A stretch of DNA of 64,000 nt from Haladaptatus cibarius D43 (GTDB taxonomy: Archaea; Halobacteriota; Halobacteria; Halobacteriales; Haladaptataceae), in assembly GCF_000710615.1 (NCBI RefSeq), contig NZ_JDTH01000002.1, positions 674,082-738,081 of the forward strand. Reading direction: 5' to 3'. The position numbers were made by a program, and so were the translations under genes. The notes beneath the pieces were generated by a model. It did no database searches. It saw nothing but the letters and a program-made list of their open reading frames with translations, and was not told the DNA's origin. Shown piece by piece: positions 1 through 64,000 of the stretch; the first letter of the stretch is position 1; every line of letters begins with the position of its first letter.

Positions 1-51
1 GATGGACAGCATATGGACTTTTGACTCTTGAGCTACTAACGGTATAGAGGT

Positions 52-1002
52 ATGAGTGTCCCAGACAATAGTGCAACCTCACCGTTCATGTGCGGTGTGG
101 AGGTGCCGATAACGTTTCACTACGATTGGGCGAACGAAGAAGCGCTGAGTGCGTTCATCATTCAACAGATGATAGAGGAAACGGGCGTTGATTCTTCCGA
201 CGTACCCGAATCCCTGTATCAGTGCATCGACCCGGATGCACTGGAGGACTTGTTTCAGCCGCTTCAGGATGGGACACCTCGAACGAGTGGAGCGGTCACG
301 TTCAACCTCGCCGGTCACTATGTTACCGCCAACAGCGACGGGACTATCGAAATCGAATCGGAACTCGGTCGGCTGAAACGAACCGGTGGGAACCTGCTAC
401 TTACCGGTGACGTTCCAGCAGACGTGTTCGAGCAACTAAGCGCACAGTTCTTAGGCGACGTAACCTACGACAGAACGCATCTTTTCGCCCTCTACGGTCG
501 GGATGCGGATGTCGCTCGCACACTGCTCACACGAGCGAACGCGAACCCCGACCACGCGCACGCACTCTCGTACGAAGCGGCAGTGAGGTCTACCACACAA
601 GCGCAAACGAACGAACACTCGAATCAGCTCCGCGTCACGCCGGTAGTGGGGAGCATTGACGATCTCGAAACAACAATCAGAGAGGAAATATTCGAGCGAC
701 AGCGCCAGCAGATGGGATTCGACCCGGGGGAGCTACGGTTTTGCTTTGACTCGCTCCAGTTGCTTTGCAGTGAGGAAGACACGCAGACCGTCAACAGTTT
801 CTTGCGAACGATTGCGGAAACTATAGAGGAAGTTTCCGGGTTGGGGCAGTATATTTTCCCGGGTGCATACGAATCATCTCCCGTCCAAGCCGTCAAATCG
901 CTGTTCGACGTAACTGTCGAACTAAAAATCGGCGAACAAGGGCCGGAGCAACGATGGCATTTACACGATACCGATTACACGACGACATGGTTCCCAATAT
1001 AA
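52..1002 (+). CDS. HalOD1-DUF7504 fusion signalling protein
   Basis: Cytosolic haloarchaeal signal-transduction protein of 316 residues. Residues ~20-101 fit the HalOD1 output domain: a helix after VPITFHYDWA, the IDPDALEDLF motif, then a strand pair ending SDGTIEIE. Residues ~112-300 fit DUF7504, a RecA-like family that lacks a clear Walker A here: GNLLLTGDVP, an RSTTQAQ element, RFCFDSLQLL and SLFDVTVEL. Fusing the two families is sensible, because they usually occur as neighbours. The gene lies 62 nt upstream of a CHAT-protease gene on the same strand, followed by a DUF7503-like microprotein gene on the other strand. The ligand and output are unknown. Domain calls are from remembered motifs, not a search. 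Confidence 0.75.
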   Translation: MSVPDNSATSPFMCGVEVPITFHYDWANEEALSAFIIQQMIEETGVDSSDVPESLYQCIDPDALEDLFQPLQDGTPRTSGAVTFNLAGHYVTANSDGTIEIESELGRLKRTGGNLLLTGDVPADVFEQLSAQFLGDVTYDRTHLFALYGRDADVARTLLTRANANPDHAHALSYEAAVRSTTQAQTNEHSNQLRVTPVVGSIDDLETTIREEIFERQRQQMGFDPGELRFCFDSLQLLCSEEDTQTVNSFLRTIAETIEEVSGLGQYIFPGAYESSPVQAVKSLFDVTVELKIGEQGPEQRWHLHDTDYTTTWFPI

Positions 1003-1064
1003 TGCTAGAAACTGACATTTATTTCCACTACTAGAGTAACTGCGCAAGCGATACAACGAGCCAC

Positions 1065-3140
1065 ATGAAACCGGTATTTCGCCCAAACACAGACCCTCCC
1101 GGGATAACGATTATCGACCCCATTCAGCGGCGGCAGTTCCCTATTCGGACATCGGATTCCGTTCATCCAGTCGCAACGGAAACCGATCAGTTTTGCTTCC
1201 CTGTTGACAGTGCAGCAGAAATCGTAACGAACAAGCTTGTTTTGCCACATATCGTTATCGCTCACATCCGTACCGTCGATGGAGACGTTGTAACAAAAGC
1301 TGAAGATTTTTCATACGAACAGCTTCCGGAGGGGGAGTATCTGATAGAATTGAACGCGCCAATTCGGATATACTTGCGCGTTTCTGGCGAAGTAACGATC
1401 GCCTCGTCTTCGGACAGGATGGAATTTGATTTCGGTACGGAAATACGCGTTCGAATCGGGGCGCAGTCGTATCACGAACTGCCCGGAACGACGGTAACAA
1501 CGACCACCAACCCTCGGGATGTAATGTCTGCTCTTTCTACCCTCGGTTCGGCGCTAAAAACGTCAAGTTGCGAGCGCTCTTTGCCTTCGCTCAGAGGACA
1601 TCCGCCCGAAATCGAACTCGGGAGCCAGCTTGATATCCCTGATGAAATTTCGGCACCGGAAACGGGAGTTACAATCGAGGTCCCACCGGAACTCTCCATG
1701 ATTTATCCGATAAGTACCCTCGCTTATTATCTGGGTGCCAACGTCGTTCCGGGTGATGAGCCGAAACTCGTTACGGATATGGGATTCGTTCATCCCCTCG
1801 ACCACCCACGGAGAGGATTCGACGGTGAAGTCGAACGGATACTCAAACAGGTGTTATTTTTCGACTGTGTGACACGAACCGAAGGATTTTATCAAATTCC
1901 ACTCCACGAGCGACAGACGATCGAACCACGCGTCGATTTGGCGTTCGATGAACTGTACGAGCGAACGCTCTCGGAGCAGATAGAGGCCTATCTTGACGTT
2001 TCGTTCGATGTTATACGAGACCAAGTCCCGAAATGGTTGTTGTCTACGACTGTTACCGAAGACGTAGCAAACATTGAGGTAGTCCCGTATCTCGTAAATA
2101 ATCTTTCCATTATTTCTACGACAGATACAGAACACCGCCGTAGGCGGGCACCGAGAACGCCGAAACCCGTCAACAGCTTTTTCCGGGGAGTCGGAACACA
2201 TCCGAATAACAAACGACGGCACGAAGGGCAACCGTACGTTACACCCAATCGAACGAACGCTTTAGAACGAGCGTGGCTCGGCAACGGAATGCCAATTAGT
2301 GCGAACAAAATCATAAAAAAGTCATTTGAAAATAAGTTCGAGCGGGCATCCTCGACCGACGGAATTGATATAACAGTTATCTGTAATGAACCGGAGATGA
2401 GTCCGGAGTACGATGCCGGAGAGAACCTCTACGGAAAGCGGGACGAACTCGAATTCGACATCGACGTTCATCGAAATCTCTCCGTCAGTGAGTTGGAATC
2501 GGTGTTTACCTCACCGACGGATTTCGTTCACTATATTGGTCATATTAAAGATAAGAGTTTCATCTGTCGTGACGGTGGACTTGACGTGAGGTCGGTCGAT
2601 ACCGTCGCAATCGATACGTTCTTACTGAACGGCTGTCGGTCGTATGAACAAGGAATCGAACTCATCAACTCCGGAAGTATCGGCGGAATCGTCACATACA
2701 GCGAAATCGCGAACAAAAGTGCCATCAGGCTTGGGCGGACTATTGCTCAACTTTTAAATCGTGGATTTTCCCTTCGCTCTGCCCTCTCCGTCGCTCGGAA
2801 CCAACAAATAGTCGGAAACCAGTACATCGTCGTCGGAGATGGCAGTACCGAAATCGCTCAGAGCGAAAGCGGAACCCCATTCCTCTGTCATCTCGACACC
2901 GATGACGATGGGATGTACGAACTACGAATAACAACGTATCCAACGGTGGAGTCTGGGATGGGTGCGCTCTTTACCCCGTTTATCAATGACATCGGATCGT
3001 ATTTCTTGAGTGGAGGGGAGTTGGAAAAATTCGTCGTAGATAAAGACACCTTAATCCAATTTCTTCGTCTAGAACAGATCCCTCTCATCATTGATGGCGA
3101 CCTCAAATGGTCAACAGAAATAGATTTGAATGCGCTATAA
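1065..3140 (+). CDS. CHAT-domain (caspase-like) protease, haloarchaeal type
   Basis: Large 691-residue protein. The C-terminal third looks like a CHAT/caspase-fold peptidase: the FVHYIGHIKD segment (catalytic His, ~residue 490) is followed ~30 residues later by FLLNGCRSYEQG (catalytic Cys, ~523), then GGIVTYSEI and a helix ending SLRSALSVARN, as in CHAT proteins. The N-terminal ~450 residues are a beta-rich region with no family I recognise; it probably senses or binds a partner. The start ATG at 1065 gives a full-length product. The gene follows the HalOD1-DUF7504 gene and is probably co-expressed with it. The substrate is unknown; regulated proteolysis is inferred from the family. Confidence 0.75.
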   Translation: MKPVFRPNTDPPGITIIDPIQRRQFPIRTSDSVHPVATETDQFCFPVDSAAEIVTNKLVLPHIVIAHIRTVDGDVVTKAEDFSYEQLPEGEYLIELNAPIRIYLRVSGEVTIASSSDRMEFDFGTEIRVRIGAQSYHELPGTTVTTTTNPRDVMSALSTLGSALKTSSCERSLPSLRGHPPEIELGSQLDIPDEISAPETGVTIEVPPELSMIYPISTLAYYLGANVVPGDEPKLVTDMGFVHPLDHPRRGFDGEVERILKQVLFFDCVTRTEGFYQIPLHERQTIEPRVDLAFDELYERTLSEQIEAYLDVSFDVIRDQVPKWLLSTTVTEDVANIEVVPYLVNNLSIISTTDTEHRRRRAPRTPKPVNSFFRGVGTHPNNKRRHEGQPYVTPNRTNALERAWLGNGMPISANKIIKKSFENKFERASSTDGIDITVICNEPEMSPEYDAGENLYGKRDELEFDIDVHRNLSVSELESVFTSPTDFVHYIGHIKDKSFICRDGGLDVRSVDTVAIDTFLLNGCRSYEQGIELINSGSIGGIVTYSEIANKSAIRLGRTIAQLLNRGFSLRSALSVARNQQIVGNQYIVVGDGSTEIAQSESGTPFLCHLDTDDDGMYELRITTYPTVESGMGALFTPFINDIGSYFLSGGELEKFVVDKDTLIQFLRLEQIPLIIDGDLKWSTEIDLNAL

Positions 3141-3148
3141 ACCGGGGG

Positions 3149-3313
3149 TTACCGAATCGTTCCACCAGCCGCAGCAGCTGCATTGCCCGTCTGGGTAAGC
3201 AGGAGGCAGATGGTGAAAAGGACGCCGGTCATTCGTGGGTTCTCTGCGATGTATGCCAGTAGCGTGTCGTTAGTTTCGGTCATCGCATTCGTTACCTGGA
3301 AGGGGTTGATCAT
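3149..3313 (-). CDS. DUF7503-like 54-residue membrane microprotein
   Basis: Short gene encoding MINPFQVTNAMTETNDTLL... with the core YIAENPRMTGVLFTICLLL followed by an Ala-rich tail (TQTGNAAAAAGG). The N-terminus is soluble, then one hydrophobic segment precedes a GNAAAA motif that resembles a signal-peptidase-type site. This layout matches the tiny DUF7503 proteins I recall beside DUF7504 genes in haloarchaea. It faces the CHAT gene tail to tail with only 8 nt between stops. An AT-rich TATA-like stretch (AATTTATTTC, ~3340) lies upstream. Function unknown; an accessory of the HalOD1/DUF7504/CHAT cluster is inferred from position. Confidence 0.7.
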   Translation of the reverse strand: MINPFQVTNAMTETNDTLLAYIAENPRMTGVLFTICLLLTQTGNAAAAAGGTIR

Positions 3314-3671
3314 ACATTTTTCTAAATAATCTAGATGGGAAATAAATTAGAATATCGTCTCGTGTCGTCAGAGAAATCACCCCTTATCGAAACAGATTCT
3401 ATCGAAAGAGTGAATTACCGATTCTAACGGGTTAATCCGGCGGATGATGGCACGGCATATCAGTTCGAGCTGATCTCTTATTGATGTCGTTCCATTGAGT
3501 AACCACCGATTACCAACGCCCTCACTGCTGTTCGTCGTCCCATTAAACGCGCCGAACGCACGCCGATGTGTTCTTACCGTCGGTTAGAAATCCACACATC
3601 GACAAACGAACTGGCGTGTTCGAATTGCATGCTTCCCGAACGTTATTACGCTCGTTCCCGTAACAGTCCGC
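3314..3671. other. Intergenic region
   Basis: About 360 bp between the DUF7503-like gene and the aminotransferase. The left 50 bp is AT-rich and holds the probable promoter of the minus-strand microprotein. No further open frame with haloarchaeal codon use or tRNA-like fold was seen. Confidence 0.5.
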
Positions 3672-4793
3672 GTGTTCCCCGAAATCGACTACCTCGATTG
3701 GATTTCCGGGCGACCCGAGTCGGCGAGCCACGACCTCGGGTCGAGCGACCTTCGTAGACCGCTTCCCGACCCGGACGGTGTTGTGCCGCCCGAACTGGCC
3801 GACCTTCCGGCACCGCCGGAGGACACCGATTTGGAAGCCATCATCGCCGACGGCTACGACGTAGAACCGGAGAACGTTCTCGTCACGGCGGGAGCGACGC
3901 ACGCGAACTTCCTCGTGGTGGCCGCCGCAATCAACGATACAGACGAAAATCCGAACTCGGACGGTGACGAAACCGCCCACCACGACCCGCGCGTGCTGGT
4001 CGAAAAACCGGGCTACGAACCGCTTGTCGCCACGTCGGAAGGATTGGGCGCGACAGTAGACCGGTTTTACAGACGTGAAGAGGACGACTACGCGCTCGAC
4101 CCAAGTCGAGTGTCCGGGGCGACGACCGACGACACTCGCTGTATCGTCGTCACGAATCGACACAATCCGAGTGGGAATCGCGCCGAGCGAGAAACCATCG
4201 CGGATGCGAGCAGTGCCGCCGTCGAAAACGACGCGTATCTCATCGTAGACGAGGTGTACGCCCCCTTCTGTGAGAACGCCGACCCCTCGGTTTTCGGTGG
4301 CCCGACCGGAGCAGGACTTCCGAACACGGTGGTTACGAACTCGCTGACGAAGTTCCACGGATTCGGCTCGGTTCGTATCGGCTGGCTGGTCGCGGATGCC
4401 GAGTTCGTCTCTCGCGCTCAGTCGATTATGTATCACGTTCCCGCGGTTTCCGGCCCCGCCGCGGCACTGGCCCGGCGGGCACTCTACAGCGACGCCCAAC
4501 TCGCAGCGGAGTCCCGGGAGCGAATCCTCGAAAACCAAGAACTGCTGGCGGAGTTCGTCGCAGGACGCGACGACCTCACCGGAACCGCCACCGCCGGGTG
4601 TACCTACGGCTTTTTCGAGCACGAGTCGGCCGACGGAGACGAAGTCTCCGAGGCCGCGTGGGAAGAAGGAATCTTGGTCGTTCCGGGCCGATTTTTCGAC
4701 GACAAAGAGCGGTTCCGCCTGAGTCTCGGCCACGATGGAGGGACGGTCAAAGAGGGGTTGGAAGTCTTCGGCTCCGTGCTGGACGAACTGTAA
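3672..4793 (+). CDS. PLP-dependent aminotransferase, class I/II
   Basis: Fold-type I PLP enzyme of 373 residues. Visible motifs: LVTAGATHANF (cofactor-binding loop), VVTNRHNPSGN (N-P-S-G substrate/PLP loop), YLIVDEVYAPF (Asp and Tyr that hold PLP), TNSLTKFHGFGSVRIGW (Schiff-base Lys ~227 and phosphate-binding Arg) and a late RLSLG with the carboxylate-binding Arg. The protein starts FPEIDYLDWI and begins at GTG 3672; no ATG lies closer. Length is at the low end for the class, with a shortened N-terminal arm. Substrate cannot be told from sequence; histidinol-phosphate or aspartate-like aminotransferases are alternatives. Monocistronic. Confidence 0.85.
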   Translation: MFPEIDYLDWISGRPESASHDLGSSDLRRPLPDPDGVVPPELADLPAPPEDTDLEAIIADGYDVEPENVLVTAGATHANFLVVAAAINDTDENPNSDGDETAHHDPRVLVEKPGYEPLVATSEGLGATVDRFYRREEDDYALDPSRVSGATTDDTRCIVVTNRHNPSGNRAERETIADASSAAVENDAYLIVDEVYAPFCENADPSVFGGPTGAGLPNTVVTNSLTKFHGFGSVRIGWLVADAEFVSRAQSIMYHVPAVSGPAAALARRALYSDAQLAAESRERILENQELLAEFVAGRDDLTGTATAGCTYGFFEHESADGDEVSEAAWEEGILVVPGRFFDDKERFRLSLGHDGGTVKEGLEVFGSVLDEL

Positions 4794-4867
4794 TCGGTTC
4801 GTGGTGAATCGATTCGTCGTGAAACGTCTACCAAGAGTTAAGACCCGCCCATACATTCTTCGTGCAT

Positions 4868-5164
4868 ATGGACGGAACCCCTGAGGAAATCACGACCCTT
4901 GTCGGACGGGAGGTGTACTCCAACAACGGCGTGTTCGTCGGCGAAGTGGACGACGTTCGCCTCAATTTGGACGACACCGCCGTCACCGGTCTTGCACTGG
5001 GTGGAATCAACGACGAACTGTTCGGCACTCGAATCGAACCCGGTCGCGGCGTCATCGTACCCTATCGCTGGGTTCGCGCGGTTGGTGACGTAATCCTCGT
5101 AAACGATGTCGTCGAACGGATGAAAGGCTCCGACGAGGAAGAAGAAGAAGAAGCGGTCGTTTAG
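4868..5164 (+). CDS. PRC-barrel domain protein
   Basis: 98-residue protein with one PRC-barrel: GREVYSNNGVFVGEVDDVRLNL, then TGLALGG and VIVPYRWVRAVGDVILV, ending in an acidic tail (DEEEEEEAVV). I start it at ATG 4868 rather than the GTG two codons upstream because PRC-barrels begin just before TLVGREV. Haloarchaeal PRC-barrel proteins include the cell-division factors CdpB1/CdpB2, and this protein is of that size and type, but I cannot assign it to either. Its stop codon overlaps the stop of the convergent DHH gene (shared TTAG), so the two transcripts run into each other. Confidence 0.8.
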   Translation: MDGTPEEITTLVGREVYSNNGVFVGEVDDVRLNLDDTAVTGLALGGINDELFGTRIEPGRGVIVPYRWVRAVGDVILVNDVVERMKGSDEEEEEEAVV

Positions 5165-6579
5165 TTCCCGTTCGTCTCGCCATCGACGCCCATCGCGTCG
5201 AACAGTTTCTTTTTCACTGCTTCCTCGGTGAGCGCCAGCAGCGTGTCCCGATTGTTCTCGTTGGATTCGATGCCGGTGAAGATGCCGAGCGGAATTTCCG
5301 CGCTCGCCTGCGTGGAGTGACCTGCCGCTTCACCAATATCTTCGAAGGCGTCCTGAAGCACGTTGCCGATGTTCAGTCGGATGTCCTTCGACCGGGCCGC
5401 GAGGTAGATAGTGTCGTCGGCGATGCCGAACACCGCAGTCGTCGTGATGCCTTCTAAATTGAGCAGGTGTTGGGCGGCTTGGGTTAGCGCGTCTCTGTCG
5501 CGGATGAATCCCGCGCTGCTGACGAGGTGGCTCCCCTGTACGTCTCGGCTGTTAATCGCCTCGGCCAGCACGTCGAGCGTTTCGGGCGACATCGACGGCG
5601 ATTCGACCTGTTCTAACGTGTCGTGGTTTGCGAAGGGATACAGATAGGCCGCCGCCGTGAGGTCGGCGGGCGTCGTGTCACGCTTGAAATCGAGGGTTTC
5701 AGCACGAATCCCGTACAGGAGTGCGGTCGCAACCTCTTCGCTGAGGCTGATGTCGAACTCCTGTACGTATTTCGTCATGATGGTCGAAGTCGAACTGACG
5801 TTCGGGCGAACGTCCGAGAACTCCGCCTCGTACTCGCCGTCCGGTTCGTAGTGGTCGATGAGAATATCGACCGGGTGATCGAGTTCGGGTTCGGTCGCTC
5901 GCATGTGGTCAACGAGCGCGAATGTGTCGTACTCGCTGATGTCCACGTCGTCGCGCTGGAGCAGTTCGATACCGAGCAGGTTGACGAACGCGCGATTCTC
6001 CTGATGGCCGATTTCCCCGAGGTAGAGGATGTCGGCTTCGACGTCGAGACTTTCCGCAATCGTCTGTAGTGCGGCGGCGCTGGCGATGGAATCCGGGTCG
6101 GGGTTGTCGTGCGTGAGGATTGCGAGTTTGTCCGACGAATCCTCGATAACCGCGGACAACTGGCGCGCTTTGTACTCCAACTCGCCGGATTCGAGCGACC
6201 GAAGCGCAGAATTGGCGATAACGGTCGACGGGTTGATGACTACGTCCGCGCCCAATTCGGTGAGTTCGTCCGCGGAAACGGGGTCGCTCGCCCGAACGAC
6301 GATGAATCGCTCGTCGCCGTTGTCCTGTAGGTTCGAGACGGCTTCCTTGTTCGCGGTCACGTCCGACGAGAGGATCAGGACGACGTCGCGGTCGTTGACG
6401 ACCTCCGCGACGGAGTCGTCCACGATGTCGCCCGTCTGTGCGTTCAAATCTTGGTCGCGGAGCGCCTCGACGCGGTCGGTATCCCGGTCTACGATGAGGA
6501 CTTCTTTGCCCTGTTCGACGAGTTCCTCGGCGACGGCGTAGCCGACGCTCCCACACCCGAGAATAGCGTATGTAGACAT
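5161..6579 (-). CDS. TrkA-N / DHH-DHHA1 phosphoesterase
   Basis: 472-residue fusion. Residues 1-125 are a Rossmann TrkA-N (RCK) domain that starts STYAILGCGSVGYAVAEEL and binds NAD(H) or another nucleotide. Residues ~150-310 are a DHH phosphoesterase with LTHDNPDPDSIAS, TFALVDHM and ILIDHYEP metal-binding motifs. The remainder is DHHA1-like, ending GGHSTQAS-type (GEAAGHSTQASAEIP). Related proteins act on oligoribonucleotides or cyclic dinucleotides; which applies here is unknown. ATG 6579 is chosen because the Rossmann strand begins there. The adjacent PRC-barrel gene is convergent and overlaps by 4 nt, a pairing I believe is conserved in haloarchaea. Confidence 0.85.
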   Translation of the reverse strand: MSTYAILGCGSVGYAVAEELVEQGKEVLIVDRDTDRVEALRDQDLNAQTGDIVDDSVAEVVNDRDVVLILSSDVTANKEAVSNLQDNGDERFIVVRASDPVSADELTELGADVVINPSTVIANSALRSLESGELEYKARQLSAVIEDSSDKLAILTHDNPDPDSIASAAALQTIAESLDVEADILYLGEIGHQENRAFVNLLGIELLQRDDVDISEYDTFALVDHMRATEPELDHPVDILIDHYEPDGEYEAEFSDVRPNVSSTSTIMTKYVQEFDISLSEEVATALLYGIRAETLDFKRDTTPADLTAAAYLYPFANHDTLEQVESPSMSPETLDVLAEAINSRDVQGSHLVSSAGFIRDRDALTQAAQHLLNLEGITTTAVFGIADDTIYLAARSKDIRLNIGNVLQDAFEDIGEAAGHSTQASAEIPLGIFTGIESNENNRDTLLALTEEAVKKKLFDAMGVDGETNGN

Positions 6580-6966
6580 CGAAGAGATTGTTATCCCGGC
6601 GCTCATTGCTATTGGCCCGTTTTCCGGGGCGGTACTTAATCCTCCCGAAGCGGGCGCGAAACCAGCCCGACGCCACGTTTTCCTCACAGTTTGGAAGCTG
6701 TATTCATTAACAGGAAAGTTAAAATAGATAGCATAATTTTAGACATGCAACTGGCCACACTCACGAAAAATCGACCACGGTAGCTAATTTCCCCGCGATG
6801 TCAGCCATTTGCTTAGACAAAACAGCTCGCACCTGTGAACAATATATTTATCGCACGCTCCACGGCGATTTCGCGCCTTTTTTGGCGCGAAATCGCTCGC
6901 AGAAGGTACGATTGCGTTTTGAAAGGAAACGTATTTACGTCACACCACGCATTTTCAGAATGCGTT

Positions 6967-7040
6967 GGGCCGGTAGCTCAGTTAGGCAGAGCGTCTGACT
7001 CTTAATCAGACGGTCGCGTGTTCAAATCGCGCCCGGCCCG
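6967..7040 (+). tRNA. tRNA-Lys (CTT)
   Basis: Full cloverleaf: acceptor GGGCCGG pairs with CCGGCCC (7033-7039), D-arm GCTC...GAGC, anticodon stem TCTGA/TCAGA with loop CTCTTAA (anticodon CTT), T-loop TTCAAAT. Discriminator G at 7040. No intron, and CCA is not encoded. Confidence 0.97.
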
Positions 7041-7080
7041 TACAACGAATTGATGAGCGGAGCGAATCAGTGAGTGAACC

Positions 7081-7160
7081 GACAGGCACGATTTGAATCG
7101 CAGGGAGGCCGCGCGCAATGAAATGAGCACGTCCGACCGTGTGTTCAAATCGTGCCTGTC
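7081..7160. repeat. 17-bp perfect inverted repeat containing a tRNA-Lys 3'-end-like fragment
   Basis: The left arm GACAGGCACGATTTGAA (7081-7097) is the exact reverse complement of 7144-7160, with a 46-nt loop. The right arm (7141-7158, GTGTTCAAATCGTGCCTG) copies the T-arm of the tRNA-Lys just upstream with two C-to-T changes. This reads as a decayed copy of the tRNA 3' end, possibly an old attachment-site scar. Confidence 0.6.
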
Positions 7161-7301
7161 ACGGTGATTATTTACTGAACTACCGCCAGCGGCCGCCAGT
7201 TGGCTACTTTGCTTTTCTCATTATGAGTTGGACGTTTGTTCCGTTTGATGCTCACCTCTTTAGACAGAAGATTCATACCGAACATAGGGAACATACAAAC
7301 T

Positions 7302-7532
7302 ATGACACGAGATTTCGGCGCGCCGGATGAGGATATCCAGTCTCGTGGGTCGCTTAAGTACTTCCTGGGTGTTCCGCTCGCGGTTATCCTGTACGTAGGC
7401 GTCGTCCTCGCCTTCGTCAAGGGTTCGGAATTTGTCCCGAATCTGCCCCCACTCGTGGACGTACTTGTGCTGATTGTTCTGATTGGCGTGGCGCTCTATG
7501 GCGTATTTCGTATCGGCAATTTGATTAAGTGA
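7302..7532 (+). CDS. Small two-helix membrane protein
   Basis: 76-residue protein beginning MTRDFGAPDEDIQSRGSLKY. Two hydrophobic helices follow: YFLGVPLAVILYVGVVLAF and VLVLIVLIGVALYGVF, joined by a short loop with two prolines. The start at ATG 7302 is preferred to upstream in-frame codons because the acidic N-terminus begins there. No family is recognised. It stands alone between tRNA-Lys and the deacylase gene. Confidence 0.65.
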   Translation: MTRDFGAPDEDIQSRGSLKYFLGVPLAVILYVGVVLAFVKGSEFVPNLPPLVDVLVLIVLIGVALYGVFRIGNLIK

Positions 7533-7808
7533 TCGTGTCGTATGATCGGTCGTTGTACGCGTTGATATAAACGGGGATTCCGCTTGTCAAGCAGGGCTGT
7601 AAGAGATAGATGCTCTATTCAAGGCACGTTATCACGTACCACAATTACAATAGTTTCAGGTTATCTAACTCCAGCGAGTTTACCAATCCCACTCTGAGGT
7701 GCACAGGCTTTGGGATATCCGTCTGAGAGCACCGATAGCAATCACAAAATCAAAGCGTAAGAACCGAAATCTTCCGTTAAAACGACTAATCAGTAGTCGT
7801 GGGAAAAT

Positions 7809-9557
7809 TCAGACCAACAGCATGAACGTTCGACTCCCACTACTGCCGTCGCCGAGCGTGTAGTCGATGGTGATTTCGACGTTCTCGCCGACCATATCGA
7901 CGGGCGAGCCGTTCGATTTGAACTGATAGAGCGACACGGTGCCGGATGAACCGGGCGAGAGAATCGCGTCGTTGGATGCATCGGTGCTGTGGCCGTCCCA
8001 GTCGAGGTCGATAGAGCAGGGGAGCGAAACGCCGTTATTGATGTCCGTCACGCCGTTTTGCACGTCGGCGTCGATGAACAGTTCGCTAATCCACTGGCCT
8101 TCGCTGTAGGAGTGGTCGCGGAGTTGGTCGATGGCGGAGTTTTCCGGCGTAATCGCCACGTCGTGAATGGTCATGTTCGACCCCGCGTCGTTCGTGACGC
8201 TGAATTTGAGGCCGGACTGTTTGCCGTTGCTGTCCACTGGCGCGTTGATTCCCTGCACGTCGTCCTCGTAGACCAGTGCATCGCCGCCGACCGTGAAGGA
8301 GTCGAAGCCGGGCGTCCCGTCCGCGAGTTCGTAGTGAACCGTGAACGTGACCGGTTCGCCAGCCATATCGACGGGCGAGCCGTTCGACTTGAACTGGTAG
8401 AGCGACACAGTTGCTAGGGAATCGGCCGAAAGAACTGCCTCTTTATCCGCGCTATCACTGTGACCGTCGGAACCGAGGTCGATAGAGCAGGGGAGCGAAA
8501 CGCCGTAGTTGATGTCCGTCACGCCGTTTTGTACGTCGGCGTCGATGAACAGTTCGCTAATCCACTGACCTTCGCTATAGGAGTGGTCGCGGAGTTGGTC
8601 GATAGCGGAGTTGTGGGGGTCGATTTCGAGGTCGGTGATGCGGGCGTCTTGTCCGAACGTGTTCGAAATATCGAATCGCAGGCCGGACTGTTTCGTGTTC
8701 GTATCTTCGGCCGTGTTGGTCGCGATTACGTCTTGGCTGTACGAAACCGTCTCGGTGATGAGGCCGAATCGCTGGAGGAACCCCTGTACTGCGGCGGTCG
8801 TTTCCCTGACCTGCTGGGAGAGCGGGCGACCGTTCTTGCGAGTCGTCTCGAAGATGATTGCGCCTGTGTCGAGGTCGGCTCCGACCTTGTGTTTGAGCAT
8901 CGGACTCGACCCGTCACTGCTGGAGTAGCCCGAATAATCGTAGGTGGAGTCAGCGATGTAGTTTTTGTTCAGATACGAGACGAGTTCCTTTCGGTGGCCG
9001 GTCGCACTGGCCGCGCGCGTCGAGAAGATACCCTGTCCGACGCCGCCGTCGTCGGAGCTATAGATGCCGTAGGAACTGTGTAGGTCGAAAAGGAAGTCGA
9101 TGTTCTCGGAGACGACTACGTCCCAGATTTCGCGGGCGAGGGCGGTCGTCGGTTCCGACCCGGCCGGGAACTGTCGGTTGAGGTCGATACCGCCGTTGTA
9201 CACTCGGGAATCGTTCCGAATCGCCTTCACGTTCGCTTCTGGCAGGACGACGAGTTTCCCGGCGTCGATGCGCCAGTCGGCAATCTTCTGTGCCGCTGTG
9301 TAGCCGTTCGCCTCGTCGCCGTGCATGCCGCCGACGACCATCACGGTCGGGCCGTCCGCGTCAGCTTCGCGGACGTACACGGTTGTCTCCTCGCTGGTTC
9401 CGGTTCGAATCGTGTAATCGGAGCGCTGCGCAGATGCGAGCGGTGTCGCCGAGAGCATCCCGACAGCCGAGGAGAGGCCAACAATACCAGATTTAATATA
9501 TGTGCGTCTATTTACTTTTGAGCCGAATAACCCGGCTCTATCGTCGTTTCGTGTCAT
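7809..9557 (-). CDS. Secreted succinylglutamate desuccinylase/aspartoacylase-family protein
   Basis: 582 residues. A Tat signal (NRRTYIKSGIVGL, cleavage near ASAQ) exports the protein. Residues ~50-265 form an M14-like zinc deacylase/carboxypeptidase domain: GGMHGDEANG (zinc ligands H and E), GGIDLNRQFP (substrate-binding Asn-Arg), FDLHSSYG (zinc His), and an IIFETTRK segment with a likely catalytic Glu. The rest is two tandem ~150-residue beta domains sharing HSYSEGQWISELFIDADV and SLYQFKSNGSPVDM almost exactly. The substrate is unknown; extracellular amide or peptide hydrolysis is inferred from the family. The repeated C-terminal domains may bind the cell surface or a polymer. Confidence 0.82.
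   Translation of the reverse strand: MTRNDDRAGLFGSKVNRRTYIKSGIVGLSSAVGMLSATPLASAQRSDYTIRTGTSEETTVYVREADADGPTVMVVGGMHGDEANGYTAAQKIADWRIDAGKLVVLPEANVKAIRNDSRVYNGGIDLNRQFPAGSEPTTALAREIWDVVVSENIDFLFDLHSSYGIYSSDDGGVGQGIFSTRAASATGHRKELVSYLNKNYIADSTYDYSGYSSSDGSSPMLKHKVGADLDTGAIIFETTRKNGRPLSQQVRETTAAVQGFLQRFGLITETVSYSQDVIATNTAEDTNTKQSGLRFDISNTFGQDARITDLEIDPHNSAIDQLRDHSYSEGQWISELFIDADVQNGVTDINYGVSLPCSIDLGSDGHSDSADKEAVLSADSLATVSLYQFKSNGSPVDMAGEPVTFTVHYELADGTPGFDSFTVGGDALVYEDDVQGINAPVDSNGKQSGLKFSVTNDAGSNMTIHDVAITPENSAIDQLRDHSYSEGQWISELFIDADVQNGVTDINNGVSLPCSIDLDWDGHSTDASNDAILSPGSSGTVSLYQFKSNGSPVDMVGENVEITIDYTLGDGSSGSRTFMLLV
8004..8141. repeat. Intragenic direct repeat, copy 1
   Basis: Nearly identical at DNA level to 8475-8612 (offset 471 bp, 157 codons, no indels seen). 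It encodes the repeated core of the two C-terminal beta domains of the secreted deacylase. Silent-site identity is also very high, so the copies are recent or kept alike by gene conversion. Confidence 0.85.
8475..8612. repeat. Intragenic direct repeat, copy 2
   Basis: Second copy of the 138-bp repeat at 8004-8141, in frame and in the same orientation within the deacylase gene. Confidence 0.85.
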
Positions 9558-9830
9558 GATTTCTCACGAAGTGAGCTATCCACTTCATTCATTCATGTCC
9601 GACTCATTTAGTTACACCCTAGGCTTAACATACGAATCTATTATAAGTCAGAATATTTTTCTTAGAAACTCTATACATCTGGACGAGGTTCGTGCGGTAT
9701 TATTTTCAATCCACCTGCTATATTCCGAAAGCCACAACAGCCTCTCGAAGGACGGTTTCTGTCGCTCACCAGAACGAGATTTTTCGAATGCACAGCAAAA
9801 AAGAAAAATCGTCCCAGTCGCTCGGACTGC

Positions 9831-11324
9831 CTATTCGCCGGGACTGTAGTTCGGCGCTTCGTCGGTGATCATCACGTCGTGGGCGTGACCTTCGGTCTGC
9901 CCCGCCGAGGAGACGCGAACGAACTCGGAGCGTTCCTTGAACGCCGGAATCGTTTCCGCACCGACGTAGCCCATACCGGACTGCATCCCGCCGACGAGTT
10001 GGTGGAGTTCGCTTTCGAGTGTTCCCTTGTACGGTTTCGCGGCCTCAACGCCTTCCGGAACGTACTCCTCGTCGTCTTCCGGGTCGTCTTTTAGATAGCG
10101 GTCGCCGTCGCCGCTTTTCATCGCGCCGACGCTGCCCATCCCGCGGTACTGTTTGTATTTCTTGCCTTCGATGGTGATGACGCGACCCGGTGCCTCGTCG
10201 GTTCCAGCGAAGTACGACCCGAGCATGACTACGTCTGCACCCGCCGCAATCGACTTGATTGCGTCGCCGGAGTAGCGAATCCCACCGTCCGCGATAACGG
10301 GGACATCGTGCTCCGCCGCCACGTCGGCGACCTGCGAGATGGCCGTAATCTGAGGCATTCCGGAACCACTGACGACGCGAGTCGTACAGATGCTACCGGG
10401 GCCGATACCGACCTTCAGGCCGTCTGCGAAATCGACCATCGCTTCCGCCGCTTCCTCCGTCCCGATATTTCCGACGACCACGTCGGCCTCGACGGACTCT
10501 TTGATTTCCCGTGCGCCGTCGATGACGTTCAGGTTGTGCGCGTGGGCGCAGTCGATGAACAACACGTCCGTACCTGCTTCGTCCGCGGCGACTGCTCGGT
10601 CGGTTTCGAACGGGCCGACGGCGACGCCGACCCGGAGGTGGTCGTCCTCGTCGCGGACTGCGTCACCGTACTCTCGGCGCTGGAGGACGCCCTGCATCGT
10701 GATGAGGCCGGTGAGATAATCCTCGTCGTCCACGATTGGCACACGCTCTATTTTGTGTTCGTACATCAGCTCGAGCGCTTCACGCGCGGTCACCGATTCG
10801 TCGGCGGTGATGACCTCGTCGGTCATCGCCTCTCTGACTTCGTCGCTATCCCCGACTTCGAGGTACGGACGAATGTCCGTCCCGGAGATGATTCCCAGCA
10901 CTTCCCCATCGTCGTCTACGACCGGTGCGCCGCTGACGCCACGATGTTCCATCATCGCGTCCACTTCGCGGACGGTTTGGCCGGGATTCGCCGTCACCAC
11001 GTCGCGGATGATGAGTTCGTCGGCGCGCTTTACGCGTTCGACTTCGTCAACCATCACCTCTACGTCCATGTTTCGGTGGAGGACGCCGAGTCCGCCCTGT
11101 CGGGCCATCTCGATTGCCATCTCGCTCTCGGTGACGGTGTCCATCGCCGCCGAGAGGACGGGGACGTTGAGTTCGACGTTCTTCGAGACACGGGATTTTA
11201 CATTCGCGTCGTCGGGTTCGACACGGCTCTCTTTCGGGCGTAGAAGGACATCATCGAAAGTAAGCGCCTCTGGTACACGGAGTTTCTCGGAAAACGAACC
11301 GCCGTTGTGAGAATCGTTCGCCAT
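9831..11324 (-). CDS. guaB: IMP dehydrogenase
   Basis: Catalyses NAD-dependent oxidation of IMP to XMP, the committed step of GMP synthesis, in the cytosol. 497 residues, normal family length. N-terminal barrel part: LTFDDVLLRP, VLSAAMDTVTE, ARQGGLGVLHRNM. Two CBS domains (~residues 95-215). Catalytic part: GNIGTEEA, then GIGPGSICTTRVVSGSGMPQ with the nucleophilic Cys, IADGGIRYSGD, MLGSYFAGTDEAPG, and the flap YRGMGSVGAMK. Starts at ATG 11324. Monocistronic; a ~470-bp gap separates it from the divergent DUF5794 gene. Confidence 0.97.
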   Translation of the reverse strand: MANDSHNGGSFSEKLRVPEALTFDDVLLRPKESRVEPDDANVKSRVSKNVELNVPVLSAAMDTVTESEMAIEMARQGGLGVLHRNMDVEVMVDEVERVKRADELIIRDVVTANPGQTVREVDAMMEHRGVSGAPVVDDDGEVLGIISGTDIRPYLEVGDSDEVREAMTDEVITADESVTAREALELMYEHKIERVPIVDDEDYLTGLITMQGVLQRREYGDAVRDEDDHLRVGVAVGPFETDRAVAADEAGTDVLFIDCAHAHNLNVIDGAREIKESVEADVVVGNIGTEEAAEAMVDFADGLKVGIGPGSICTTRVVSGSGMPQITAISQVADVAAEHDVPVIADGGIRYSGDAIKSIAAGADVVMLGSYFAGTDEAPGRVITIEGKKYKQYRGMGSVGAMKSGDGDRYLKDDPEDDEEYVPEGVEAAKPYKGTLESELHQLVGGMQSGMGYVGAETIPAFKERSEFVRVSSAGQTEGHAHDVMITDEAPNYSPGE

Positions 11325-11791
11325 GTAATGCGAACGTAGCGGTTACTGAAAAACGTTGCGTGATTGTGCTCCACTCACGATTGGCTTTTCTATTTCTATA
11401 CATGTCCGTGAGTATTCTTCACCGTCACCGGCCCAAACCTATATCTTGTTGAAAAACAGTCGGTGAATGAGCGAATCTAACAACAATCGGTAGCCATGAC
11501 AGCTATTTTCACGTCCATTTTGCGCCCCATGGGGGCATCTGTCACGCAACACTTAAGCAGAAAACCACAATAATTGGAGGTATGGACTCTACCAGTCTCA
11601 CCGTAGAGCGCATTGCTGGTCGGACGAGTGGCGACTCCTTTGCTCCGATTGCAATTTTTGCGAAAATGTGCTCCACACTCACACTGGTAGGGAAACGACC
11701 TGCACGGAATCTTCGACCGAAATCGCATTCCCGGTCGTATAGCAGGTATCAACACCCTTCACCCACGGGTCAGGGTTATCGTGGCTAGTCA
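11325..11791. other. Intergenic region
   Basis: 467 bp between guaB and the DUF5794 gene. It must hold both divergent promoters. Short open frames on both strands lack acidic haloarchaeal composition, and I see no RNA gene. Confidence 0.5.
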
Positions 11792-12730
11792 ATGAGTAGC
11801 TCACAACATCCAATCGCCTATCGTTTAGAGCAACAGGTAGGCGGTGCGACGAAGTTGCTGGCGACCGTCATGGGGCTTCCCCTCATCGACGGCATCTTCC
11901 CAGCGATGGTTCTCGCCGGAGCGATAGACGACCCAGTCGGCATCGTGCAAGTCGGCCTCCTCGTCTTCGGTGGGAGCGCCACCGTCGCCGTCATTCTCGC
12001 CGAAATGGACGGCACGCCGCGCGAACAGGCGATGACCGTCCTTGCGGTTGGCGTCGGAATCATCGCGCTCGCGTCCGTCGAGGCCGCGTTCGCGCCGACC
12101 ATCGAGAGCGCGCTGAACATGGACGTTTTCAAGCGGTTCGCCGCGGTGGTCATGGCGGCCATCGCCGCGAAAACCGCCAGCGCACGAGTCGGTGAATATC
12201 TGCCGAGTCCCGGTGTCATCATCGGCTTCGGCATGCTCGCCAGCCTCCAACCCGCTGGATTCGAACTGATAACGACCATCGACACGACGCGCGTCCTGCA
12301 CGCCGCGGCGGCCGCCGGAAGCGGTGTCGGCTTCGCACTCGCGGTCGCCCTGCTCGGCCCGTGGCTCCGCGACGTCGTGGACATCGACCGCTTCCGCTTC
12401 GGGAGCGCAGTCGCGCTGGGCGTCCTGCCCCTGTCGATACTCGGCCTCGCGCCGGGTCGCGCCCCGCTGGCCGTCCTCGCGGTCACCAGTCTGCTGGCGC
12501 TCGACCCCGGCGAACAGGTGGATGCAACCATGGAAGTCCCCGACCAATCGCAGCAGGCGAACGAGGGATCGGATTCGTCGGACAATCCCGCGGTGACCGA
12601 CGGCGGCAAGAACGAAGATGTCGCGGTCGCTGACGCGGACGATGCTGCCGAGGACGACGACGATGCCGTCGAAACGGCCTACGGCTACCCCGGCGAAGAA
12701 GACGGCGACGAACGCCGTCCGTGGCTGTAG
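11792..12730 (+). CDS. DUF5794 family integral membrane protein
   Basis: 312 residues. About seven hydrophobic helices occupy residues 15-245 (for example LIDGIFPAMVLAGAI, VLAVGVGIIALASVEAAF, VLAVTSLLALDPGE); the last ~60 residues are a very acidic cytosolic tail rich in Asp and Ala. I recognise the haloarchaeal DUF5794 pattern (MSSSQHPIAYRLEQQVGGATKLLATV). Function unknown. The gene precedes a DUF5795 gene on the same strand by ~70 nt, consistent with a conserved chromosomal pair. Confidence 0.8.
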   Translation: MSSSQHPIAYRLEQQVGGATKLLATVMGLPLIDGIFPAMVLAGAIDDPVGIVQVGLLVFGGSATVAVILAEMDGTPREQAMTVLAVGVGIIALASVEAAFAPTIESALNMDVFKRFAAVVMAAIAAKTASARVGEYLPSPGVIIGFGMLASLQPAGFELITTIDTTRVLHAAAAAGSGVGFALAVALLGPWLRDVVDIDRFRFGSAVALGVLPLSILGLAPGRAPLAVLAVTSLLALDPGEQVDATMEVPDQSQQANEGSDSSDNPAVTDGGKNEDVAVADADDAAEDDDDAVETAYGYPGEEDGDERRPWL

Positions 12731-12801
12731 GATTTCCGTCGCTACTTCTCGCCGGACGCGTTCTTGTAACGTTTTTCCGTCTCCCCGTTCCTGTTTTATC
12801 C

Positions 12802-13026
12802 ATGGTCGAAAATCGTGTCGTGCAGGGGCGGATGGTTACACCGAAGAAACTCGCCGAGATTGTCGAAGGCGAGTCGGTGATGGAAGCCGACAGTATCGAG
12901 GAGGCAGACCGCGCCTGTCCGGACTGTGGCGGAGACGTATTGAAAGTCGGCTACATGCCGAGTGTGACAGCGTTCATCACAGGATACAAGTGCCAAGACT
13001 GCGACTGGCGGGAGCGCGAGGAGTAG
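12802..13026 (+). CDS. DUF5795 family zinc-ribbon protein
   Basis: 74 residues beginning MVENRVVQGRMVTPKKLAEI. A four-cysteine zinc ribbon is visible: CPDCGGDV (first pair) and CQDCDWRE (second pair). ATG 12802 is preferred to the upstream GTG because the conserved region begins there. Function unknown; small haloarchaeal zinc fingers of this sort are usually regulators or protein adaptors. It ends 43 nt before tRNA-Trp. Confidence 0.8.
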   Translation: MVENRVVQGRMVTPKKLAEIVEGESVMEADSIEEADRACPDCGGDVLKVGYMPSVTAFITGYKCQDCDWREREE

Positions 13027-13069
13027 AAACCGAAACCCCTTTAGGTGGATTCACCCTATCAAAACCCGC

Positions 13070-13244
13070 GGGGTCGTGGCCAAGCCAGGGATGGCGACTG
13101 ACTCCAGAGGCTACGCGCCCGGGACGAAACTCCAGCTGATATACCGAGCGAGTGACTGATCATCGCTCGCGTTGACGACCCTCTGGAGTTCCGAGGCGCA
13201 CCGGAGATATCAGTCGATCGGGGGTTCAAATCCCTCCGACCCCA
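13070..13244 (+). tRNA. tRNA-Trp (CCA) with ~101-nt intron
   Basis: Acceptor GGGGTCG pairs with CGACCCC (13237-13243), discriminator A. Anticodon CCA at 13104-13106. The anticodon stem ACTGA (13097-13101) pairs with TCAGT (13210-13214), interrupted by an intron of about 13108-13208 placed after position 37. This is the well-known haloarchaeal tRNA-Trp arrangement, in which the intron also carries a box C/D guide RNA for 2'-O-methylation of the same tRNA; CTGA elements are visible in the intron. The 3' end serves as the attachment site of the island. Confidence 0.95.
13232..13244 (+). other. attL (tRNA-Trp 3' end)
   Basis: CCCTCCGACCCCA, the 3' half of the T-arm and acceptor stem with the discriminator base. 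Identical to 63506-63518. Confidence 0.75.
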
Positions 13245-13320
13245 CTCCGTATAAAACTATTGCGGAAGGTTCTGCCGTTACTTACCATAGGTAAATCCGA
13301 CAGCAACAGGTCTGTCGGTT

Positions 13321-13394
13321 TCAGGGAGGTTACTCGTAACCTCCTGAATTCCCTCCCGTTACTTCAGGCGATTCCACGTCAGGGAGGTGACTCG
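13321..13394 (+). promoter_or_regulatory. Inverted repeat and duplicated GGGAGGT motif near attL
   Basis: GGAGGTTAC (13325-13333) and GTAACCTCC (13336-13344) form a perfect 9-bp hairpin with a 2-nt loop. The 16-mer TCAGGGAGGTTACTCG (13321-13336) recurs with one change at 13379-13394, where its GGAGGTGA acts as a Shine-Dalgarno for the GTG at 13397. Possible operator, or arm sites for the integrase. Confidence 0.55.
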
Positions 13395-13396
13395 GC

Positions 13397-13921
13397 GTGA
13401 GTTCCGACGAGTTCGAAGGTCGCCTTCGAACGACCTACGTGTCGGCTATCGGTTCTGTCGTCAAGCCGCACGAGGACGACCTCGTCCTTGGCGTTATCCG
13501 CTACAAATACGACTTCTTCGAGCGCACCGTTGACCGAAACTGCCCAGCGCTCGCACCGCCTCGCCAACTCCTCAACCAGTTCAAAAAGGTCGAGAAAGCC
13601 GCCGAATCCGACGGCGTTCCAGACCCAGCACGCGCCGCCTGGGCCTCCGTATCTTGTCGGGAGCGATACCTCGGCTTCCTCGAAAGACCCGGCTCTCGGC
13701 AGTGCATCGAGAGTATCCGCGACCGCCTCGACGACGGCCAAGATGTCTGGCTCGTCTGTCTCGAAAAAGACGACACGTTCTGTCACCGCCGACTGCTCGC
13801 GGCGCGAGTGCGTGGAAGCTCACCGACGCACTGGAGCGAACTGCACGAGCCGCCGGAACAAGAGTCCGATAACGACCAGCCTGCTACTCTCGATGATTTC
13901 GAAGGTGGTGAGACGGCGTGA
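13397..13921 (+). CDS. DUF488 family protein
   Basis: 174 residues. The C-terminal part has the DUF488 signature DVWLVCLEKDDTFCHRRLLA (Cys plus the CHR motif); upstream lies YVSAIGSV and the RYLGFLERPG segment. Starts at GTG 13397, placed 7 nt after a strong GGAGGTGA ribosome-binding site. Its stop overlaps the next gene's GTG (GTGA), so the two are translationally coupled. DUF488 function is not established; it is a frequent passenger of haloarchaeal plasmids and proviruses. First gene of the island. Confidence 0.8.
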   Translation: MSSDEFEGRLRTTYVSAIGSVVKPHEDDLVLGVIRYKYDFFERTVDRNCPALAPPRQLLNQFKKVEKAAESDGVPDPARAAWASVSCRERYLGFLERPGSRQCIESIRDRLDDGQDVWLVCLEKDDTFCHRRLLAARVRGSSPTHWSELHEPPEQESDNDQPATLDDFEGGETA

Positions 13922-15549
13922 CCCACGTCGCGCCCGCGCCCCACGAGTTCAAAGCCAACCTCAACTTCGTCAAACACGGCCTCTCACCGTATTGGGCGCT
14001 TTCCTCGTTGCTCATCGACCAGTACGATGGCTACGCCGACGAACTTGAGTTCCAACTGCAAGGCGAGATGTGGGAAGTCCGCTTCTCGTACAACTCCGGC
14101 GGCATCGCGCCCCGGTTGTCCGACCCGATCAACAGCGAGACACTCCTCGAACCGAAGGTTCACCTCTCGGGCGACGGCGAACGGAAAGCCGACTACCACA
14201 TTCGCCCGCGCTTCGCCGGGATGCAGACGCCCGATGGTGACCGAATCAACACGCCCTTCGATCGCGGCTCGATGCCCGACGAAGGCGTGAACGTTCGTAT
14301 CCAAGGAAGCAACCTCGAACACGACGAGTACGCACAGCTACTCCCGCAAGCTATCCGACGGTTGGCGAACGAGGCGGGAAACGGATTCAACCCGAAGTAC
14401 ATCCAGCCGCGGAACATCCACGAAACCTCGAACTGCGACGAGTACGAACGCTACGCGCGTCTTCGTCGTTCGATGAATCAGAAAGTCATCGGAACGGGTG
14501 GCGTTCTCCAGAAGCTCCACCACTTGCTCGTTGACCAGGAGGGAGTCAAGTACAGCCTCGACGTTGACAACGAGGACGTCGTCGGGAAGATGCACAAGCT
14601 CCCGCTCCGACGGAGCGCGGCGCGCGAACTCCCGGTCGGCAATCGCGGTAAGCAAATCAAGAGCTATCTGTTGAAAAATCCCAACAGCGTTGACGAGACG
14701 GATTCGACGTATCATCCGAAATTTGGTGTCCTCTTTCGGAAGTCGTTGAACGGCTCGACTGTTCCGTGGAGCGACCTGGACGACCTCCGTCGTGAGCTCG
14801 ACGAGACGATAATCAACCTGCTGTACTGGTCGGGCGTTCCGACCGACCCAGACCATACGACGTTCGTTCCCGACGATCACTTCGATGCAGTCGCGCACAA
14901 CGGGCCGACGCTCCGACTGTTCGACGACCCGACGCCACAGCTCGAAGCGAGCCAGGACGCGCTACTCATTCGCCAACTTCGAGAGCTGACCGACTCGGAC
15001 ATGGAACATCTTCGCGCGATGACTGACGGCGGTCAGATGCATTACGAAGAGGTCGTCGGAGAAGCGGAGACATCGGTTTCAACGCTGTACCGGACGCTCC
15101 AGCGTTGCGATGCCCTGCTGGAAAGCGACAACGGCGTTGTTCGCTGGCGCTCGAAGAAGATGCGTCAGGACATCAAAGCCGTCTGTGAGCGTGTCGAGGA
15201 TACGGTCGAGGCAGCCGCCGACAGCGCCGCGCGTCTAATGGGGATGGATCCTCAGCAACTTCGTGAGAAGGGCTCGGCATTCCAGTCGTGGCTCAACCGC
15301 TACGGTGCGGAGCTTATCGAAAACGACCACGAGATCAGCCAATCGGCGCACATCAAAGTCGAGGCCGTTCTCTCACGGTACAGAAGTGGGTCAGGCGAGT
15401 TCATCGGGAAGGTTCTCGATTACCTCGAAGTCTGTTGGGCAAAAGCTGGCTTCGATAAGCCGCTCGACGGCACGCTGGTTGAGTACAACACCGGCTCAGG
15501 ATACGAAGAGATTCGCATCGGGAGCTTCAAAGATCAGCGAATCCGGTAG
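13918..15549 (+). CDS. Large plasmid/provirus protein with winged helix (DUF7845-like)
   Basis: 543 residues, starting at GTG 13918 inside the DUF488 stop. The N-terminal ~200 residues are beta-rich (GEMWEVRFSYNSGG, HIRPRFAGMQTPDGD). A central winged helix is visible around residues 360-420 (DSDMEHLRAMTDGG...SVSTLYRTLQRCDALLE). The C-terminal region is helical with two aromatic-rich motifs. I recall this architecture from haloarchaeal plasmids and proviruses annotated DUF7845. A DNA-binding, perhaps replication-initiation, role is inferred from the helix-turn-helix and its place at one end of the element. No catalytic motif was recognised. Confidence 0.65.
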   Translation: MTHVAPAPHEFKANLNFVKHGLSPYWALSSLLIDQYDGYADELEFQLQGEMWEVRFSYNSGGIAPRLSDPINSETLLEPKVHLSGDGERKADYHIRPRFAGMQTPDGDRINTPFDRGSMPDEGVNVRIQGSNLEHDEYAQLLPQAIRRLANEAGNGFNPKYIQPRNIHETSNCDEYERYARLRRSMNQKVIGTGGVLQKLHHLLVDQEGVKYSLDVDNEDVVGKMHKLPLRRSAARELPVGNRGKQIKSYLLKNPNSVDETDSTYHPKFGVLFRKSLNGSTVPWSDLDDLRRELDETIINLLYWSGVPTDPDHTTFVPDDHFDAVAHNGPTLRLFDDPTPQLEASQDALLIRQLRELTDSDMEHLRAMTDGGQMHYEEVVGEAETSVSTLYRTLQRCDALLESDNGVVRWRSKKMRQDIKAVCERVEDTVEAAADSAARLMGMDPQQLREKGSAFQSWLNRYGAELIENDHEISQSAHIKVEAVLSRYRSGSGEFIGKVLDYLEVCWAKAGFDKPLDGTLVEYNTGSGYEEIRIGSFKDQRIR

Positions 15550-15823
15550 CGCCGGACTGCTGAGTGGCAACACTATTTTGGTTGCACTTTACCACAAACT
15601 CACTTTCATTCGGTGGTGCGAGTCTACAAGCTGATTTGTTTTTCGCCAGTTCACATCCACTGACGAACGCATAGCGACCGGCGTCGCCGAGCGGGTGTTT
15701 CCCGACGAGCGGGCAAACCCCCTTACGGGGTGTGCCTAAGGGCACCCTCCAAAAAAATACTCCCGCACCCCGCTCAGAACAACGGAACAGCGGAAACCAA
15801 GGTGGGGGCGCTACAACAGTCGC
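15550..15823. other. Non-coding stretch downstream of the DUF7845-like gene
   Basis: Carries short GC-rich inverted segments (CCCCCTTACGGGG near 15717; GGGTGCCC-like pairs near 15740) that could form a terminator hairpin before a run of A. No credible gene. Origin-like features cannot be excluded. Confidence 0.4.
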
Positions 15824-15985
15824 TCACTCACCATCGAGCACCTCTTTGACGACGTATTGGTTGTACCAGACCATCGCCAAACTCAGCACAACGAGATATG
15901 CATGCGAGGTACTCGGTAACGTTTCCTTCCCGTTCGATGCCGCCAGCCACGGGGAAGATGCCACAGCCCGCGACCTCCCCTGGAC
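15824..15985 (-). pseudogene. Remnant of the C-terminus of the 18471-19010 membrane-protein gene
   Basis: Reading leftward, it encodes LPSTSHAYLVVLSLAMVWYNQY...EVLDGE and a stop. The intact gene at 18471-19010 ends LPSTSRWYLVVLSVVMIWYNQY...EVLDAESEK. The two stretches also align base by base, though diverged. Only the last ~45 codons remain. It marks the left edge of a ~2.5-kb cargo whose right edge is the intact gene's 3' end. Confidence 0.8.
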
Positions 15986-16178
15986 AATGGCGCTGAAACG
16001 GACACACTGCGACGGCGGCCAGATTACGGTGAGTGACCTCGCAACGATGGCCCAGTCGTCGGAGCGGTCGGCACGCGACCTGCTCAAGACGATGACCGAC
16101 AACGGTGTTCTCCGGATGGATCAAAAAGGTTCCACCGTCCGCTACGTTGCGACGTGGGAGGACTATGGAGAGAGATAG
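15986..16178 (+). pseudogene. Winged-helix C-terminal fragment
   Basis: An open frame here encodes a helix-turn-helix end: QITVSDLATMAQSSERSAR, DLLKTMTDNGVLRMDQKG, STVRYVATWEDYGER. Its apparent upstream part (from 15732) runs antisense through the membrane-protein remnant and is not credible, so the start of the real gene is missing. Probably the tail of a lost regulator or replication protein, left by recombination at this junction. Confidence 0.5.
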
Positions 16179-16446
16179 TCGAAGAGCGAATACGAGACAA
16201 AATGTGGCGGTACAGCCTCGATTGCGCGATCAGAAACAGTCAATAAATCTATAAATGTTTTGACCACTTCCAGTCCGGTTTACACTATTCAAAATTTGCT
16301 GCCGATATTCGAGCGTAGCGGTGTCTGAAATATGTTCAAGTGGGTTTGAGAGTAGCATATGGCACTAGTTTTCCGATCTGATCGTTCCTTAAATAGACAG
16401 TATTATAACGGGAATAGCTTAATAGTCACGAATCTACGATTCTGTC
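16179..16446. other. AT-rich junction and promoter region
   Basis: Base composition drops sharply from the GC-rich left side. A TATA-like TATTATAACG near 16400 is suitably placed for the gene at 16447. Nothing else recognised. Confidence 0.45.
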
Positions 16447-16890
16447 ATGAAGTTGGTTTCAGAACTGTACTCTCCCAATCCTGTCGATGAGTATACGCTC
16501 TCTGACGACGAGATTCTATACAAGGAAGGAAATGGTCTTCGGATTTCTTCTAATAAAGAAGTTGTTAAAATTGGGAAACAGATTAAATTCGAGATTGAAA
16601 ATGTGTCTGATGAGGAAGTAATCGTAAGCCCTGGGAAGCCCTATACTCTATTAAAGAAAATAGAAAACGATTGGAAGGAAGTAGTGGAAACAAGTGAAAA
16701 GGGAGTTTTCCTTACAATGGTCGGCATTCCCCCTGGAAATATAGACAATATAGAGATGATCATTGATGAAAGCCAATTTTCTAAGCCAGAAACTCTTTCC
16801 ATGATAGGAGAGTTTACTCCCGGAAAATATAGGTTCATTTATTTAGGTCATAGGCCCTTCTTAGCTATTGATTTCATTGTGTCAAAATAA
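16447..16890 (+). CDS. Ig-like domain protein
   Basis: 147 residues, AT-rich unlike its left neighbours. A single beta-sandwich is likely: GLRISSNKEVVKIGKQIKFE, IENVSDEEVIVSPG, then GEFTPGKYRFIYLG near the end, resembling the bacterial Ig-like fold with an NxSxxxV strand. No signal peptide or membrane helix, so it is cytosolic as annotated. It lies 39 nt upstream of a secreted serine protease on the same strand and is probably co-transcribed. Binding or inhibition of the protease is a speculation from the pairing only. Confidence 0.6.
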   Translation: MKLVSELYSPNPVDEYTLSDDEILYKEGNGLRISSNKEVVKIGKQIKFEIENVSDEEVIVSPGKPYTLLKKIENDWKEVVETSEKGVFLTMVGIPPGNIDNIEMIIDESQFSKPETLSMIGEFTPGKYRFIYLGHRPFLAIDFIVSK

Positions 16891-16929
16891 GTAAAATATA
16901 TTTATATCGTCTACGGAGATATTTTATTC

Positions 16930-18096
16930 ATGGAAAAAGAATCTGAAAATTCAAGTTTAGGGCGTCGCAAATACCTCTCATTCGTCGGTGGAGGAGTAGC
17001 CGGTAGCTCAATAATCAATAAAGTTGGTTCAGTTACGGGTTCACCCGTTGACGTCGTAACTGAAATTGGTGGTGATGGCACTAAATACTACAAAAGAATC
17101 CCGCGAGATTGGTGGGAGTACAACAAAAAGACAGACTCAGCGCTTAGAACAGCTAAATCCCACCTACTCAGTCATCCGGACATAGATTCAATCGGTTTGA
17201 CAGTAGATCGTTCAGACGGATTAATCTCAGGACGTTTGAAACCAAAGCTACGATATTCAGTTTATAATGAGAACGGAAGTGAGGTTGTCCCAAATAGTGT
17301 CGGTGGTATCCCAGCTGTGGTAGAACAGTCAGAGCCTACTGAGCTGTTAGCATATGATGAGTGCCCATATAATACTGGTCACTATGAAAGCATCGGTGGT
17401 GGTACTGGTATGTACGCTAAAAAAGAAAATGGAAAAAAGGTTTTTGCGACCTCTTGCAGCGTCATGCAAAAGAATAACAATCGGTTCCTGCTAACAGCAA
17501 ATCATACATTCCAATGTGAACCTAATGATCTTGATGCAGCATATCAAGGAAATCGTGTTTTTGGTTACGTTTCATCCTATTCATCATCCAATGATTGGAC
17601 ACTTATTGAGTTAAATGCCGATGAAAGTTGGACAAATGCGATTCGGGTTTCAGATGCAATCAGTAATCCTATAGTTTGGGGACACTTCACTGAAGCGGGG
17701 CTTGAATATCTCTTTGCGGATCCCAATCACTACGTTGGTAAGCAGGGCCGGTCAACCGGTTATACTCTAGGGGAAATAACTTCAATAAAGAACAGCGGCT
17801 TATCGTCAAGCAAATATCCGTGTGTGGACATTGACAACTATATCGAAACCAGTACTGAAGCAGCAAAGGGTGACTCTGGGGGTCCAATATGGTCTGAAAG
17901 CTCAAATGAAAATGGAGATGTATCGGTAGTAGCGATGACGAATAGTGGTTCAGTCCCAACTTCCAAAAACACCTGTACAACACCTAATAATGGAGGGTTT
18001 GTAGTTCACGCAAAAACTAATGGGATTGCCGCATATCAGGTGTTTAGAGATAGTGACTGTTACTTTGGTACAGGACATCTGGATAGAGGTGAATAG
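16930..18096 (+). CDS. Tat-exported trypsin-like serine protease
   Basis: 388 residues, AT-rich. A Tat signal is visible (LGRRKYLSFVGGGVAGSS). The catalytic triad of a chymotrypsin-fold (S1) protease follows in order: FLLTANHTF (His ~192), SNDWTLIEL (Asp ~222), KGDSGGPIW (Ser ~315). Several cysteines (CPYNTG, TSCSV, FQCEP, YPCVD, NTCTT, SDCYF) suggest disulphides and an extracellular location. It probably cleaves surface or environmental proteins. With the Ig-like gene it forms a foreign-looking cargo between two copies of a membrane-gene 3' end. Confidence 0.8.
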   Translation: MEKESENSSLGRRKYLSFVGGGVAGSSIINKVGSVTGSPVDVVTEIGGDGTKYYKRIPRDWWEYNKKTDSALRTAKSHLLSHPDIDSIGLTVDRSDGLISGRLKPKLRYSVYNENGSEVVPNSVGGIPAVVEQSEPTELLAYDECPYNTGHYESIGGGTGMYAKKENGKKVFATSCSVMQKNNNRFLLTANHTFQCEPNDLDAAYQGNRVFGYVSSYSSSNDWTLIELNADESWTNAIRVSDAISNPIVWGHFTEAGLEYLFADPNHYVGKQGRSTGYTLGEITSIKNSGLSSSKYPCVDIDNYIETSTEAAKGDSGGPIWSESSNENGDVSVVAMTNSGSVPTSKNTCTTPNNGGFVVHAKTNGIAAYQVFRDSDCYFGTGHLDRGE

Positions 18097-18470
18097 TCCT
18101 TAAATCTCACTGATATAAGACATATTTTCTTCCCGGTGTTCCGTTGATGCGCTGTTAGCTGTTACTTCTATGATTTTGGCTACTGTTCACCGAGGGAGTT
18201 CAGCCGTAGTTCTTCGAAGCCGTATCGGAAGTGAGAAATAACCTGTGTAAGACCGTTCTTCGCGGCATCTACCGGTTGGCAAGATACTTCACGACTTGAC
18301 TGTGATCGACCGTCTCCATTGGAAGACACCACGTTGTTCAAGGGTCATCTCCTGGTGGGTTCAAAGGTTGTCACGATTTCCGGCCACTACCAACTCCGCA
18401 AAGTAACTAACTTGGCTCTGTTCAATCCCTTGCTCTGTGATAGTTTATCAAAGTATTGCTGTCCCAACGT
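18097..18470. other. Non-coding region with insertion-sequence debris
   Basis: Contains the transposase remnant and a possible IS end (~18415), then the 3' end of the membrane operon. No intact gene. Confidence 0.45.
18180..18285 (-). pseudogene. Transposase C-terminal remnant
   Basis: The frame read leftward encodes VDAAKNGLTQVISHFRYG followed by FEELRLNSLGEQ and a stop. The FRYGFEEL ending resembles haloarchaeal insertion-sequence transposases as I remember them. Upstream sequence is frameshifted. A GGCTCTGTTCAATCCC stretch at ~18415 resembles a haloarchaeal IS terminal repeat. Family unassigned. Confidence 0.5.
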
Positions 18471-19010
18471 TCACTTCTCAGACTCGGCGTCGAGAACCTC
18501 CGGAACGAAGTACTGATTGTACCAGATCATCACCACACTCAGCACGACGAGATACCAGCGCGACGTACTCGGCAGCGTTCCCTCCCCGTTCATCCTCGCC
18601 AGCCACGGGAGGAAGATGCTACAAGCCGCGAGGATGCCCCAGCCGAGCGTGAGGCGATCCTGATCTCCCTCGAAGGGAAGCGGCAGGTGCACGTTGGCGA
18701 GAAGCGTCACGAGGCCGTAGCCCACGAGCAGGCCGACGCCAACATCGACGTGGTACGGCTGGCCTGCGTAGTTCGTCATCACAAGGACGCCCGTCATCAC
18801 GCCGACGACGGTCGCCGCCACCTGCAACATCGTTCGCTGCTGGGTCGGCGGAATCTCGTACCCACGTCGATAGAGCACGTAGGCGACGACTCCAGCAACG
18901 ACCAGTCCGAGAACCTTCAGACTCGGATTCACCCACCACGGCGGCGTGAGGTAGAACTCAACCAGCCACCGCGGTCCTTGTTCGATTCGGTAGAGCGGAT
19001 TCCTCGGCAT
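18471..19010 (-). CDS. Polytopic membrane protein, last gene of the virus-like operon
   Basis: 179 residues from ATG 19010, which shares its A with the upstream gene's stop (TAATG). About five hydrophobic helices: VLGLVVAGVVAYVLYR, LQVAATVVGVMTGVLVMT, GLLVGYGLVTLLANV, GWGILAACSIFLPWLA and YLVVLSVVMIWYNQY. The N-terminus is soluble with a PPWWVNPS motif. No family recognised. As the last gene of a tightly coupled membrane-protein operon it may be a virion or vesicle membrane component. Its 3' end is duplicated at 15824-15985. Confidence 0.7.
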   Translation of the reverse strand: MPRNPLYRIEQGPRWLVEFYLTPPWWVNPSLKVLGLVVAGVVAYVLYRRGYEIPPTQQRTMLQVAATVVGVMTGVLVMTNYAGQPYHVDVGVGLLVGYGLVTLLANVHLPLPFEGDQDRLTLGWGILAACSIFLPWLARMNGEGTLPSTSRWYLVVLSVVMIWYNQYFVPEVLDAESEK

Positions 19011-19531
19011 TACCTGGTCACCCGTATTGCGGCGACCGACGCAATCACGCCGATGATCATCAAGAGGACAATCTGGAGCCACGGCGGTGCAAGCCCGATA
19101 CTCGTCATCCCGTAGCCAACCGTCGCGGCAACGACGACGCCACCCGCACTACCGATGTTGGTGTACGAGATGGCCCCGAGGAAGACAGCCACCATCAGAA
19201 TCGCCGTGATGATGGTACCCGCGTAGGTCGTCCCACCGGGAATCTGGTCACCCGTCCCGATGACGAACGACCCGAGCCGAGAACTCATCTGGCCGAGCGT
19301 ATCGAGACTCACTGTGCCGTTATTCGGAAACCACGAACTCTGGTTTTCCAAGGCAGTCTCGTTTTCGTAGTACGGCGCGGTGTCGTTCAGCGCGCCAGAC
19401 GTCGAGTTGTTCGCTTGTGCATGCGCGACGCCAGAGCCACCGACGGGAATCGCAATCATCGCAAGCACCGCAAGTAATCCAACCAGCAGATGAACCGCAA
19501 GCTTCCGCTGGGAGTGCGTGTGTCGAATCAT
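19010..19531 (-). CDS. Membrane protein with signal peptide
   Basis: 173 residues. An N-terminal signal or anchor helix (LLVGLLAVLAMIAIPVGG, AHA site) precedes an extracellular Asn-rich loop with several N-X-S/T sequons (NNSTS, NETALENQS, NNGTVS), then three C-terminal helices. Couples to the next gene by TAATG and to the upstream gene by a 4-nt overlap. No family recognised; likely surface-exposed part of the same assembly. Confidence 0.7.
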   Translation of the reverse strand: MIRHTHSQRKLAVHLLVGLLAVLAMIAIPVGGSGVAHAQANNSTSGALNDTAPYYENETALENQSSWFPNNGTVSLDTLGQMSSRLGSFVIGTGDQIPGGTTYAGTIITAILMVAVFLGAISYTNIGSAGGVVVAATVGYGMTSIGLAPPWLQIVLLMIIGVIASVAAIRVTR

Positions 19532-19905
19532 GCTGAGCTTTTCACCAACCGTATGACGGCCATGTAGAACGCCACGACGAGCGTTCCACCAAGTAAGATG
19601 GTTACTCGTGGGGGCGCGGCGTTATCCAGCAGGACGAACACCGGCCAGTGGATCCACGCCAGCAGTCCAACGAACAGGTTCCAAACCAAGATTGCCGGGC
19701 CGCCGAAGGCACCGATCAGATTGGAGATGACGCCCGACACGCCGTCGAGTTTTTGCTCAGGCGTATCTGCCGGACTGACTCCGTCGGGCCCCTTCGTGAT
19801 GAAAAACTGCGTCACTCCGGAATTGTCGTAGGTGACGGCACCACCGCCGAACATCACGGCTCCCATGACGAAGTAAATCAGCACGATCTGGGAGGCTCGA
19901 ATCAT
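19528..19905 (-). CDS. Membrane protein, virus-like operon
   Basis: 125 residues with three hydrophobic stretches: an N-terminal helix (IVLIYFVMGAVMFGGG), a central one (AILVWNLFVGLLAWIHWPVFVLL) and a C-terminal one (VTILLGGTLVVAFYMAVI). A ~40-residue soluble loop (GPDGVSPADTPEQK) sits between the first two. ATG 19905 overlaps the stop of the large surface-protein gene (TAATG). No family recognised. Confidence 0.7.
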   Translation of the reverse strand: MIRASQIVLIYFVMGAVMFGGGAVTYDNSGVTQFFITKGPDGVSPADTPEQKLDGVSGVISNLIGAFGGPAILVWNLFVGLLAWIHWPVFVLLDNAAPPRVTILLGGTLVVAFYMAVIRLVKSSA

Positions 19906-22253
19906 TAGAGTCCCCTCCGTATCGCGGCAAACGACAGGAAGCCTACCGAGGCCACGAAGACCACATCATACGTCACCCCGAAGCCGATAACGCTGAATCC
20001 CGTGAGCGTGAGTACGCCTGCGAGTCCCGCGATTTCGCCGCTTGGTTGAATGCTCCCGACACCCGCGACGACGAGGACGGTCACGAGCATCGCAAGGAAG
20101 CCAGTGAAGGCGGCGCGAGCACCACCGGGCGGAGACAGCGCGGCCAGCGCCGCGATGCCCTCCAGCAGACTGTGATCGTTCCCGATGGCTTCGCTGAGCG
20201 CTATCTCGTAAGTTTCAGTCGCACTCAGGCCATTGCTGGTCGTCCACGTCACGTTCACCACAAGCGTGGACTCGTGGAAGCCGTCGAGATTCAGGGACTT
20301 CGAGAGCGTCCCTGGGTTCGAATCCGAGGCCGTCCACACGGTGGTCGTTGTGCTGTTCGTCCGGAGCGTGGCGGTCACGTTCCAATTCGTGACTGTCTGG
20401 TCACCCTCTCGAACGGAGACAGAGATGTCCGCGCCGTCGAGCGCCGGGAGTCGTCGCACTTGTGGATGAAGCACCACGTTCGGTGGCGCTCCCTCAAGTG
20501 TCGTTACACCCTCTGGAGTGACCACGACGGTTTGCGTACTCGGCGTGAGGGGCGTGTACGTTCCAACGATGCGCTGGTCTCCGGTCTCGACGTTGTGCAA
20601 GACGAGGCGGTGTCGCGTGTTGTACGCGAGTTGCGCGGGGAACTCACCGGATGCACCGAAGTAGTCCCCGAGGACGGTTTTGTAACTCCCATTCAGCGCA
20701 CGCTGCACGAGGAGAACCGTGTTGTCATCAGGATAGTTGCCGGTGTAGTCGTCGATGCTGAAAATCGTGTCAGAAATCTCCCTTCCGTCTGGGAGCATGT
20801 AGATGGACTGCGTGTCGTAAAGCGAGGGAACGAAAATCCGCCGGTTGTAGTAGCCGTCGGCCTCAGCGACGACGATAAAAGGCTTGTCCGCAGGCAGTCC
20901 CGTCATGTTGATCACGCCGTTCGAAGTGTTTCGGGTGAAGACCTCGACTGCGCCGGTTTCGTTCGTGAGCATCCGGAGCTCAACCTCAGCGTTATCCACG
21001 AGGTCGGATGGTGCGCTCTCGTTGAAGATCCGCAGGTCAGCGGGCGACGAGAACTGTGCGGTTTCCGAGGTCGTTCGATGCCCGTACTGGTCTTCGACCT
21101 CGATGTGCCAGTCGTGTGTGCCAGCATCCACGTCCGAGACTTCGAACGACGTGGTTCCGTTACTCGATGGCGTCGTCGTCCCACGTTTGATGTCGTCAAC
21201 GTACCAGTGAACAGTGAGGCTGTCCTGCGACCGACCGAAATCGACATCGGACACATCTGCAGAAAGCGTAACCGGTAGATCCGCGGTCGTCGTCGTGGTG
21301 TCTGGCGAGAGTGAGGTGTTGTCAACGGTCGGTGCGGAGGTTTCGACGAGAATACCCTCGTCATGTAATTGCGCAGTCGGATTCGCACCTGTCTTTTCGA
21401 ATGAGACGTTCACTCGCCACTTCTTGTAGCTCGACCCACTGATGTCGAGTGAGTAGTTGCCAGTGGAGGTGTATTCTGCTTGATTAACTACCTGCCACTT
21501 TCCACTGGTCGAATCATACGCTTGCCATTCGACTGTTGCTGATTCATTGACGAGCGTCAGATTCGTCCATGCTTTGTCAGCGTTATTGACTGAATGGTTG
21601 GAAGAGACATATGTTCCTGATTCTGCATTATCTGAGGCTTCTAGATTGTCGATGTAAAGCGTTGTGTTACCATGATCACCGGAATCGCAATTTCCAGAGG
21701 GAACTACCTCAAACACTACCTTCACTTCGCCATCTACCGATACATTTTGTGTTACCGTCCCTGATTTCGTCGTATTTCTCCCTCTCGGGATACCCTCACT
21801 ATGCACCTTTATTCCATCAGAGTACACTTTCCAGCGTGCATTTTCGTACCACACTTCTGTGACCGTCCGCCAATCGAACTCGAACGTTTGGCTTCCAGAG
21901 TACGTTCCGATCGTCCGGTTAGCCCGCGCAACGGAACACTGATAGACTCGATTTTTTAGTTCAGCACCGTCATTTTCAACCGTCGCATCCCCGTCTGTAT
22001 AGGTAGTCCATCCATCCAAGTCACCGTCATTGAAGTCGTCAATCAGGCGATGTACCGTTGCTAGTTCAAGATATGAACTCATCCCGGATCCTGCCACCGC
22101 AAGATTCTCACGCATCGACGCGTTCTCGAAATCCTCATCCGTCGTATGCTCACTCCCGACGGCTAACTGCCCATGGCTCGCATTCACCGGCACTGCCGAC
22201 ACGAGCAGGACACTCGCTAGCACCGCAAAGACCACAGTATGTGTCTCGCGCAT
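19905..22253 (-). CDS. Large surface/spike-like glycoprotein, membrane-anchored
   Basis: 782 residues from ATG 22253, which overlaps the previous gene's stop (ATGA). A signal peptide (VVFAVLASVLLVSAVPVNASHG) leads to a long extracellular beta-rich region. Residues ~65-215 resemble a carbohydrate-binding jelly roll (DDFNDGDLDGWTTYTDGD); residues ~280-390 an Ig/PKD-like module. Many N-X-S/T sequons. The C-terminus has three to four helices (FLAMLVTVLVVAGVG, AGVLTLTGFSVIGFG) that anchor it. Best guess is the receptor-binding spike of a virus or vesicle. The N-terminal third is visibly poorer in GC than the rest, suggesting domain exchange. Confidence 0.7.
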   Translation of the reverse strand: MRETHTVVFAVLASVLLVSAVPVNASHGQLAVGSEHTTDEDFENASMRENLAVAGSGMSSYLELATVHRLIDDFNDGDLDGWTTYTDGDATVENDGAELKNRVYQCSVARANRTIGTYSGSQTFEFDWRTVTEVWYENARWKVYSDGIKVHSEGIPRGRNTTKSGTVTQNVSVDGEVKVVFEVVPSGNCDSGDHGNTTLYIDNLEASDNAESGTYVSSNHSVNNADKAWTNLTLVNESATVEWQAYDSTSGKWQVVNQAEYTSTGNYSLDISGSSYKKWRVNVSFEKTGANPTAQLHDEGILVETSAPTVDNTSLSPDTTTTTADLPVTLSADVSDVDFGRSQDSLTVHWYVDDIKRGTTTPSSNGTTSFEVSDVDAGTHDWHIEVEDQYGHRTTSETAQFSSPADLRIFNESAPSDLVDNAEVELRMLTNETGAVEVFTRNTSNGVINMTGLPADKPFIVVAEADGYYNRRIFVPSLYDTQSIYMLPDGREISDTIFSIDDYTGNYPDDNTVLLVQRALNGSYKTVLGDYFGASGEFPAQLAYNTRHRLVLHNVETGDQRIVGTYTPLTPSTQTVVVTPEGVTTLEGAPPNVVLHPQVRRLPALDGADISVSVREGDQTVTNWNVTATLRTNSTTTTVWTASDSNPGTLSKSLNLDGFHESTLVVNVTWTTSNGLSATETYEIALSEAIGNDHSLLEGIAALAALSPPGGARAAFTGFLAMLVTVLVVAGVGSIQPSGEIAGLAGVLTLTGFSVIGFGVTYDVVFVASVGFLSFAAIRRGL

Positions 22254-22489
22254 CACTTCGCACCTCCACTCACACCCGTGAGGTACACGACGGTGAGCAC
22301 GGTCACCACCATCGCCGGGAATGCAAGTTGGAACAGGTACGCCGTCCCCGTCCCGAGTTCCCCTGCGTTGTCATTCATCACTGTGTACATCGGTTCCGCC
22401 AAGAACCCGAGGAGCAAGACGGCGACGCCGTAGTAGACGACATCGACAGGCGTCAGGCGGCCACGGGTATCTGAGTAATTTCTGGTCAT
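22253..22489 (-). CDS. Two-helix membrane protein, tandem paralogue 1
   Basis: 78 residues. SDTRGRLTPVDVVYYG leads into helix 1 (VAVLLLGFLAEPMYTVM), a short loop, then helix 2 (LAFPAMVVTVLTVVYLTG). It shares the SDTRGR...VD.V start and the P.MV/P.FV second helix with the next two genes. Coupled to the spike gene by ATGA. Possibly a structural membrane protein of the particle. Confidence 0.75.
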   Translation of the reverse strand: MTRNYSDTRGRLTPVDVVYYGVAVLLLGFLAEPMYTVMNDNAGELGTGTAYLFQLAFPAMVVTVLTVVYLTGVSGGAK

Positions 22490-22495
22490 GATTGG

Positions 22496-22735
22496 TTAGT
22501 TCGTTCTCGCCGAGATGCCGAGGCTGATAATCATCGCAATGACGAACAACGGCAGGATGAGCTGGAGGAGCGTCGCACTGAGCGGATCAACCACGCGCGC
22601 CCCCATCTGAATCGCCGTGTAGACCCACGGCGCGACTGCGATGAACGAAATGAGCGTGGCGAACGCCAGCACAATATCGACGTACTGCACCCGCCCCCGC
22701 GTATCACTGAGTCGGTCCAAAAGAGTGTCCTGCAT
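22496..22735 (-). CDS. Two-helix membrane protein, tandem paralogue 2
   Basis: 79 residues from ATG 22735. LSDTRGRVQYVDIV precedes helix 1 (LAFATLISFIAVAPWVYTAI) and helix 2 (LLQLILPLFVIAMIISLG). Clearly related to the genes on either side. Gaps of 5-6 nt to both neighbours. Confidence 0.75.
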   Translation of the reverse strand: MQDTLLDRLSDTRGRVQYVDIVLAFATLISFIAVAPWVYTAIQMGARVVDPLSATLLQLILPLFVIAMIISLGISARTN

Positions 22736-22740
22736 CGTCG

Positions 22741-22926
22741 TCACCCAGACTGAAGCCAACTTGCCAACGTCAGCAGAATCATCATCGGGAGCATCAACGA
22801 CACCAGAAACTGGACGTGAACCGGCAAGCCGTCGAGTGGCTCGCCAGTCCAGTACATCCACGCCGGGGCGACGATCACAATCCCGAGCAGTGCGAACACC
22901 GCGAACCAGAATCGAACCGGGTTCAC
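22741..22926 (-). CDS. Two-helix membrane protein, tandem paralogue 3
   Basis: 61 residues. I start it at GTG 22926, which overlaps the stop of the 1258-residue gene (GTGA); earlier codons would only add residues read in another frame of that gene. NPVRFWFAVFALLGIVIVAP then MYW, loop, and second helix FLVSLMLPMMILLTLASWL. Same two-helix plan as the two following genes but without the SDTRGR start. Confidence 0.72.
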   Translation of the reverse strand: MNPVRFWFAVFALLGIVIVAPAWMYWTGEPLDGLPVHVQFLVSLMLPMMILLTLASWLQSG

Positions 22927-25900
22927 AAGAACCACCCATCCTGCTCGTCACTCTCACTTTCACTCTCGCCAGTCACGTCAACGCCGAACCCGTCGAACGA
23001 AAACGTCGCTTCTGCTGCTTCGATACCTGCGCCGCCCGCGGCCTGCGCTTTCGTCTGGCGCTGTTCGGTCAGGTCAACCGCACCAGACCCGAAGTCGCTC
23101 GCCACTTCGCGCGGGCCTGCACCAGTCCCGAACGCCGTCACGAACTCGTTGAACCAGCCCGCGCCCAGTCCACGGTCGCCGCCGCTCGATCTGCCGCCAC
23201 CCAGCGAGAATTCACTGCCACCGCGCCGCTTCGACTTCCACGGGCGCGGCGGTTCGTCCTCGACCTCGGTTTCCGTCTCTGTCTCCGTCTCCCGCTCCGC
23301 CTCAAATTCCAGCTCAAGCTCAAGATCGTTCCGGTTCCGTCGGAAGTCGGGGCGAGTCTGTTGGGCCGTATCCGTTTGAGATTTCGCTCTCGTGTCCACG
23401 TCCGTCGCAATGTCTAAGTCCTCCTGCATGTCGGTGTCCGTGTCTGCGCCGACGAACCCGCGCACGAGGTCGAGGTCTATCTGCCCGTTTTCAAGCATCT
23501 GCGAGAACTGCTCGCGTTGCGCCTGCGTCTCCGCTGGCGTCTGTGGTTGCGTCAGCGACAACTCGAATCGGCCGCGAGGACGCCCCTTTCGGGCGTTCAA
23601 CTCCGATTCTTGCGCGCGGTTCTGTCGCCGCCGCGATTCACGAACCGTGTCCGTTTCCGACGCGAACGGGCGTCCAACGCCGTCGTAGTCGCCGCCCTCC
23701 AGCACCTCGTATCCCGCCTTCACTTGCCGGTCAACCGCCTGCTGGTACAGATTCGGCGTCACGCGGTCGTCCTGAATCTCACCCGAGGTTTCCGTCCCAC
23801 GACTTCGCCCTCGCCCCGCGAGACTCGCCTGGCCGCTCTCGTCCGCCACGAACTCCCGCACGTTCACGCCGAACTCCTGCATTGCCTGTGCCAGTTCACT
23901 CCGCCCTTGCGCGTCGCCCGCGATGCGTTGCAACGATTCGGACGGTTCGGACGATTCCACCGCCGACTCGATGTCGCCCTCGACCGGCGTGGTACTCGCC
24001 GTCTCGGTTGAATCCGCGGACTCAGTCGCACTCTCCGTTTCCGATGTGGTTTCCGCTCCCCGCGTTGGCCGCCTGCTGTCCAATGTCGCATCGAGGATGC
24101 TACTCGTATCGCTTCCGAGTGGTTCGCTCTTCGCGGCCACGAATGTCGATTCTGACGCCCTCGGTCGCTCCGTCGATTTCGACGCCCTCGGCTGATCCGT
24201 CAATTCTGACGCCCTCAGTTGATCCGTCGATTTTGACCCCCACGATTGCCCGCTCGCCGTGTCGAATTCCAGTTCTCCTCTGGCTTGGAGCAGATGATAC
24301 AAGTCACCCGAACGCTGAGCCTCCGTGTCAACCTCCAGTTCACCGCGGGTACCGCCCGCACGGATGGAGTCAACCACCGCGTTCTGGTACGGCGTCGCCG
24401 GGAGCTCGCCCGTCCGCGCGAACTGGGCCGCACGGGCCGCCTTCGACTTCACCGCGCCCGCCGCACGTTTCCCGCCGCGAATCGCCGCTTCCTCCGAAAA
24501 GAGAAGCGGTTCCTTGTTCGGGAAGTAGCGATTCGCCGCCTTCCGTCCCTTCGCCGCTTTCGTCGCCGCGTAGCCCGCGCGCCCGAGGGCTTCCTCGCCC
24601 GGCTGGATGGCCATCCGTGTCGCCAGTTCGGTTCGCTTCCCGACCTTCGACGCCGTCGAAATCGCGCCATACGATGCCGCGAAGCTCCCTGCGAGGAGTC
24701 CCACGCTTTCAGCGGGGTTCTGTTTTGCCTGTTCGACGACAGCGGAAGCTACCGCCGTACCTCGATTCCTCGACTCGTCTAGAAACTCCCTTCCTCGACC
24801 TTCTAACGTCTCATTGGTACCGTATGCTCCATATTCCACACCTTCCAGACCAGTCTCCACCAGCCCCGGAACGTCCGCAATCGCACCCGTCCCTTTCACG
24901 GTGCCTTTGCCGAACCCACTGAGATTCGATTCGAACGCGGCGGCGGTGTCATCCTTTCCTGCGTACCGCAACGCAGTCGCAATCCCGGAGTTCGACGCAT
25001 TCTTTTTGAACTCCTTCGCTTCACGGTTTAATCCGACCGTCCGCAATCCATCCGCAATTATAGAGTCCGACCCGCCTCTGCCGTCATCGAACACCGTCTC
25101 GGCCACGTCGTTGGTCGTCGCCGTGATTGTCTGACTGGCACCCTCCAGCGCGCCCTCGACCTCGTCTTCCGGGCCGCCGAGGCCGAACGACCAGTCGAAG
25201 TCATCCTGATCGACGGCCTTTGTTTCGACTTCCAGTTGGCCGGTTGGCCCGCGCCCAACGTCGGCGTGCACGCCGGGATTCGCGGCTTCGATTTCGTCTT
25301 CGAGGATTCGCTCGCCGAGTTGGCCGCCGGTACCTGCGTTCTGGCGGTTGTGCGTCTGGGCTTCGATGTCGGTGACGTTCACTGACCCGTCTTCATCGAC
25401 GCTCACGGACAGGTTGCGGCCCGATTCGTCTTCGAGTTGATTCTCGATGGTGTCGGCTCGCCACTCGCGCCATTCGTCGGTTCCACGGGTCGGTGTCTCG
25501 ACTTCATCGGTCGTCAGAACGTGCTGGCCGTCCGGGGTTTCCAGTTGGTCGGGTTGGTCGCCGAAAATGGGCGTGTACTGCACCGAGCCGTCCGATGCAG
25601 TGTTGACTTCGACGTACTCGGCTCCGGTCTGGTCTTTGATGCGCTGTCTGGTGAGCTTCTGTTTGCCCTCGTCGGAGTACTGCGCCACCAATTTGCCGTC
25701 TTCTTCACGAATCGTGACGTCGTCTTCGTCGAGGCCTGCGCCGTTGTTGGCAAGGATTTCTTCTTCGAATTCGCGCGCTTGCCTCCGTCGGTAGGCCTGT
25801 TGGTCGATGTTCAGCTCGACGGCGTTCTCGCCTTGATTGTACTCAATCGACCAGAGGTCGCGTTGGTTGTACAGCTCCGGGTTGTTGTTTCTGAGTTGCT

Positions 25901-26699
25901 GTTGGAGGTCATCGACGGCATCGGTCGCACCGAGTCCTTGCTGACGATCCGTATCGTCTTCCAATCCGGAGAGGCCGTCAGACGGCGCTTCGTCTTCGAT
26001 GCCGGAGGGACTTCCCGTCCCTCCTATCCTATCGTTCAACTCGTCCCCTGTCGGGCCTTGCTCATCGACGTCCCGGATGTTGTCGTCACCGCCGTAATCG
26101 ATTCCGCCGGGCGCTTCGAGCCGGTCGGGCGGCGACGAGCCATCACCGGAACCACCCGACGACGAGTCGCCTGTGCTGTCGTCTGGGGACGACCCCGAAT
26201 CAGGCACGTCACGAACGTTGTCGTCGCCACCGTAGTCGATTCCGCCGGGGGCTTCGAGACGACCGTCGAACGAACTGGTTCGCGCCATCTCCGTCACATT
26301 TGCCGACTGATCCATCGTCTCCAGCGAGTGATTCGTCGGTGGTGCCATCTCCGCGGTCTTTTGCACCTCTTCGACGAACTTCTTGTTCCGCGACTTCGAC
26401 TTCTTATCGACGCCGACGTCTGCTTCTATCGACTCCGCCGCCGAGGTCACAGTGTTCCGCGCCGCCTTCCTTGCTTCCGCGACGGCCCGGTCGGTATCAA
26501 TCGCCCCCGCCTTCGAGGACGCCGCTTCTACTGCTTTCTCGGTCGCTTTCTTGGCTTTCTCCGCACCACTTTTGGCCGCTTGTTCGGCTCGACTCGGTTC
26601 GTCACTCTGTCGGTCGTCTCGATGTTGTGTAGCCGATTGTTTCGCCCGCTTCTTCTCGTCACTCCCACCGCCGCCACCTCGTGTATTCGGCATCGGCAT
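22923..26699 (-). CDS. Giant Gly/Asp/Glu/Arg-rich protein, virus-like operon
   Basis: 1258 residues, the largest gene here. The N-terminus is Gly- and Lys-rich, then a ~100-residue Ala/Lys/Glu coiled-coil stretch. Two copies of RLEAPGGIDYGGDDN (~residues 147 and 200) flank a Ser/Gly/Asp linker. The middle (~280-480) is alpha-beta with repeated DGSVQYT/DGSVNVTD-like strands. Residues ~590-760 contain Ala-rich helical segments that may touch a membrane (VGLLAGSFAASYGAIS). A 9-residue tandem repeat (RASELTDQP type) follows near residue 830. The tail is long and charged. Looks like a structural or tape-like protein; no family recognised. Coupled to neighbours by 4-nt or shorter overlaps. Confidence 0.7.
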   Translation of the reverse strand: MPMPNTRGGGGGSDEKKRAKQSATQHRDDRQSDEPSRAEQAAKSGAEKAKKATEKAVEAASSKAGAIDTDRAVAEARKAARNTVTSAAESIEADVGVDKKSKSRNKKFVEEVQKTAEMAPPTNHSLETMDQSANVTEMARTSSFDGRLEAPGGIDYGGDDNVRDVPDSGSSPDDSTGDSSSGGSGDGSSPPDRLEAPGGIDYGGDDNIRDVDEQGPTGDELNDRIGGTGSPSGIEDEAPSDGLSGLEDDTDRQQGLGATDAVDDLQQQLRNNNPELYNQRDLWSIEYNQGENAVELNIDQQAYRRRQAREFEEEILANNGAGLDEDDVTIREEDGKLVAQYSDEGKQKLTRQRIKDQTGAEYVEVNTASDGSVQYTPIFGDQPDQLETPDGQHVLTTDEVETPTRGTDEWREWRADTIENQLEDESGRNLSVSVDEDGSVNVTDIEAQTHNRQNAGTGGQLGERILEDEIEAANPGVHADVGRGPTGQLEVETKAVDQDDFDWSFGLGGPEDEVEGALEGASQTITATTNDVAETVFDDGRGGSDSIIADGLRTVGLNREAKEFKKNASNSGIATALRYAGKDDTAAAFESNLSGFGKGTVKGTGAIADVPGLVETGLEGVEYGAYGTNETLEGRGREFLDESRNRGTAVASAVVEQAKQNPAESVGLLAGSFAASYGAISTASKVGKRTELATRMAIQPGEEALGRAGYAATKAAKGRKAANRYFPNKEPLLFSEEAAIRGGKRAAGAVKSKAARAAQFARTGELPATPYQNAVVDSIRAGGTRGELEVDTEAQRSGDLYHLLQARGELEFDTASGQSWGSKSTDQLRASELTDQPRASKSTERPRASESTFVAAKSEPLGSDTSSILDATLDSRRPTRGAETTSETESATESADSTETASTTPVEGDIESAVESSEPSESLQRIAGDAQGRSELAQAMQEFGVNVREFVADESGQASLAGRGRSRGTETSGEIQDDRVTPNLYQQAVDRQVKAGYEVLEGGDYDGVGRPFASETDTVRESRRRQNRAQESELNARKGRPRGRFELSLTQPQTPAETQAQREQFSQMLENGQIDLDLVRGFVGADTDTDMQEDLDIATDVDTRAKSQTDTAQQTRPDFRRNRNDLELELEFEAERETETETETEVEDEPPRPWKSKRRGGSEFSLGGGRSSGGDRGLGAGWFNEFVTAFGTGAGPREVASDFGSGAVDLTEQRQTKAQAAGGAGIEAAEATFSFDGFGVDVTGESESESDEQDGWFL
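24145..24225. repeat. 27-bp tandem repeat, three units
   Basis: Three in-frame 27-bp units (GTCGATTYTGACGCCCTC core) plus a partial fourth to ~24241, inside the giant protein gene. On the coding strand they give the nine-residue unit RASxSTDQP/RASELTDQP. Confidence 0.8.
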
Positions 26700-26914
26700 C
26701 AGTCGTCACCTCCAGTTGCCGCGGCCTCTGCCGCCAGATACTGTGTTTGGGCCTTGTAGCCAATGCTGAAGGCCCCGACCACCGACACACCAGCAGCAAC
26801 GAAGAGGGCGTGTTGCACTATCCCCGATGCGAAGAGGCCGCCACTCACGCCGAACACGGCGGTCGCAACGAACAGCAGTCGAGACGCCAGCACGCCTTTC
26901 TGCCACGTCATCAT
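26699..26914 (-). CDS. Small two-helix membrane protein
   Basis: 71 residues, MMTWQKGVLASRLLFV. Helix 1 LLFVATAVFGVSGGLFASG, helix 2 LFVAAGVSVVGAFSIGY, then an Ala/Glu tail. ATGA overlaps link it to the genes on both sides. Looks like a small membrane constituent; no family recognised. Confidence 0.7.
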   Translation of the reverse strand: MMTWQKGVLASRLLFVATAVFGVSGGLFASGIVQHALFVAAGVSVVGAFSIGYKAQTQYLAAEAAATGGDD

Positions 26915-27072
26915 TCGTCCTCACCGCCGTCCGTGCAAATGCTCTCGATACGCCCGCTGGTGCCCGTTCGCTCCGCGAGTTTCTCCAAGAGTTCCTCGTA
27001 ATCACTCGCGGTCATCACGGTGCTCGACCGGTGCCCTTCGCGTTCGATGAGTTCGAGTCCAAAGCCCCGCAT
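26911..27072 (-). CDS. Small acidic protein (53 residues)
   Basis: Short gene encoding MRGFGLELIEREGHRSSTV then MTASDYEELLEKLAERTGTS and an acidic tail. The start ATG 27072 shares a base with the upstream stop (TAATG) and the stop overlaps the downstream ATG (ATGA), which strongly supports it as real. Predicted soluble and helical. Function unknown. Confidence 0.75.
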   Translation of the reverse strand: MRGFGLELIEREGHRSSTVMTASDYEELLEKLAERTGTSGRIESICTDGGEDE

Positions 27073-27701
27073 TACATCCCACCTGCCGTGAATCGGTAGC
27101 CAGCGTAGATGACGAACGTCACGGCGAGCAATCCGTACATCAGCGCGGTCTGGCTCATCCCGCCGAAGAGATTATCGAAGAATCCCGGTGGTTTGTCCTC
27201 GGCTTCGAGGTTGATGGTACGCTCGACGAGGTCAACCTCGATGCCGGGGTACGCCGGGTCACGGAGATTGATCGGGTCTGCTTCACCCTCCCGGTGGAGT
27301 GCAACCCATGCGCCAGTGTCGCCGTCGGCGACCATCGCTTTGCGCGGGAAGTAGTATGGCTGGCCGTCGACGGTCACTTTCGGTAGACCCGAGCCGTCCT
27401 GCTCTGGCTTCACCCACTGCGGACTCGTCAGCGTTGAGTCCAGTCGATACCACTTCACGTACCCCTTCTTAGCGAGCCGACTACCCCGCTGGAGGTGGCG
27501 AGCAACGCGCAGATAGTCCAGCGGCGACGTGGACACATCAGGCGGCGAGAAGTCGATAGGTTCGCCTTCCTCGAACTCTTCGGCGAGTTCGTCGAACTCT
27601 GCTTCGCGTTCTGCCCGATGCTCCTCGTAGTACCAGTACGCGACACCCGCGCCAGCGATGCCAACCACGCTGAGCAGGAGGGTGACGATGAGGGTGATCA
27701 T
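27072..27701 (-). CDS. Membrane protein with N- and C-terminal helices
   Basis: 209 residues. N-terminal helix (LIVTLLLSVVGIAGAGVAYWYY), a ~140-residue acidic soluble domain with FPRKAMVADGDTGAWVALHR, and a C-terminal helix (ALMYGLLAVTFVIYAGYRF). The soluble part (GYVKWYRLD, VTVDGQPYYFPRK) is beta-rich. Directly abuts the upstream gene. No family recognised; topology suggests an envelope or assembly protein. Confidence 0.7.
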   Translation of the reverse strand: MITLIVTLLLSVVGIAGAGVAYWYYEEHRAEREAEFDELAEEFEEGEPIDFSPPDVSTSPLDYLRVARHLQRGSRLAKKGYVKWYRLDSTLTSPQWVKPEQDGSGLPKVTVDGQPYYFPRKAMVADGDTGAWVALHREGEADPINLRDPAYPGIEVDLVERTINLEAEDKPPGFFDNLFGGMSQTALMYGLLAVTFVIYAGYRFTAGGM

Positions 27702-28322
27702 TTAGTTCGCCCTCCCGCGACCGAGCAACGGACTTGTATCCGTGTCCGCGTCGTCCTGTATCTCGTTGCGGCGAACGCGACCGAAGTAGTTGTCCTGCAA
27801 TCGCGCGCCCTTGCTCTTCGTCGTCTCGTGGTACGCCGCCGCCAGCGAGTTGAAAATCGGCTTGAACGGATCGAGACTCGTCTTCTCGTCGATTGCCGCC
27901 GCCTGCTCGACGCTCAACGAGTAGCGCGAGTCCGCAAGCGCGTTCCAAATCTCGTTCCCGCGTTCGAACAACGCCGTCGTGCGGCCATGCTCGTCGATGT
28001 CGTCGTCGTCGAGTGGCTTCCAGATCTGGGGCTCATCTTTCATTTCGTTGTAAAAACTGAACCCTTCGTCGGCGAGTTTGACCTTCGTTTCCTGTACTGC
28101 GCGCTTCCGGAGCGTCTCGCTAAACGCGATGTCAGTGACGAGGCCCTTGCGGACGCTCCGCATTTGCATCGCAATGTCCTCGTCGTCGTAGTAGCCGGTT
28201 CCGAGGTTGATTTGTTCGAGTAAATCGCTGTACTCCGAACTCCGAATGATGGAGAAGGCGACGTCGAGGTCGTCGCGCGGCTCGGTGTCGTTGCCACTTG
28301 CTTGGTGTGGTTGTGCTTCCAT
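27702..28322 (-). CDS. Acidic soluble protein, virus-like operon
   Basis: 206 residues, no membrane segment. Mostly helical: AFSIIRSSEYSDLLEQIN, YYDDEDIAMQMRSVRKGL, an FNSLAAAYHETTKSKGARL helix and a disordered acidic end (DDADTDTSPLLGRG). The composition suits a scaffold or internal particle protein. Lies 1 nt after the upstream gene and directly before the downstream gene. No family recognised. Confidence 0.7.
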   Translation of the reverse strand: MEAQPHQASGNDTEPRDDLDVAFSIIRSSEYSDLLEQINLGTGYYDDEDIAMQMRSVRKGLVTDIAFSETLRKRAVQETKVKLADEGFSFYNEMKDEPQIWKPLDDDDIDEHGRTTALFERGNEIWNALADSRYSLSVEQAAAIDEKTSLDPFKPIFNSLAAAYHETTKSKGARLQDNYFGRVRRNEIQDDADTDTSPLLGRGRAN

Positions 28323-28323
28323 G

Positions 28324-28677
28324 TTAGAGATCCTCCGCGAGTGTTTGGCTCATGAGCACTGCCCCGAGGAGCATCACGAGGCCACCGAGGCCGAGGCTCC
28401 CGAGGACGCCGATGTTCAGTATCTGTGCGAGTGTTCTGGTCTGGTAGTCGTAGCTCACGGTGGCGTTGTCCCGAACCGCAGTGCCGTTGAACTCACTGTA
28501 GGAGTACGAACGAGTCTCTCCAGTCCGGATTTCGACGCCCGTCAGCGCGATGGCGCTTCCCGCGATGATGATGATGGCCGCGCCGATCATGGCGACGCCC
28601 TTGTAGCGCAGAAGCTGGCCGATAAGCCAGACTGCGAGGCCAAGAACGACCAGACCGGCCACGACGTTGAATAGCAT
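28324..28677 (-). CDS. Three-helix membrane protein, coat-like candidate
   Basis: 117 residues. Two N-terminal helices (VVAGLVVLGLAVWLIGQLL; GVAMIGAAIIIIAGSAIAL), a short polar loop containing VSYDYQ, and a C-terminal helix (IGVLGSLGLGGLVMLLGAVL). The VSYDYQ + helix end resembles the C-terminus of the 148-residue protein two genes upstream. Coupled to the 26-codon micro-ORF by TAATG. Confidence 0.7.
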   Translation of the reverse strand: MLFNVVAGLVVLGLAVWLIGQLLRYKGVAMIGAAIIIIAGSAIALTGVEIRTGETRSYSYSEFNGTAVRDNATVSYDYQTRTLAQILNIGVLGSLGLGGLVMLLGAVLMSQTLAEDL

Positions 28678-28757
28678 TAATTGGTCACCTCAGGCTGTTC
28701 TGGGTACGATAAAAGAAGGTGAATCGTGTCGGTGGCGTCGGGTTCGAGGCTGGTCAT
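28677..28757 (-). CDS. 26-residue coupled micro-ORF
   Basis: Encodes MTSLEPDATDTIHLLLSYPE plus QPEVTN. Its ATG lies inside the upstream gene's stop (ATGA) and its stop overlaps the downstream ATG (TAATG). Such exact coupling on both sides argues that it is translated. Acidic, no membrane helix. Function unknown. Confidence 0.6.
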   Translation of the reverse strand: MTSLEPDATDTIHLLLSYPEQPEVTN

Positions 28758-29203
28758 CAGACCATCCCCTCCACAGCGGAGGCGATTCCGAAGAAGATCA
28801 GAACCCCCATCCCGACCGGGATGAAGCCAACCACGAGCGTTGTCAGGTCGTCGCTGGCTTGGTAGTCGTAGCTGACTTTCACGTCCTCGCCCTCGTCGAA
28901 GAGGGTGCTCGAACTGTTCAGGTCGAGTGTGCCCGACCCGTCGTCGAGCGTGTAGTCGGACGCAGACGCAACTTCGTAGCTTTCGGACGTGTCGTTGTAG
29001 CCGTAGACCGTCTCGCTCCCCGGGTCAATGTTGTAGCCCCGGAGGTCGATACTCTCGTCGAAACCGACCCCGTGAGAGTCGTTGAGCACTGCCTGCGACC
29101 CAGTGTTGTTCGTGACGGTCGAGTTGACCGGCGAAAGCATGATGAGTCCGACTGCTGCGAAAACTGATAGCGTGATTACGACTTTCGCAGTTCCCGATGC
29201 CAT
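28757..29203 (-). CDS. Pilin- or coat-like membrane protein
   Basis: 148 residues: N-terminal helix (VVITLSVFAAVGLIMLSPV, possible signal), an acidic beta-rich ectodomain with sequons (NNTGS, NDTSES, NSSST), VSYDYQ, and a C-terminal helix TLVVGFIPVGMGVLIFFGIA. That last helix is strikingly like the one in the next upstream gene (TIIGFIPVMLGVLIFVATV). Candidate major membrane/coat protein. Confidence 0.72.
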   Translation of the reverse strand: MASGTAKVVITLSVFAAVGLIMLSPVNSTVTNNTGSQAVLNDSHGVGFDESIDLRGYNIDPGSETVYGYNDTSESYEVASASDYTLDDGSGTLDLNSSSTLFDEGEDVKVSYDYQASDDLTTLVVGFIPVGMGVLIFFGIASAVEGMV

Positions 29204-29219
29204 GTATTAAATATGGACA

Positions 29220-29492
29220 TTAGGTTCGTGCCATAATCGGGCCGACAGTTGCGACGAAGATCAGGACACCGAGCATCACCGGAATGAAACCGATGATTGT
29301 CGCGGTGAGACCAGTCATATTCGAGCTTTCGATTACGTCGTTCGTAATCGGAATCGCCACTCCGACACCGACGATGACAGCGACTGCAATACCGATGATC
29401 AGCGACACGAGGTTTCCTCGTGCCTGTGCGCGGTTGTCATCGCGCATTCGCGTGAGCAATGTTTCGATAAATCCGCTGGGTAGTTTGTCCAT
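29220..29492 (-). CDS. Two-helix coat-like protein, first gene of the minus-strand operon
   Basis: 90 residues: charged N-terminus (FIETLLTRMRDDNRAQARG), helix 1 (LVSLIIGIAVAVIVGVGVAI), a short loop, helix 2 (TIIGFIPVMLGVLIFVATVG). A two-helix protein preceded by a perfect AGGAGGTGA ribosome-binding site 8-9 nt upstream suggests strong expression, as expected for a major structural protein. It resembles spindle-virus coat proteins in size and two-helix layout only; homology is not shown. Confidence 0.72.
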   Translation of the reverse strand: MDKLPSGFIETLLTRMRDDNRAQARGNLVSLIIGIAVAVIVGVGVAIPITNDVIESSNMTGLTATIIGFIPVMLGVLIFVATVGPIMART

Positions 29493-29626
29493 GTAGTGTT
29501 CACCTCCTGATTACCAACCCGTTAAAGGGGGATATGAATAAGAATTGTCGGAGTTATTGAGGTGTTTAATGAATTATCTAAGTATCCAGCACAGTAGTTA
29601 TGTGGATAGAATACCTGTAATGATAT
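29493..29626. promoter_or_regulatory. Divergent promoter region
   Basis: AT-rich 134-bp gap between two divergent operons. Minus strand: AGGAGGTGA at ~29503-29511 and an upstream CTTATTCATAT-type TATA. Plus strand: the start at 29627 is nearly leaderless after GTAATGATAT. Likely the main switch of the virus-like module. Confidence 0.55.
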
Positions 29627-29869
29627 ATGTCAAGTAGTACGGTCAATGAGAAAATTATGACACATCGTCAACAGAATACCCCCGAAGGCGAACCACTCCT
29701 CAAACTGAACCGCAACCTCACCGTCACAGGTGGCGGGAGTGTGAACGTCAACGTCGCTACGGAAGCCTGTGACATTATCGGCTTTCCCCGCGCCGAGAAC
29801 GCCACCGGAACAGAGGTTTCCATTGAAATCTACCGCGACAGATACGTCGTGCGACCCAAGGACGAATGA
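29627..29869 (+). CDS. Small AbrB-like putative regulator
   Basis: 80 residues; an internal ATG at 29657 (MTHRQQNTPE) is an alternative start. The strand pattern LLKLNRNLTVTGGGSVNVNV, a short helix, then VSIEIYRDRYVVRPK looks like an AbrB/SpoVT swapped-hairpin fold, though the match is weak. First gene of the plus-strand operon, coupled to the next by ATGA, and well placed to control the divergent structural operon. Confidence 0.5.
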   Translation: MSSSTVNEKIMTHRQQNTPEGEPLLKLNRNLTVTGGGSVNVNVATEACDIIGFPRAENATGTEVSIEIYRDRYVVRPKDE

Positions 29870-30363
29870 GCACGAACACCCCAGAAGAGGCCTCAACCCA
29901 GCGTTGGGAAGGGTATTCCGATTACCAGTCTGTCAGCAACCGAGTCGCGGCCGCGATCGACGACGCCATCGATGCGTTCGCGTACATTCAGTCGCTCCAT
30001 CTCGAAAATGAGCGCATCCGCCAGCGCGAAGCCGCGCAAGCCCGAAGCCGAATCCTCGGAGTTACCATCAAGCTCCTCCCAGAGCTCGAAGCGAACGCTG
30101 GCCATTCCGACACAGAAGACGATGACGACGTCTACCGCGACATCCTCCAGCGGTGGACGAAATCCTACGACGGCGGAGACGGGTTTCTCGACCGCTTCCA
30201 AACTATCCAACTCCAAAAGGAGTGTCCCGACTGGCTTCACCAGCTCGTCAAAGACATCCGGAAAGCGGGCTGGGAAATTGGCTACCTGCAAGCAGGCCGC
30301 ACCGTCACCGAATCGACTCTTGAACCGAACGAAGAACAAGCACGCTCGATGTTCGAGGAGTAA
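29866..30363 (+). CDS. Helical acidic protein upstream of ATPase
   Basis: 165 residues, no membrane helix. Long helices with RVAAAIDDAIDAFAYIQSL, RQREAAQARSRILGVTIKLL and WLHQLVKDIRKAGWEIGYL; acidic linker (DTEDDDDVY). No family recognised. Overlaps the regulator by 4 nt and ends 8 nt before the ATPase gene, so it is probably an ATPase partner. Confidence 0.65.
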   Translation: MSTNTPEEASTQRWEGYSDYQSVSNRVAAAIDDAIDAFAYIQSLHLENERIRQREAAQARSRILGVTIKLLPELEANAGHSDTEDDDDVYRDILQRWTKSYDGGDGFLDRFQTIQLQKECPDWLHQLVKDIRKAGWEIGYLQAGRTVTESTLEPNEEQARSMFEE

Positions 30364-30371
30364 CAGCATAG

Positions 30372-31250
30372 ATGGAACGCTACAAGCGATTTCTGGAGAA
30401 ATTACACGAGCACGTCCAACGCGATTGGGACCGTCTCATGCCTGTCATCGGCGAAGAAGGGGCCGGGAAAAGCACGCTTATCCTTCAGTCAATCTGGCTC
30501 TACGAACAGATTCGTGGCAACGACCCGACCCCGGAGAGCGTCCTCGATTACATCGTCTTCGATGACCGCGACGCGTTTAAACAGAAGTTGCTAACGGCAG
30601 ACGCTGGCGACCCGATCGGTGTGATGGATGCCGCCCATATCCTGTACAACAAGGACGTGATGATGCCCGACCAGAAGGATGTCGAAAAGAGTCTTCTCGA
30701 CATTCGAACTGAAAACTACGTTATCTTCCTCGGGTATCAGGACTGGGGCGACATTCCCGACCAACTGCGAAAACGACGCGCGAAGAACGTGATTCAGGTG
30801 CCAAGTCGGGGAACGATCAAGGGGTACAACCGCCGCCAACTCGACGAGAAGTACCACAAACTCGACGACATGCAGTGGCCCGACCACGCGCTCACCGACA
30901 CGTTTCCGTCGCTCGAAGGTACGCGGCTCTGGAAGCGCTTCGACGAAGTTGACAAAGAGCGCAAACGCAGGCGTCTCCAGCAAGATGACGACAGCGACGC
31001 CGAACTGACACCGCAGGACGTCGTCGGTAAAATCGTCGTCGAGGACGCACTCGAAGAGTACGTCGAAGTGAATGAGTTTCAGAAGCGAGCGTACTACTCG
31101 AAGTCGTTGCTCCGTTACGATTACCCAGACCTGAGCGATCAGCAGGCAGACCAAGTCCGGTCGGCATTGACTCGTGAGGCAGACCCTGAAACACTCGCTG
31201 ACCTCGATGGGACAGACACCCCACCCCCCACGGGTGAGGGAAAATCATGA
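30372..31250 (+). CDS. P-loop ATPase of virus/plasmid type
   Basis: 292 residues. Walker A GEEGAGKST at residues 27-35, Walker B-like GVMDAA around 80-86, then NYVIFLGYQDWGDIPDQL and RAKNVIQVPSRG, a strand-turn pattern seen in Zot-like and other virus/plasmid assembly ATPases. The C-terminal ~100 residues are charged with a possible small DNA-binding helix bundle (VNEFQKRAYYSKSLLRYDYPD). I recall related AAA-type proteins in His1 virus and PL6-type plasmids, but the link is unverified. Likely drives particle assembly or DNA packaging for the divergent operon. Confidence 0.75.
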   Translation: MERYKRFLEKLHEHVQRDWDRLMPVIGEEGAGKSTLILQSIWLYEQIRGNDPTPESVLDYIVFDDRDAFKQKLLTADAGDPIGVMDAAHILYNKDVMMPDQKDVEKSLLDIRTENYVIFLGYQDWGDIPDQLRKRRAKNVIQVPSRGTIKGYNRRQLDEKYHKLDDMQWPDHALTDTFPSLEGTRLWKRFDEVDKERKRRRLQQDDDSDAELTPQDVVGKIVVEDALEEYVEVNEFQKRAYYSKSLLRYDYPDLSDQQADQVRSALTREADPETLADLDGTDTPPPTGEGKS

Positions 31251-31337
31251 TATACGCGCGCTCGCGCTTTGCACGCGGGCGGGTGCGCGCGACGCTCGTT
31301 CTGGTCTGAAACCGATTTTCCCCCTTTAGAGGTGATT

Positions 31338-31814
31338 TTAGTCGATTTCTTCGGCGGTTAATGGCGACTCGTCAACGTCGAGCTCCTCGGCCAACCCGAC
31401 GATGATGCCTTCGGGGCCGCGCACATAGCAGAGGCGGTACTCGTCTTCGTACTGGGCGACTTCGTCCACGAGTTCGGCACCGTGGGAGCGGAGGCGGTCG
31501 AGAACTTCGTCGATGTCGTCAACGGCGAACATGATACGGCGGATCCCCAGGGTGTTCACCGCGGGTTCCTCGGATCCATTGCGGGTGGCTTCGGGCGTGA
31601 TGAATTTCGCGAGCTCGATGCGGCCGTGGCCGTCAGGAGTTTGCATCATGGCGATATCGTTCTGGACGTTCTCGAGCCCCACAACGCGGTCAACCCACGC
31701 TCCCTCGACGCGCATCTCGCCCTCCAACTGCATGCCGAGCTCCGTGAAAAACGCCTTCGCAGCTTCGAGATCCTCGACCACGATGAGGACGTTGTCCATT
31801 CGCTTGATCGCCAT
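31338..31814 (-). CDS. VOC superfamily (glyoxalase/dioxygenase-like) protein
   Basis: 158 residues with the paired beta-alpha-beta-beta-beta modules of the VOC fold: MDNVLIVVEDLEAAKAFFTELG and IRRIMFAVDDIDEVLDRLRSHGAEL, then YRLCYVRGPEGIIVGLAEE with a metal-binding Glu. Substrate unknown; glyoxalase, dioxygenase or antibiotic-binding protein are all possible. GC-rich and chromosomal in style; it sits just after the virus-like module, so it may be a passenger. Confidence 0.8.
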   Translation of the reverse strand: MAIKRMDNVLIVVEDLEAAKAFFTELGMQLEGEMRVEGAWVDRVVGLENVQNDIAMMQTPDGHGRIELAKFITPEATRNGSEEPAVNTLGIRRIMFAVDDIDEVLDRLRSHGAELVDEVAQYEDEYRLCYVRGPEGIIVGLAEELDVDESPLTAEEID

Positions 31815-32303
31815 AGTCTGAGAAAATTAAGCGAGGAGTGCGCAAATAGACTTCGCTGGCGAGGAAAGCATGGCGTGGAGTTTCGTCGCGAGCGATAAGC
31901 GATTGTATCTACCAATTAGAGGGATCGGTCGAGGTTTATGAGCAAGACAGGTGATAGCGAGTTCTTGAAACTGTGTCCACCAGTGCCGTGAGCAGACGAA
32001 TGCGCTGTACTTACGTTTGAGACGTTAACTCCCTTTGCGGTCATATTCCTAGAAATTTGGGGTGAATGCGGCCGCTCAGAATGATGTCGAGGCTGAATTC
32101 TGTCTGGGTCTAACCAAGAACTGGACACCAATCGACCAGACCCTTCCGCTTCCTTTGAATTCGCGGGATAGGAGTTCTGAAACCGTTTTCGGCACGCTAA
32201 CTGTAGAGTTCAGTCGATAAAATATGGTCTCGTGTACCCCTACTCGAGACAATTAAAATAAGAGAACCAACTCATTGAGTAGCGATTGTCTATCGAACGT
32301 GGG
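31815..32303. other. Non-coding region with direct-repeat copy
   Basis: 489 bp without a credible gene. Holds the first copy of a ~115-bp sequence repeated upstream of the mini-integrase (35291-35405). Confidence 0.5.
32025..32140. repeat. ~115-bp direct repeat, copy 1
   Basis: Diverged copy of 35291-35405; best-conserved parts are AACTCCCTTTGCGGTCATAT, TTTGGGGTGAAT and AAGAACTGGACACCAA. Here no integrase reading frame follows. Together the copies bracket two toxin-antitoxin pairs, a lipoprotein gene and the mini-integrase. Confidence 0.65.
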
Positions 32304-32672
32304 TCACGCTACCAGCCGAACGTGGATGTCGAACTCATCATAGGTGACGACAGGGCGCTTTGACCGACCTTCCTGAACGAATTCAACGACATTCAGTTCC
32401 GCCAGCTCGTTCAAATTGCGACTGACCTCCTTAATGTCGCGCTCGACCAACCGCGCGGCTTCTCGCATACTCGCCGGGTTATGCTGGCGAATCGTCCGCA
32501 ACAGTTCGAGGTTCTTCTCACTGAATAATCGCTGGAGGTCTGCCTCGTCCTGAAGACTGAGGACATTACGCTCCTCCGGTTCTTCGCCCTGTTCCATTGC
32601 TTCGATTGCGTTCAGGGTGTCCTCGTGGAAGTCGTCAGTCGATTCAACCCGAATGTGGAGTGTTGTGCTCAT
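32304..32672 (-). CDS. HTH antitoxin-like regulator (HVO_A0114/TumA type)
   Basis: 122 residues from ATG 32672. N-terminal strand (TTLHIRVESTDDFHEDTLNAI), a linker, then a winged helix (LELLRTIRQHNPASMREAAR, LVERDIKEVSRNLNELAE, wing VTYDEFDIHV). This resembles HVO_A0114-type DNA-binding proteins, which pair with TumE toxins. It follows the TumE-like gene by 22 nt on the same strand. Likely neutralises the toxin and represses the pair. Confidence 0.75.
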   Translation of the reverse strand: MSTTLHIRVESTDDFHEDTLNAIEAMEQGEEPEERNVLSLQDEADLQRLFSEKNLELLRTIRQHNPASMREAARLVERDIKEVSRNLNELAELNVVEFVQEGRSKRPVVTYDEFDIHVRLVA

Positions 32673-32694
32673 TGCCTTGCCTTTGCCGCGTTTC

Positions 32695-32979
32695 TTAGCG
32701 ATACTCGTTGACTTCCCGGACGAACCGACGATACAAGTCGGCCATTCCGGGGAACTCGATGATTGTAACTTCGTTTCCTGTATGCCGTTCGTGGCCTTTC
32801 GTCGTTTCGTGTGCGTTGTCGTATCGAACGACGGTCTCGCCGCCGAGAACCCCGAAGTGGAGTCGGTACTTCCACCCGCATGGATAGCGCGGGTGATTCG
32901 GGGCTTTTCGAATGAGGATGGATTCAACGTAGCCGTCGAATTTCCGTGTCCGACTCACTTCGAGGTCATCGTCTGCCAT
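32695..32979 (-). CDS. TumE-like toxin (DUF6516)
   Basis: 94 residues from ATG 32979. KFDGYVESILIRKAPNHPRY then YRLHFGVLGGETVVRYDNAH and KGHERHTG form the basic beta-rich pattern of the TumE/DUF6516 toxin family. A TTG two codons earlier is possible but less likely. Forms a toxin-antitoxin pair with the downstream HTH gene. Target unknown. Confidence 0.75.
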   Translation of the reverse strand: MADDDLEVSRTRKFDGYVESILIRKAPNHPRYPCGWKYRLHFGVLGGETVVRYDNAHETTKGHERHTGNEVTIIEFPGMADLYRRFVREVNEYR

Positions 32980-33347
32980 CTTCAACTGTTGGTACTATCC
33001 CCATCATCATAGCTGTTGGGCTTTGACCCATCATATGTGGCCAACCAGATGTCCATACCAAGCAAAACACGCCAGAAGCGCCGAATTCGGGTGCTGAACT
33101 CCCTTGAGGTTAGTTCGCTATGTGTTCTCATAGGTGTGAAGCGACTCGCCGAGGTCAAGCTTTGCGACTGGAATGGTGAGTAGAAACGCGATGCTCTCTT
33201 CGAATAACTCTCGTCGAGGAATTCATCCCTAAAGCTATGGTCGGTTTCAGCCAACGAGCTAAGGGTACCTGCTAATAATGACCATTTACTGAACCACAAC
33301 TTCAGCACACCCGTACATTGAATACGTCAGCACACCAAGTACAGCGT

Positions 33348-33710
33348 ATGCCTGTACGCATCGAGGAGTTCGAAGCCGGGGATCTCCCAAGTGGCCCAAG
33401 CGTGCCCCAACAGGTACTTGGCTATCTCTATACAAACCGGGACAAAGCATTCACCCGGTCGGAAATCGCTACCAGTATTGACGAGGATCCGAACACAGTT
33501 GGGACAGCCCTCTCACGGTTGAAACAGCGCGAACTCGTGCGACACAGAGGAGAGTACTGGGCGATAACGAACGATCTCGATCGGGTTGCAGACGCGTACG
33601 CTCTTCACACGATCACGGAACGGCTCAATCAAGACGAAGGAGCGATCGAGCCTGACGAGTGGGACGCAGTCGCTCCGGACGAACCACATCCAAGCGAGAG
33701 AGACGGATAA
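33348..33710 (+). CDS. Winged-helix antitoxin paired with PemK-like toxin
   Basis: 120 residues from ATG 33348 (MPVRIEEFEAGD). MarR-like winged helix: VPQQVLGYLYTNRDKAFTRS, EIATSIDEDPNTVGTALSRL, KQRELVRHRGEYWAITN. The C-terminus is acidic and could wrap the toxin. Its stop TAA is followed directly by the toxin's ATG. Replaces the usual MazE-type antitoxin. Confidence 0.75.
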   Translation: MPVRIEEFEAGDLPSGPSVPQQVLGYLYTNRDKAFTRSEIATSIDEDPNTVGTALSRLKQRELVRHRGEYWAITNDLDRVADAYALHTITERLNQDEGAIEPDEWDAVAPDEPHPSERDG

Positions 33711-34040
33711 ATGCAACCGGAACGTGGCGATGTGGTTCGAAGTTCGAACCCGTTCAAACTGGGCGAAGATAGCCAACGACCGTGGCTCATCGTCAACAAC
33801 GAATCGCATCCGTTCGGCGACGAGCAGTACGTGGCTGTTGCTATCTCGACGAAAGAGTACGGTGATTCGATTCCTCTGGAGTCAACTGTCTGGAAAACAG
33901 GTGGTGTACCATACGAATCGTTCATTTCTCCATGGGCAGTCCACTCCCCTCGTATCGAAGATCTGGTGGTGTGGCAGGGCCGAGTTACGGAGGAATTCGT
34001 CGGTCGCATCGTTGATTCACTTGAGACGTATCTTCGATGA
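33711..34040 (+). CDS. PemK/MazF-family endoribonuclease toxin
   Basis: 109 residues. PERGDVVRSSNPFKLGEDSQ matches the start of PemK/MazF barrels (RGDVV), followed by RPWLIVNNES, YVAVAISTKE and a late VVWQGRVTEEF. Predicted mRNA endonuclease held in check by the upstream winged-helix protein. Zero-gap coupling supports the pair. Confidence 0.82.
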   Translation: MQPERGDVVRSSNPFKLGEDSQRPWLIVNNESHPFGDEQYVAVAISTKEYGDSIPLESTVWKTGGVPYESFISPWAVHSPRIEDLVVWQGRVTEEFVGRIVDSLETYLR

Positions 34041-34090
34041 CGATACAGTGTGCGCTCAGAACACTACCGGGCGAGAATCTACTAGTAAAC

Positions 34091-34507
34091 TCATCTACAC
34101 TCAAGTTGTGGCGCTCTTGAGATTCGATTGTCCCAAAAGACGTGCTGATAATAGAAATATAAATAGAGACAAAATTCGTCATCCGAATCTCCCAGGCCAT
34201 CAAACTCAAAGGTCTCTTGGTATTCACCAACCGTTCCATGGAATGCGACAGGATAGGCACCTTCTGGTGGGTCGACAAACACAACCTCCTCGCTGTCAGC
34301 CGCAACTGTCTGTGATTGCCAATCTAACATCCCCTCTTCGATTTCGAGAGCGACGTTGAATGTCCGGGATTGATTATCTCCATTGTAGACTATTACCCCA
34401 ACTTCTTGAAGGGAAGCCTTTGTTCCGAGAATATCTGCACATCCAGAAAGTATAGACAAAGGAACACATCCACTGGAGAGCAAAACATCTCGACGGGAGG
34501 GCATCAT
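34091..34507 (-). CDS. Lipoprotein with Tat-type signal
   Basis: 138 residues. MMPSRRDVLLSSGCVPLSIL is a Tat-like start and SILSGC a lipobox. The mature part is one beta-sandwich (VGVIVYNGDNQSRTFNVALE, EGAYPVAFHGTVGEYQETFEF), a common extracellular haloarchaeal design. AT-richer than the toxin genes. Function unknown. Confidence 0.65.
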   Translation of the reverse strand: MMPSRRDVLLSSGCVPLSILSGCADILGTKASLQEVGVIVYNGDNQSRTFNVALEIEEGMLDWQSQTVAADSEEVVFVDPPEGAYPVAFHGTVGEYQETFEFDGLGDSDDEFCLYLYFYYQHVFWDNRISRAPQLECR

Positions 34508-34645
34508 TGTTTATTTGATTGACGTATACTCAACTGTTACGATTTATATGCCATCTGTCTTGTACAATCACCATTCTGTATTGAGTGACCGACTCATACT
34601 ATATTCACGCGGTGCATTCAGCACGGCTGCCGAAACCTATCACGT

Positions 34646-34664
34646 GCGGCAGGTTTCAACAAAG
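34646..34664. mobile_element. Possible solo insertion-sequence end
   Basis: CAGGTTTCAACAAAGCC reads on the other strand as GGCTTTGTTGAAACCTG, which resembles the terminal repeat common to several haloarchaeal IS elements. No transposase is next to it. Confidence 0.35.
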
Positions 34665-34696
34665 CCATCGTCGAAGATGCTTCAGCTACTCAGTGC

Positions 34697-35284
34697 TCAT
34701 AGCCACGACACCTTCTCACGTTCACGTCGCTGTGCTTCCGGGCTGTGCGTCCCTCGGTAGTGATCGAGGAACGTGTCGAGGTCGTCCCAGCCGCCCCAGT
34801 CGCAGACCACCATCGCGTCCACGTCCGCCGAGCGTAACGACGTGGCCCACGTTCGGCGCAAGTCGTGGAAGCCGACGAACTCCCAGCCCGGCTCGTCGGT
34901 CGCGTCGAGGAGGTCTTCGGTTGCCCGCTCCATCCAGCGCCGGAGCGTTCGCGTCGAAACGCCGACGACCGGGTCGTCAGCTGGGGCGTCGCGGACGTCG
35001 CCGACGGTTCGAATCGTCGTGGCGAGCGTCGGCGGAATCGGCGTCTCGCGGTAGTGGTTCGTCTTCGCCGATTTCCAGACGCGAAGCATCTGTCCTGCGT
35101 CGGTGTCGGCGACGCGATCCGGCGCGACCCGGACGACCTCGTCCGACCGGAGGCCGCACCGTACCGCCAGCCCGACCGCGATGCGCTTCTCGGTGTCTTC
35201 GAACTCGTCGAGGAGCTGGCCGACTTCGGATTCGGACAGCCACACTTTCATCCCGTCGTCGTTCTCGTAGTCTACTAAGTTCAT
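34697..35284 (-). CDS. Mini tyrosine recombinase (catalytic domain only)
   Basis: 195 residues. Catalytic residues visible: Arg in VRCGLRSDEV, Lys in WKSAKTNHYRE, the HDLRR (HxxR) motif, a late Trp in CDWGGWDD and nucleophile Tyr in FLDHYRG. It lacks the N-terminal SAM-like DNA-binding domain of full integrases; this short form is common on haloarchaeal plasmids. It may resolve dimers or move the 32.0-35.4 kb unit. Very GC-rich next to AT-rich neighbours. A conserved repeat lies directly upstream. Confidence 0.85.
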   Translation of the reverse strand: MNLVDYENDDGMKVWLSESEVGQLLDEFEDTEKRIAVGLAVRCGLRSDEVVRVAPDRVADTDAGQMLRVWKSAKTNHYRETPIPPTLATTIRTVGDVRDAPADDPVVGVSTRTLRRWMERATEDLLDATDEPGWEFVGFHDLRRTWATSLRSADVDAMVVCDWGGWDDLDTFLDHYRGTHSPEAQRREREKVSWL

Positions 35285-35290
35285 GTCCGG

Positions 35291-35405
35291 TAAACTCCCT
35301 TCACGGTCATATTTCTAGAATTTTGGGGTGAATACGTACTCTCAGGTGGGAGTCGTGGCCGGATTATGTCCGCGTTTGAGTGGAGAACCGGACATCAACA
35401 AGTCA
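35291..35405. repeat. ~115-bp direct repeat, copy 2 (upstream of mini-integrase)
   Basis: Starts 7 nt upstream of the mini-integrase ATG. Shares AAACTCCCTTCACGGTCATA, TTTTGGGGTGAAT and AGAACCGGACATCAA with 32025-32140. Could be the recombinase promoter plus its binding site. Confidence 0.65.
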
Positions 35406-35463
35406 GAAAAGTTGCGATATATCCCCAAACGTGGGGAGGAAACAGATGATAACCAATTTGGTA

Positions 35464-36111
35464 TTAGTGATTGAAATTGGCGGCTACCGGCACCGACTCT
35501 CGTTCTTTCCTCATTTCATCACATCTGTCCACAAACTCTTTCAGGGTCCCGTATATGCTGTCATCCTGCAAAATCTGTCGTCGTTCATTAATATAATCTT
35601 CCGCAACTTCGTACGTCCTGATTACTGAGGTACCACGTGCCTCGTAAAGTACAGCTTCGTCTGTATCTCCTTTTTTCCAAGATACAGCAAGAAATTGGTA
35701 ATAATTCAGAACACGCATTAGGTGCTCATCTGTCTGATTATTTATCCTAACTCCCCTTTTATCCGAATTCTTTTCTGGTAGGTATCCTCTATTGACCATC
35801 TTTGCTACTTCAAAAAGCGATTCCGTTAGCACAGGATTAGATACTGTTTCCGAGATCAGTTCGGAAGTACGAGCGCGCTTTTCAGTATCTCTTGCTCGTT
35901 TAAATCCAATTGCACCGAGGAGTGTCGCTGTGAAAATTGAGATAGCTGCAAAAAAGTCTCCAACCCTTACTTGATTATTCACCTGAAAATCAAGACCTAA
36001 AATTCCAATCAATATTAATCCAACTGCTAATGTTGAACCTAATACGACGATTATCACTACTGCTGCAACCAGAATATCTGACAGGAACTGGTTATCAAGA
36101 ACTCGGTTCAT
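35464..36111 (-). CDS. Two-helix membrane protein, DUF4760-like
   Basis: 215 residues, AT-rich. Two N-terminal helices (ILVAAVVIIVVLGSTLAVGL; FFAAISIFTATLLGAIGF), then a basic helical cytosolic region (KRARDTEKRARTSELISE) and LMRVLNYYQFLAVSWKKGD. The order helix pair, RARTSELI, LNYYQFLA and TYEVAEDYI recalls the DUF4760 family. Such proteins are frequent passengers of defence islands, but no function is established. Confidence 0.55.
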   Translation of the reverse strand: MNRVLDNQFLSDILVAAVVIIVVLGSTLAVGLILIGILGLDFQVNNQVRVGDFFAAISIFTATLLGAIGFKRARDTEKRARTSELISETVSNPVLTESLFEVAKMVNRGYLPEKNSDKRGVRINNQTDEHLMRVLNYYQFLAVSWKKGDTDEAVLYEARGTSVIRTYEVAEDYINERRQILQDDSIYGTLKEFVDRCDEMRKERESVPVAANFNH

Positions 36112-36282
36112 AAATATAGGACTACTAACTAATCCTTAGTAATTTACCTGTTGAACGATCATTGGTGAGTCTCATTTTGGTATGGATTTAATAAATCCTA
36201 TATCAATTCTCCTGAGAAATCGAATCGCTGACCTTGAAGTCGCTGCAATCTCTAGTAATGCCCGTTTCTATTAGAAGCTCAA

Positions 36283-36322
36283 CTACTCAGTTTCACTTTC
36301 AGTGTGCTATCGGGAATGCTTC
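36283..36322 (+). promoter_or_regulatory. Recurring motif, degenerate site 1
   Basis: CTACTCAGTTTCACTTTCAG followed by TGTGCTATCG. A weaker relative of the sites at 36581 and 59531. Lies ~30 nt upstream of the zinc-finger gene. Confidence 0.45.
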
Positions 36323-36351
36323 AATACTACCTTTGTGGTATGAACGGCTGT

Positions 36352-36561
36352 ATGGCAGTTGTCAAAGTGAAGATTGCGAAGCAGTCCCAGAAGTGGCGCT
36401 ATCGCTGTCCGAATGGCCACACGACCTGGGAGCCGACGAATAACCATCTGTGGTGTCGTTCCTGCGCACGACAGCTCGACGTCGATCCGGAGTTCTGGGC
36501 AGTGTACGACGCGAAGACTCAAGAGAAAATTCCTCGGGAACGGCTCGTTCTCGACGTATAA
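36352..36561 (+). CDS. Small zinc-finger protein
   Basis: 69 residues from ATG 36352 (MAVVKVKIAKQSQKW); an ATG four codons earlier is possible. A zinc finger is visible: YRCPNGHTTWEP and LWCRSCARQLD (C..H...C..C). It ends EKIPRERLVLDV. Resembles small zinc proteins in haloarchaeal viruses and plasmids. Followed by a repeated promoter-like motif and the Dam-like gene. Confidence 0.65.
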   Translation: MAVVKVKIAKQSQKWRYRCPNGHTTWEPTNNHLWCRSCARQLDVDPEFWAVYDAKTQEKIPRERLVLDV

Positions 36562-36580
36562 TATATTGAAGATACACGGA

Positions 36581-36623
36581 CTACTTTCACTTTCAGTACG
36601 GTGTCGAAAACCATTGAAGTAGG
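36581..36623 (+). promoter_or_regulatory. Recurring 43-bp promoter-like motif, site 2
   Basis: CTACTTTCACTTTCAGTACG then GTGTCGAAAACCATTGAAGT AGG. Matches 59531-59573 in register over 43 nt with about three quarters identity. CGAAAAC resembles an archaeal BRE element. It lies ~95 nt before the Dam-like gene. Confidence 0.6.
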
Positions 36624-36716
36624 TCATGGCTCTCTCGAGGAGTGGGATGAAACGACACTACCCGAATGGCCGGTGTACCGAAATTCGAACGCTTTGCGGT
36701 TCGAGGGTGATTCTCC

Positions 36717-37496
36717 GTGGTTGACGCGGTGTTCCCGTACCCTGGTGGGAAGTCGCGTCTTTCCTCGTGGATCCTTGAGCACGCCTCCGAACACACGTGT
36801 TTCGTCGAAGTCTTCGGCGGTGCAGCTGGTGTGCTGGTGAACAAGGATCCAGACATCAGCAAGGTAGAGGTGTACAACGACCGCGACGGCGATCTCGTGC
36901 ATTTCTTTGAAGTGCTGCGCGACCGCCCGGACGAGCTGGTCGAATGGCTGGAGACGGTTCCATACTCGCGAGTGATTCACTCGAAGTGGGCCGACGCCTT
37001 TTATGGCGGGTATCGTCCCGGCGACGAAATCGTCCGCGCTGGGCAGTTCTTCTATCTGCGATACTCGCAATGGGGTGGTGCATACGACAGTCCGAGCGGT
37101 TTCGGGACGAGCAAGGTATCGAGTCGAGCGCTTAGCTACGCGAACAAGATCGAGCGGTTGGAAGAGTTCGGAGCGCGGTTCGACGATGTCGTCCTGGAGA
37201 ACCTCGATTGGCAGGAGGTGTTCGAGAAGTACGACGGCGAGGAGACGGTGTTCTACTGCGACCCGCCCTACGTCGGGAAAGAGTCGTACTATCCAGTGAG
37301 CGATATCGACCATTCCGAGTTCGTCGAAGCGTTGCGAGAGTTGGATGCGAAGTGGATCGTGTCGTACTCGGAGCTACCAGAAGGGTTAGAAGAGTTTCGA
37401 GTCGTTGGGCGAGGCGATTCGAATTATATGGGGAACGGGAAATCAGGGAGTGCGAAGAAAACACGGGAGCATTTGGTGATGAATTTCGATCCCTGA
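36717..37496 (+). CDS. Dam-like DNA adenine-N6 methyltransferase
   Basis: 259 residues. D12-class motifs in order: VFPYPGGKSRL (motif X, residues 5-15), CFVEVFGGAAGVL (motif I, SAM binding), VYNDRDGDLVHF, and VFYCDPPYVGKESYY (motif IV, catalytic DPPY). Starts at GTG 36717; an in-frame stop at 36708 excludes longer forms. No restriction endonuclease is adjacent, so it is an orphan methylase that may protect the element or mimic host marks. Target site unknown. Confidence 0.9.
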   Translation: MVDAVFPYPGGKSRLSSWILEHASEHTCFVEVFGGAAGVLVNKDPDISKVEVYNDRDGDLVHFFEVLRDRPDELVEWLETVPYSRVIHSKWADAFYGGYRPGDEIVRAGQFFYLRYSQWGGAYDSPSGFGTSKVSSRALSYANKIERLEEFGARFDDVVLENLDWQEVFEKYDGEETVFYCDPPYVGKESYYPVSDIDHSEFVEALRELDAKWIVSYSELPEGLEEFRVVGRGDSNYMGNGKSGSAKKTREHLVMNFDP

Positions 37497-37664
37497 TTAC
37501 AATTTATAAACGGGTTTTAGAACATCTCTATTCACTACCTGCGTGTTGGTTAATCGTCAGCTCCACCAGTCGTCTCGACTATGCACAGCCTCAAAAAAAA
37601 GATGTCTTGTCCTCCAGCACACTCTAATGTCGGATTGTCACAAAACCGAATGGGGAGACGTTCC

Positions 37665-38588
37665 TTACTGGTACTGTTCACACACACGCGAGAGACCGTT
37701 CTCTAAGCTCAGCTGTGGTTCCCAGCCCGTTGCTTCGTACATCTTCGACGAATCCGCCATCGTATCATGGACATACACCTCGTCCGGAATCGGGTTTTCG
37801 ATGTAGTCCGGTTCGATGTCGGTACCGAGTTCTGCATTGAGCATCTCGACTAGTTCGTTGAATGAGACAGCAGTACCCGTTCCGAGATTGTAGACGCCGG
37901 TCAACTCGTTTTCAGCCGCAAGCACTAATCCCCGGACGATGTCGTCCACGTGCGTGAAGTCACGAGTTTGCGACCCATCGCCAAACAGTACCGGACGCTC
38001 GCCTTTTGCGAGATCATCCGCGAACTGAGCGATCACGTTTGCGAACTCACCTTTGTGTGCCTCAGAACCACCGTAGCCTTGGTACACCGAGAAGAACCGC
38101 ATTCCGGCCATATTCATGTCGTAGTGGTTAGCGAAGTATTCTGCGTAGCGCTCGCGTGCGAGTTTCGGTGCCTCGTAGCCCGTGTTCACAGCAACATCCA
38201 TTTCGACTGGGGAGGGTTCCGTTCGACTCCCGTAGATGGACGAAGTCGAGGCATAGACGACTGTCTCGCAGCCGTCGTCGCGTGCTTGTTCGACGGTGTT
38301 GACAAACCCTTCGACGTTGACTCGCGCGCCTTTCGTTGGGTTCTCTTCGTGCATCGCATACGACGACAGTGCTGCGAGATGGAAGACGACGTCTACGTCC
38401 GTTGGGAGGTCATCATCGAGGACGCTTGTTTCGTGGAATTCCACGGTGTCGTCGAGATTCTCGGGTGTTCCGAGATAGCCGTCGTCGACGACCACCACGT
38501 CATTCTCGGTCGCAAGGTTGTTTGCAAGATTCGATCCGATGAAGCCTGCCCCGCCTGTAACGAGGATTCGTTTATTGTTGAGTTGCAT
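37665..38588 (-). CDS. NAD-dependent sugar epimerase/dehydratase
   Basis: 307 residues. Extended short-chain dehydrogenase fold: ILVTGGAGFIGSNLA (NAD-binding GxxGxxG), VFHLAALSSY, YASTSSIYG, and the catalytic Tyr-x3-Lys in GYEAPKLA; then MRFFSVYQGYGG and RDFTHVDDIV. UDP-glucose 4-epimerase-like. Supplies a nucleotide sugar for the neighbouring glycosylation genes. A TATA box (GGTTATAAG, ~38660) lies upstream on the minus strand. Confidence 0.9.
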   Translation of the reverse strand: MQLNNKRILVTGGAGFIGSNLANNLATENDVVVVDDGYLGTPENLDDTVEFHETSVLDDDLPTDVDVVFHLAALSSYAMHEENPTKGARVNVEGFVNTVEQARDDGCETVVYASTSSIYGSRTEPSPVEMDVAVNTGYEAPKLARERYAEYFANHYDMNMAGMRFFSVYQGYGGSEAHKGEFANVIAQFADDLAKGERPVLFGDGSQTRDFTHVDDIVRGLVLAAENELTGVYNLGTGTAVSFNELVEMLNAELGTDIEPDYIENPIPDEVYVHDTMADSSKMYEATGWEPQLSLENGLSRVCEQYQ

Positions 38589-38790
38589 TTGTTTCTCGCT
38601 GTCGGTATCACAGGATGTCTGCCTGTGTTCAGTGTCTACTACCTGCTTCAGTCTTTCCTGTCTTATAACCCGTCATAATTTTGTAACCAGTATATAGATA
38701 TGAAATAATCATAGAAGAGAAATCAGGAGACAGTATCGGAGACAAAAGCTACGGAGAGGCTGTGTTGTTATTCTGGAGGTTGGACAGGCG

Positions 38791-39852
38791 TCATTTCTCA
38801 CTCCGGATTTCGTGGAATACAACTTCTACCGTCTCATTCTGATACGACGGATATGCTGCTGCAAACGCGAGTGTGTTAACAGGTTGATAGTCATACTCAC
38901 GACCGTCGATGTGTCGTGTTTCAGATTCTGGTTGACTCCAGCCATACTGGTCATACAAGTTTGCAATATCCACTGTCGTTTCTACTCGTTCTCCCTCAGT
39001 TGCAGGGACGTACACGAGGATATACTGATACTCCCCCGGACGGTACACGACTTGTCGTTCATCGACGTCTGCATAGACCACCCAAACACGATGATTCCGT
39101 TCGCCGATTTCAACCCCTGTTGCGTGACTCGGATGTTTTATTGGGTTCTCTACGAGAGTGTGCGGAGTTGCCTCGATATGAAGTTTCTCGGGAAAATCGG
39201 TTCGCTGTTGGATACCTGCCATCGCCCAAGGACCTTCTTTCCGTGCCGCATAATCGACGCGAAGATGAGCAGAATCGTTCTTATTTTCGATTGTTAATTC
39301 TTCAGTTCCATGGTCGCTCGTCGAGATGCCCCATCTATATGGCCGGAAGAAGTCCTCTCCCGGGTTAATCTGCCAATGTTGAAGCTGGGGGTTCAGAATT
39401 TTCGGCGCGGTATCAGAGGAGAACGGTGGTACTATCTTCTTTTTCTGGACATCGGTTCCGATGTCATTGAGGGATAACACCGTCTCCGACCCAAATGGCG
39501 GGCCAAACTGAGGAACTTGAGCACTGATGCGATAGGTCGAGCGTTCGCCGGGGTCTAACGTTTCAGCACCCGATTCGATATTCCAGTAGTTCCGTGTTTG
39601 AAGGCCTCCGTGAAGGGTATTAAACACAGGGGAGATTGACTGGTCACCCGTATTGGTCACGCGCACCTGCATTTGGGTTGCTCGCTGAACATCCGTCGGG
39701 TCGGACCACGACACGACTTCGAACTCAGCATCGAGTGTCGATTCATCTCGGAGAATGACTGCACCGCTTACCCCCGCAACGATGACGATACCAACGATGG
39801 AAAGAGCTACTAGCCCCTTTTTCCGCCCTTCGAGTTGGTTCGGTTTACGCAT
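38791..39852 (-). CDS. Membrane-anchored extracellular protein of glycosylation locus
   Basis: 353 residues. One N-terminal helix (GLVALSIVGIVIVAGVSGAVIL) anchors a large beta-rich ectodomain (VQRATQMQVRVTNTGD, NPGERSTYRISAQVPQFGPP-like, VWVVYADVDERQVVYRPGEY). No catalytic motif recognised. It overlaps the upstream GT-C-like gene by 8 nt, so the pair is co-translated; perhaps an accessory of that transferase. Confidence 0.65.
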   Translation of the reverse strand: MRKPNQLEGRKKGLVALSIVGIVIVAGVSGAVILRDESTLDAEFEVVSWSDPTDVQRATQMQVRVTNTGDQSISPVFNTLHGGLQTRNYWNIESGAETLDPGERSTYRISAQVPQFGPPFGSETVLSLNDIGTDVQKKKIVPPFSSDTAPKILNPQLQHWQINPGEDFFRPYRWGISTSDHGTEELTIENKNDSAHLRVDYAARKEGPWAMAGIQQRTDFPEKLHIEATPHTLVENPIKHPSHATGVEIGERNHRVWVVYADVDERQVVYRPGEYQYILVYVPATEGERVETTVDIANLYDQYGWSQPESETRHIDGREYDYQPVNTLAFAAAYPSYQNETVEVVFHEIRSEK

Positions 39853-41203
39853 CGTCTACCTCCTCTGAATGGCGAGCTTTTGATTTGCTATTCGAATGAT
39901 TGGTGTTGGTAATGTCTGTAGTCATTCTTTTGATAAGTGGTATTGGTGTGGACTCTGTCGCATCTAGTTGCAATAATGCGGCATAGTAGGCAATTGGCAC
40001 ATAGAAAATGAAATAGTTTTGAAGACTCCGATAATTTAGTAACAGAACAAACGCAGGTGCCATCCACGCGATCCACTTTATTTGGCCGAAGTAGAGCGCG
40101 TACAGTGCCAATCCGGCTATAAGGACGAGCAAGAGGAGAAACGTAAAGAACGACTTGGGAAGCACATACGTCCCAGTAGTGCTGAGAAGTGAGAGACCGA
40201 CACCTTGCTTAACGAGCGGTGCTCCGCCTGCCGTAATTGGGGTAAGCGTTCCTCGAACCCAACCCTTCGGATTCCACAGAATAAACGGAAGGTTCGGGAG
40301 TAAAAATGCGGCAAAACCGTATATTAGACAGGTACGCGCCCGAAGAGCGAATGCACGATACGATTCGCTCTCCATATACAACCATACGGCAAGGAAGGGA
40401 CCGATAAACCACGGTGTTTGCTTAACTGAGAACGCAAGACCAGCAAAGATGGCGGCAACTGCATAGTTCTCACGGTGCCAGTACTTCATCGAGAAGAGAA
40501 TTGGGAGAACCCACAAAATATCGAACACGCCACCAAAACTGAACAGTGTTACATTCGGATCTGTGAACACGACGGCGAACGGTGCAAGTGCGAGACTTGC
40601 GGGAGATTCTCGAACTAAGAAGGCAAGCGTGAGAACCAGTACAACAATAGCTGTGAGATTCAAGTTCGGGATTCCAAGTAGCGCCTGCGGAACAAACAAT
40701 AGAAAAGAAAGAGCAGGGTACGAGAGGGACGCTACTGTACTTCCATCAGTACGGTACGTCATGAAGCGATTATTAATTGGATAGTTCTCAAAGGCAGGTC
40801 GCATCGAATGCATGTATGGATTTTTTCCACTAAGTAGTAGGTCAACAGAATACTGACTAAAGAGGATGCCATCGGTTCCCAAATATTGGCCATCCGTTTT
40901 TGTTAAGAACACGACGGCAAACCAAAGCAAGCTAACCAATAAAACAGCGTACGCAACCGTCTTTCCATGTTTTCTTGTATTTATAAAATTTGTTGCACCG
41001 GTGAGAATCATTCCGATACCAGTTCCATATGTCAGAGATACGACTACGAGAACAGTGGGGTTTTCAAATGAAGGAAGACGATTCGTTAAGGTAAGTCCAA
41101 ACTCAAGAAAGATTGCACCCGCTACGACCAAGAGTGCTCTCCCGATGCCCTCTACTAACTTCCCGTCTAATTCGCCTCTCTTTGCTGTCTTCTTATTTCT
41201 CAT
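39845..41203 (-). CDS. Polytopic GT-C-like glycosyltransferase
   Basis: 452 residues, about ten helices. Between the first helices lies a luminal/extracellular loop with TDGQYLGTDGILFSQYSVDL, LLSGKNPYMHSM and TDGSTVASLSYPALSFLLFV; the acidic TDG plus NPY is typical of GT87/GT39-like lipid-sugar-dependent transferases. Likely transfers a sugar from a polyprenyl-phosphate donor at the outer face of the membrane. Donor and acceptor unknown. Confidence 0.65.
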   Translation of the reverse strand: MRNKKTAKRGELDGKLVEGIGRALLVVAGAIFLEFGLTLTNRLPSFENPTVLVVVSLTYGTGIGMILTGATNFINTRKHGKTVAYAVLLVSLLWFAVVFLTKTDGQYLGTDGILFSQYSVDLLLSGKNPYMHSMRPAFENYPINNRFMTYRTDGSTVASLSYPALSFLLFVPQALLGIPNLNLTAIVVLVLTLAFLVRESPASLALAPFAVVFTDPNVTLFSFGGVFDILWVLPILFSMKYWHRENYAVAAIFAGLAFSVKQTPWFIGPFLAVWLYMESESYRAFALRARTCLIYGFAAFLLPNLPFILWNPKGWVRGTLTPITAGGAPLVKQGVGLSLLSTTGTYVLPKSFFTFLLLLVLIAGLALYALYFGQIKWIAWMAPAFVLLLNYRSLQNYFIFYVPIAYYAALLQLDATESTPIPLIKRMTTDITNTNHSNSKSKARHSEEVDDA

Positions 41204-41432
41204 TTAGATAGACTATTTTAACGTCTTCTGTGTCTTTTTCGCCCGTATCTGCACTCTGGTTCGATATTTTGTCAATTTTGTCAAACCAAATTTATATTTG
41301 ACAAATGCTACTGAACCCGCCACCATAATGGTTTTGATAGTGATGTAAGATGGACAGATAACCATCGAATACTCCGAGTTGGTGGTGAGAAAGTAATTAG
41401 CATAGAATACTCATAAATTCCTGCAAATCACC

Positions 41433-43088
41433 TCACATCCACTCACGAAGTCTTTGAAGAGACATCGAGGAATCCTCCTGAATTGCATCGACCATCCGTC
41501 GTAAGAGATCGCCAAGAACGACTAGATGAAGCGAGATGATGACGACTGCAATCGTATGCCGATGTGAGTAAACGATCTGTGCAAGCCATCCGTAGTTTGT
41601 GTTGAGGTAGGCGAGTTTATCAATCATCGACTGCTGGACGACTCCCTGAAAGCTATTCACGACGAGGTGGCGAGCATCGTACCATTTGAGTTCTTGAATG
41701 ATGAGCACCTGTTCATCCAGCACGGCGGCCGCTGTCTGCATCGTCAACACGTAGGATGTGGCTGTCATGATAATCCCCGTGGGGTGTCGCCACGAGATGA
41801 CTCCTCGGTCGAGAGCGAACAGTGCGAACGGCCAGAACCAGAGGAAGTAGTTTAGGTTCCCGATTTTATTAAGGAAGACCATGGAAAGCAACGCTCCACC
41901 GAGAGCGAGGATGAGGGCCTCGTCGGTTTCGGTCTGCCAGCCGAGGAGCACGAGATAGGCGTAGACAGGGAGCCAGACGAGTTGCCACAGCCACTTAACG
42001 AAGCCAATTTGGTCGAATGCAGCAACGTCGTACTGGAGCAACAGCAGTGGAATGTGAAACAACGAGAGGCCCTGTGGGAATCGAACGCCTTGGAACCCGA
42101 CGAGCTGGTAATAGTAGTTGAACGGGGAAGAGAGAAGGAACGGGAGCGAAATCGCACTGCCAATCACACCCGCCGTCGCGATTGCTTTCAGCATATCACG
42201 CCTGCCAAAGCGAGCGATACCGAACGGGAGCAGTATTATCGGATAGATTTTCACCATCGCTCCGAGGGCAAGATACGCGCCAAATCGGCCCGGCTTTTCG
42301 TCGAGCAGACTGTAGCAAGCGAGCAACACCAACGGAACGGTAACGAGTTCGAACTGAAAGCCCCAGAACGTGTAGAGTGGAATGACCGATGTCCACGAGA
42401 AAAGTGCGAGCAGACCGAGGCCCATGTGATACTGGGCGAGAACAACTGTTGCGAGGACGGGCGGAGTGAACAGCCAGTATCGAGCAACTGACCAGCCCCA
42501 TCGTCGATACAGAAGATGTGCACTTGCGAAAAATCCGGCCATGAGCGGGATCCGAGCGATAATTCGGATCCAGTTGAGAGTTGTCAGCGGCGTCACTTGA
42601 ACGAAGATATTGTTGGCAGTCGCTCGACCGAGAAGTTCGAACGCGATGAACAGGTATGTCGAAAGTGGAGGGTATTGACTGTTTGAGTTCGCGTACACGT
42701 TCCAATTCTCGGTAAGACTGTCGCTCCACGTGAGCATGAAGAGATGAACATCGTAGTAGTTCCACGCAATCGGCGAACTCACGAGGAGTGTTACTCCGGC
42801 AACGGCCATCGAGGCGACGTACCGTTCTCTGGCTGTGCTCTCCCGAATTCGGGTAATCCCACGATGATGAAGCTTACTTGTACCCTCTAGAGTAGACTGA
42901 TGATTTCGTTGGTAGTGAACGATACCGCCGATCATGAGGAGCAGTGAAGTGACCCATCCGAAAGGAGACAACCATCCAACAGACCCAGAAAGGATAACCT
43001 CACCGACTAAAAGGCAGGACGCAAGGGTTATCCCAAGCAGAAAGAGCGAGGAACCTAGTCGGGGGGACAGATATTTGGAGGATACCAT
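41433..43088 (-). CDS. Polytopic GT-C-like glycosyltransferase
   Basis: 551 residues, about twelve helices. The first large loop carries YDVHLFMLTWSDSLTENWNVYANSNSQYPP-type residues (split here: DVHLFMLTW, SDSLTENWNVYA, QYPPLSTYLF), the layout expected for GT87-type mannosyltransferases. Later FDPFNYYYQ-like (SSPFNYYYQLVGFQ) and NKIGNLNYFLWFWPF. Probably acts with the second GT-C-like protein and the GT2-GtrA fusion on surface glycans. Confidence 0.65.
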   Translation of the reverse strand: MVSSKYLSPRLGSSLFLLGITLASCLLVGEVILSGSVGWLSPFGWVTSLLLMIGGIVHYQRNHQSTLEGTSKLHHRGITRIRESTARERYVASMAVAGVTLLVSSPIAWNYYDVHLFMLTWSDSLTENWNVYANSNSQYPPLSTYLFIAFELLGRATANNIFVQVTPLTTLNWIRIIARIPLMAGFFASAHLLYRRWGWSVARYWLFTPPVLATVVLAQYHMGLGLLALFSWTSVIPLYTFWGFQFELVTVPLVLLACYSLLDEKPGRFGAYLALGAMVKIYPIILLPFGIARFGRRDMLKAIATAGVIGSAISLPFLLSSPFNYYYQLVGFQGVRFPQGLSLFHIPLLLLQYDVAAFDQIGFVKWLWQLVWLPVYAYLVLLGWQTETDEALILALGGALLSMVFLNKIGNLNYFLWFWPFALFALDRGVISWRHPTGIIMTATSYVLTMQTAAAVLDEQVLIIQELKWYDARHLVVNSFQGVVQQSMIDKLAYLNTNYGWLAQIVYSHRHTIAVVIISLHLVVLGDLLRRMVDAIQEDSSMSLQRLREWM

Positions 43089-43096
43089 TTGGATAC

Positions 43097-43270
43097 TTAC
43101 TCGTTGGATGGAGGGGTCGTCTTGGGGTCTGCTGGAGCTACTGTATCAGCAAGATCGAGAAGGTCACTTACGACATCATTGAACGATTCACCGCGGTTTT
43201 TCCGAGCATCGAGCCGAGTCCATGTTTCATCAGTAATCGAAATCGTTGTCGTTTCCGAGCGATTCGCCAT
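43097..43270 (-). CDS. Small VapB-like/DUF7557-type protein
   Basis: 57 residues: MANRSETTTISITDETWTRL then DARKNRGESFNDVVSDLLDL. The TISITDETWTRL strand-helix followed by GESFNDVVSDLL is the ribbon-helix-like N-terminus of haloarchaeal VapB antitoxin relatives. No VapC toxin is adjacent. A TTTTATAAG TATA box lies ~25-30 nt upstream (near 43295), indicating a leaderless or short-leader transcript. Confidence 0.7.
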   Translation of the reverse strand: MANRSETTTISITDETWTRLDARKNRGESFNDVVSDLLDLADTVAPADPKTTPPSNE

Positions 43271-43363
43271 TCTTGTTCAAGTTGATGATATGAACTTATA
43301 AAACTATAGAATCATATCCACGGTTCTAAAATCGAATAGGGACTCGAACAAGAACAGACAAAG

Positions 43364-43717
43364 TCAAACAGACTGGCGTGTACTAATCAGCGTCTTGAGG
43401 ATACTTTTTGGGGGGTGCTGTGACACCGAACTGAGATACAGCTCAAAACACCACGCAGTAACCTCGGTACCAATGAGAGCGAGTAGATAGTACCAGGGTT
43501 TCGCTGCAATTGTCATCGCAAGGATTTCCGTTGGCGGAACAATCCAGACAATCAGTGCAACGGCCGCAAGGCCATGTGAAAGGGGTCGGTATTGGTGACG
43601 GAGGAGTACAATTAGTATTCCGAGAAGAAGGCCGAGTTCGAACGCATGAATTTCAGGCCATGTCGAAAACCACGTTCCGGGTACTGTCGCCATGCAGAGG
43701 GCAACAGTATTCGGCAC
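43364..43717 (-). CDS. Small polytopic membrane protein
   Basis: 117 residues with three to four helices (FELGLLLGILIVLL, LAAVALIVWIVPPTEILAM, YYLLALIGTEVTAWCFELYL). No family recognised. It lies 43 nt downstream of the GT2-GtrA gene and probably belongs to the glycosylation operon. The start may be the second ATG (ATVPGTWFS). Confidence 0.55.
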   Translation of the reverse strand: MPNTVALCMATVPGTWFSTWPEIHAFELGLLLGILIVLLRHQYRPLSHGLAAVALIVWIVPPTEILAMTIAAKPWYYLLALIGTEVTAWCFELYLSSVSQHPPKSILKTLISTRQSV

Positions 43718-43760
43718 CTTGAGTACGAATCGCCTTCTGCGTGTTAAGTGTCAGAATATC

Positions 43761-44888
43761 CTACGATTCGACGGCATCGGTCGTATCGAACGCATAACCG
43801 TCCGTTCCAAGGAAATTAAAGAGGGCACTTCCACAGATGGCAAGAACGTTAGCGATGAGCGCAGGAACGAGCAGGTATTGAACTGACGTGATGAGAACCG
43901 CCGTATACAGCAAGAAGCCTGCCAGTGACACCGCGTTGAAGCGGTAGTATTTTGCCCAAATCCCAGAGGTGGGTCGGTTGAAAGTCACTGCCCAGTTCCC
44001 GACGAAGTTGAAGTTGAGTGCCGCAATAAATGCCATCGCACCTGCAAGCAGATAGTGAACTCCACTTCCCAGGTGAAGTACCGAAAAGAGAAGCGTATTC
44101 AATACCGCACCAATCGCACCGATAAGGCCAAATTCCATGGCCCGAACCGCTTTGCTGGGCGAAACGTACCGAGAGAGTCGTGAAGACGTGATACCAAGCC
44201 CCAGTACGTGTTCGACGAATCGCTGATACTGCGTCGGAGTCAGTTTGCTTTCTCCGCGTTCACGGTCGTGAAAGAGGTACGGTACTTCAGCAACGGTTTC
44301 GTAGTCGCATTTTGCAAGAATTTCGAGTAGAATCTTATACCCGCGTGGGGTAAGTTCCACGTCGGAGACGAGCGTCCGCCGAACCGCAAAGAACCCGCTC
44401 ATTGGATCGGAAACACGCCGTGCTGCAGGCACCCCGATTTGAGCAAAGAGCGTTGCACCCTTGCTTACAAGATGCCGGTGAAGCGGCCAGTTTTCTACGC
44501 CGCCACCCGCTACGTTTCGACTCCCAATGGCAATATCCGCCCCATCTGCGAGTGCCGAGAACAGGTCGGAGAGTTTCTCTGGGGGGTGCTGTAAATCGGC
44601 ATCAATTACGGCACAGAACTCGTGGCGAGATTCTTGAAATCCACGAGTGACTGCAGTCGACAGCCCTTTTTCATTCGTTCGTCGAATAACACGGACGCGA
44701 CCGTCTGCTCTGTACGCTTGCTCTGCAATCTCCCAGGTTCGATCCGGTGAGTCGTCATCAACGATGATGACTTCTGTAGTGTAGTAACTTGGAAGCGCAT
44801 CTAAGACTCGAGTCGTGATCTGCTTGATGTTATCCGCTTCATTGTATGTCGGAATGATAACAGAGACACTTGACTCGTCCACGATCAC
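43761..44888 (-). CDS. GT2 polyprenyl-phosphate glycosyltransferase fused to GtrA
   Basis: 375 residues from GTG 44888, whose GTGA overlaps the stop of the zinc-finger gene. Residues ~5-230: dolichol-phosphate-mannose-synthase-like GT2 (SVIIPTYNEADNI, VIIVDDDSPDRTWEI, CAVIDADLQHPPE, DPMSGFFAVRR). Residues ~250-370: GtrA membrane domain with four helices (FGLIGAIGAVLNTLLF, AALNFNFVGNWAVTF). Charges a polyprenyl phosphate with a sugar and probably flips it for the GT-C enzymes. A longer reading from TTG would overlap the zinc-finger gene and is less likely. Confidence 0.88.
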   Translation of the reverse strand: MIVDESSVSVIIPTYNEADNIKQITTRVLDALPSYYTTEVIIVDDDSPDRTWEIAEQAYRADGRVRVIRRTNEKGLSTAVTRGFQESRHEFCAVIDADLQHPPEKLSDLFSALADGADIAIGSRNVAGGGVENWPLHRHLVSKGATLFAQIGVPAARRVSDPMSGFFAVRRTLVSDVELTPRGYKILLEILAKCDYETVAEVPYLFHDRERGESKLTPTQYQRFVEHVLGLGITSSRLSRYVSPSKAVRAMEFGLIGAIGAVLNTLLFSVLHLGSGVHYLLAGAMAFIAALNFNFVGNWAVTFNRPTSGIWAKYYRFNAVSLAGFLLYTAVLITSVQYLLVPALIANVLAICGSALFNFLGTDGYAFDTTDAVES

Positions 44889-45046
44889 CACACCTGCATT
44901 GCCGGTGTCTCGCAATTGTCGCAGACAGCTGCTTCATTTCCCTTGTATTCCTCATGGGTGAGGATGCCCGCTTCACAGTACTCACAGGTGCGCCCGTGTA
45001 ACACAGTGAGGACACTCTGTTCTGACAGCCGTTGATTAACGGCCAT
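44885..45046 (-). CDS. HVO_A0556-type zinc-finger protein
   Basis: 53 residues: RTCEYCEAGILTHEEYKGNE followed by AAVCDNCETPAMQVW, two CxxC knuckles and the conserved C-terminal P-A-x-Q-x-W. A GGAGG ribosome site lies inside the end of the upstream AbrB gene. Coupled to the GT2-GtrA gene by GTGA. Probable regulator or adaptor. Confidence 0.8.
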   Translation of the reverse strand: MAVNQRLSEQSVLTVLHGRTCEYCEAGILTHEEYKGNEAAVCDNCETPAMQVW

Positions 45047-45220
45047 TCAGTTATCCTCCTGCTTTCGGAGAATCCACTCACCTTCGATTTTGTGCCACTC
45101 CAGTTTGTCTCCCGGTGTCAGATCGAGATTCGTTCGAACCGGTGCGGGAACGACCGTGTCGTTACTTTGCGTGACTGTTGTATCGCACATTTTGTCCTCC
45201 TTCCCAGATAAAATTGACAT
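45047..45220 (-). CDS. AbrB/MazE-type regulator
   Basis: 57 residues from ATG 45220. Swapped-hairpin signature: NDTVVPAPVRTNLDLTPGDK then LEWHKIEGEWILRK. TGA is followed directly by the ATG of the zinc-finger gene. A TATA box (TTATAAAAT near 45285) lies upstream. First gene of the glycosylation operon; likely autoregulator or antitoxin relic. Confidence 0.75.
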   Translation of the reverse strand: MSILSGKEDKMCDTTVTQSNDTVVPAPVRTNLDLTPGDKLEWHKIEGEWILRKQEDN

Positions 45221-45370
45221 GTGTATGGGTGTTAGCAAGCACTCACTGATAATGTTTTTGATGCTGAATGTATTCATATTTTATAATATTTGATAAACTA
45301 CTTTACTGATGAAAATAAGGGCAAAAAGGGCCCAAGAGACCATCACAATTGAGTTGCTAAATACTGGTCA

Positions 45371-45499
45371 TTATCCAAATGGTCGGCGGTCACCGCGACT
45401 TGGCCAGGTGTAGAGCACCCAACTCACACCGAGCACCACCACAACTAGGAGGTCAACCTCAGCGGTCGCCGTCGCCGGTTCGTATCCTAATTGATTTCG
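45371..45499 (-). pseudogene. C-terminal remnant of a membrane protein
   Basis: Read leftward the frame encodes YEPATATAEVDLLVVVVLGV then SWVLYTWPSRGDRRPFG and a stop: one hydrophobic helix and a basic tail. An in-frame stop lies just upstream, so only the gene end survives. Family unknown. Confidence 0.45.
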
Positions 45500-45543
45500 A
45501 TGGCGGCCCAACCGTTAACCGAATCGGTCTCCTATTCATAACG

Positions 45544-45876
45544 ATGGTGGATGAGAAACAGAATCGAGATAAGAAAGCGGATGACGAAGAGCGACACCAG
45601 CCAGAGCGAGAGGTAGAGGAGGTACGTAACCGTGCCAGTGAAGAGGAACAGAAGCACGGCGACCCTAGTGCGCAACTGGGTGATCTTGATGAAGCACTCG
45701 AAACCCAGAGCTATCCAACCACGACGAATGAATTGGTCGAGGCCTATGGCGACTATGAGATTGAAACGCAGGGTGGAACGAACTCCCTCGAGGAAGTGCT
45801 TGCTTCGACTGATGACCAAACGTACGACTCCGCGAATGATGTTCGACGCCGGATATTAGGACTCATACATCGCTAG
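45544..45876 (+). CDS. DUF5789 family protein
   Basis: 110 residues from ATG 45544 (MVDEKQNRDKKADDEERH), with an acidic lysine/glutamate-rich start and the DUF5789 core LETQSYPTTTNELVEAYGDY, EIETQGGTNSLEEVLAS, ANDVRRRILGLI. Haloarchaeal family of unknown function. It opens the patchwork region that follows the glycosylation block. Confidence 0.7.
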   Translation: MVDEKQNRDKKADDEERHQPEREVEEVRNRASEEEQKHGDPSAQLGDLDEALETQSYPTTTNELVEAYGDYEIETQGGTNSLEEVLASTDDQTYDSANDVRRRILGLIHR

Positions 45877-45944
45877 TACAGACAACTCAACTCCTCTATC
45901 TCGCTAGTCGGGAATTTCCGGATCTCGCCGCGCTCGTTCACGAC

Positions 45945-46390
45945 TTGGACGCTTCCGACCTCGTGGACGAACACGCACCGGAGTTGGACGTGGAGAGTAC
46001 AGAATCGAGTACGGAAAGCTTCGACATCGACGCCAACAACCCAAAACAAATTCTCGGTCAAATCGTCCGCATCGTCGGAAACCTGCTCGGCGCGGTCGCA
46101 AACATCCATCGGGGGCTGGCGAACAATACCGGAGCGTCCTTTGGTGCGCTCATCGTCGCAGTGCTGTTCTGGGCAGGGAGTTGGGCTGTTGGATTCGGGT
46201 TGATCACTCAGGAACTTCCCGCATACATTCTTGCAAACCCTGGCTTGGGACTCATCGCTGGCATGTTGGGCGTGTTCTACCTCCCGTATTTTACGTATCT
46301 GAACGTGACGGCAACGCGTCGCTCGGAGAGCGGTGGCGAACCGACGCGTGCCTGGCCACTGCTCGTCGGTGTGACGGGTGGGGCGGAAAT
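45945..46390 (+). pseudogene. Membrane-protein gene broken by the 5-kb island
   Basis: Encodes an acidic start, ILGQIVRIVGNLLGAVANIH, two helices (FGALIVAVLFWAGSWAVGFG; LGLIAGMLGVFYLPYF), then NVTATRRSE and LLVGVTGG, where homology stops at 46382. The proper end (LGVGYYLYKRLQKA) is found after the second copy of the shared 131 bp, at 51502-51546. The start codon is unclear: the frame stays open leftward with no ATG, and TTG 45945 is only the first candidate. Confidence 0.7.
46252..46382 (+). repeat. 131-bp direct repeat, left copy
   Basis: Matches 51371-51501 with no indel and about 11 mismatches by eye (~92%). Begins TCATCGCTGGCA, ends GTGACGGGTGGG. Encodes the late part of a membrane protein. 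Together the copies flank a 5-kb AT-rich insert. Confidence 0.9.
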
Positions 46391-47032
46391 CTACAGAACA
46401 TCAAGAGTTAACAACTCGATTCCTCCACGTTTACCATCAGTGATTTGTACTTCCCTTCTGAGTTCTCCTCCTTCATGCCCTTGTTTTTCGTCTATCTCTA
46501 CTGGGAAATAAAAATCATATGTTTCTACATTTTCGCACACTAATTTATTCCTGTTTTCATGTTCTGATTCAGCAGGAGCAAATGTTGGTTTTGCCTTAAG
46601 CGGCCCTCTAGCATCAATCACAAGCTCATATTCTTTGACTTTCTTATCAACATATGCATGGATCATCGCACATGGCTTTGCACTTCCATTTTTTGCCTCT
46701 CTTATACGGACAAGTTCGCGATGTTTCAACCGCCTATCAACTGCTTCCGGTTCAATGGGGGTCCATGTGAGAAATATATGGAACGGCTTATTTTTCAGGT
46801 AAAAATATACTCCGGGTATTATCAAGCTTAGAAGGGCAAAAGAAACCATAATAAGGTATATGGCACTGGAATAGCGGATTGACTTTGAGAAATTATTGAC
46901 AACAACAGAGATGATCCAAAATACCGTTGAGACTATAGGGGATATCTTGAACAATAGCGTACTAGTATACGCTTTTAAAAAGATGTACAGCTTTTTAGGG
47001 AGATACTCACCCCATTTAGAACCATCTTGCAT
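46391..47032 (-). CDS. Two-helix membrane protein, candidate defence operon
   Basis: 213 residues, AT-rich. Two N-terminal helices (LFKISPIVSTVFWIISVVV; AIYLIMVSFALLSLIIPGVYF) and a soluble C-terminal beta domain (RELVRIREAKNGSAKPCAMI, KEYELVIDARGPLKAKP). No family recognised. 1 nt after the 212-residue gene. Last of a three-gene operon whose first gene is the 345-residue protein; a membrane effector role is possible. Confidence 0.6.
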   Translation of the reverse strand: MQDGSKWGEYLPKKLYIFLKAYTSTLLFKISPIVSTVFWIISVVVNNFSKSIRYSSAIYLIMVSFALLSLIIPGVYFYLKNKPFHIFLTWTPIEPEAVDRRLKHRELVRIREAKNGSAKPCAMIHAYVDKKVKEYELVIDARGPLKAKPTFAPAESEHENRNKLVCENVETYDFYFPVEIDEKQGHEGGELRREVQITDGKRGGIELLTLDVL

Positions 47033-47033
47033 A

Positions 47034-47672
47034 CTATCTGCTAGATATTACCGTTGATTCGAATATCTGGAGGATATATTCTCGTGCTTCATCCGCATCA
47101 GACTCGATAAGTAACCGGTCGTCTTGGTATTCAACTTGGATTGTTTCTCCAGTATCGCGCTCAAATTCCAGGTATGCACTCTTAATTGGGTTTCTTTCTT
47201 TCATTTCCTCCCAGGCAGAGTTCATTTCTCCTGCTTGTTTCACAGAACCATGGGATGTGAACAATTGTAGATTGAGAATCTCCTCCGCTTGTTCTATGAA
47301 TTCCCATGCTTTGCGCTGGTTCGGAACAAAGTCCTCTTTTATCTCAAAACCACTGTTTATTGCCTCATCAAGTGCAGTAAGTATTCTCTTGGGGCGAGGA
47401 CGGTCATTCTCTGTTTGGAGAATAACTAGACCTGAACCACACCTGATCTGGAAAGATCCTTCTGCTGCTTCAGAGCTTCCGAAGCGAGGATTCGACTCAT
47501 ATTGATATGACCCATGAATTATTTTCTGATTGGGGAAGGGATACAAACTGAGGTCAGAGAATCTCTGTGGTTCAGTAGTGAAGTCAAATGTAATCTCGAT
47601 TTCTTCAGATTGCTCTAACGATGGGCTGTCCACATTTTGGATGGATGCCTCGCGGACGCTTTCCACCGTCAT
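47034..47672 (-). CDS. Unknown soluble protein, candidate defence operon
   Basis: 212 residues, no membrane helix. Alpha-beta pattern: IEITFDFTTEPQRFSDLSLY, SFQIRCGSGLVILQTENDRP, KRILTALDEAINSGFEI, then YLEFERDTGETIQVEYQDD. The strand followed by a 'helix of regularly spaced acidic residues' echoes the middle of the 345- and 318-residue proteins (FVQGAQGKVEDTEKAIN). No family recognised. 57 nt downstream of the 345-residue gene. Confidence 0.6.
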   Translation of the reverse strand: MTVESVREASIQNVDSPSLEQSEEIEITFDFTTEPQRFSDLSLYPFPNQKIIHGSYQYESNPRFGSSEAAEGSFQIRCGSGLVILQTENDRPRPKRILTALDEAINSGFEIKEDFVPNQRKAWEFIEQAEEILNLQLFTSHGSVKQAGEMNSAWEEMKERNPIKSAYLEFERDTGETIQVEYQDDRLLIESDADEAREYILQIFESTVISSR

Positions 47673-47729
47673 ATTATCTACTTGGAGTTACGTTTTGGCT
47701 CATCATACGTTTTTTTGTTTATCACTCTC

Positions 47730-48767
47730 TTATCCGATGTGGTCAAAGTCGGATGGGTCTGCTCTCTCACCGCGTTTATCTTCGAAGTCCTCGATCAGAC
47801 TGTCTAAGTCAAAGTTGAGCTCAACATTATTATCTGCGGCCGTTCCAGCAAGATCGTCAAAGAAGGTGAACGGGGGATATCTTTCTTTGTCACCCATCGC
47901 TTTCCATTCTCCGTATAAATTTACAAATTCCGACACGAAGAATATAGCGATTAAGGCACGCTTGAGATGTGTTTCCGCACTCTCTATTGAGCCAGCTACC
48001 TTGACGTGAATCCGTCCCTCCTGTTGGATTTCGGCATTAACCGTATAACTATTCACTTTAAACATCCCCTCAATCATCTGGAAGTCCATCTCTTGGAGGA
48101 GTGCGAGAATGATCGGGAGAGATTCCCCAATATTTCTGGAATCTTCTACCCGACCAGTGTGTCCATATTGGTCCAAATCTCCAGAGACTTCTGATGATTT
48201 CAACTTGAGCGGAGTGATTGGTCCGGGAATACCTTCATCCGCATAGCCATAGCGATATAAGAACCACAGTAAGAAATCTGGATCAAATCCAAGATCATCT
48301 ACAGTAACGTCTTCTCCTAGCTCAGCATTAATCGCTTTTTCTGTATCCTCAACTTTCCCTTGTGCTCCCTGCACAAACATGTAGTTCGGATAATCCCAAT
48401 ATACATACGCCTCATTTGTTTGCCGGAGCCAGGCTCTAGTTTGCTGACCGTCGTTATCGACAAATTCGAGATTTTTTGTTCCCCTGAAGTCTTCCCACGT
48501 ATATTTCTTGTCTACGATCCTACTTGCTACTTCAGCTAGATCTCCCTCCAAGAGGTATTCTTGACCATTCGCTAGTCGTGCTAATTCGATATCAGAGAAT
48601 CCCTCGCTTTCGCTATTGGGTTTCCCTCTCTTGAACTCAGAGAGGCCGGTGAGCAAATCATCCCGTATCTCATCTGGATCATCTGCTTGAACAGTCGTTG
48701 CACGGATGCCATTAAAGATAAGTTGGCCATTGTAGTCGAAATCCGGGCGTTGTTCCTGTTTCGACAT
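47730..48767 (-). CDS. Unknown family, paralogue A (345 residues)
   Basis: Acidic soluble protein. It shares with the 318-residue product of 49811-50767: a Y-x-G-x-L-x-F-N start, a LGFDPDFLLWFLY motif (~residue 190), a GMFKVNSYTVNAEIQQEGRIHVKV strand run (split: GMFKVNSYTVNAE, EGRIHVKV) and FFVSEFVNLYGEWKAM then ERYPPFTFF near the end. I know no described family with this set. It heads an operon with the 212- and 213-residue proteins. AT-rich. Two diverged paralogues in one island suggest a system with paired subunits. Confidence 0.65.
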   Translation of the reverse strand: MSKQEQRPDFDYNGQLIFNGIRATTVQADDPDEIRDDLLTGLSEFKRGKPNSESEGFSDIELARLANGQEYLLEGDLAEVASRIVDKKYTWEDFRGTKNLEFVDNDGQQTRAWLRQTNEAYVYWDYPNYMFVQGAQGKVEDTEKAINAELGEDVTVDDLGFDPDFLLWFLYRYGYADEGIPGPITPLKLKSSEVSGDLDQYGHTGRVEDSRNIGESLPIILALLQEMDFQMIEGMFKVNSYTVNAEIQQEGRIHVKVAGSIESAETHLKRALIAIFFVSEFVNLYGEWKAMGDKERYPPFTFFDDLAGTAADNNVELNFDLDSLIEDFEDKRGERADPSDFDHIG

Positions 48768-48922
48768 TTGTTGTTACGGGAATATAGTAGACAGAAAACA
48801 TAAACTTTGTTGTATCTCTTTTCCTATTCGCTATTTTAGCTATTGGTTGTGTGGTCTGTTTCTTATGGCCATATAAATACAAAAGCGAAAAAATCTTATA
48901 ACGATCTCTCTTATCACCTAAC

Positions 48923-49390
48923 ATGAACTTCTCAGATATATTTGTGGAATTAGTTCCAAATATTTGGTCAAATATAAATAGGCGAAACCTGATTAAGACT
49001 GAATACCGTCGAATTAGAGAATGTATTAGGAATAAAGAGCCATTTGAATCATCTTTTAAAAAGACATCATGTTTGGGAGATTTTATTGAGGTGAGGCATT
49101 TCAAAATATTATCGATGATTGATAAATATGGTCATAAAAATAAGAAAGGATTACACAAGATTACGATGAAAGAGCATAGGTTAATTCGAAAAATAGACAA
49201 ACAAATTTTCTATATTCGTTTAAAGAATACACTATCTTATGTATTCTGGGTAATTACACTTTGTTTGATTATTGGGTTAATTGTGGGTATAGCTACAACA
49301 ATAGCCGAATCAGTAAAAATGATTGTAAATAACGAATTTCAATCATCCAATTCACTTTGGATGTTTTTCATCATCCGATACACCTCATGA
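48923..49390 (+). CDS. AT-rich protein with C-terminal membrane helix
   Basis: 155 residues, Lys/Ile-rich and very unlike haloarchaeal codon use. Basic helical N-terminus (NRRNLIKTEYRRIRECIRNK), then one long hydrophobic stretch (YVFWVITLCLIIGLIVGIA). TATA-like CTTATAAC just upstream of the ATG suggests a leaderless transcript. Its 3' end overlaps the convergent AlbA_2 gene by 52 nt. No family recognised; foreign origin likely. Confidence 0.5.
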   Translation: MNFSDIFVELVPNIWSNINRRNLIKTEYRRIRECIRNKEPFESSFKKTSCLGDFIEVRHFKILSMIDKYGHKNKKGLHKITMKEHRLIRKIDKQIFYIRLKNTLSYVFWVITLCLIIGLIVGIATTIAESVKMIVNNEFQSSNSLWMFFIIRYTS

Positions 49391-49842
49391 GGGGGAAGAA
49401 GTAAATCCTCATCTTGATGTCGAAGATAAAATCGGCCGTCTGCTGTAAGCGGGTATTTTTTGAATTTATCAATTATTATTATAATTATTCTTTTTCCGTC
49501 TATTTCAACCTCAGAAATCACAAATTTGGTATCCCATCTTCTCTCTAGATCACGAATGAGTATTTCACGTACTGTTTCTGTCGCTGTATTTTGAACACCT
49601 TTCTTTTCTCCCTCCTTATCCACTCCCAGGAGGATTTGACCTCCACCGTTATTAGCAAGGCTGCATGCAGTGATTGCAAGACATCCGTCATTCTCACCAG
49701 AGATGTCTTCGTAAAACTCGGTTTTGTCTCCTCGTCCATTGTCAATGGCATATTCAATATCAGAAACTTCAACTGAAGCTTCTTCTTGTTCATAAATCTC
49801 CACGGTTAAATCACTCTCCTCGTTTTTGTTTGTATTCTTCAA
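49339..49842 (-). CDS. AlbA_2 / Schlafen-type domain protein (short)
   Basis: 167 residues. The AlbA_2 (Schlafen AlbA-like) pattern is clear: DKTEFYEDISGENDGCLAI, TACSLANNGGGQILLGVDKE, EGEKKGVQNTATETVREIL, VEIDGKRIIIIIIDKFKKYP and a closing GRFYLRHQDEDLLLP. Such domains bind nucleic acid and occur in anti-viral proteins. It overlaps the end of the 318-residue gene by 32 nt, so it is co-translated with it. Confidence 0.75.
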   Translation of the reverse strand: MKNTNKNEESDLTVEIYEQEEASVEVSDIEYAIDNGRGDKTEFYEDISGENDGCLAITACSLANNGGGQILLGVDKEGEKKGVQNTATETVREILIRDLERRWDTKFVISEVEIDGKRIIIIIIDKFKKYPLTADGRFYLRHQDEDLLLPPHEVYRMMKNIQSELDD

Positions 49843-50767
49843 GGACTGATTCTACTGAAAATTCTAGATTGAACCCGGCCTCTCCTAAACCTTCATAAAT
49901 TTGATTAAAGAATGCTGTAGGAGGATAACGTTCAGAATTTGGTAGGGATTTCCAACTGTCGTATAAATTACAAAATTCATGTAAAAAGGATACGGAGGTA
50001 ACAATCCTCCCCTCCGATTCAAGCTTGCTAATATCTTTATCTGATTTTATATGTATTCTGCCTTCAGATCGAATATCGACACTCATTTGAATACCTCCAA
50101 CTTCGAAAATCCCACCAACCATTGTAATTTTTTTACCACGAAGTAATCCGGTTAAAACGGGTGCAGATCTTGCAACATTATCTGAGCCAGATACTTGGTT
50201 GACACGGCCGACTGCATCTTGCTCACCAACTACTTCAGCATCAGTCAGCCGAGATATTAATAAACTACCTGATATGTCCTGTGACTGGTTATATATGAGC
50301 CATAGGAAGAAATCAGGATCAAATTCTAATTCTGTGGCAGTACTATCCAACCCATTGTCTCTAAGTTTTGTATAAAATCCATCTGTGACTCTATTCAAAT
50401 CTGATTTTGTGCCCTTGAAAAATACATATCCCTTGGAGGTGATGAAAATATCACATATTCGGTTGTTTGGTATATGAACCGTCGTTTGTTCACCATCGCT
50501 GTCAATTCCTGTTTCTTCAGTAAATTCACGAACTTTGTAACGGAACCAACGAACCTCGTCATCCATTATTCGGAGGAATTCTCTCGGAACTGGTTGGTCT
50601 ACCGTTCGTGCCGGCAGTAGTACTTCTTTTATTGAATCTTCTAACTGAAGGGGATCAGATTGCTCATTGGTCTCGTCATCAAAACATCTGCTTATATTTG
50701 AAAGTTCGAAATCCGATTCTAATTGATGAATTTGATTAAAAACAAGATAGCCACTATATTCTGACAT
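49811..50767 (-). CDS. Unknown family, paralogue B (318 residues)
   Basis: AT-rich relative of the 345-residue protein: YSGYLVFNQIHQ start, LEFDPDFFLWLIYNQ, GRVNQV...ARSAPVLTGLLRG, GGIFEVGGIQMSVDIR then EGRIHIKSD, and FLHEFCNLYDSWKSL then ERYPPTAFF. Soluble. Preceded by a winged-helix gene (79 nt) and overlapped by the AlbA_2 gene, giving the order small membrane protein, wHTH, paralogue B, AlbA_2. No known family recalled. Confidence 0.65.
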   Translation of the reverse strand: MSEYSGYLVFNQIHQLESDFELSNISRCFDDETNEQSDPLQLEDSIKEVLLPARTVDQPVPREFLRIMDDEVRWFRYKVREFTEETGIDSDGEQTTVHIPNNRICDIFITSKGYVFFKGTKSDLNRVTDGFYTKLRDNGLDSTATELEFDPDFFLWLIYNQSQDISGSLLISRLTDAEVVGEQDAVGRVNQVSGSDNVARSAPVLTGLLRGKKITMVGGIFEVGGIQMSVDIRSEGRIHIKSDKDISKLESEGRIVTSVSFLHEFCNLYDSWKSLPNSERYPPTAFFNQIYEGLGEAGFNLEFSVESVLEEYKQKRGE

Positions 50768-50845
50768 TACTACTATTATTAAATCACTTTAAGCTTATAG
50801 AGTATCAATCTATCGCATATCGGCGATATGGGTAAGGGAGTAGCG

Positions 50846-51136
50846 TTACGAATCTTCGTCGTTCTCTAACTCTTCGGCGTCGAGGTCGCCAGCGAGATAC
50901 TGCCTTCCCTTTTTTGAAAGCCGGTAAATTGCTCTCGACTCATCGTGGTACTCGACAAGGTCGTACTCCAGAAGGAGCGAAATGTGTTCTCGAACTGTTT
51001 GGCGCTTCCAGTCCGTATTCTCGGCAATTAAACCGGGCGTCAGAACAAGTTCTTGACCTGCTTCGTTCCAAAGAAGTTCAAGGATGTCCCTGTCTACCGG
51101 AGTCATCCACGAAGCGAGGTCTGTTCGTGCCAACAT
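50846..51136 (-). CDS. Winged-helix regulator A
   Basis: 96 residues from ATG 51136. RTDLASWMTPVDRDILELLW, LTPGLIAENTDWKRQTVREH, ISLLLEYDLVEYHDESRAIY, LSKKGRQYLAGDLDAEELEN: a compact wHTH with the wing at Y-H-D-E-S-R. The ATG 12 codons upstream would overlap the small membrane gene; the chosen start matches the sister at 59066. Closely related to the wHTH at 58791-59066. Its last ~20 codons are the element copied as tails elsewhere in the region. Confidence 0.8.
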   Translation of the reverse strand: MLARTDLASWMTPVDRDILELLWNEAGQELVLTPGLIAENTDWKRQTVREHISLLLEYDLVEYHDESRAIYRLSKKGRQYLAGDLDAEELENDEDS

Positions 51137-51143
51137 ACCCAAT

Positions 51144-51374
51144 CTACGAACTGCTACCGAGTATCGCTCCAAGAATCTTGAATGGCAACACCATCATCCA
51201 GATAACGAGCTTTATCAGGAACATGAGAAAGCTCACGAGTCCGCCCGACGAATCGGCAGAGCCACTGACGGTGTTCAACTCGCCGCTGATCTGCTCTTCA
51301 TCGACACTGCTCTCGTACTTGCGTTGGATTTCTCCGGCGTAGTTCGTGTTGCAGTCGAGGCGGTCGGTGGTCAT
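51144..51374 (-). CDS. Small membrane protein upstream of winged-helix A
   Basis: 76 residues: MTTDRLDCNTNYAGEIQRKY, a Ser/Glu-rich linker, then a C-terminal amphipathic/hydrophobic run (LVSFLMFLIKLVIWMMVLPF, KILGAILGSSS). It ends 7 nt before the wHTH start. The first codons lie at the very edge of the 131-bp repeat. Possible small toxin-like or sensor membrane peptide. Confidence 0.5.
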   Translation of the reverse strand: MTTDRLDCNTNYAGEIQRKYESSVDEEQISGELNTVSGSADSSGGLVSFLMFLIKLVIWMMVLPFKILGAILGSSS

Positions 51375-51501
51375 CGCTGGCACGATGGGCGTGTTCTACC
51401 TCCCATACTTTACGTCTCTGAACGTGACGGCGACGCGTCGCTCGGAGAGCAGTGGCGAACTGACGCGTGTCTGGCCGCTGCTTGTCGGTGTGACGGGTGG
51501 G
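51371..51501 (+). repeat. 131-bp direct repeat, right copy
   Basis: See 46252-46382. The right copy continues into the genuine gene end (51502-51546), so it marks the original 3' end. Confidence 0.9.
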
Positions 51502-51546
51502 TTGGGTGTCGGGTACTATCTCTACAAGCGACTGCAGAAGGCGTAA
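51371..51546 (+). pseudogene. Displaced 3' end of the broken membrane-protein gene
   Basis: Encodes GVFYLPYFTSLNVTATRRSE, LLVGVTGGLGVGYYLYKRLQ, KA and stop: the true C-terminus (helix and basic end) missing from 45945-46390. No start codon of its own. Confidence 0.75.
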
Positions 51547-51637
51547 TCGCGTTCTATTAGGGTAGAAGTAATGTTGCCATTCTCCACGCTTAGAAGACTC
51601 TTTCGTTCCTCGTCAATACCTTACTCTTATTTAGGCT

Positions 51638-52567
51638 TTACTGACTGTACCATTCGGTTGCTGTTTCTTCTCCTAACTCCGCTTTAAGCTGTTCAGCGTA
51701 CGGATATTCAATTACATTCATTGCACGAGAGCACTTCTTTGATACTGAACTGAGGTCTTCTGACCAGTCTAATTCAGTCCGCTTCCAAACATCATGAGCA
51801 ACGTTGTTTCGTATATCAACTATTTCCCATATGAGTTCTTTCTCCTCCTTCGATATCTCTCCATGAGAAAAAAGAGAATCAGCCATGTCGCGTAACGAAG
51901 TGTTCTTGGCAACTGGAGAGTATTTCCATTTTAGGATCTCGAATGCTCCTGTTTCGATGACAGCCGTGGTTGTGAGGAGTAGATTCGAAAATTGTATCTT
52001 CATCCGATGTTGTAGCTCAAAACTCCTCTCGTGACCATCAATTGCCGAGAGTTCAAATCCTGTTCGATTTGCTGTTGCTTTCCAGGAGCAAAATGTGAAG
52101 TATCTCGATGTTATTCTGTTAGCATTCTCAATCGATTCAATCTCCTCTATCAGAGTGCTTGAAAATATTTCCTCTTCTCCCATCATTTCTCTTAAAGCAC
52201 CAAGTATCTCCTCGTATTTCTTAGAGTGGCGATAGCTGCGCTCATCTGCCCGCTCTATCATCCGCATTTTCTCTTTTGTTTCATACCAAGCCTCTCTAAG
52301 TTCGGTTTGACTTGGATTATCGGGTAAATCATTCCAATCTAAAATTTGGTCATATAGTGAGAGATGATCCGTTCCTTCTGCCAAAAGCTGATCCAACTCT
52401 AGAAACTGTTCAACGAATTGTCGTGAGACCACGAGGTTATCTACAGTTATCTCGGGAGGGAAATCAAAAACTTCGAACTCTCTAAGAATATCTTCTGAAT
52501 CCTCTGTTTTGTTTTTATGTGACTCCTTCCGCTCAGATCGGAATATTTTGCGAATCCTCTCAATCAT
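51638..52567 (-). CDS. HEPN-domain protein (putative RNase)
   Basis: 309 residues, AT-rich, mostly helical. The C-terminal ~130 residues have the HEPN signature: a helix pair ending IWEIVDIRNNVAHDVW, where R-x4-H (RNNVAH) is the classical HEPN ribonuclease motif. N-terminal region is charged coiled-coil (RIRKIFRSERKESHKNK, EKMRMIERADERSYRHSKK). HEPN proteins are frequent in defence and toxin systems. It stands alone next to the island's right edge; no MNT-type antitoxin partner is visible. Confidence 0.65.
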   Translation of the reverse strand: MIERIRKIFRSERKESHKNKTEDSEDILREFEVFDFPPEITVDNLVVSRQFVEQFLELDQLLAEGTDHLSLYDQILDWNDLPDNPSQTELREAWYETKEKMRMIERADERSYRHSKKYEEILGALREMMGEEEIFSSTLIEEIESIENANRITSRYFTFCSWKATANRTGFELSAIDGHERSFELQHRMKIQFSNLLLTTTAVIETGAFEILKWKYSPVAKNTSLRDMADSLFSHGEISKEEKELIWEIVDIRNNVAHDVWKRTELDWSEDLSSVSKKCSRAMNVIEYPYAEQLKAELGEETATEWYSQ

Positions 52568-52711
52568 AGTTAATCGAATGTCAGTTAGGATTACTTCTTG
52601 CTATCGGTTGGAGACCATGTTTCGCTATGAACTCAAGAAAGCATGCTCAGTTATATCTATATAAAAATCTATCTCCGATGTAATTATCAGTGTGGATTTA
52701 AATTTGCATAC

Positions 52712-54043
52712 ATGAATCGACGTAACTACCTTGCGGTAGTCGGATCAGGAACGCTCGCCACAATCGCCGGCTGCTCCTCCGGGAAGTTAGAGAAAAAATC
52801 GGATGATTCGGACGCCGCTGAAAAGACGAGAGAGAAGAAGAACAAAGACTCATACCGAGAAATTGGAGAATCGTTCGAGACCTCCACGGATGTCAAAATT
52901 ACAGTGGACGAGATCCATCTCGCAAATTCAATTACGCAGATGGGTTCAGGAAAGCTTGAACCCGGAAACGATCGGATGTTTGTGCTCGCGCACGTGAGTG
53001 CGAAGAACAAAGATGATGAGCCTCACAAACTTCCTTCTACGTCAAGCTTCGCACTCATTACAGGCAGTAGCCAATACGAGAACTATCGCAATGCTACGTA
53101 CATGAGCGATAGTCAGGTAACGGCACCAGTCTCCGGTAATTTCTATTCGGGGCTACAGGAGGCACGACCACAGATCGCCAAAGATGGGTGGCTTCTCTTT
53201 GCAGTTCCACGAGAGACGGAACAGGTTACGATAGCGTGGAGTGGACATCTCGAACTCTCCGGGGAGGAGGCGTATTGGAAGGCGACAATCGATTCCAGCA
53301 CACTACCAAATATCTCCGTAAAGTCCATCGATGCACCCGACAGCGTTCAGATCGGTGAGCAGTTCACCGCGACGATTACCATCCATAACACGGGTGGGAG
53401 TGCGGGCACCATCTCGACCTCGTATTCTGTTGCGACTCCGAGCGATGCCGCTGAAGAGTATACTCTGAAGAAGGAGGTTCCAGCGGGTGAGACGATTACA
53501 AAAGAGATTACACTACGACCTCAAGTGCTTGGGACGGCCAGTGTGACGCTTTCTAAACCGAACAAGAACACCACGATTTCCGTCAAACCCGCACTCCGGA
53601 AAATTGGTGAATCGTTCCAATTCGAAGAAGGGCTACAGCTCTCCGTTCGTGACCTCGTTTTTTCGGATTCGTATTCGTACGAGACGTACTTCGGCAATAA
53701 GACCACCTCTGCGGACTCTGGCAAACAGTTCCTGTTTGTCGAATTCCGTGCGAAGAATTCAACTGACACAGCTCAATCTATTCCTTCAGGTAGAGATATC
53801 TCGGTGACAGTTGAGGGCACATCGTACGACCTAACAGATACTAATGCCAACGTGTACGACGGATTTGTATCGCCGGTTAGTGGGGACGAGTATCCCAGAT
53901 ATGTTGGAACGCTTGGTTCTGGTAAAACCAAAGAAGGGTGGGTAATCTACAAGATACCCAGTGACGCAGCCAAAGAAGATATTTCAGTGCATGCAAACTG
54001 GTCGGCAAGTTATGACAATGCAACAGCAGTTTACTGGGAATAA
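52712..54043 (+). CDS. Lipoprotein with two DUF4352-like domains
   Basis: 443 residues from ATG 52712. MNRRNYLAVVGSGTLATIAG then CSS is a Tat-type start with lipobox. After an acidic/lysine-rich linker come a telokin-like domain (IGESFETSTDVKITVDEIHL), a CARDB-like adhesive module (IGEQFTATITIHNTGGSAGT) and a second telokin-like domain (IGESFQFEEGLQLSVRDLVF). Extracellular, membrane-tethered; ligand unknown. Confidence 0.75.
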   Translation: MNRRNYLAVVGSGTLATIAGCSSGKLEKKSDDSDAAEKTREKKNKDSYREIGESFETSTDVKITVDEIHLANSITQMGSGKLEPGNDRMFVLAHVSAKNKDDEPHKLPSTSSFALITGSSQYENYRNATYMSDSQVTAPVSGNFYSGLQEARPQIAKDGWLLFAVPRETEQVTIAWSGHLELSGEEAYWKATIDSSTLPNISVKSIDAPDSVQIGEQFTATITIHNTGGSAGTISTSYSVATPSDAAEEYTLKKEVPAGETITKEITLRPQVLGTASVTLSKPNKNTTISVKPALRKIGESFQFEEGLQLSVRDLVFSDSYSYETYFGNKTTSADSGKQFLFVEFRAKNSTDTAQSIPSGRDISVTVEGTSYDLTDTNANVYDGFVSPVSGDEYPRYVGTLGSGKTKEGWVIYKIPSDAAKEDISVHANWSASYDNATAVYWE

Positions 54044-54061
54044 GTAGGGTAGAGGATTTTA

Positions 54062-54129
54062 TTAGCTATTGCCGAGAGTACTGGCGTCAAACTCACCCGC
54101 GAGATACTTCCGTCCCTTCTCTGTGAATA
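54062..54129 (-). pseudogene. Winged-helix 3'-end tail B
   Basis: Read leftward: LFTEKGRKYLAGEFDAST then LGNS and stop. Homologous to the end of the intact wHTH proteins (KGRQYLAGDLDAEEL). Begins 3 nt after the stop of the CAP-domain gene. Confidence 0.8.
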
Positions 54130-54132
54130 GAC

Positions 54133-55203
54133 CTAGCAGAAGTTCTGAGTCGCGTAGACACGTGTTTCTCCGTCTACCTCAACAATATAAATTCCGATAG
54201 CTTCTTTCTTCCAGTAATCGGTCAAGATGTTCTCTCGGTGGCCAGTCGATTTCATCCAGCCGTTGACCAGTCCTTGAGCAACGTCCTTTTCGGTGGTGTG
54301 GTGTACCGTCTCTCCATTCGGTTTACGAACGTCTACGAACGCATGTGTATATGCGATGTTTTCTCCCCCTGTCGCATATCGATTTCCGCCGGTCGAGACT
54401 TTACACGAGTAACCGTACTTGTCGTAACGGTCACCCATCGTTTCCTGACTCGGCGAAGTATGGTCGAAGTACAGATTTTCGCCCATATCTCGACTGTGGT
54501 ACCGAGCAACAGGGCGGAGTTCAGTATCGAACTTAAGAGGGTTGAGTCCATGTTCCTGCCGTTGTTCGTTAATTTCATCATGAACTAAGAACTCGATTTG
54601 AGTCCGGTTCAGGTCGTTTCCGAAGATACCAGAACTCTCGCTGTTCGAATCGTCGTTAGTTGCGTTTGCGGCAGCACCCTGCACGTCCTCTACAGCGGAG
54701 TCAACCGGGGACGTATCGACTGGGAATCCCGGTACTGTAGCCACGCCCAACTGTCCGACGGTCGCTACCGAAACGAGGAGGACAAGCAGTACCGGTATCG
54801 AAAGTGACAGAGAAACAGCCGACTTGGCTAATCCACTCGCTTTTCGGGATGCGCTCGTTACCTTCTGCCAACGAGGTTTTTTCTGAACCTGATCTGGCTT
54901 TTCGTCAGCGTTATTTTTTGGTTTCGTCTCCACTGGAGGACTCGACTCGAAATTGTCAACAGCATCCCGCGTGCTGTATGTATTAATTGTTGCATCCTCA
55001 GACGAGGCAGTATTCGATTCTGTTGATTGGTTTACTGTTTCCTCAAAAGCATTTTCGAAGTACTTTCCTTCGCTATTCGCCCGACGAACTGAAGGACAGT
55101 TATGTTTTTCCGGGAGCGTATGTGATGAACATACTTTGATATTACAGTAATTACACGTCCGAGTAAGGCCGTTAGATTCGCCACATATTGTACATTTGGC
55201 CAT
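54133..55203 (-). CDS. Zinc-finger, membrane-anchored CAP-domain protein
   Basis: 356 residues. N-terminal AN1-like zinc finger (CTICGESNGL, CNYCNIKVCSSHTLPEKHNC), an acidic linker, one membrane helix (LSIPVLLVLLVSVATVGQLG), then an extracellular CAP/SCP domain: HDEINEQRQEHGLNPL, ARYHSRDMGENLYFDHTSP, GGENIAYTH, STGHRENIL with the CAP histidines. CAP domains act as proteases or lipid/ligand binders. It is bracketed by wHTH tails C (upstream) and B (downstream). Confidence 0.8.
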   Translation of the reverse strand: MAKCTICGESNGLTRTCNYCNIKVCSSHTLPEKHNCPSVRRANSEGKYFENAFEETVNQSTESNTASSEDATINTYSTRDAVDNFESSPPVETKPKNNADEKPDQVQKKPRWQKVTSASRKASGLAKSAVSLSLSIPVLLVLLVSVATVGQLGVATVPGFPVDTSPVDSAVEDVQGAAANATNDDSNSESSGIFGNDLNRTQIEFLVHDEINEQRQEHGLNPLKFDTELRPVARYHSRDMGENLYFDHTSPSQETMGDRYDKYGYSCKVSTGGNRYATGGENIAYTHAFVDVRKPNGETVHHTTEKDVAQGLVNGWMKSTGHRENILTDYWKKEAIGIYIVEVDGETRVYATQNFC

Positions 55204-55345
55204 CATCGAATTTATCATACTAATGGTAGTTAATCATTGGGATTAGTAGAATCGAGAAATTCGGATAGAACAGACCAATCAGTCACCTTGCTGTGCTACT
55301 GGTGACGAAGCAAGCACATCAGCGTAACCCAACCAGATTAGAAGG

Positions 55346-55387
55346 TTATTTTTCGTCGTCTTCTAACTCCTCGGCGTCGAGGTCGCT
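55346..55387 (-). pseudogene. Winged-helix 3'-end tail C
   Basis: Read leftward: SDLDAEELEDDEK and stop, matching the very end of the intact wHTH genes. Located 142 nt upstream of the CAP gene, the same spacing as between wHTH G and its cargo gene (143 nt). Confidence 0.75.
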
Positions 55388-55481
55388 CGTGAACTACGAC
55401 AAGCGGCGCTGAATCAGATTGAATCGGACAGCGTTCGAGAATAGACATTAGATTTATATTATCAGAATATTTTGGTAGGGT

Positions 55482-56063
55482 ATGCTCTTCATCATATTCG
55501 GATGGTCAGCCCGAACAAAGGAGTACGGACCAACATATCCGATAGAGTGCCCGCACTGTGAGAACGCTAACTATTTCCACCTTCTCAAGCATCGACGCTG
55601 GTTTTCGCTCTTTTTCATCCCCCTCATTCCTCTTGGATTCGGAACCTACGACCTCGTCTGCCCGATATGTAACGTTAGTTTCGAACTTGATGGACGAGCA
55701 GAAGCCAAGCAAGCAAAACAACTCTCCGGTGCTGCCGAGCATTATGAGAGTGACAAAATCTCTAAAGAGGAGTTTGACCACGAGTTGCAAGCGTTCGAAA
55801 CTGATGTTATCTCGGACATCTCAGTAGAAGACCTCAAGCCGCAGCCGTATGGTGGAGACGGTGTTATTGACAAGCTCTTTCGTCCGATGATGGCGCTTTT
55901 GTTCTTCTTTGCCACTATCACTACGGTATTTAGTGCTATCGGGCTTCAAGTTGGCATGTTCTTGGTCAGTGTCATCTGTATGCTCCCTTATCTCGCTATT
56001 CGATTCAACGACCCAGATAGTACGACGGTTCCAATTGTGGGTCTGGTGCGAAAAGTTTTCTAA
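55482..56063 (+). CDS. Zinc-ribbon membrane protein
   Basis: 193 residues. FIIFGWSARTKEYGPTYPIE, CPHCENANYFHLLKHRRWFS, FFIPLIPLGFGTYDLVCPIC fit the zinc-ribbon_15 pattern; a helical region follows and two C-terminal helices (MMALLFFFATITTVFSAIG; GMFLVSVICMLPYLAI). Only plus-strand gene within the wHTH-tail region; its 3' end touches tail D. Function unknown. Confidence 0.7.
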   Translation: MLFIIFGWSARTKEYGPTYPIECPHCENANYFHLLKHRRWFSLFFIPLIPLGFGTYDLVCPICNVSFELDGRAEAKQAKQLSGAAEHYESDKISKEEFDHELQAFETDVISDISVEDLKPQPYGGDGVIDKLFRPMMALLFFFATITTVFSAIGLQVGMFLVSVICMLPYLAIRFNDPDSTTVPIVGLVRKVF

Positions 56064-56107
56064 GGCAGTTTCTAAGTCCTCGGCGTACAGGCCAGCGAGA
56101 ATCCGAG
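56060..56107 (-). pseudogene. Winged-helix 3'-end tail D (degenerate)
   Basis: Read leftward: ARILAGLYAEDLETAL, aligning with QYLAGDLDAEELE of the intact genes. Follows immediately the stop of the 127-residue membrane-protein gene. Weaker than tails B, C and F, but in the same position and orientation. Confidence 0.6.
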
Positions 56108-56491
56108 CTAAATTTTCCGGAGATAGTACGCGCTACCGATTATTGCCACAAATGGATTGTAAATTATCTGAATCAATGCGTAGCGTTTCGGATTCCCGGT
56201 TTCTCGGCTGTGTGAAAAGGCCGAAAAGAAGGTGACGACCCACGCAAGCAATCCGACTATCCCCGCGAGAACCAGTCCAGCCTCAGACGACGCGAGATTG
56301 TCGAGGAACAACTGAATCGAACCACCAGACAACAACCAGACAAAAAACTCGATTGCTTCGAGCGAAGACAAAAGCCATAGGAACGGATTTATGATTCCGA
56401 TTATCCCGTTGTAGATGCCTTGGATTGCGATTGCGATAACCCAAAGTGCGAGACCGATTCCAATTCCATACTTCGTGGTATTTTCGTCCAT
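56108..56491 (-). CDS. Polytopic membrane protein, wHTH E cargo
   Basis: 127 residues with three to four helices (YGIGIGLALWVIAIAIQGIY, LLSSLEAIEFFVWLLSGG, LVLAGIVGLLAWVVTFFSAF) and a YYLRKI end. No family recognised. Starts 52 nt after winged-helix E's stop. Confidence 0.65.
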   Translation of the reverse strand: MDENTTKYGIGIGLALWVIAIAIQGIYNGIIGIINPFLWLLSSLEAIEFFVWLLSGGSIQLFLDNLASSEAGLVLAGIVGLLAWVVTFFSAFSHSRETGNPKRYALIQIIYNPFVAIIGSAYYLRKI

Positions 56492-56543
56492 GAACTCATA
56501 TCTGATTCTATTTATATAAAATAATATGGGTCTGGTCGTAGCG

Positions 56544-56828
56544 TTACGAATCTTCCTCGTCTTCGAGTTCCTCAGCGTCGAGGTCGCCAGCGAGATACTG
56601 CCGACCTTTCTCCGTGATCTGATAAAGAGAACCATGTGGTTGCTCAACCAATTTCATCTCTCGAAGACCCTTCAGTGCACGAGTTACAGTGGCACGTGAA
56701 GGAGGTCGCTGCATTGATTGTTGTAGGTTATAGACAATCGCACTTCCAGAGAGGGCCAAATCGTTCTCAGCAAGAAAGTTGAGAACAGGTCTAGTAGCGC
56801 TGTTTTCCCAATCTGCCCCTCTCGCCAT
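56544..56828 (-). CDS. Winged-helix regulator E
   Basis: 94 residues from ATG 56828. Different head (ARGADWENSATRPVLNFLAE, SGSAIVYNLQQSMQRPPSRA, TVTRALKGLREMKLVEQPHG) from wHTH A and G, but the same tail: ITEKGRQYLAGDLDAEELED. It also shares the 18-mer GTAGCGTTACGAATCTTC just past the stop with wHTH A (50838-50855 region). So two unrelated regulator heads carry one conserved tail. Confidence 0.78.
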   Translation of the reverse strand: MARGADWENSATRPVLNFLAENDLALSGSAIVYNLQQSMQRPPSRATVTRALKGLREMKLVEQPHGSLYQITEKGRQYLAGDLDAEELEDEEDS

Positions 56829-56834
56829 CGTCAA

Positions 56835-56909
56835 TCACTCATGACCTTCTTCGAGAGTGCTGGCGTCAAACTCACCCGCGAGATACTGCTCGCCTCGCTC
56901 AGTAATCGA
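56835..56909 (-). pseudogene. Winged-helix 3'-end tail F
   Basis: Read leftward: SITERGEQYLAGEFDAST then LEEGHE and stop. Overlaps the last codons of the 582-residue gene in another frame, so that gene's final residues (RFDY) are written by the tail itself. Confidence 0.8.
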
Positions 56910-58647
56910 ATCGCTGCTTTAACTCTTCAAATAGTTGAGATTCAACGCTTGTGCCTACGCGAGCATAGTAACGATAGCTCACTGCACAAGGTCGATCAAG
57001 TTTTCCAATCTCAATAATCATAATATCCTCTCCAGACACTTCAACAACGTTAAAATTGGGATAGATCGGGGGACGAAACTTCTCACTGGTAGCTAAGTTT
57101 GCGACACGGAGTTGGAGAGCCTCTGTATCCTCAACTCCGTAAACAGATCCATCATCGTTCACACCAACAACAACTACTCCACCGTTGGTGTTTGCAAGTG
57201 CAGCAATCTCTTTCGCCATTTTGTCTGGATCAGTGAACTGACGTTTAAACTCAACTCTTTCGGATTCTCCAGATAATATTTCTTCTATTGTTAGACCTGC
57301 GTACCTTGGTTCCCGTTTTACCTGTTCATGCTCCTCAATACTTGGCAAATTGGTTCCATGGTTCTTCTTCAGTAGTTTCTTGAACTGCTGTTCCGGGATT
57401 CCCATCTCCTCAATTTCGACTAAATCGTCAGATAATAGCATTTCAAGTCGCTTCTCTGTTAGTTCATACTGCGTAGAACCATATCCAGAGTAATCCGTCC
57501 CGAGACGGACGAACGTTGCCCAACCCCTCATTCCGTGCGACCCCAACAGATGTGGATGATCAACTCGCACCGCATATGAGAAATTGTTACCGTCTACGTC
57601 CGGATCAGGATGTACAAACCTACGGACAAAAACAGGCTCATCTGTATCAAGTTGCTCTCGTATTCTTGCTATTCCTTCTACTATCGAAATGAAGAGCGCA
57701 CCCTTATCTAAACTATGTTGATCAAGTCGCTTCGCGTGTTCCCAGAGCAAGAGTTGCTTCAGTTGCTCTTCCTTTCCAATAACGGGTATTCGGTCATCAG
57801 CAAACAAGTGTGCTAATACTTCTTTGGAAATTGGTTCGGTAAGTCTTAGTGGTGAATCGCCGAGTTCTACGTCGTGTCTTTCACTAAATGGCTGGAAGAA
57901 CTTGTTCTGTAGCTCTCCATAGTACTGCTTATCAATTTGCTCCCACTCCTTAATCTGATGTAGTCCATCAAATAGTGAATCATCGATTTGGAGTCGTTCA
58001 GCAAATCGTCGCCAAAGGAATTCTAGACCGAGTGTGTACCCTCGGATTCCAGCATCCAATTCTGCTTGGTTAGAGAGGAGAATATCGAAGTCACTGGAGT
58101 ACAGTCCCCATGGCATATTCTCACGCTGATCAACAAGGTACGTGAAACACTGCTTAGCGGCCGCCCATGTGGCTGCCTGATTCATATCTAATGTATCTGA
58201 GACTGTATGGATGTTGCCGGGTAGTTGTTGCGTGAGAGGCTGTGCTAATTCCTCAGTCGCCTGATCAAGCCGCTCTTTGAGTTCCTCTGGAGACGTCGCA
58301 AGAGCTACTTGGCGATTATGCTGGTTGATATTACGACTGAGCGCTGCAGCCTCGCAATCACTTTGAACTTTGTCGATGTTGCCCAACTCGCGGAGGCTTT
58401 TGAGGAAATGATAGTCTTTTTCGATTTCGATTGGGCCACTCTGTTGCAAGTACGAATATCCGAGAACATGAAGGGAAGACCGGGTTAGGATACGGTAACC
58501 ACTCAGAACTTCAGCTAATCCCTGAATATCATGATTTTCCTCACTCCATGCAAGAAAGCGGTTATAATTAGACGCTTCTTGAAACAAGGTGGCACTCCCA
58601 ATCAGCTTTGTAACCGAATCGTTGTTCTTAACTTCATCACCGGACAT
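56899..58647 (-). CDS. Schlafen-AlbA_2-type protein, wHTH G cargo
   Basis: 582 residues. The C-terminal ~130 residues are AlbA_2: ESERVEFKRQFTDPDKMAKE, IAALANTNGGVVVVGVNDDG, SVYGVEDTEALQLRVANLA, YYARVGTSVESQLFEELK. The N-terminal ~430 residues are helical and of no family I recognise. Predicted nucleic-acid-binding; Schlafen-like proteins often cleave RNA, but no nuclease motif is evident. Located 143 nt downstream of wHTH G and ending in tail F. Confidence 0.75.
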   Translation of the reverse strand: MSGDEVKNNDSVTKLIGSATLFQEASNYNRFLAWSEENHDIQGLAEVLSGYRILTRSSLHVLGYSYLQQSGPIEIEKDYHFLKSLRELGNIDKVQSDCEAAALSRNINQHNRQVALATSPEELKERLDQATEELAQPLTQQLPGNIHTVSDTLDMNQAATWAAAKQCFTYLVDQRENMPWGLYSSDFDILLSNQAELDAGIRGYTLGLEFLWRRFAERLQIDDSLFDGLHQIKEWEQIDKQYYGELQNKFFQPFSERHDVELGDSPLRLTEPISKEVLAHLFADDRIPVIGKEEQLKQLLLWEHAKRLDQHSLDKGALFISIVEGIARIREQLDTDEPVFVRRFVHPDPDVDGNNFSYAVRVDHPHLLGSHGMRGWATFVRLGTDYSGYGSTQYELTEKRLEMLLSDDLVEIEEMGIPEQQFKKLLKKNHGTNLPSIEEHEQVKREPRYAGLTIEEILSGESERVEFKRQFTDPDKMAKEIAALANTNGGVVVVGVNDDGSVYGVEDTEALQLRVANLATSEKFRPPIYPNFNVVEVSGEDIMIIEIGKLDRPCAVSYRYYARVGTSVESQLFEELKQRFDY

Positions 58648-58790
58648 ACGTACTCGATTGCTAACGAACAGAATAGTATAAATGTTGACTTTTCCAGTCT
58701 ACTGAGAAAAAGGACGAGCATACATCATCAAGTTGCCATCCAACTGTTGAATGACCTGTGGTCACTCAATACCAGCAAAACAGTAAGCAG

Positions 58791-59066
58791 CTAGTCGTTC
58801 TCTAACTCGTCCGCGCTCAGATCCCCAGCGAGATACTGCCTTCCCTTATCTGAAAGGCGGTAAATAGCTCTCGACTCATCATGATATTCCACGAGCTCAT
58901 GCTCTAGAAGGAGTGCAACGTGCTCTCGAACGGTTTGACGTTTCCAGTCTGTATTTTCAGCAATCAAACCGGGAGTCAGCACGAGTTCCTGACCCTCCTC
59001 ATTACGGAGTAGTTCCAGAATGCTCCTATCTACGGGAGTCATCCACGAGGCAAGGTCTGGTCTCAT
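58791..59066 (-). CDS. Winged-helix regulator G
   Basis: 91 residues from ATG 59066: RPDLASWMTPVDRSILELLR, LTPGLIAENTDWKRQTVREH, VALLLEHELVEYHDESRAIY, LSDKGRQYLAGDLSADELEN. About 80% identical to wHTH A 8 kb away. Likely controls the Schlafen-like gene downstream. Confidence 0.82.
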   Translation of the reverse strand: MRPDLASWMTPVDRSILELLRNEEGQELVLTPGLIAENTDWKRQTVREHVALLLEHELVEYHDESRAIYRLSDKGRQYLAGDLSADELEND

Positions 59067-59245
59067 ATAGTCAACCAGCGGATTCAGGCCGCATTACTAT
59101 TTTCATGAAGTTCGCTTGACAAACAAAAGCAAGTGTCTAACAAACAGTCTTGATGGTAAAGATTAAGTAAATGACCTACAGGGTTGTTGGTAACGGAAGC
59201 TACACGCGGATCTGTCGCTCCTCGATGGATCCACTCTGAAAACGT

Positions 59246-59277
59246 GCGGATCCCGATGCTAAGGACATCGGATCCGC
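59246..59277. repeat. Inverted repeat with bulge
   Basis: GCGGATCCCGATG pairs with CATCGGATCCGC (one bulged C) around a CTAAGGA loop. Lies ~30 nt before the accessory gene block; possible operator, terminator or recombination site. Confidence 0.6.
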
Positions 59278-59307
59278 GATAGCTCCCGTAAAACAGGTAC
59301 GGAAGCC

Positions 59308-59637
59308 ATGAACGACAACAATTCGCGGGGTCTTGAAAGCCCCGACTGTGCGGACGAATCGACCATCAACTGCCCCTACTGCGACACGTCGATCTTCGCG
59401 GTCGTGACGCGCGGCCCCTCGACCCACGTTCTCTCGCCATGTGGGTGTCCGGTCGGGACACTCACCGCGCGCAACTTCGCCGAAGGCGACACTTCAACTG
59501 AGAGTTCAGCGGTTTCGACCGACGAAGATCCTACTTCCACTTTCACTCTGGTGTCGAAAACCCATTTAATAGGGGGCCGGAGTAGCCCCGAGGCGATGAC
59601 ACCGACGACGACCAAGCAGCGAGGTGAGAACCGATGA
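59308..59637 (+). CDS. Small zinc-binding protein, accessory block
   Basis: 109 residues. NCPYCDTSIFAVVTRGPSTH then VLSPCGCPVGTL gives a four-cysteine knuckle. The distal third is Thr/Ser-rich and overlies the recurring promoter-like motif (59531-59573), so the true end may be shorter in origin. Stop overlaps the PadR ATG (ATGA). Confidence 0.6.
   Translation: MNDNNSRGLESPDCADESTINCPYCDTSIFAVVTRGPSTHVLSPCGCPVGTLTARNFAEGDTSTESSAVSTDEDPTSTFTLVSKTHLIGGRSSPEAMTPTTTKQRGENR
59531..59573 (+). promoter_or_regulatory. Recurring 43-bp promoter-like motif, site 3
   Basis: CTACTTCCACTTTCACTCTG then GTGTCGAAAACCCATTTAAT AGG. CGAAAACCC plus TTTAATA fits an archaeal BRE/TATA pair ~60 nt before the PadR gene. 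Matches 36581-36623 in register. Confidence 0.65.
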
Positions 59638-59978
59638 ACGACAGCGACGACCTGACGTTCACCGATCTCCACGCGTTCAAGCGCGACATTCTCTACGCGG
59701 TTCGCACCCTCGAACGCGACGACCCGCCGAAGGGCCTCACCGTCATGCACGCGCTGGAAGCCGACTACGACACGGAAATCAACCACTCCCGGCTCTACCA
59801 GAACTTAGACCAACTCGTCGAAAGCGGCCTGCTCGACAAGGGCCAGAAGGACGAGCGTACTAACGAGTACGAAACGACTGAACCGACGCGCCGGATGCTC
59901 GAAGCGAGAGCAAAACGCCGACTCAGGGAACTCGGACTCGACGACTGCGCGCTCCCTTCGGAAGGTGAGCAGGCGTGA
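59634..59978 (+). CDS. PadR family transcriptional regulator
   Basis: 114 residues. PadR winged helix: DLHAFKRDILYAVRTLERDD, GLTVMHALEADYDTEINHSR, LYQNLDQLVESGLLDKGQKD, RTNEYETTEPTRRML. First regulator of the accessory block; ATGA overlaps on both sides. Probably controls the block or element excision. Confidence 0.88.
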   Translation: MNDSDDLTFTDLHAFKRDILYAVRTLERDDPPKGLTVMHALEADYDTEINHSRLYQNLDQLVESGLLDKGQKDERTNEYETTEPTRRMLEARAKRRLRELGLDDCALPSEGEQA

Positions 59979-60436
59979 GCAACCACGAAGAACCGTCCGA
60001 GGATGACGTACCGAGAACAGAAGTCGAACTAACCCGCCGCATTACGAAAAACGGCAAGCTGGTCACGCGCCCGCAACGCTGGACGTATCCGAGTGGCCGG
60101 GAGATCCACGTCCTCCCCGACCTCGGTAGCGGCGGTCTCACGGATATTCTCATCGCCGAAAAGACCGACAGTGGTTCGATAGGATTCCGAGCGACGACAA
60201 CCGAGATCCACACCGAAGGCGACGTAAGCTGCGAGTTCATCGAATTGGACGATTCGTGGTTCGCCGACTTCGTCGATGATTCCTTCTCGTCGCTCCCGCA
60301 CGAGATGGCGTCCGCCCGCGATATGCTGGCTCACATCGTCGAAGATTGGAACGAAATTCCGGACGCAGGGAAAGTCTCCGCGTTGGGTCACGTCATCGAC
60401 GACCTGGAAGTAGCCCAAAAGGAGGTGGCGGAATGA
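59975..60436 (+). CDS. Conserved-looking accessory protein
   Basis: 153 residues, acidic. VELTRRITKNGKLVTRPQRW, TYPSGREIHVLPDLGSGGLT, ending MLAHIVEDWNEIPDAGKVSA. Beta-rich N-terminal half, helical C-terminal half; no family recognised. Overlaps neighbours by 4 nt on both sides. Confidence 0.65.
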   Translation: MSNHEEPSEDDVPRTEVELTRRITKNGKLVTRPQRWTYPSGREIHVLPDLGSGGLTDILIAEKTDSGSIGFRATTTEIHTEGDVSCEFIELDDSWFADFVDDSFSSLPHEMASARDMLAHIVEDWNEIPDAGKVSALGHVIDDLEVAQKEVAE

Positions 60437-60720
60437 GCGACATTCCAACGCACGCATTCCTCGCAAAAATCTACAATGCGTGGGGCCGGGGCGACGAGTA
60501 CATCGTCGCGTCCAAGGAACTCGGGATGGAGAAAGCCGAAGAACGCGCCCGCGAAATCGCGTCCCACATTTCCGGCGCGGAACTACCGGAGCAGTTCGAC
60601 TGGCGAGAGGCAACTGTCGCCGAAAATCGATGGGTCGTAGACATCGTGAATTGGCAGATTTCCGTGGACGAGCGAGAAATTCTCGGCTCCGACGAAACCG
60701 TGGGAGGTGTCGAAGAGTGA
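60433..60720 (+). CDS. Small accessory protein
   Basis: 95 residues, MSDIPTHAFLAKIYNAWGRG. Helical (GMEKAEERAREIASHISG), acidic end. ATGA and GTGA overlaps link it to both neighbours. No family recognised. Confidence 0.65.
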   Translation: MSDIPTHAFLAKIYNAWGRGDEYIVASKELGMEKAEERAREIASHISGAELPEQFDWREATVAENRWVVDIVNWQISVDEREILGSDETVGGVEE

Positions 60721-60914
60721 ACCAGAACGGACGACCAAGGACGACCACCGACCGCCTCGAACCCTGCCAAAATTGCGAGTGCGAAACGCTCCATGAAATT
60801 CACGTCGAAATTCGCACGGAGACTCCCGGTTCGACCTACGCCCGTCAGCCGTATCGAATCGCGGAGTGCAACCAGTGCGGAAACCGGAAAACGGAGCGAA
60901 CCACGAATGTGTGA
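60717..60914 (+). CDS. Zinc beta-ribbon protein
   Basis: 65 residues from GTG 60717. LEPCQNCECETLHEIHVEIR and YRIAECNQCGNRKTER form a CxxC...CxxC ribbon of the kind carried by many haloarchaeal viruses and plasmids (DUF7835-like). Function unknown. Confidence 0.75.
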   Translation: MNQNGRPRTTTDRLEPCQNCECETLHEIHVEIRTETPGSTYARQPYRIAECNQCGNRKTERTTNV

Positions 60915-60974
60915 AAGCACTCCAGCACTCCAGCGAGCGCCAGCTAACGCTGTCTTCGACGGCTGGAGGTCGTC

Positions 60975-61562
60975 ATGAGTGAAATCGACTGGCCGGAGAC
61001 GTTTCCTCGAACCGAACCGCACGACCGTAAATCGTACTCCGGTGGCTTCCGCGTTACTCGTTCGACGGCGTTCCAGAACGTCCTCGACGAGCTGGCGACG
61101 TGGGACGGCGTGACCGACGTGCAACTCGACAGTGGCGCGGAACACCAGAAGCGGAATCCAAACAAGCCGTATGCTGATTCGTCGTTCAATGACCCCGGCG
61201 TAGTGGTCTACTTCACGAAGGGCGGCGAGCAGATGGCCGCCGCGTGCGACCGCTGGGACAACCCACGCGACAACGCGCAGGACTTGTACCACTACTTGCA
61301 CGAGACGCGGATGCAGGAACAGAGAGGGACTGTTACGGCAGAGAGCGAGTACCAGAAACTGCAACTCCCAAGCGCCGACGGGGGCGCTGTCGTTGCCTCG
61401 ACTGCTCCGTGCGACGTTCTCGACGTGTCGCCCGACGCTCCAGACGCGGTTGTGAAAGGCGCGTATCGAGAGCTTCTGAAAGAGCGCCATCCAGACCACG
61501 GTGGCAGTCAAGAAGAGTTCAGAGAGCTACAGAACGCGAAGGAGGCACTGCTCGGCCAATGA
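60975..61562 (+). CDS. C-terminal J-domain protein
   Basis: 195 residues. Unknown N-terminal ~125 residues (RVTRSTAFQNVLDELATWDG), then a J domain: PCDVLDVSPDAPDAVVKGAY, RELLKERHPDHGGSQEEFRE, LQNAKEALLGQ with the HPD motif that stimulates Hsp70/DnaK. The J domain is at the C-terminus, not the N-terminus as in DnaJ. The element may recruit host DnaK, for example for replication-protein remodelling. Confidence 0.85.
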   Translation: MSEIDWPETFPRTEPHDRKSYSGGFRVTRSTAFQNVLDELATWDGVTDVQLDSGAEHQKRNPNKPYADSSFNDPGVVVYFTKGGEQMAAACDRWDNPRDNAQDLYHYLHETRMQEQRGTVTAESEYQKLQLPSADGGAVVASTAPCDVLDVSPDAPDAVVKGAYRELLKERHPDHGGSQEEFRELQNAKEALLGQ

Positions 61563-61783
61563 CCTCGCCGGAACAGATGACGCGGCTCGACTGTCCGAGT
61601 TGTGAAGACGTTGCTGACGTGCGCTATCTCGGAACCGCGAGCACCGAGGAGCATGATGGGCACATCGTCGGATGGGAATGTTCTGAGTGCGGCGCTGAAC
61701 TCGTCGAACATGTGGACGCGACCGGGAGTTCGTTCGACCTTCGAATATCCGAGGCCGCCGAGACGGAGGGTGATTCTCGATGA
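61559..61783 (+). CDS. Small zinc-ribbon protein
   Basis: 74 residues: RLDCPSCEDVADVRYLGTAS and GWECSECGAELVEHVD form a CxxC/CxxC ribbon. ATGA overlap with the J-domain gene upstream and the methyltransferase downstream. Function unknown. Confidence 0.75.
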   Translation: MTSPEQMTRLDCPSCEDVADVRYLGTASTEEHDGHIVGWECSECGAELVEHVDATGSSFDLRISEAAETEGDSR

Positions 61784-62391
61784 GTGAGCAAGTAGATACG
61801 GAAAATTCGGTAGAACGTATTGTTCGCGAAGAGTCGGATGGCACGACGATGACGACCATCGCGAATGGTGGTCGCGAACGGGACGGAACGCCCCGGACAC
61901 TCGGACGGTGGACGTTCGAATACACGCCCGCTCGCGAACTCGTCAAGGAGCACATGCACGGGCGCGTTCTAAATGCGTGCGCGGGTAAGACGAAACTCGA
62001 ATATGACGGCGAGATAGTCCGGAACGACTTGAATCCCGACCGTGACGCTGACACGAACTACGACGTCGCGAACATCGCCGACTACTTCGATTCCGGGTCG
62101 TTCGATACCATCATCTTTGACCCACCGTTCGACGACACGCAGGCAGACGACAAGTACGACGGTTTGCATGCGAAGGATGTGTATGCTGCGTTCCGATGCT
62201 TCAACGAGTTAATCCGCCCCAGTGAAACGGTTATCACGTTCGGCTGGAACTCGTGGGGGATGAAGACATTTTCCGCATTCGAGCGGTCGGATGTCTACCT
62301 CCTTCAGCGTGGCCCGTGTCTTCGCGATGTCATCGTAACCATCGACTATCGAACGACGGAGTCGATAACGGACGGTGGTTGGGGTGAGTGA
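61780..62391 (+). CDS. SAM-dependent methyltransferase (DPPF type)
   Basis: 203 residues. GRVLNACAGKTKL (SAM-binding motif I), VRNDLNPDRDADTNYDVANI (acidic ribose-binding region) and SFDTIIFDPPFDDTQADD (DPPF catalytic motif IV), typical of DNA or RNA amino-methyltransferases encoded by haloarchaeal viruses. Target unknown. Shares its 3' end with the integrase start. Confidence 0.8.
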   Translation: MSEQVDTENSVERIVREESDGTTMTTIANGGRERDGTPRTLGRWTFEYTPARELVKEHMHGRVLNACAGKTKLEYDGEIVRNDLNPDRDADTNYDVANIADYFDSGSFDTIIFDPPFDDTQADDKYDGLHAKDVYAAFRCFNELIRPSETVITFGWNSWGMKTFSAFERSDVYLLQRGPCLRDVIVTIDYRTTESITDGGWGE

Positions 62392-63433
62392 GATCGACGA
62401 GACGAAAAGTACAGTTCGAAATCTCTCGCCTGTCGAAGCGGCAGAGCGATTCATCGCGGCGCGCGAGAACAGGAACAGCCAGAAGACGGTTCGAAGCTAT
62501 CGGAATCGGTTGAACGAGTTCGTCGCGTGGGCGGAAGAGAACGACATCGAGTCGATGCGTGACCTCGACGGCTGGTGGCTCGACGAATTCGAGCGCTATC
62601 TGGAGACGACGGAGAACGCTCCCACCACGATCAAGGGCAAGATGTCGGCGCTGAACCAGTTGCTCCAGTACTGCGCATCTATCGAGGTCGTGGACGAGCG
62701 TCTCCCCGAGAAGTGTGAGCCGCCGAAGCTCACGAGGGAGGAGGAGACGAGCGACGATTTGCTGGCGTCCGAGGATGCGAAGGAGTACCTCGCGTTTTAC
62801 CGCGACTCGACGAAACACTACGGGACGATTCAGCACGTCGTGCTGGAACTCATCTGGCATATCGGTGGCCGAATCAGTTGTTTCCGTGCGCTCGATTACG
62901 GCGATTGGTATCCTGACCAGCGAAAGCTGGAGTTTCGGCATCGGCCGCCGACGCGATTGAAGAAGGAGGGCCGCCACGAGCGCAACGTGTTGGTTTGCGA
63001 GCCGGTCGCGGAGGCGCTTGACTTCTGGAGGGAACGTGAGCGCCCGGAAAAGCGAGATGACAACGGGCGGAGGCCGTTGTTGACGACATCCCACGGTCGT
63101 GCGTCCGACTCGTCGATTCGGTGCTGGGCGTATCAGGCGACTCAGCCGTGTTTGTACACTGGCTGTCCGCACAACAGCGACCGTGAATCCTGTTCGTACA
63201 CGCAACGCCAGCATTCGAGCAAGTGTCCATCGAGCCGAGGCCCGCACGCGATTCGGACTGGTTCGATTACGTGGCAACTGAACAACGGTATCTCGTATGT
63301 GAAGGTGGCGAAGCGGGCGGCGGCGTCTCCTGAGACGATTCGGCGATACTACGACAAGCCGGATTACGACGAGGAACTGGAGCGGCGGCGTCCCGAAACA
63401 GAGAATCTCGACATCCTCACGAGTCCGTTCTAA
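62384..63433 (+). CDS. int: Tyrosine recombinase (integrase of the island)
   Basis: 349 residues from GTG 62384, 8-nt overlap with the methyltransferase. Residues ~15-100: SAM-like core-binding domain (EAAERFIAARENRNSQKTVR, SYRNRLNEFVAWAEENDIES). Catalytic domain: Arg in HIGGRISCFRALDYGD, Lys in LKKEGRHERNVLV, HAIRTGSITW (HxxR), and Tyr in TIRRYYDKPDYD. A Cys-rich insert (CLYTGCPHNSDRESCSYTQR) sits before the HxxR motif. All key residues are present. Recombines the tRNA-Trp att sites; 72 nt to attR. Confidence 0.92.
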   Translation: MSEIDETKSTVRNLSPVEAAERFIAARENRNSQKTVRSYRNRLNEFVAWAEENDIESMRDLDGWWLDEFERYLETTENAPTTIKGKMSALNQLLQYCASIEVVDERLPEKCEPPKLTREEETSDDLLASEDAKEYLAFYRDSTKHYGTIQHVVLELIWHIGGRISCFRALDYGDWYPDQRKLEFRHRPPTRLKKEGRHERNVLVCEPVAEALDFWRERERPEKRDDNGRRPLLTTSHGRASDSSIRCWAYQATQPCLYTGCPHNSDRESCSYTQRQHSSKCPSSRGPHAIRTGSITWQLNNGISYVKVAKRAAASPETIRRYYDKPDYDEELERRRPETENLDILTSPF

Positions 63434-63505
63434 ACCGACCATGAATTACAGTTTCCTTCGGCAGAAATCGATAGACGGCAGTATCGCGCAGTTACTAGTT
63501 GATGA

Positions 63506-63518
63506 CCCTCCGACCCCA
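63506..63518 (+). other. attR of the tRNA-Trp island
   Basis: CCCTCCGACCCCA, identical to the tRNA-Trp 3' end (13232-13244), followed by TTCTT in place of CTCCG. Same orientation as the tRNA. Confidence 0.75.
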
Positions 63519-63677
63519 TTCTTATTTCGACGTAAATTGACGAGCGAAGCGAGGAGTCCGCGTCGGATTTCAGTCGAACCGACGCAGTAGGAATCAGTTG
63601 TCGTTTTCGTAGCCCGTTCAGACCATCCATAACAAAGTGTGAATCTGCCGTGCAGGCATCCACACAAGTGACTACTG
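63519..63677. other. Junction to chromosome
   Basis: Between attR and the lipoprotein gene. No gene seen; presumably the promoter of the Tat lipoprotein. Confidence 0.45.
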
Positions 63678-64000
63678 ATGCCCTCGAAACGCCGTCCACG
63701 AACCCGCCGACAGCTACTCCGAATTTCCGGTACTGCCCTCATGGGAACTGTTCTCGCTGGTTGTGCTGGTTTGATGGATGACGAGGGCGAAACGACCAAG
63801 AACACCCAAACGACCACGAGCGAAAAGAAGGGTTCCGGAGAGTTGACGCTACAGAAAGTGGGTCAACTGCAACCGTCCGGTAACGCTCCTCCCAGCGGTG
63901 GCTATTCGGAAGTCTCGATCCGAGAGGACGGCAAATATGCCATCCTCGGTTCGAAGTGGGGAATTAGTGGTTCGTATCTCATCAACCTCGACGACCCCGA
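63678..64000 (+). CDS. Tat lipoprotein, LVIVD-repeat-like (partial, runs off window)
   Basis: Open from ATG 63678 to the window end (107 codons, no stop). MPSKRRPRTRRQLLRISGTA then LMGTVLAGCAGL: twin-arginine signal and lipobox. After a Thr/Ser linker comes KYAILGSKWGISGSYLINLD, like the start of LVIVD/beta-propeller repeats. Extracellular lipid-anchored beta-propeller is the best guess; first chromosomal gene right of the island. Confidence 0.7.
   Translation, partial: MPSKRRPRTRRQLLRISGTALMGTVLAGCAGLMDDEGETTKNTQTTTSEKKGSGELTLQKVGQLQPSGNAPPSGGYSEVSIREDGKYAILGSKWGISGSYLINLDDP

Follow-up and report, generated by a model that had tools for sequence, protein, structure and literature searches.

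Which of the three genes at positions 52–3313 of the window (the whole analysed stretch of 64,000 nucleotides from Haladaptatus cibarius D43) form a functional unit, and what would that unit do? From the sequence alone, an earlier note had described a HalOD1 domain fused to DUF7504 upstream of a protein with CHAT His/Cys motifs, on which a 54-residue membrane peptide converges, and had proposed them as a candidate for regulated proteolysis or an abortive system. Pfam bears out both domains of the fusion upstream of the CHAT-like gene (Table 1). Its DUF7504 part is predicted to be a KaiC/RecA-fold domain, as the AlphaFold model (pLDDT 74) has KaiC as its top Foldseek matches (E 2e-9), and no Walker A motif is visible in this domain. 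The same HalOD1-iKaiC architecture has already been described (Galperin et al., 2018; PMC5847659), and the excerpted text of that paper does not link such proteins to a CHAT gene. The convergent ORF is indeed a DUF7503 gene (PF24335; E 4e-17, 61.9 bits against a cut-off of 27), with its stop codon separated from that of the CHAT gene by 8 bp. The length of its product was probably overestimated, since the alignment with relatives begins at the ATG at 3283, which gives 44 rather than 54 residues.

Table 1. Features of the locus in window coordinates.
Feature	Position	Strand	Basis or remark
HalOD1-DUF7504 fusion	52..1002	+	Pfam; likely input/regulatory protein
HalOD1 domain of the fusion	nt ~136-357; residues 29-102	+	Pfam, E 1e-18
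DUF7504 domain of the fusion	nt ~385-924; residues 112-291	+	Pfam (PF24336), E 1e-39, 137 bits
CHAT-family (caspase-like) cysteine protease homologue, 691 aa	1065..3140	+	family-level match to PF12770
Near-invariant motif ERSLPSLRGHPP, CHAT residues 170-181	1572..1607	+	candidate tail-recognition site
Putative catalytic His493 (HYIGH) of CHAT	2541..2543	+	invariant, 176/176 haloarchaeal relatives
Putative catalytic Cys524 (LNGCRSY) of CHAT	2634..2636	+	invariant, 176/176 haloarchaeal relatives
DUF7503 microprotein, 44 aa from ATG at 3283	3149..3283	-	Pfam; ORF opens at 3313; start assigned from relatives
C-terminal tail AAAAAGGTIR of DUF7503	3152..3181	-	minority tail type, without final Gly-Pro

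Taken alone, the 691-aa protein of the window yielded no matches in Pfam, NCBIfam, PADLOC or PDB. Among 53 scanned members of its family, 13 matched PF12770 (CHAT; best E 4e-4), and in the genome scan three loci of the family lay above the Pfam CHAT cut-off, at 33, 28 and 25 bits. The HYIGH and LNGCRSY motifs line up with the CHAT dyad, which supports the earlier assignment, and the dyad is intact in all 176 haloarchaeal CHATs; the loss of catalytic His/Cys from most homologues, which the earlier note had allowed for, is not the case. The family profile, run against PDB sequences, matched no CHAT structure, and the structure model, built on a shallow alignment of 7 sequences, has a pLDDT of 50 (below 50 over the CHAT part), too poor for its fold search to be informative. 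Judged from its sequence, the protein is probably a very divergent member of the CHAT family and presumably a protease. With the CHAT proteases (PF12770, clan CD, caspase-like) it shares the His/Cys dyad motifs, at profile scores ranging from below to above the cut-off. It differs from known CHATs in its large family-specific N-terminal region with an RGHPP motif and in its partner, a tiny, convergently encoded tail protein.

The co-occurrence of the three families was surveyed in 292 haloarchaeal genomes, covering the class. CHAT is present in 271 and DUF7503 in 250 of them, and none of the listed CHAT-less haloarchaeal genomes contains DUF7503. In a sample of 60 DUF7503 loci (one per genome) the convergent partner was a CHAT gene every time, with a gap of -17 to +99 bp at 57 loci and of -17 to +1 bp at 27. 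The window genome encodes 15 DUF7504 proteins, eight CHAT paralogues and five DUF7503 proteins; each of the five DUF7503 genes is the immediate convergent neighbour of a CHAT gene. A sixth CHAT is paired with a diverged protein that Pfam does not recognise and that likewise has a Gly-Pro end. CHAT and DUF7503 co-occur far beyond chance, as a near-obligate pair. As no operon holds convergent neighbours together, their adjacency points to a functional pair, and the faithfulness of this pair makes the tail peptide of the microprotein probably a ligand or substrate of CHAT.

Upstream of CHAT the loci vary. A DUF7504 gene precedes it at just 27 of the 60 loci; elsewhere a Cdc6-like AAA ATPase, a REC-HalX response regulator, a lone HalOD1 protein or unrelated housekeeping genes are found. 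Apart from the window genome, only Haladaptatus/Halocatena loci showed the HalOD1 fusion. A fixed triad was therefore rejected: the constant unit is the pair of CHAT and microprotein. The strict co-occurrence of CHAT and DUF7503 and the intact dyad uphold the earlier idea that the two form a pair, perhaps of protease and substrate, whereas the HalOD1-DUF7504 protein is only a local add-on. Among the alternative input proteins is a Cdc6-like AAA ATPase with an HTH (L096:612-1793 and its family f4 orthologues), whose gene immediately precedes that of CHAT in several genera.

In the alignment of DUF7503 partners, the helix and its surroundings show one invariant Pro (HP[RK]) together with near-invariant G, LF, LLL, Q, G and A; about eight variable residues come next, and the very C-terminus is mostly Gly-Pro. 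Of 71 tails, 64 end in this way, using all four Gly codons, all four Pro codons and all three stop codons. That Gly-Pro is written in all codons means that selection acts on the protein. DNA downstream of the stop codon is not visibly conserved, and a DNA-level artefact as the origin of the tail is rejected by codon use and by the substitution pattern (pS/pN) described below. Behind CHATs that lack DUF7503, a convergent small ORF ending in Gly-Pro was found in 21 of 38 cases, compared with 0 of 197 control genes of the same loci. All ORFs of this analysis are computed rather than annotated, and the start codons of the leaders are uncertain. Among the 21, the L140 case (gap 258) probably reflects chance, and a further partner of 226 aa ending in SPGP (L139) lies outside the length cut of this count; behind about 17 of the 38 no tail partner was detected. 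The leaders are unrelated, comprising diverged helices (L035, L136, L137, L157), soluble leaders ending in [KE]RV[ST][ST]Y[GS]GP (L146, L167, L168, L174, L175, L183) and proteins with a DGSSSPYTGP ending (L150, L151). In the CHAT tree, such partners are found in both branches of the deepest split.

How far the tail can be separated from the helix is illustrated by one genus (g43). One of its species (L077) has an ordinary helix-type DUF7503 at the CHAT locus, while at the same locus six other species (L130–L135; both flanks match, with 72–86% DNA identity) encode a partner that is likewise convergent to CHAT but lacks a transmembrane segment. These partners are made up of a 13-residue unit, for instance YTADGNGGGISGP, repeated in tandem 4–13 times; the first repeat of L135, AAGNGSGISGP, is shaped like a normal DUF7503 tail. 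Between the copies pS amounts to 0.07–0.59, whereas pN is 0, save for 0.02 in one array at position 1 of the unit, so that each copy is under purifying selection as protein. The genus has thus lost the helix in place and keeps the tails, so that the tail and not the helix is what the partner of CHAT retains. In four g43 genomes with these repeats none occurred elsewhere in the genome; the tail as a genome-wide tag was accordingly rejected. To our knowledge, precursors with tandem tails would be without precedent in archaea.

The type of tail also follows the CHAT sequence. On the CHAT tree, tails without Gly-Pro need 4 changes, compared with 12.5 after shuffling, and positions 173 and 175 of CHAT differ between tail types. 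Residue 175, within the motif ERSxP[T/S]xRGHPP, is Ser with 18 of 23 tails lacking Gly-Pro and Thr with 100 of 105 Gly-Pro tails; a Gly-Pro tail within the clade of the other type (L020) goes along with Thr175. Across the roughly five independent changes of tail type, residue 175 was concordant in three, uninformative in two and discordant in none. With so few independent changes, the covariation is no more than suggestive of residue 175 being a tail-recognition site.

Most likely, the tail is a dedicated substrate or ligand of CHAT. The account that we consider the best, at slightly less than an even chance, is that the tail marks the partner for recognition and cleavage by its own CHAT, under the control of a locus-specific input protein. 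The core would be a two-gene haloarchaeal module in which a CHAT cysteine protease is paired with a small protein from a convergent gene; in the latter, only the short C-terminal tail, usually ...xGP, would be kept universally. Recognition might proceed via the motif around residue 175, and cleavage would follow upon a signal from the upstream protein. This input would be interchangeable, being a HalOD1-pseudoKaiC protein here and a lone DUF7504, a lone HalOD1, a Cdc6-like ATPase or a response regulator elsewhere. In most species the tail partner appears to be membrane-anchored or to carry a signal-peptide-like segment (as judged by visual inspection and simple patterns for topology and signal peptides), and cleavage would then free the tail from, or at, the membrane; in g43 the partner would be a soluble multi-copy precursor. 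The layout of K/R before the helix suggests that tails of helix forms lie outside the cell. An obvious export signal was not found in the CHAT protein, nor was a common cleavage motif found for the tails, some of which follow Asp, some Arg and most neither.

It is less probable, yet the strongest competitor, that the tail is not cut at all and acts as a bound regulator of CHAT, i.e., a pseudosubstrate inhibitor, an activator or a membrane tether, with tandem tails raising avidity or dose. The constancy of the tail alone beside freely varying leaders, the free C-terminal Gly-Pro, which suits a docking ligand, and the covariation of CHAT residues 173 and 175 with tail type would all fit this. 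An intact dyad in every haloarchaeal CHAT, however, implies that catalysis matters for something, and strictly conserved internal repeats without a free C-terminus are easier to explain if they are released.

A reading to which we give about one chance in a handful regards DUF7503 and its replacements as precursors of short archaeal peptides which the cognate CHAT matures or senses. Were this so, it would be a haloarchaeal system of peptide signalling or self-recognition, with many orthogonal pairs per genome and multi-copy precursors included. In the Rap-Phr (RRNPP) systems, a tiny precursor with a signal-like segment and a short C-terminal peptide is encoded beside its cognate protein, with many paralogous pairs per genome. 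The haloarchaeal precursors resemble this in their size, their signal-like segment and C-terminal peptide and their many paralogous pairs; in contrast, the cognate protein is a CHAT protease homologue and not a TPR protein, the genes are convergent, and some precursors are signal-less tandem repeats. Export of the variable tail and its later perception by the cognate CHAT, as in Rap-Phr, appear improbable. An A-x-A-like site precedes the tail in 127 of 128 DUF7503 partners, a count whose meaning is weakened by the Ala-rich sequence; the middle of the tail varies between constant flanks, one genome contains many paralogous pairs with differing tails, and one genus has multi-copy precursors. Against this, an export signal on every precursor is not found, as the tandem and soluble-leader forms lack one, the invariant P, G and Q of the helix go beyond the needs of a signal peptide, and a secreted peptide is not known.

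An abortive system, in which CHAT would cut the microprotein and the latter would form holes in the membrane and kill the cell, had been brought up by the earlier note and is now very improbable. CHAT proteases in Craspase and beside gasdermins do serve defence, bacterial and fungal gasdermin-protease pairs have the protease adjoining a membrane-active partner, and DUF7503 does have a hydrophobic helix. In contrast to these pairs, the haloarchaeal partner has about 44 residues, and its helix is dispensable while the tail is the conserved part: the partners of g43 and those with soluble leaders lack the helix, some having lost it and kept only the tail, which disfavours a gasdermin-like killer with a membrane-active partner in all versions. 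A defence role is also without positive support. PADLOC found no known defence protein in the window and only two stray weak matches in the CHAT family, no relatives were found in phages or viral contigs, and the pair is near-universal rather than island-like, with housekeeping-type neighbours. Finally, that the convergent ORF acts merely as RNA (antisense or terminator region) is suggested by the often touching or overlapping stop codons (the 27 loci above) and is negligible given the preservation of Gly-Pro through all codons, the near-zero pN at high pS in the repeats and the DNA beyond the stop codon that is not visibly conserved.

CHAT proteases, HalOD1-iKaiC proteins and the DUF families are already catalogued. 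The open-licence papers searched yielded no account of CHAT being paired with DUF7503, of the C-terminal tail or of its tandem forms, and nothing relevant on DUF7504 or on CHAT in archaea. One close likeness is Craspase, in which the CHAT protease TPR-CHAT/Csx29 has a dedicated substrate, Csx30 (PMC9729208, PMC11106740). Unlike Csx29, the haloarchaeal CHAT is very divergent, and neither a TPR nor a CRISPR association was seen. Haloferax volcanii exhibits a strong caspase-like activity, the gene for which was not known in the 2012 paper (PMC3615174); such activity is also reported in archaea outside this family. As H. volcanii carries DUF7503 above the cut-off, CHAT is a candidate gene for the caspase-like activity of this species and for that long reported from haloarchaea, which is a testable lead and not a result. 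A near-core haloarchaeal gene pair thereby leads to a concrete hypothesis, namely that a caspase-like protease has a peptide partner to itself, which could be tested in H. volcanii.

Outside the haloarchaea, no tail partner was found for four relatives of the CHAT family, which come from a different archaeal family of the same phylum; an older CHAT protein thus seems to have gained its tail partner in the haloarchaea. One of these four (L253; 2540-4600, minus strand) has also lost the catalytic His/Cys motifs (VQFIGRHN, CTDSS) and is apparently a pseudoenzyme. Within the haloarchaea, deep-clade CHATs at several loci (L140–L143, L145, L147, L035) are followed by a conserved same-strand gene of about 272 aa, which we take to be perhaps a TbsP-type regulator and which contains the motif IDTEKVPIDVGRPRLRL in L140–L147. 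Four genomes (G023, G043, G207, G273) exhibit large CHAT expansions with 9–16 matches (some split), tandem copies included, and many of these copies apparently lack a tail partner. Elsewhere in the window, the region 47000–53000 has a low G + C content (35–49%) and several uncharacterised ORFs and is likely of foreign origin.

Follow-up and report, generated by a model that had tools for sequence, protein, structure and literature searches.

A VP1/VP3-type coat-protein pair in what is very probably an integrated spindle-shaped virus of Haladaptatus cibarius D43

Three open reading frames (ORFs) were confirmed on the minus strand of a 64,000-nucleotide stretch of the Haladaptatus cibarius D43 genome (the window): 29220-29492 (90 aa), 28757-29203 (148 aa) and 28324-28677 (117 aa). 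A sequence-only reading of this DNA had proposed that the three products are a small family of major structural membrane proteins made by duplication. The perfect ribosome site that it described for the first gene is present as AGGAGGTGA at 29500-29508, 7 nt ahead of the start codon of the 90-aa ORF. The features of the three genes are as follows.

29220..29492, minus strand: 90-aa VP1-like major capsid protein with a basic N-terminus, two membrane helices and a short loop (profile and PHROG matches)
29500..29508, minus strand: AGGAGGTGA, ribosome-binding site of the 90-aa gene
29424..29432, minus strand: R-A-Q codons, candidate prepilin-peptidase-like site ahead of helix 1 (from the motif [KR][GA]^[EQ], found in 12/12 VP1 proteins)
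29244..29309, minus strand: second helix of the 90-aa protein, a 22-residue common block (profile and block comparisons)
28757..29203, minus strand: 148-aa VP3-like minor coat protein, arranged as helix, Ig-like domain and helix (phrog_5402 and phrog_807)
28835..29119, minus strand: Ig-like domain of the 148-aa protein, flanked by its two helices (phrog_807)
28781..28846, minus strand: second helix of the 148-aa protein, the same 22-residue common block (profile and block comparisons)
28324..28677, minus strand: 117-aa membrane protein with three helices, outside the coat pair (homologs lie beside the pair in all five elements)

The last helix of the 90-aa and 148-aa products had been described as nearly the same, and this was borne out: 12/22 residues are identical with a BLOSUM62 score of 62, which was reached by none of 20,000 shuffles; the window's 148 other ORFs with a length of 100 aa or more supplied 580 TM-like 22-mers for comparison, and the best of them scored 34. 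Furthermore, the profiles of the two families (five members each) aligned with 95.9% probability (E=5.7e-9), over the last 31 columns only.

We compared the 90-aa family with known proteins by several routes. The profile of its five haloarchaeal members matched SSV19 VP1 (7xdi_A) at E=1.4e-6 over profile positions 16-79 of 88, and this was the only match at E<=0.01 among 177,635 PDB sequences. Independently of the PDB result, four of the eight members of the family alignment (A1) matched phrog_11172 (best 4.6e-7), which is the fusellovirus VP1 family, as SSV1 VP1 matches it at 1.9e-73. Direct profile comparison of the 90-aa family with SSV1 VP1 gave a probability of 83%. Structure prediction from the single 90-aa sequence yielded two helices (6-55 and 59-89, pLDDT 75), and a Foldseek search with this single-sequence model returned no PDB fold at E<=0.001. 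No Pfam family reached its cut-off for the 90-aa, 148-aa or 117-aa protein, homolog searches of viral contigs and genome contigs turned up no confirmed relative of either the 90-aa protein or the nearby ATPase, and tblastn of the 88-aa homolog from locus L025 against phage records found nothing beyond one non-significant match. Taken together, these comparisons support well the assignment of the 90-aa product as a VP1-type major capsid protein, predicted to form a two-helix hairpin.

The 148-aa protein has a helix at either end and an Ig-like stretch between them (phrog_807, 4.4e-7, aa 29-123). It also matched phrog_5402 at E=0.0021 over aa 6-37; this family was verified as fusellovirus VP3 by the match of SSV1 VP3 at 9.2e-42. 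Three of the five members of the 148-aa family matched phrog_5402, all weakly (E=0.0012-0.0025), with the match placed at the N-terminal helix in the proteins of the window and L030 but at the C-terminal helix in that of L026. By hhalign, the family and SSV1 VP3 gave 21%, on helix 1. The gene occupies a VP3-type position, adjoining the VP1-type gene and having the second helix in common with it; in SSV1 the VP1 and VP3 genes are likewise adjacent and their last helix is 18/22 identical. A review describes VP1 and VP3 of fuselloviruses as paralogs (PMC9608457), and deletion of vp3 in SSV1 was reported to give longer, thinner virions (PMC5748691). Homologs of the 148-aa protein were found in four other genera at 34-41% identity. 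Its Ig-like stretch recurs in unrelated large ORFs, and most further matches in the family search were such stretches; tblastn of the protein against phage records gave no match, and its structure prediction was poor (pLDDT 49). From these comparisons, the 148-aa product is best read as a paralogous minor coat protein, a putative VP3, with the Ig-like domain placed in the loop between its helices, an assignment one step weaker than that of the 90-aa protein as VP1. The label 'major structural' is supported for this pair by the matches of the 90-aa family to SSV19 VP1 and PHROG 11172 and by the weak ones of the 148-aa family to PHROG 5402.

To follow the pair in other genomes, 392 Halobacteriales genomes were searched at E<=0.001 with the 148-aa and 90-aa proteins, which matched in nine and seven genomes, respectively. 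The two genes were adjacent in five of the 392: G000 (the window's own genome), G080, G264 (three copies), G288 (two copies) and G378. From a 203-aa gene to the ATPase gene, most of the module is conserved with the same neighbours in the loci compared; the ATPase and its 165-aa neighbour were unmatched in the G288 stretches available for comparison. The 148-aa protein also matched short ORFs of 156 and 163 aa in G257 and G205, the former in an element resembling the Haloferax phage LSV-48N. Its matches in G112 and G275 were set aside, being ORFs of 918 and 1259 aa that match in the Ig-like stretch only. The 90-aa protein matched G116 (L031) at E=4.9e-4, where BLAST of the element genes listed no match, and a weak G296 match (L032), which sits among seemingly ordinary chromosomal genes, was dropped. 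Two observations stand apart. The three G264 copies (L026, L027 and L028) are near-identical, two of them lie on one 75.8-kb contig, and the frame of the 148-aa homolog is broken by single-base insertions in two of the three. The LSV-48N-like element of G257 (L033) carries two similar, capsid-like two-helix ORFs in tandem (9746-10078 and 10075-10422), which overlap by a few bases.

The 22-residue helix-2 block was then compared in 12 VP1/VP3 pairs, five from the haloarchaeal elements and seven from fuselloviruses (SSV1 and six, including SVK1 and SSV17, hand-picked from 60 matched records). Identity between the two helices averaged 0.686 within a virus versus 0.443 between viruses, and none of 20,000 permutations reached 0.686. 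The within-virus value was reached by 2/120 permutations for the five haloarchaeal pairs alone and by 48/5040 for the seven fuselloviruses alone, where the excess is small. In 12/12 pairs, the paralogous helix 2 of the same virus was nearer than every ortholog from the other group. At the codon level the pairs differed. The same codons were used at 15/17 identical helix-2 residues in G080, 16/18 in SSV1 and 10/14 in G264; the values for G080 and SSV1 point to recent DNA exchange, and the SSV1 record annotates a direct repeat spanning helix 2 in both genes. Agreement was 5/12 in G000, 6/13 in G378 and 5/12 in G288, no more than between the five genomes (86/173). Gene conversion is thus the apparent explanation for some of the VP1/VP3 pairs. 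Because codon agreement in the other pairs is no higher than between genomes, their helix-2 likeness seems to lie at the protein level, which suggests packing in one lattice.

These comparisons suggest that helix 2 of VP1 and VP3 evolves in concert, although the between-group part also fits separate VP1/VP3 duplications in the haloarchaeal and fusellovirus lines, which would need no concerted evolution. Separate duplications equally predict the 12/12 paralogs nearer than other-group orthologs, and they agree with an Ig-like domain limited to VP3 of the haloarchaeal group. However, helix 2 still covaries within genomes among the five haloarchaeal carriers of an Ig-bearing VP3, and the codon agreement in G080 and SSV1 is that of recent exchange. 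We consider separate duplications unlikely as the whole account, though of the alternatives weighed here they deserve the most attention, and we prefer concerted evolution.

The coat pair lies in a larger set of genes on both strands, for which the functions of genes other than the coat pair are inferred from position.

27702..28322, minus strand: 206-aa conserved protein (homologs in L024-L030)
27072..27701, minus strand: 209-aa conserved protein (homologs in L024-L030)
22923..26699, minus strand: 1258-aa low-complexity protein at the position of LSV-48N CDS15 (E=0.002 to CDS15; 31% to L029/L030 over 154 aa)
22253..22963, minus strand: small two-helix membrane proteins of 64 aa, about 70 aa and 78 aa (homolog comparison)
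19905..22256, minus strand: 783-aa secreted, C-terminally anchored protein, a probable tail protein or adhesin (35.5% to LSV-48N CDS12, E=2e-25; homologs in L024-L030)
19528..19905, minus strand: 125-aa membrane protein after the tail gene (homologs of 33-55% in the loci of five genomes)
19010..19531, minus strand: 173-aa membrane protein (first PDB match SSV19 B210, non-significant)
18471..19082, minus strand: 203-aa membrane protein, encoded by the final conserved gene in the operon
29627..29869, plus strand: 80-aa protein of the divergent operon, at the position of LSV-48N CDS21
29866..30363, plus strand: 165-aa conserved protein (41-44% to L024-L028 homologs)
30372..31250, plus strand: 292-aa DnaA-like ATPase (phrog_5484, E=1.5e-4; LSV-48N CDS23; 42-43% to L024-L028 homologs)
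13918..15549, plus strand: DUF7845 protein of the Rep-Arvir rolling-circle replication family, which probably belongs to the element (PF25227, E=6.3e-106)
34697..35284, minus strand: tyrosine integrase, probably of the element (PF00589, 5.8e-14; phrog_1, 3.5e-18)

The weak first PDB match of the 173-aa profile, SSV19 B210, is described as a tail adaptor and was non-significant (E=0.27). Between window positions 6500 and 42000, no convincing attachment repeats and no element ends were found. Some further features were observed along the window. A 27-nt tandem repeat lies at 24145-24244 within the 1258-aa ORF. Within the small membrane trio at 22253-22963, homologs of one protein are also matched by another member (E=2e-4 and 4e-4), a hint that the coat operon contains a second tandem duplication. 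Near the left side of the element, a 388-aa protein (16930-18096) weakly matches trypsin-like peptidases (Trypsin_2, E=1.1e-4; Trypsin, 2.6e-4). At 7846-8612, inside a chromosomal 582-aa ORF, lie direct repeats 155 nt (93%) and 128 nt (73%) long, an internal protein duplication.

Within the phage collection, the 783-aa product and the 292-aa ATPase had their sole matches in LSV-48N (35.5%, E=2e-25, and 26.3%, E=4e-3, respectively), which is associated with lemon-shaped particles 65-90 nm long (PMC12714723). The likeness extends to the gene order of the whole structural and divergent operons: a small two-helix protein, a second two-helix protein that bears an Ig-like domain, a small membrane protein and two conserved proteins are followed by a long low-complexity protein, small membrane proteins, a long secreted protein and more membrane proteins, and the divergent operon contains the ATPase. 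An integrase is also common to both, and the 148-aa protein and LSV-48N CDS19 both match phrog_807. In contrast, clear sequence matches are limited to the tail protein and the ATPase, and the provirus is known here from its genes alone. According to the LSV-48N paper, no ORF of that virus is similar to any known capsid protein (PMC12714723). CDS20, which sits at the capsid-gene position, gave no sequence match to the 90-aa profile; by position and topology alone, it would be the counterpart of the 90-aa capsid gene. By gene order and by tail and ATPase homology, the element belongs with the LSV-48N group.

The comparison with the Fuselloviridae (SSV1 and SSV19) rests on other genes. Common features are a two-helix coat protein assigned to the VP1 type by a significant profile match, adjacent VP1 and VP3 genes with helix 2 in common, a DnaA-like ATPase, an integrase and the motif [KR][GA]^[EQ] ahead of helix 1. 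The provirus differs in its haloarchaeal host, in the Ig-like domain of its VP3 and in the residue after the candidate cut, Gln in its VP1 and Glu in the fuselloviruses. The core genes of the family are listed as VP1, VP4, integrase, B251, A82, A92, C166, A154 and B115 (PMC9608457). The 117-, 125- and 173-aa families matched none of SSV1 A82, C166 and B78; with VP1, an integrase and a DnaA-like ATPase found and A82 and C166 unmatched, the element was not placed in the Fuselloviridae. His1 (Halspiviridae), also a halophilic spindle virus, has a comparable series: a 73-aa two-helix protein (gp21, its capsid protein) is followed by a 148-aa protein that has a helix at each terminus and by proteins with three helices. 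It differs in its linear genome, as given in its record, and in giving no significant sequence match: gp21 and the 90-aa family compared at noise level (hhalign 4.6%; phrog_11172, E=0.029), and His1 gp23 had no PHROG match and therefore no Ig match.

These comparisons lead us to regard the locus as very probably the structural module, or coat-protein cassette, of an integrated lemon-shaped (spindle) haloarchaeal virus with a VP1/VP3 pair. A plasmid or vesicle-forming element that produces no virion and has retained coat-like proteins for a role at the cell surface appears improbable. In favour of it, the lineage is one without a known particle, and DUF7845 proteins, a Rep-Arvir replication family present in LSV-48N and other elements, are found in both plasmids and viruses (PMC13107129). 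Against it, the structural module is kept across five genera and is syntenic with that of a virus whose lemon-shaped particles have been seen.

The inclusion of the 117-aa product in the duplicated family was not upheld. VSYDYQ is indeed common to the 148-aa and 117-aa products, with a 6-residue match in only 10/5000 double shuffles, and a similar strand ahead of the last helix is kept in several 117-aa homologs. However, by hhalign the 117-aa family compared with the 148-aa family at 1.0% and with the other coat family at 1.2%, and its members have three helices with conserved columns that differ from those of the coat pair. Because the 148-aa and 117-aa profiles are unrelated, the VSYDYQ match carries no weight for kinship, and a single family of all three proteins is very improbable. 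Duplication as the origin of structural membrane proteins is thus supported for the 90-aa and 148-aa pair but not for the third member; the sequence-only reading had named neither a spindle-shaped virus family, nor the Ig-like insertion, nor concerted evolution of the common helix. The 117-aa protein would instead be an accessory membrane protein, no part of the duplication. Its gene occupies the position of fusellovirus A82, which is reported to kill uninfected cells (PMC9608457); the family gave no sequence match to SSV1 A82 (0.5%), and position alone is no evidence for an A82-like function. The idea that the helix common to the 90-aa and 148-aa proteins is a generic hydrophobic anchor, alike by composition in two unrelated proteins, is already largely refuted and scarcely credible: the two membrane helices are short and resemble each other in composition, and the 148-aa model lacks a reliable fold, but the block score far exceeds that of any other TM-like segment or shuffle, the family profiles align, and the arrangement recurs in SSV1 and six other fuselloviruses.

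In SSV1 particles, VP1 was reported to start with a Glu conserved in all SSVs, with the cleaving protease stated as unknown in 2017; the five residues ahead of the site were required, and Glu to Gln was tolerated better than Glu to Ala (PMC5748691). We found [KR][GA]^[EQ] shortly ahead of helix 1 in 12/12 VP1 proteins compared. In the seven fusellovirus proteins, Glu follows the cut and the preceding residue is Gly in five and Ala in two (SSV19 VP1 carries R-A^E); in the five haloarchaeal proteins, Gln follows the candidate cut. In SSV1 the motif agrees with the published mature N-terminal Glu. Published prepilin processing sites include RAQ, KGQ and RAV, and type IV prepilins and archaellins, with their class III signal peptides, resemble VP1 in having such sites before a hydrophobic helix (PMC4371748). 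In contrast to them, the 90-aa protein has a second helix and lacks a pilin domain, and no pilin homology is claimed. The D43 genome encodes a prepilin peptidase of family PF06847. A strict automatic class III signal test was passed by four of the five haloarchaeal VP1 proteins and by SSV1 VP1; it was failed by LSV-48N CDS20, His1 gp21, two L033 proteins and the window VP1, the last because of an Arg close behind the site. As background, 8/119 ORFs passed, four of them VP1 homologs.

Processing of VP1 by prepilin peptidase stays a proposal because the VP1 homologs do not count as independent cases and helices often have a basic residue ahead of them. A Sulfolobus islandicus strain without PibD was reported to make no SSV9, but infection also depends on processed pilins, which this strain does not have; pilin mutants, too, resist SSV9 infection (PMC7217056). 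Our search, which covered mostly literature outside subscription journals, found no published link between VP1 cleavage and prepilin peptidase. We propose that spindle viruses, from fuselloviruses to halophilic proviruses, may mature a pilin-like VP1 precursor at [KR][GA]^[EQ] by way of host PibD, taking over a step of pilus or archaellum biogenesis, and that an unprocessed VP3 with a concertedly evolving helix 2 may act as a built-in shape regulator; for this proposal as a whole, we find belief and doubt evenly balanced.

In the assembly that we envisage, VP1 and VP3 would become embedded in the membrane of the host, and the spindle shell would form from them as the particle buds. The VP1 precursor would be cut at [KR][GA]^[EQ] by the host prepilin peptidase, and VP1 would form the lattice. 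VP3 would enter the same lattice position via the common helix 2, display its Ig-like domain on the surface and help set the shape of the shell. Packing of both proteins in one lattice would keep helix 2 alike in each virus, with gene conversion helping in some lineages.

Elements that have the LSV-48N gene order yet a recognisable VP1 would bridge the halophilic lemon-shaped viruses and the fuselloviruses, and the shared order points, by position, to the capsid gene of LSV-48N. The motif common to both groups names a testable candidate for the protease that cleaves SSV1 VP1. In addition, a VP1/VP3 helix that changes together in each virus may offer a clue to how the curvature of a spindle shell is set.
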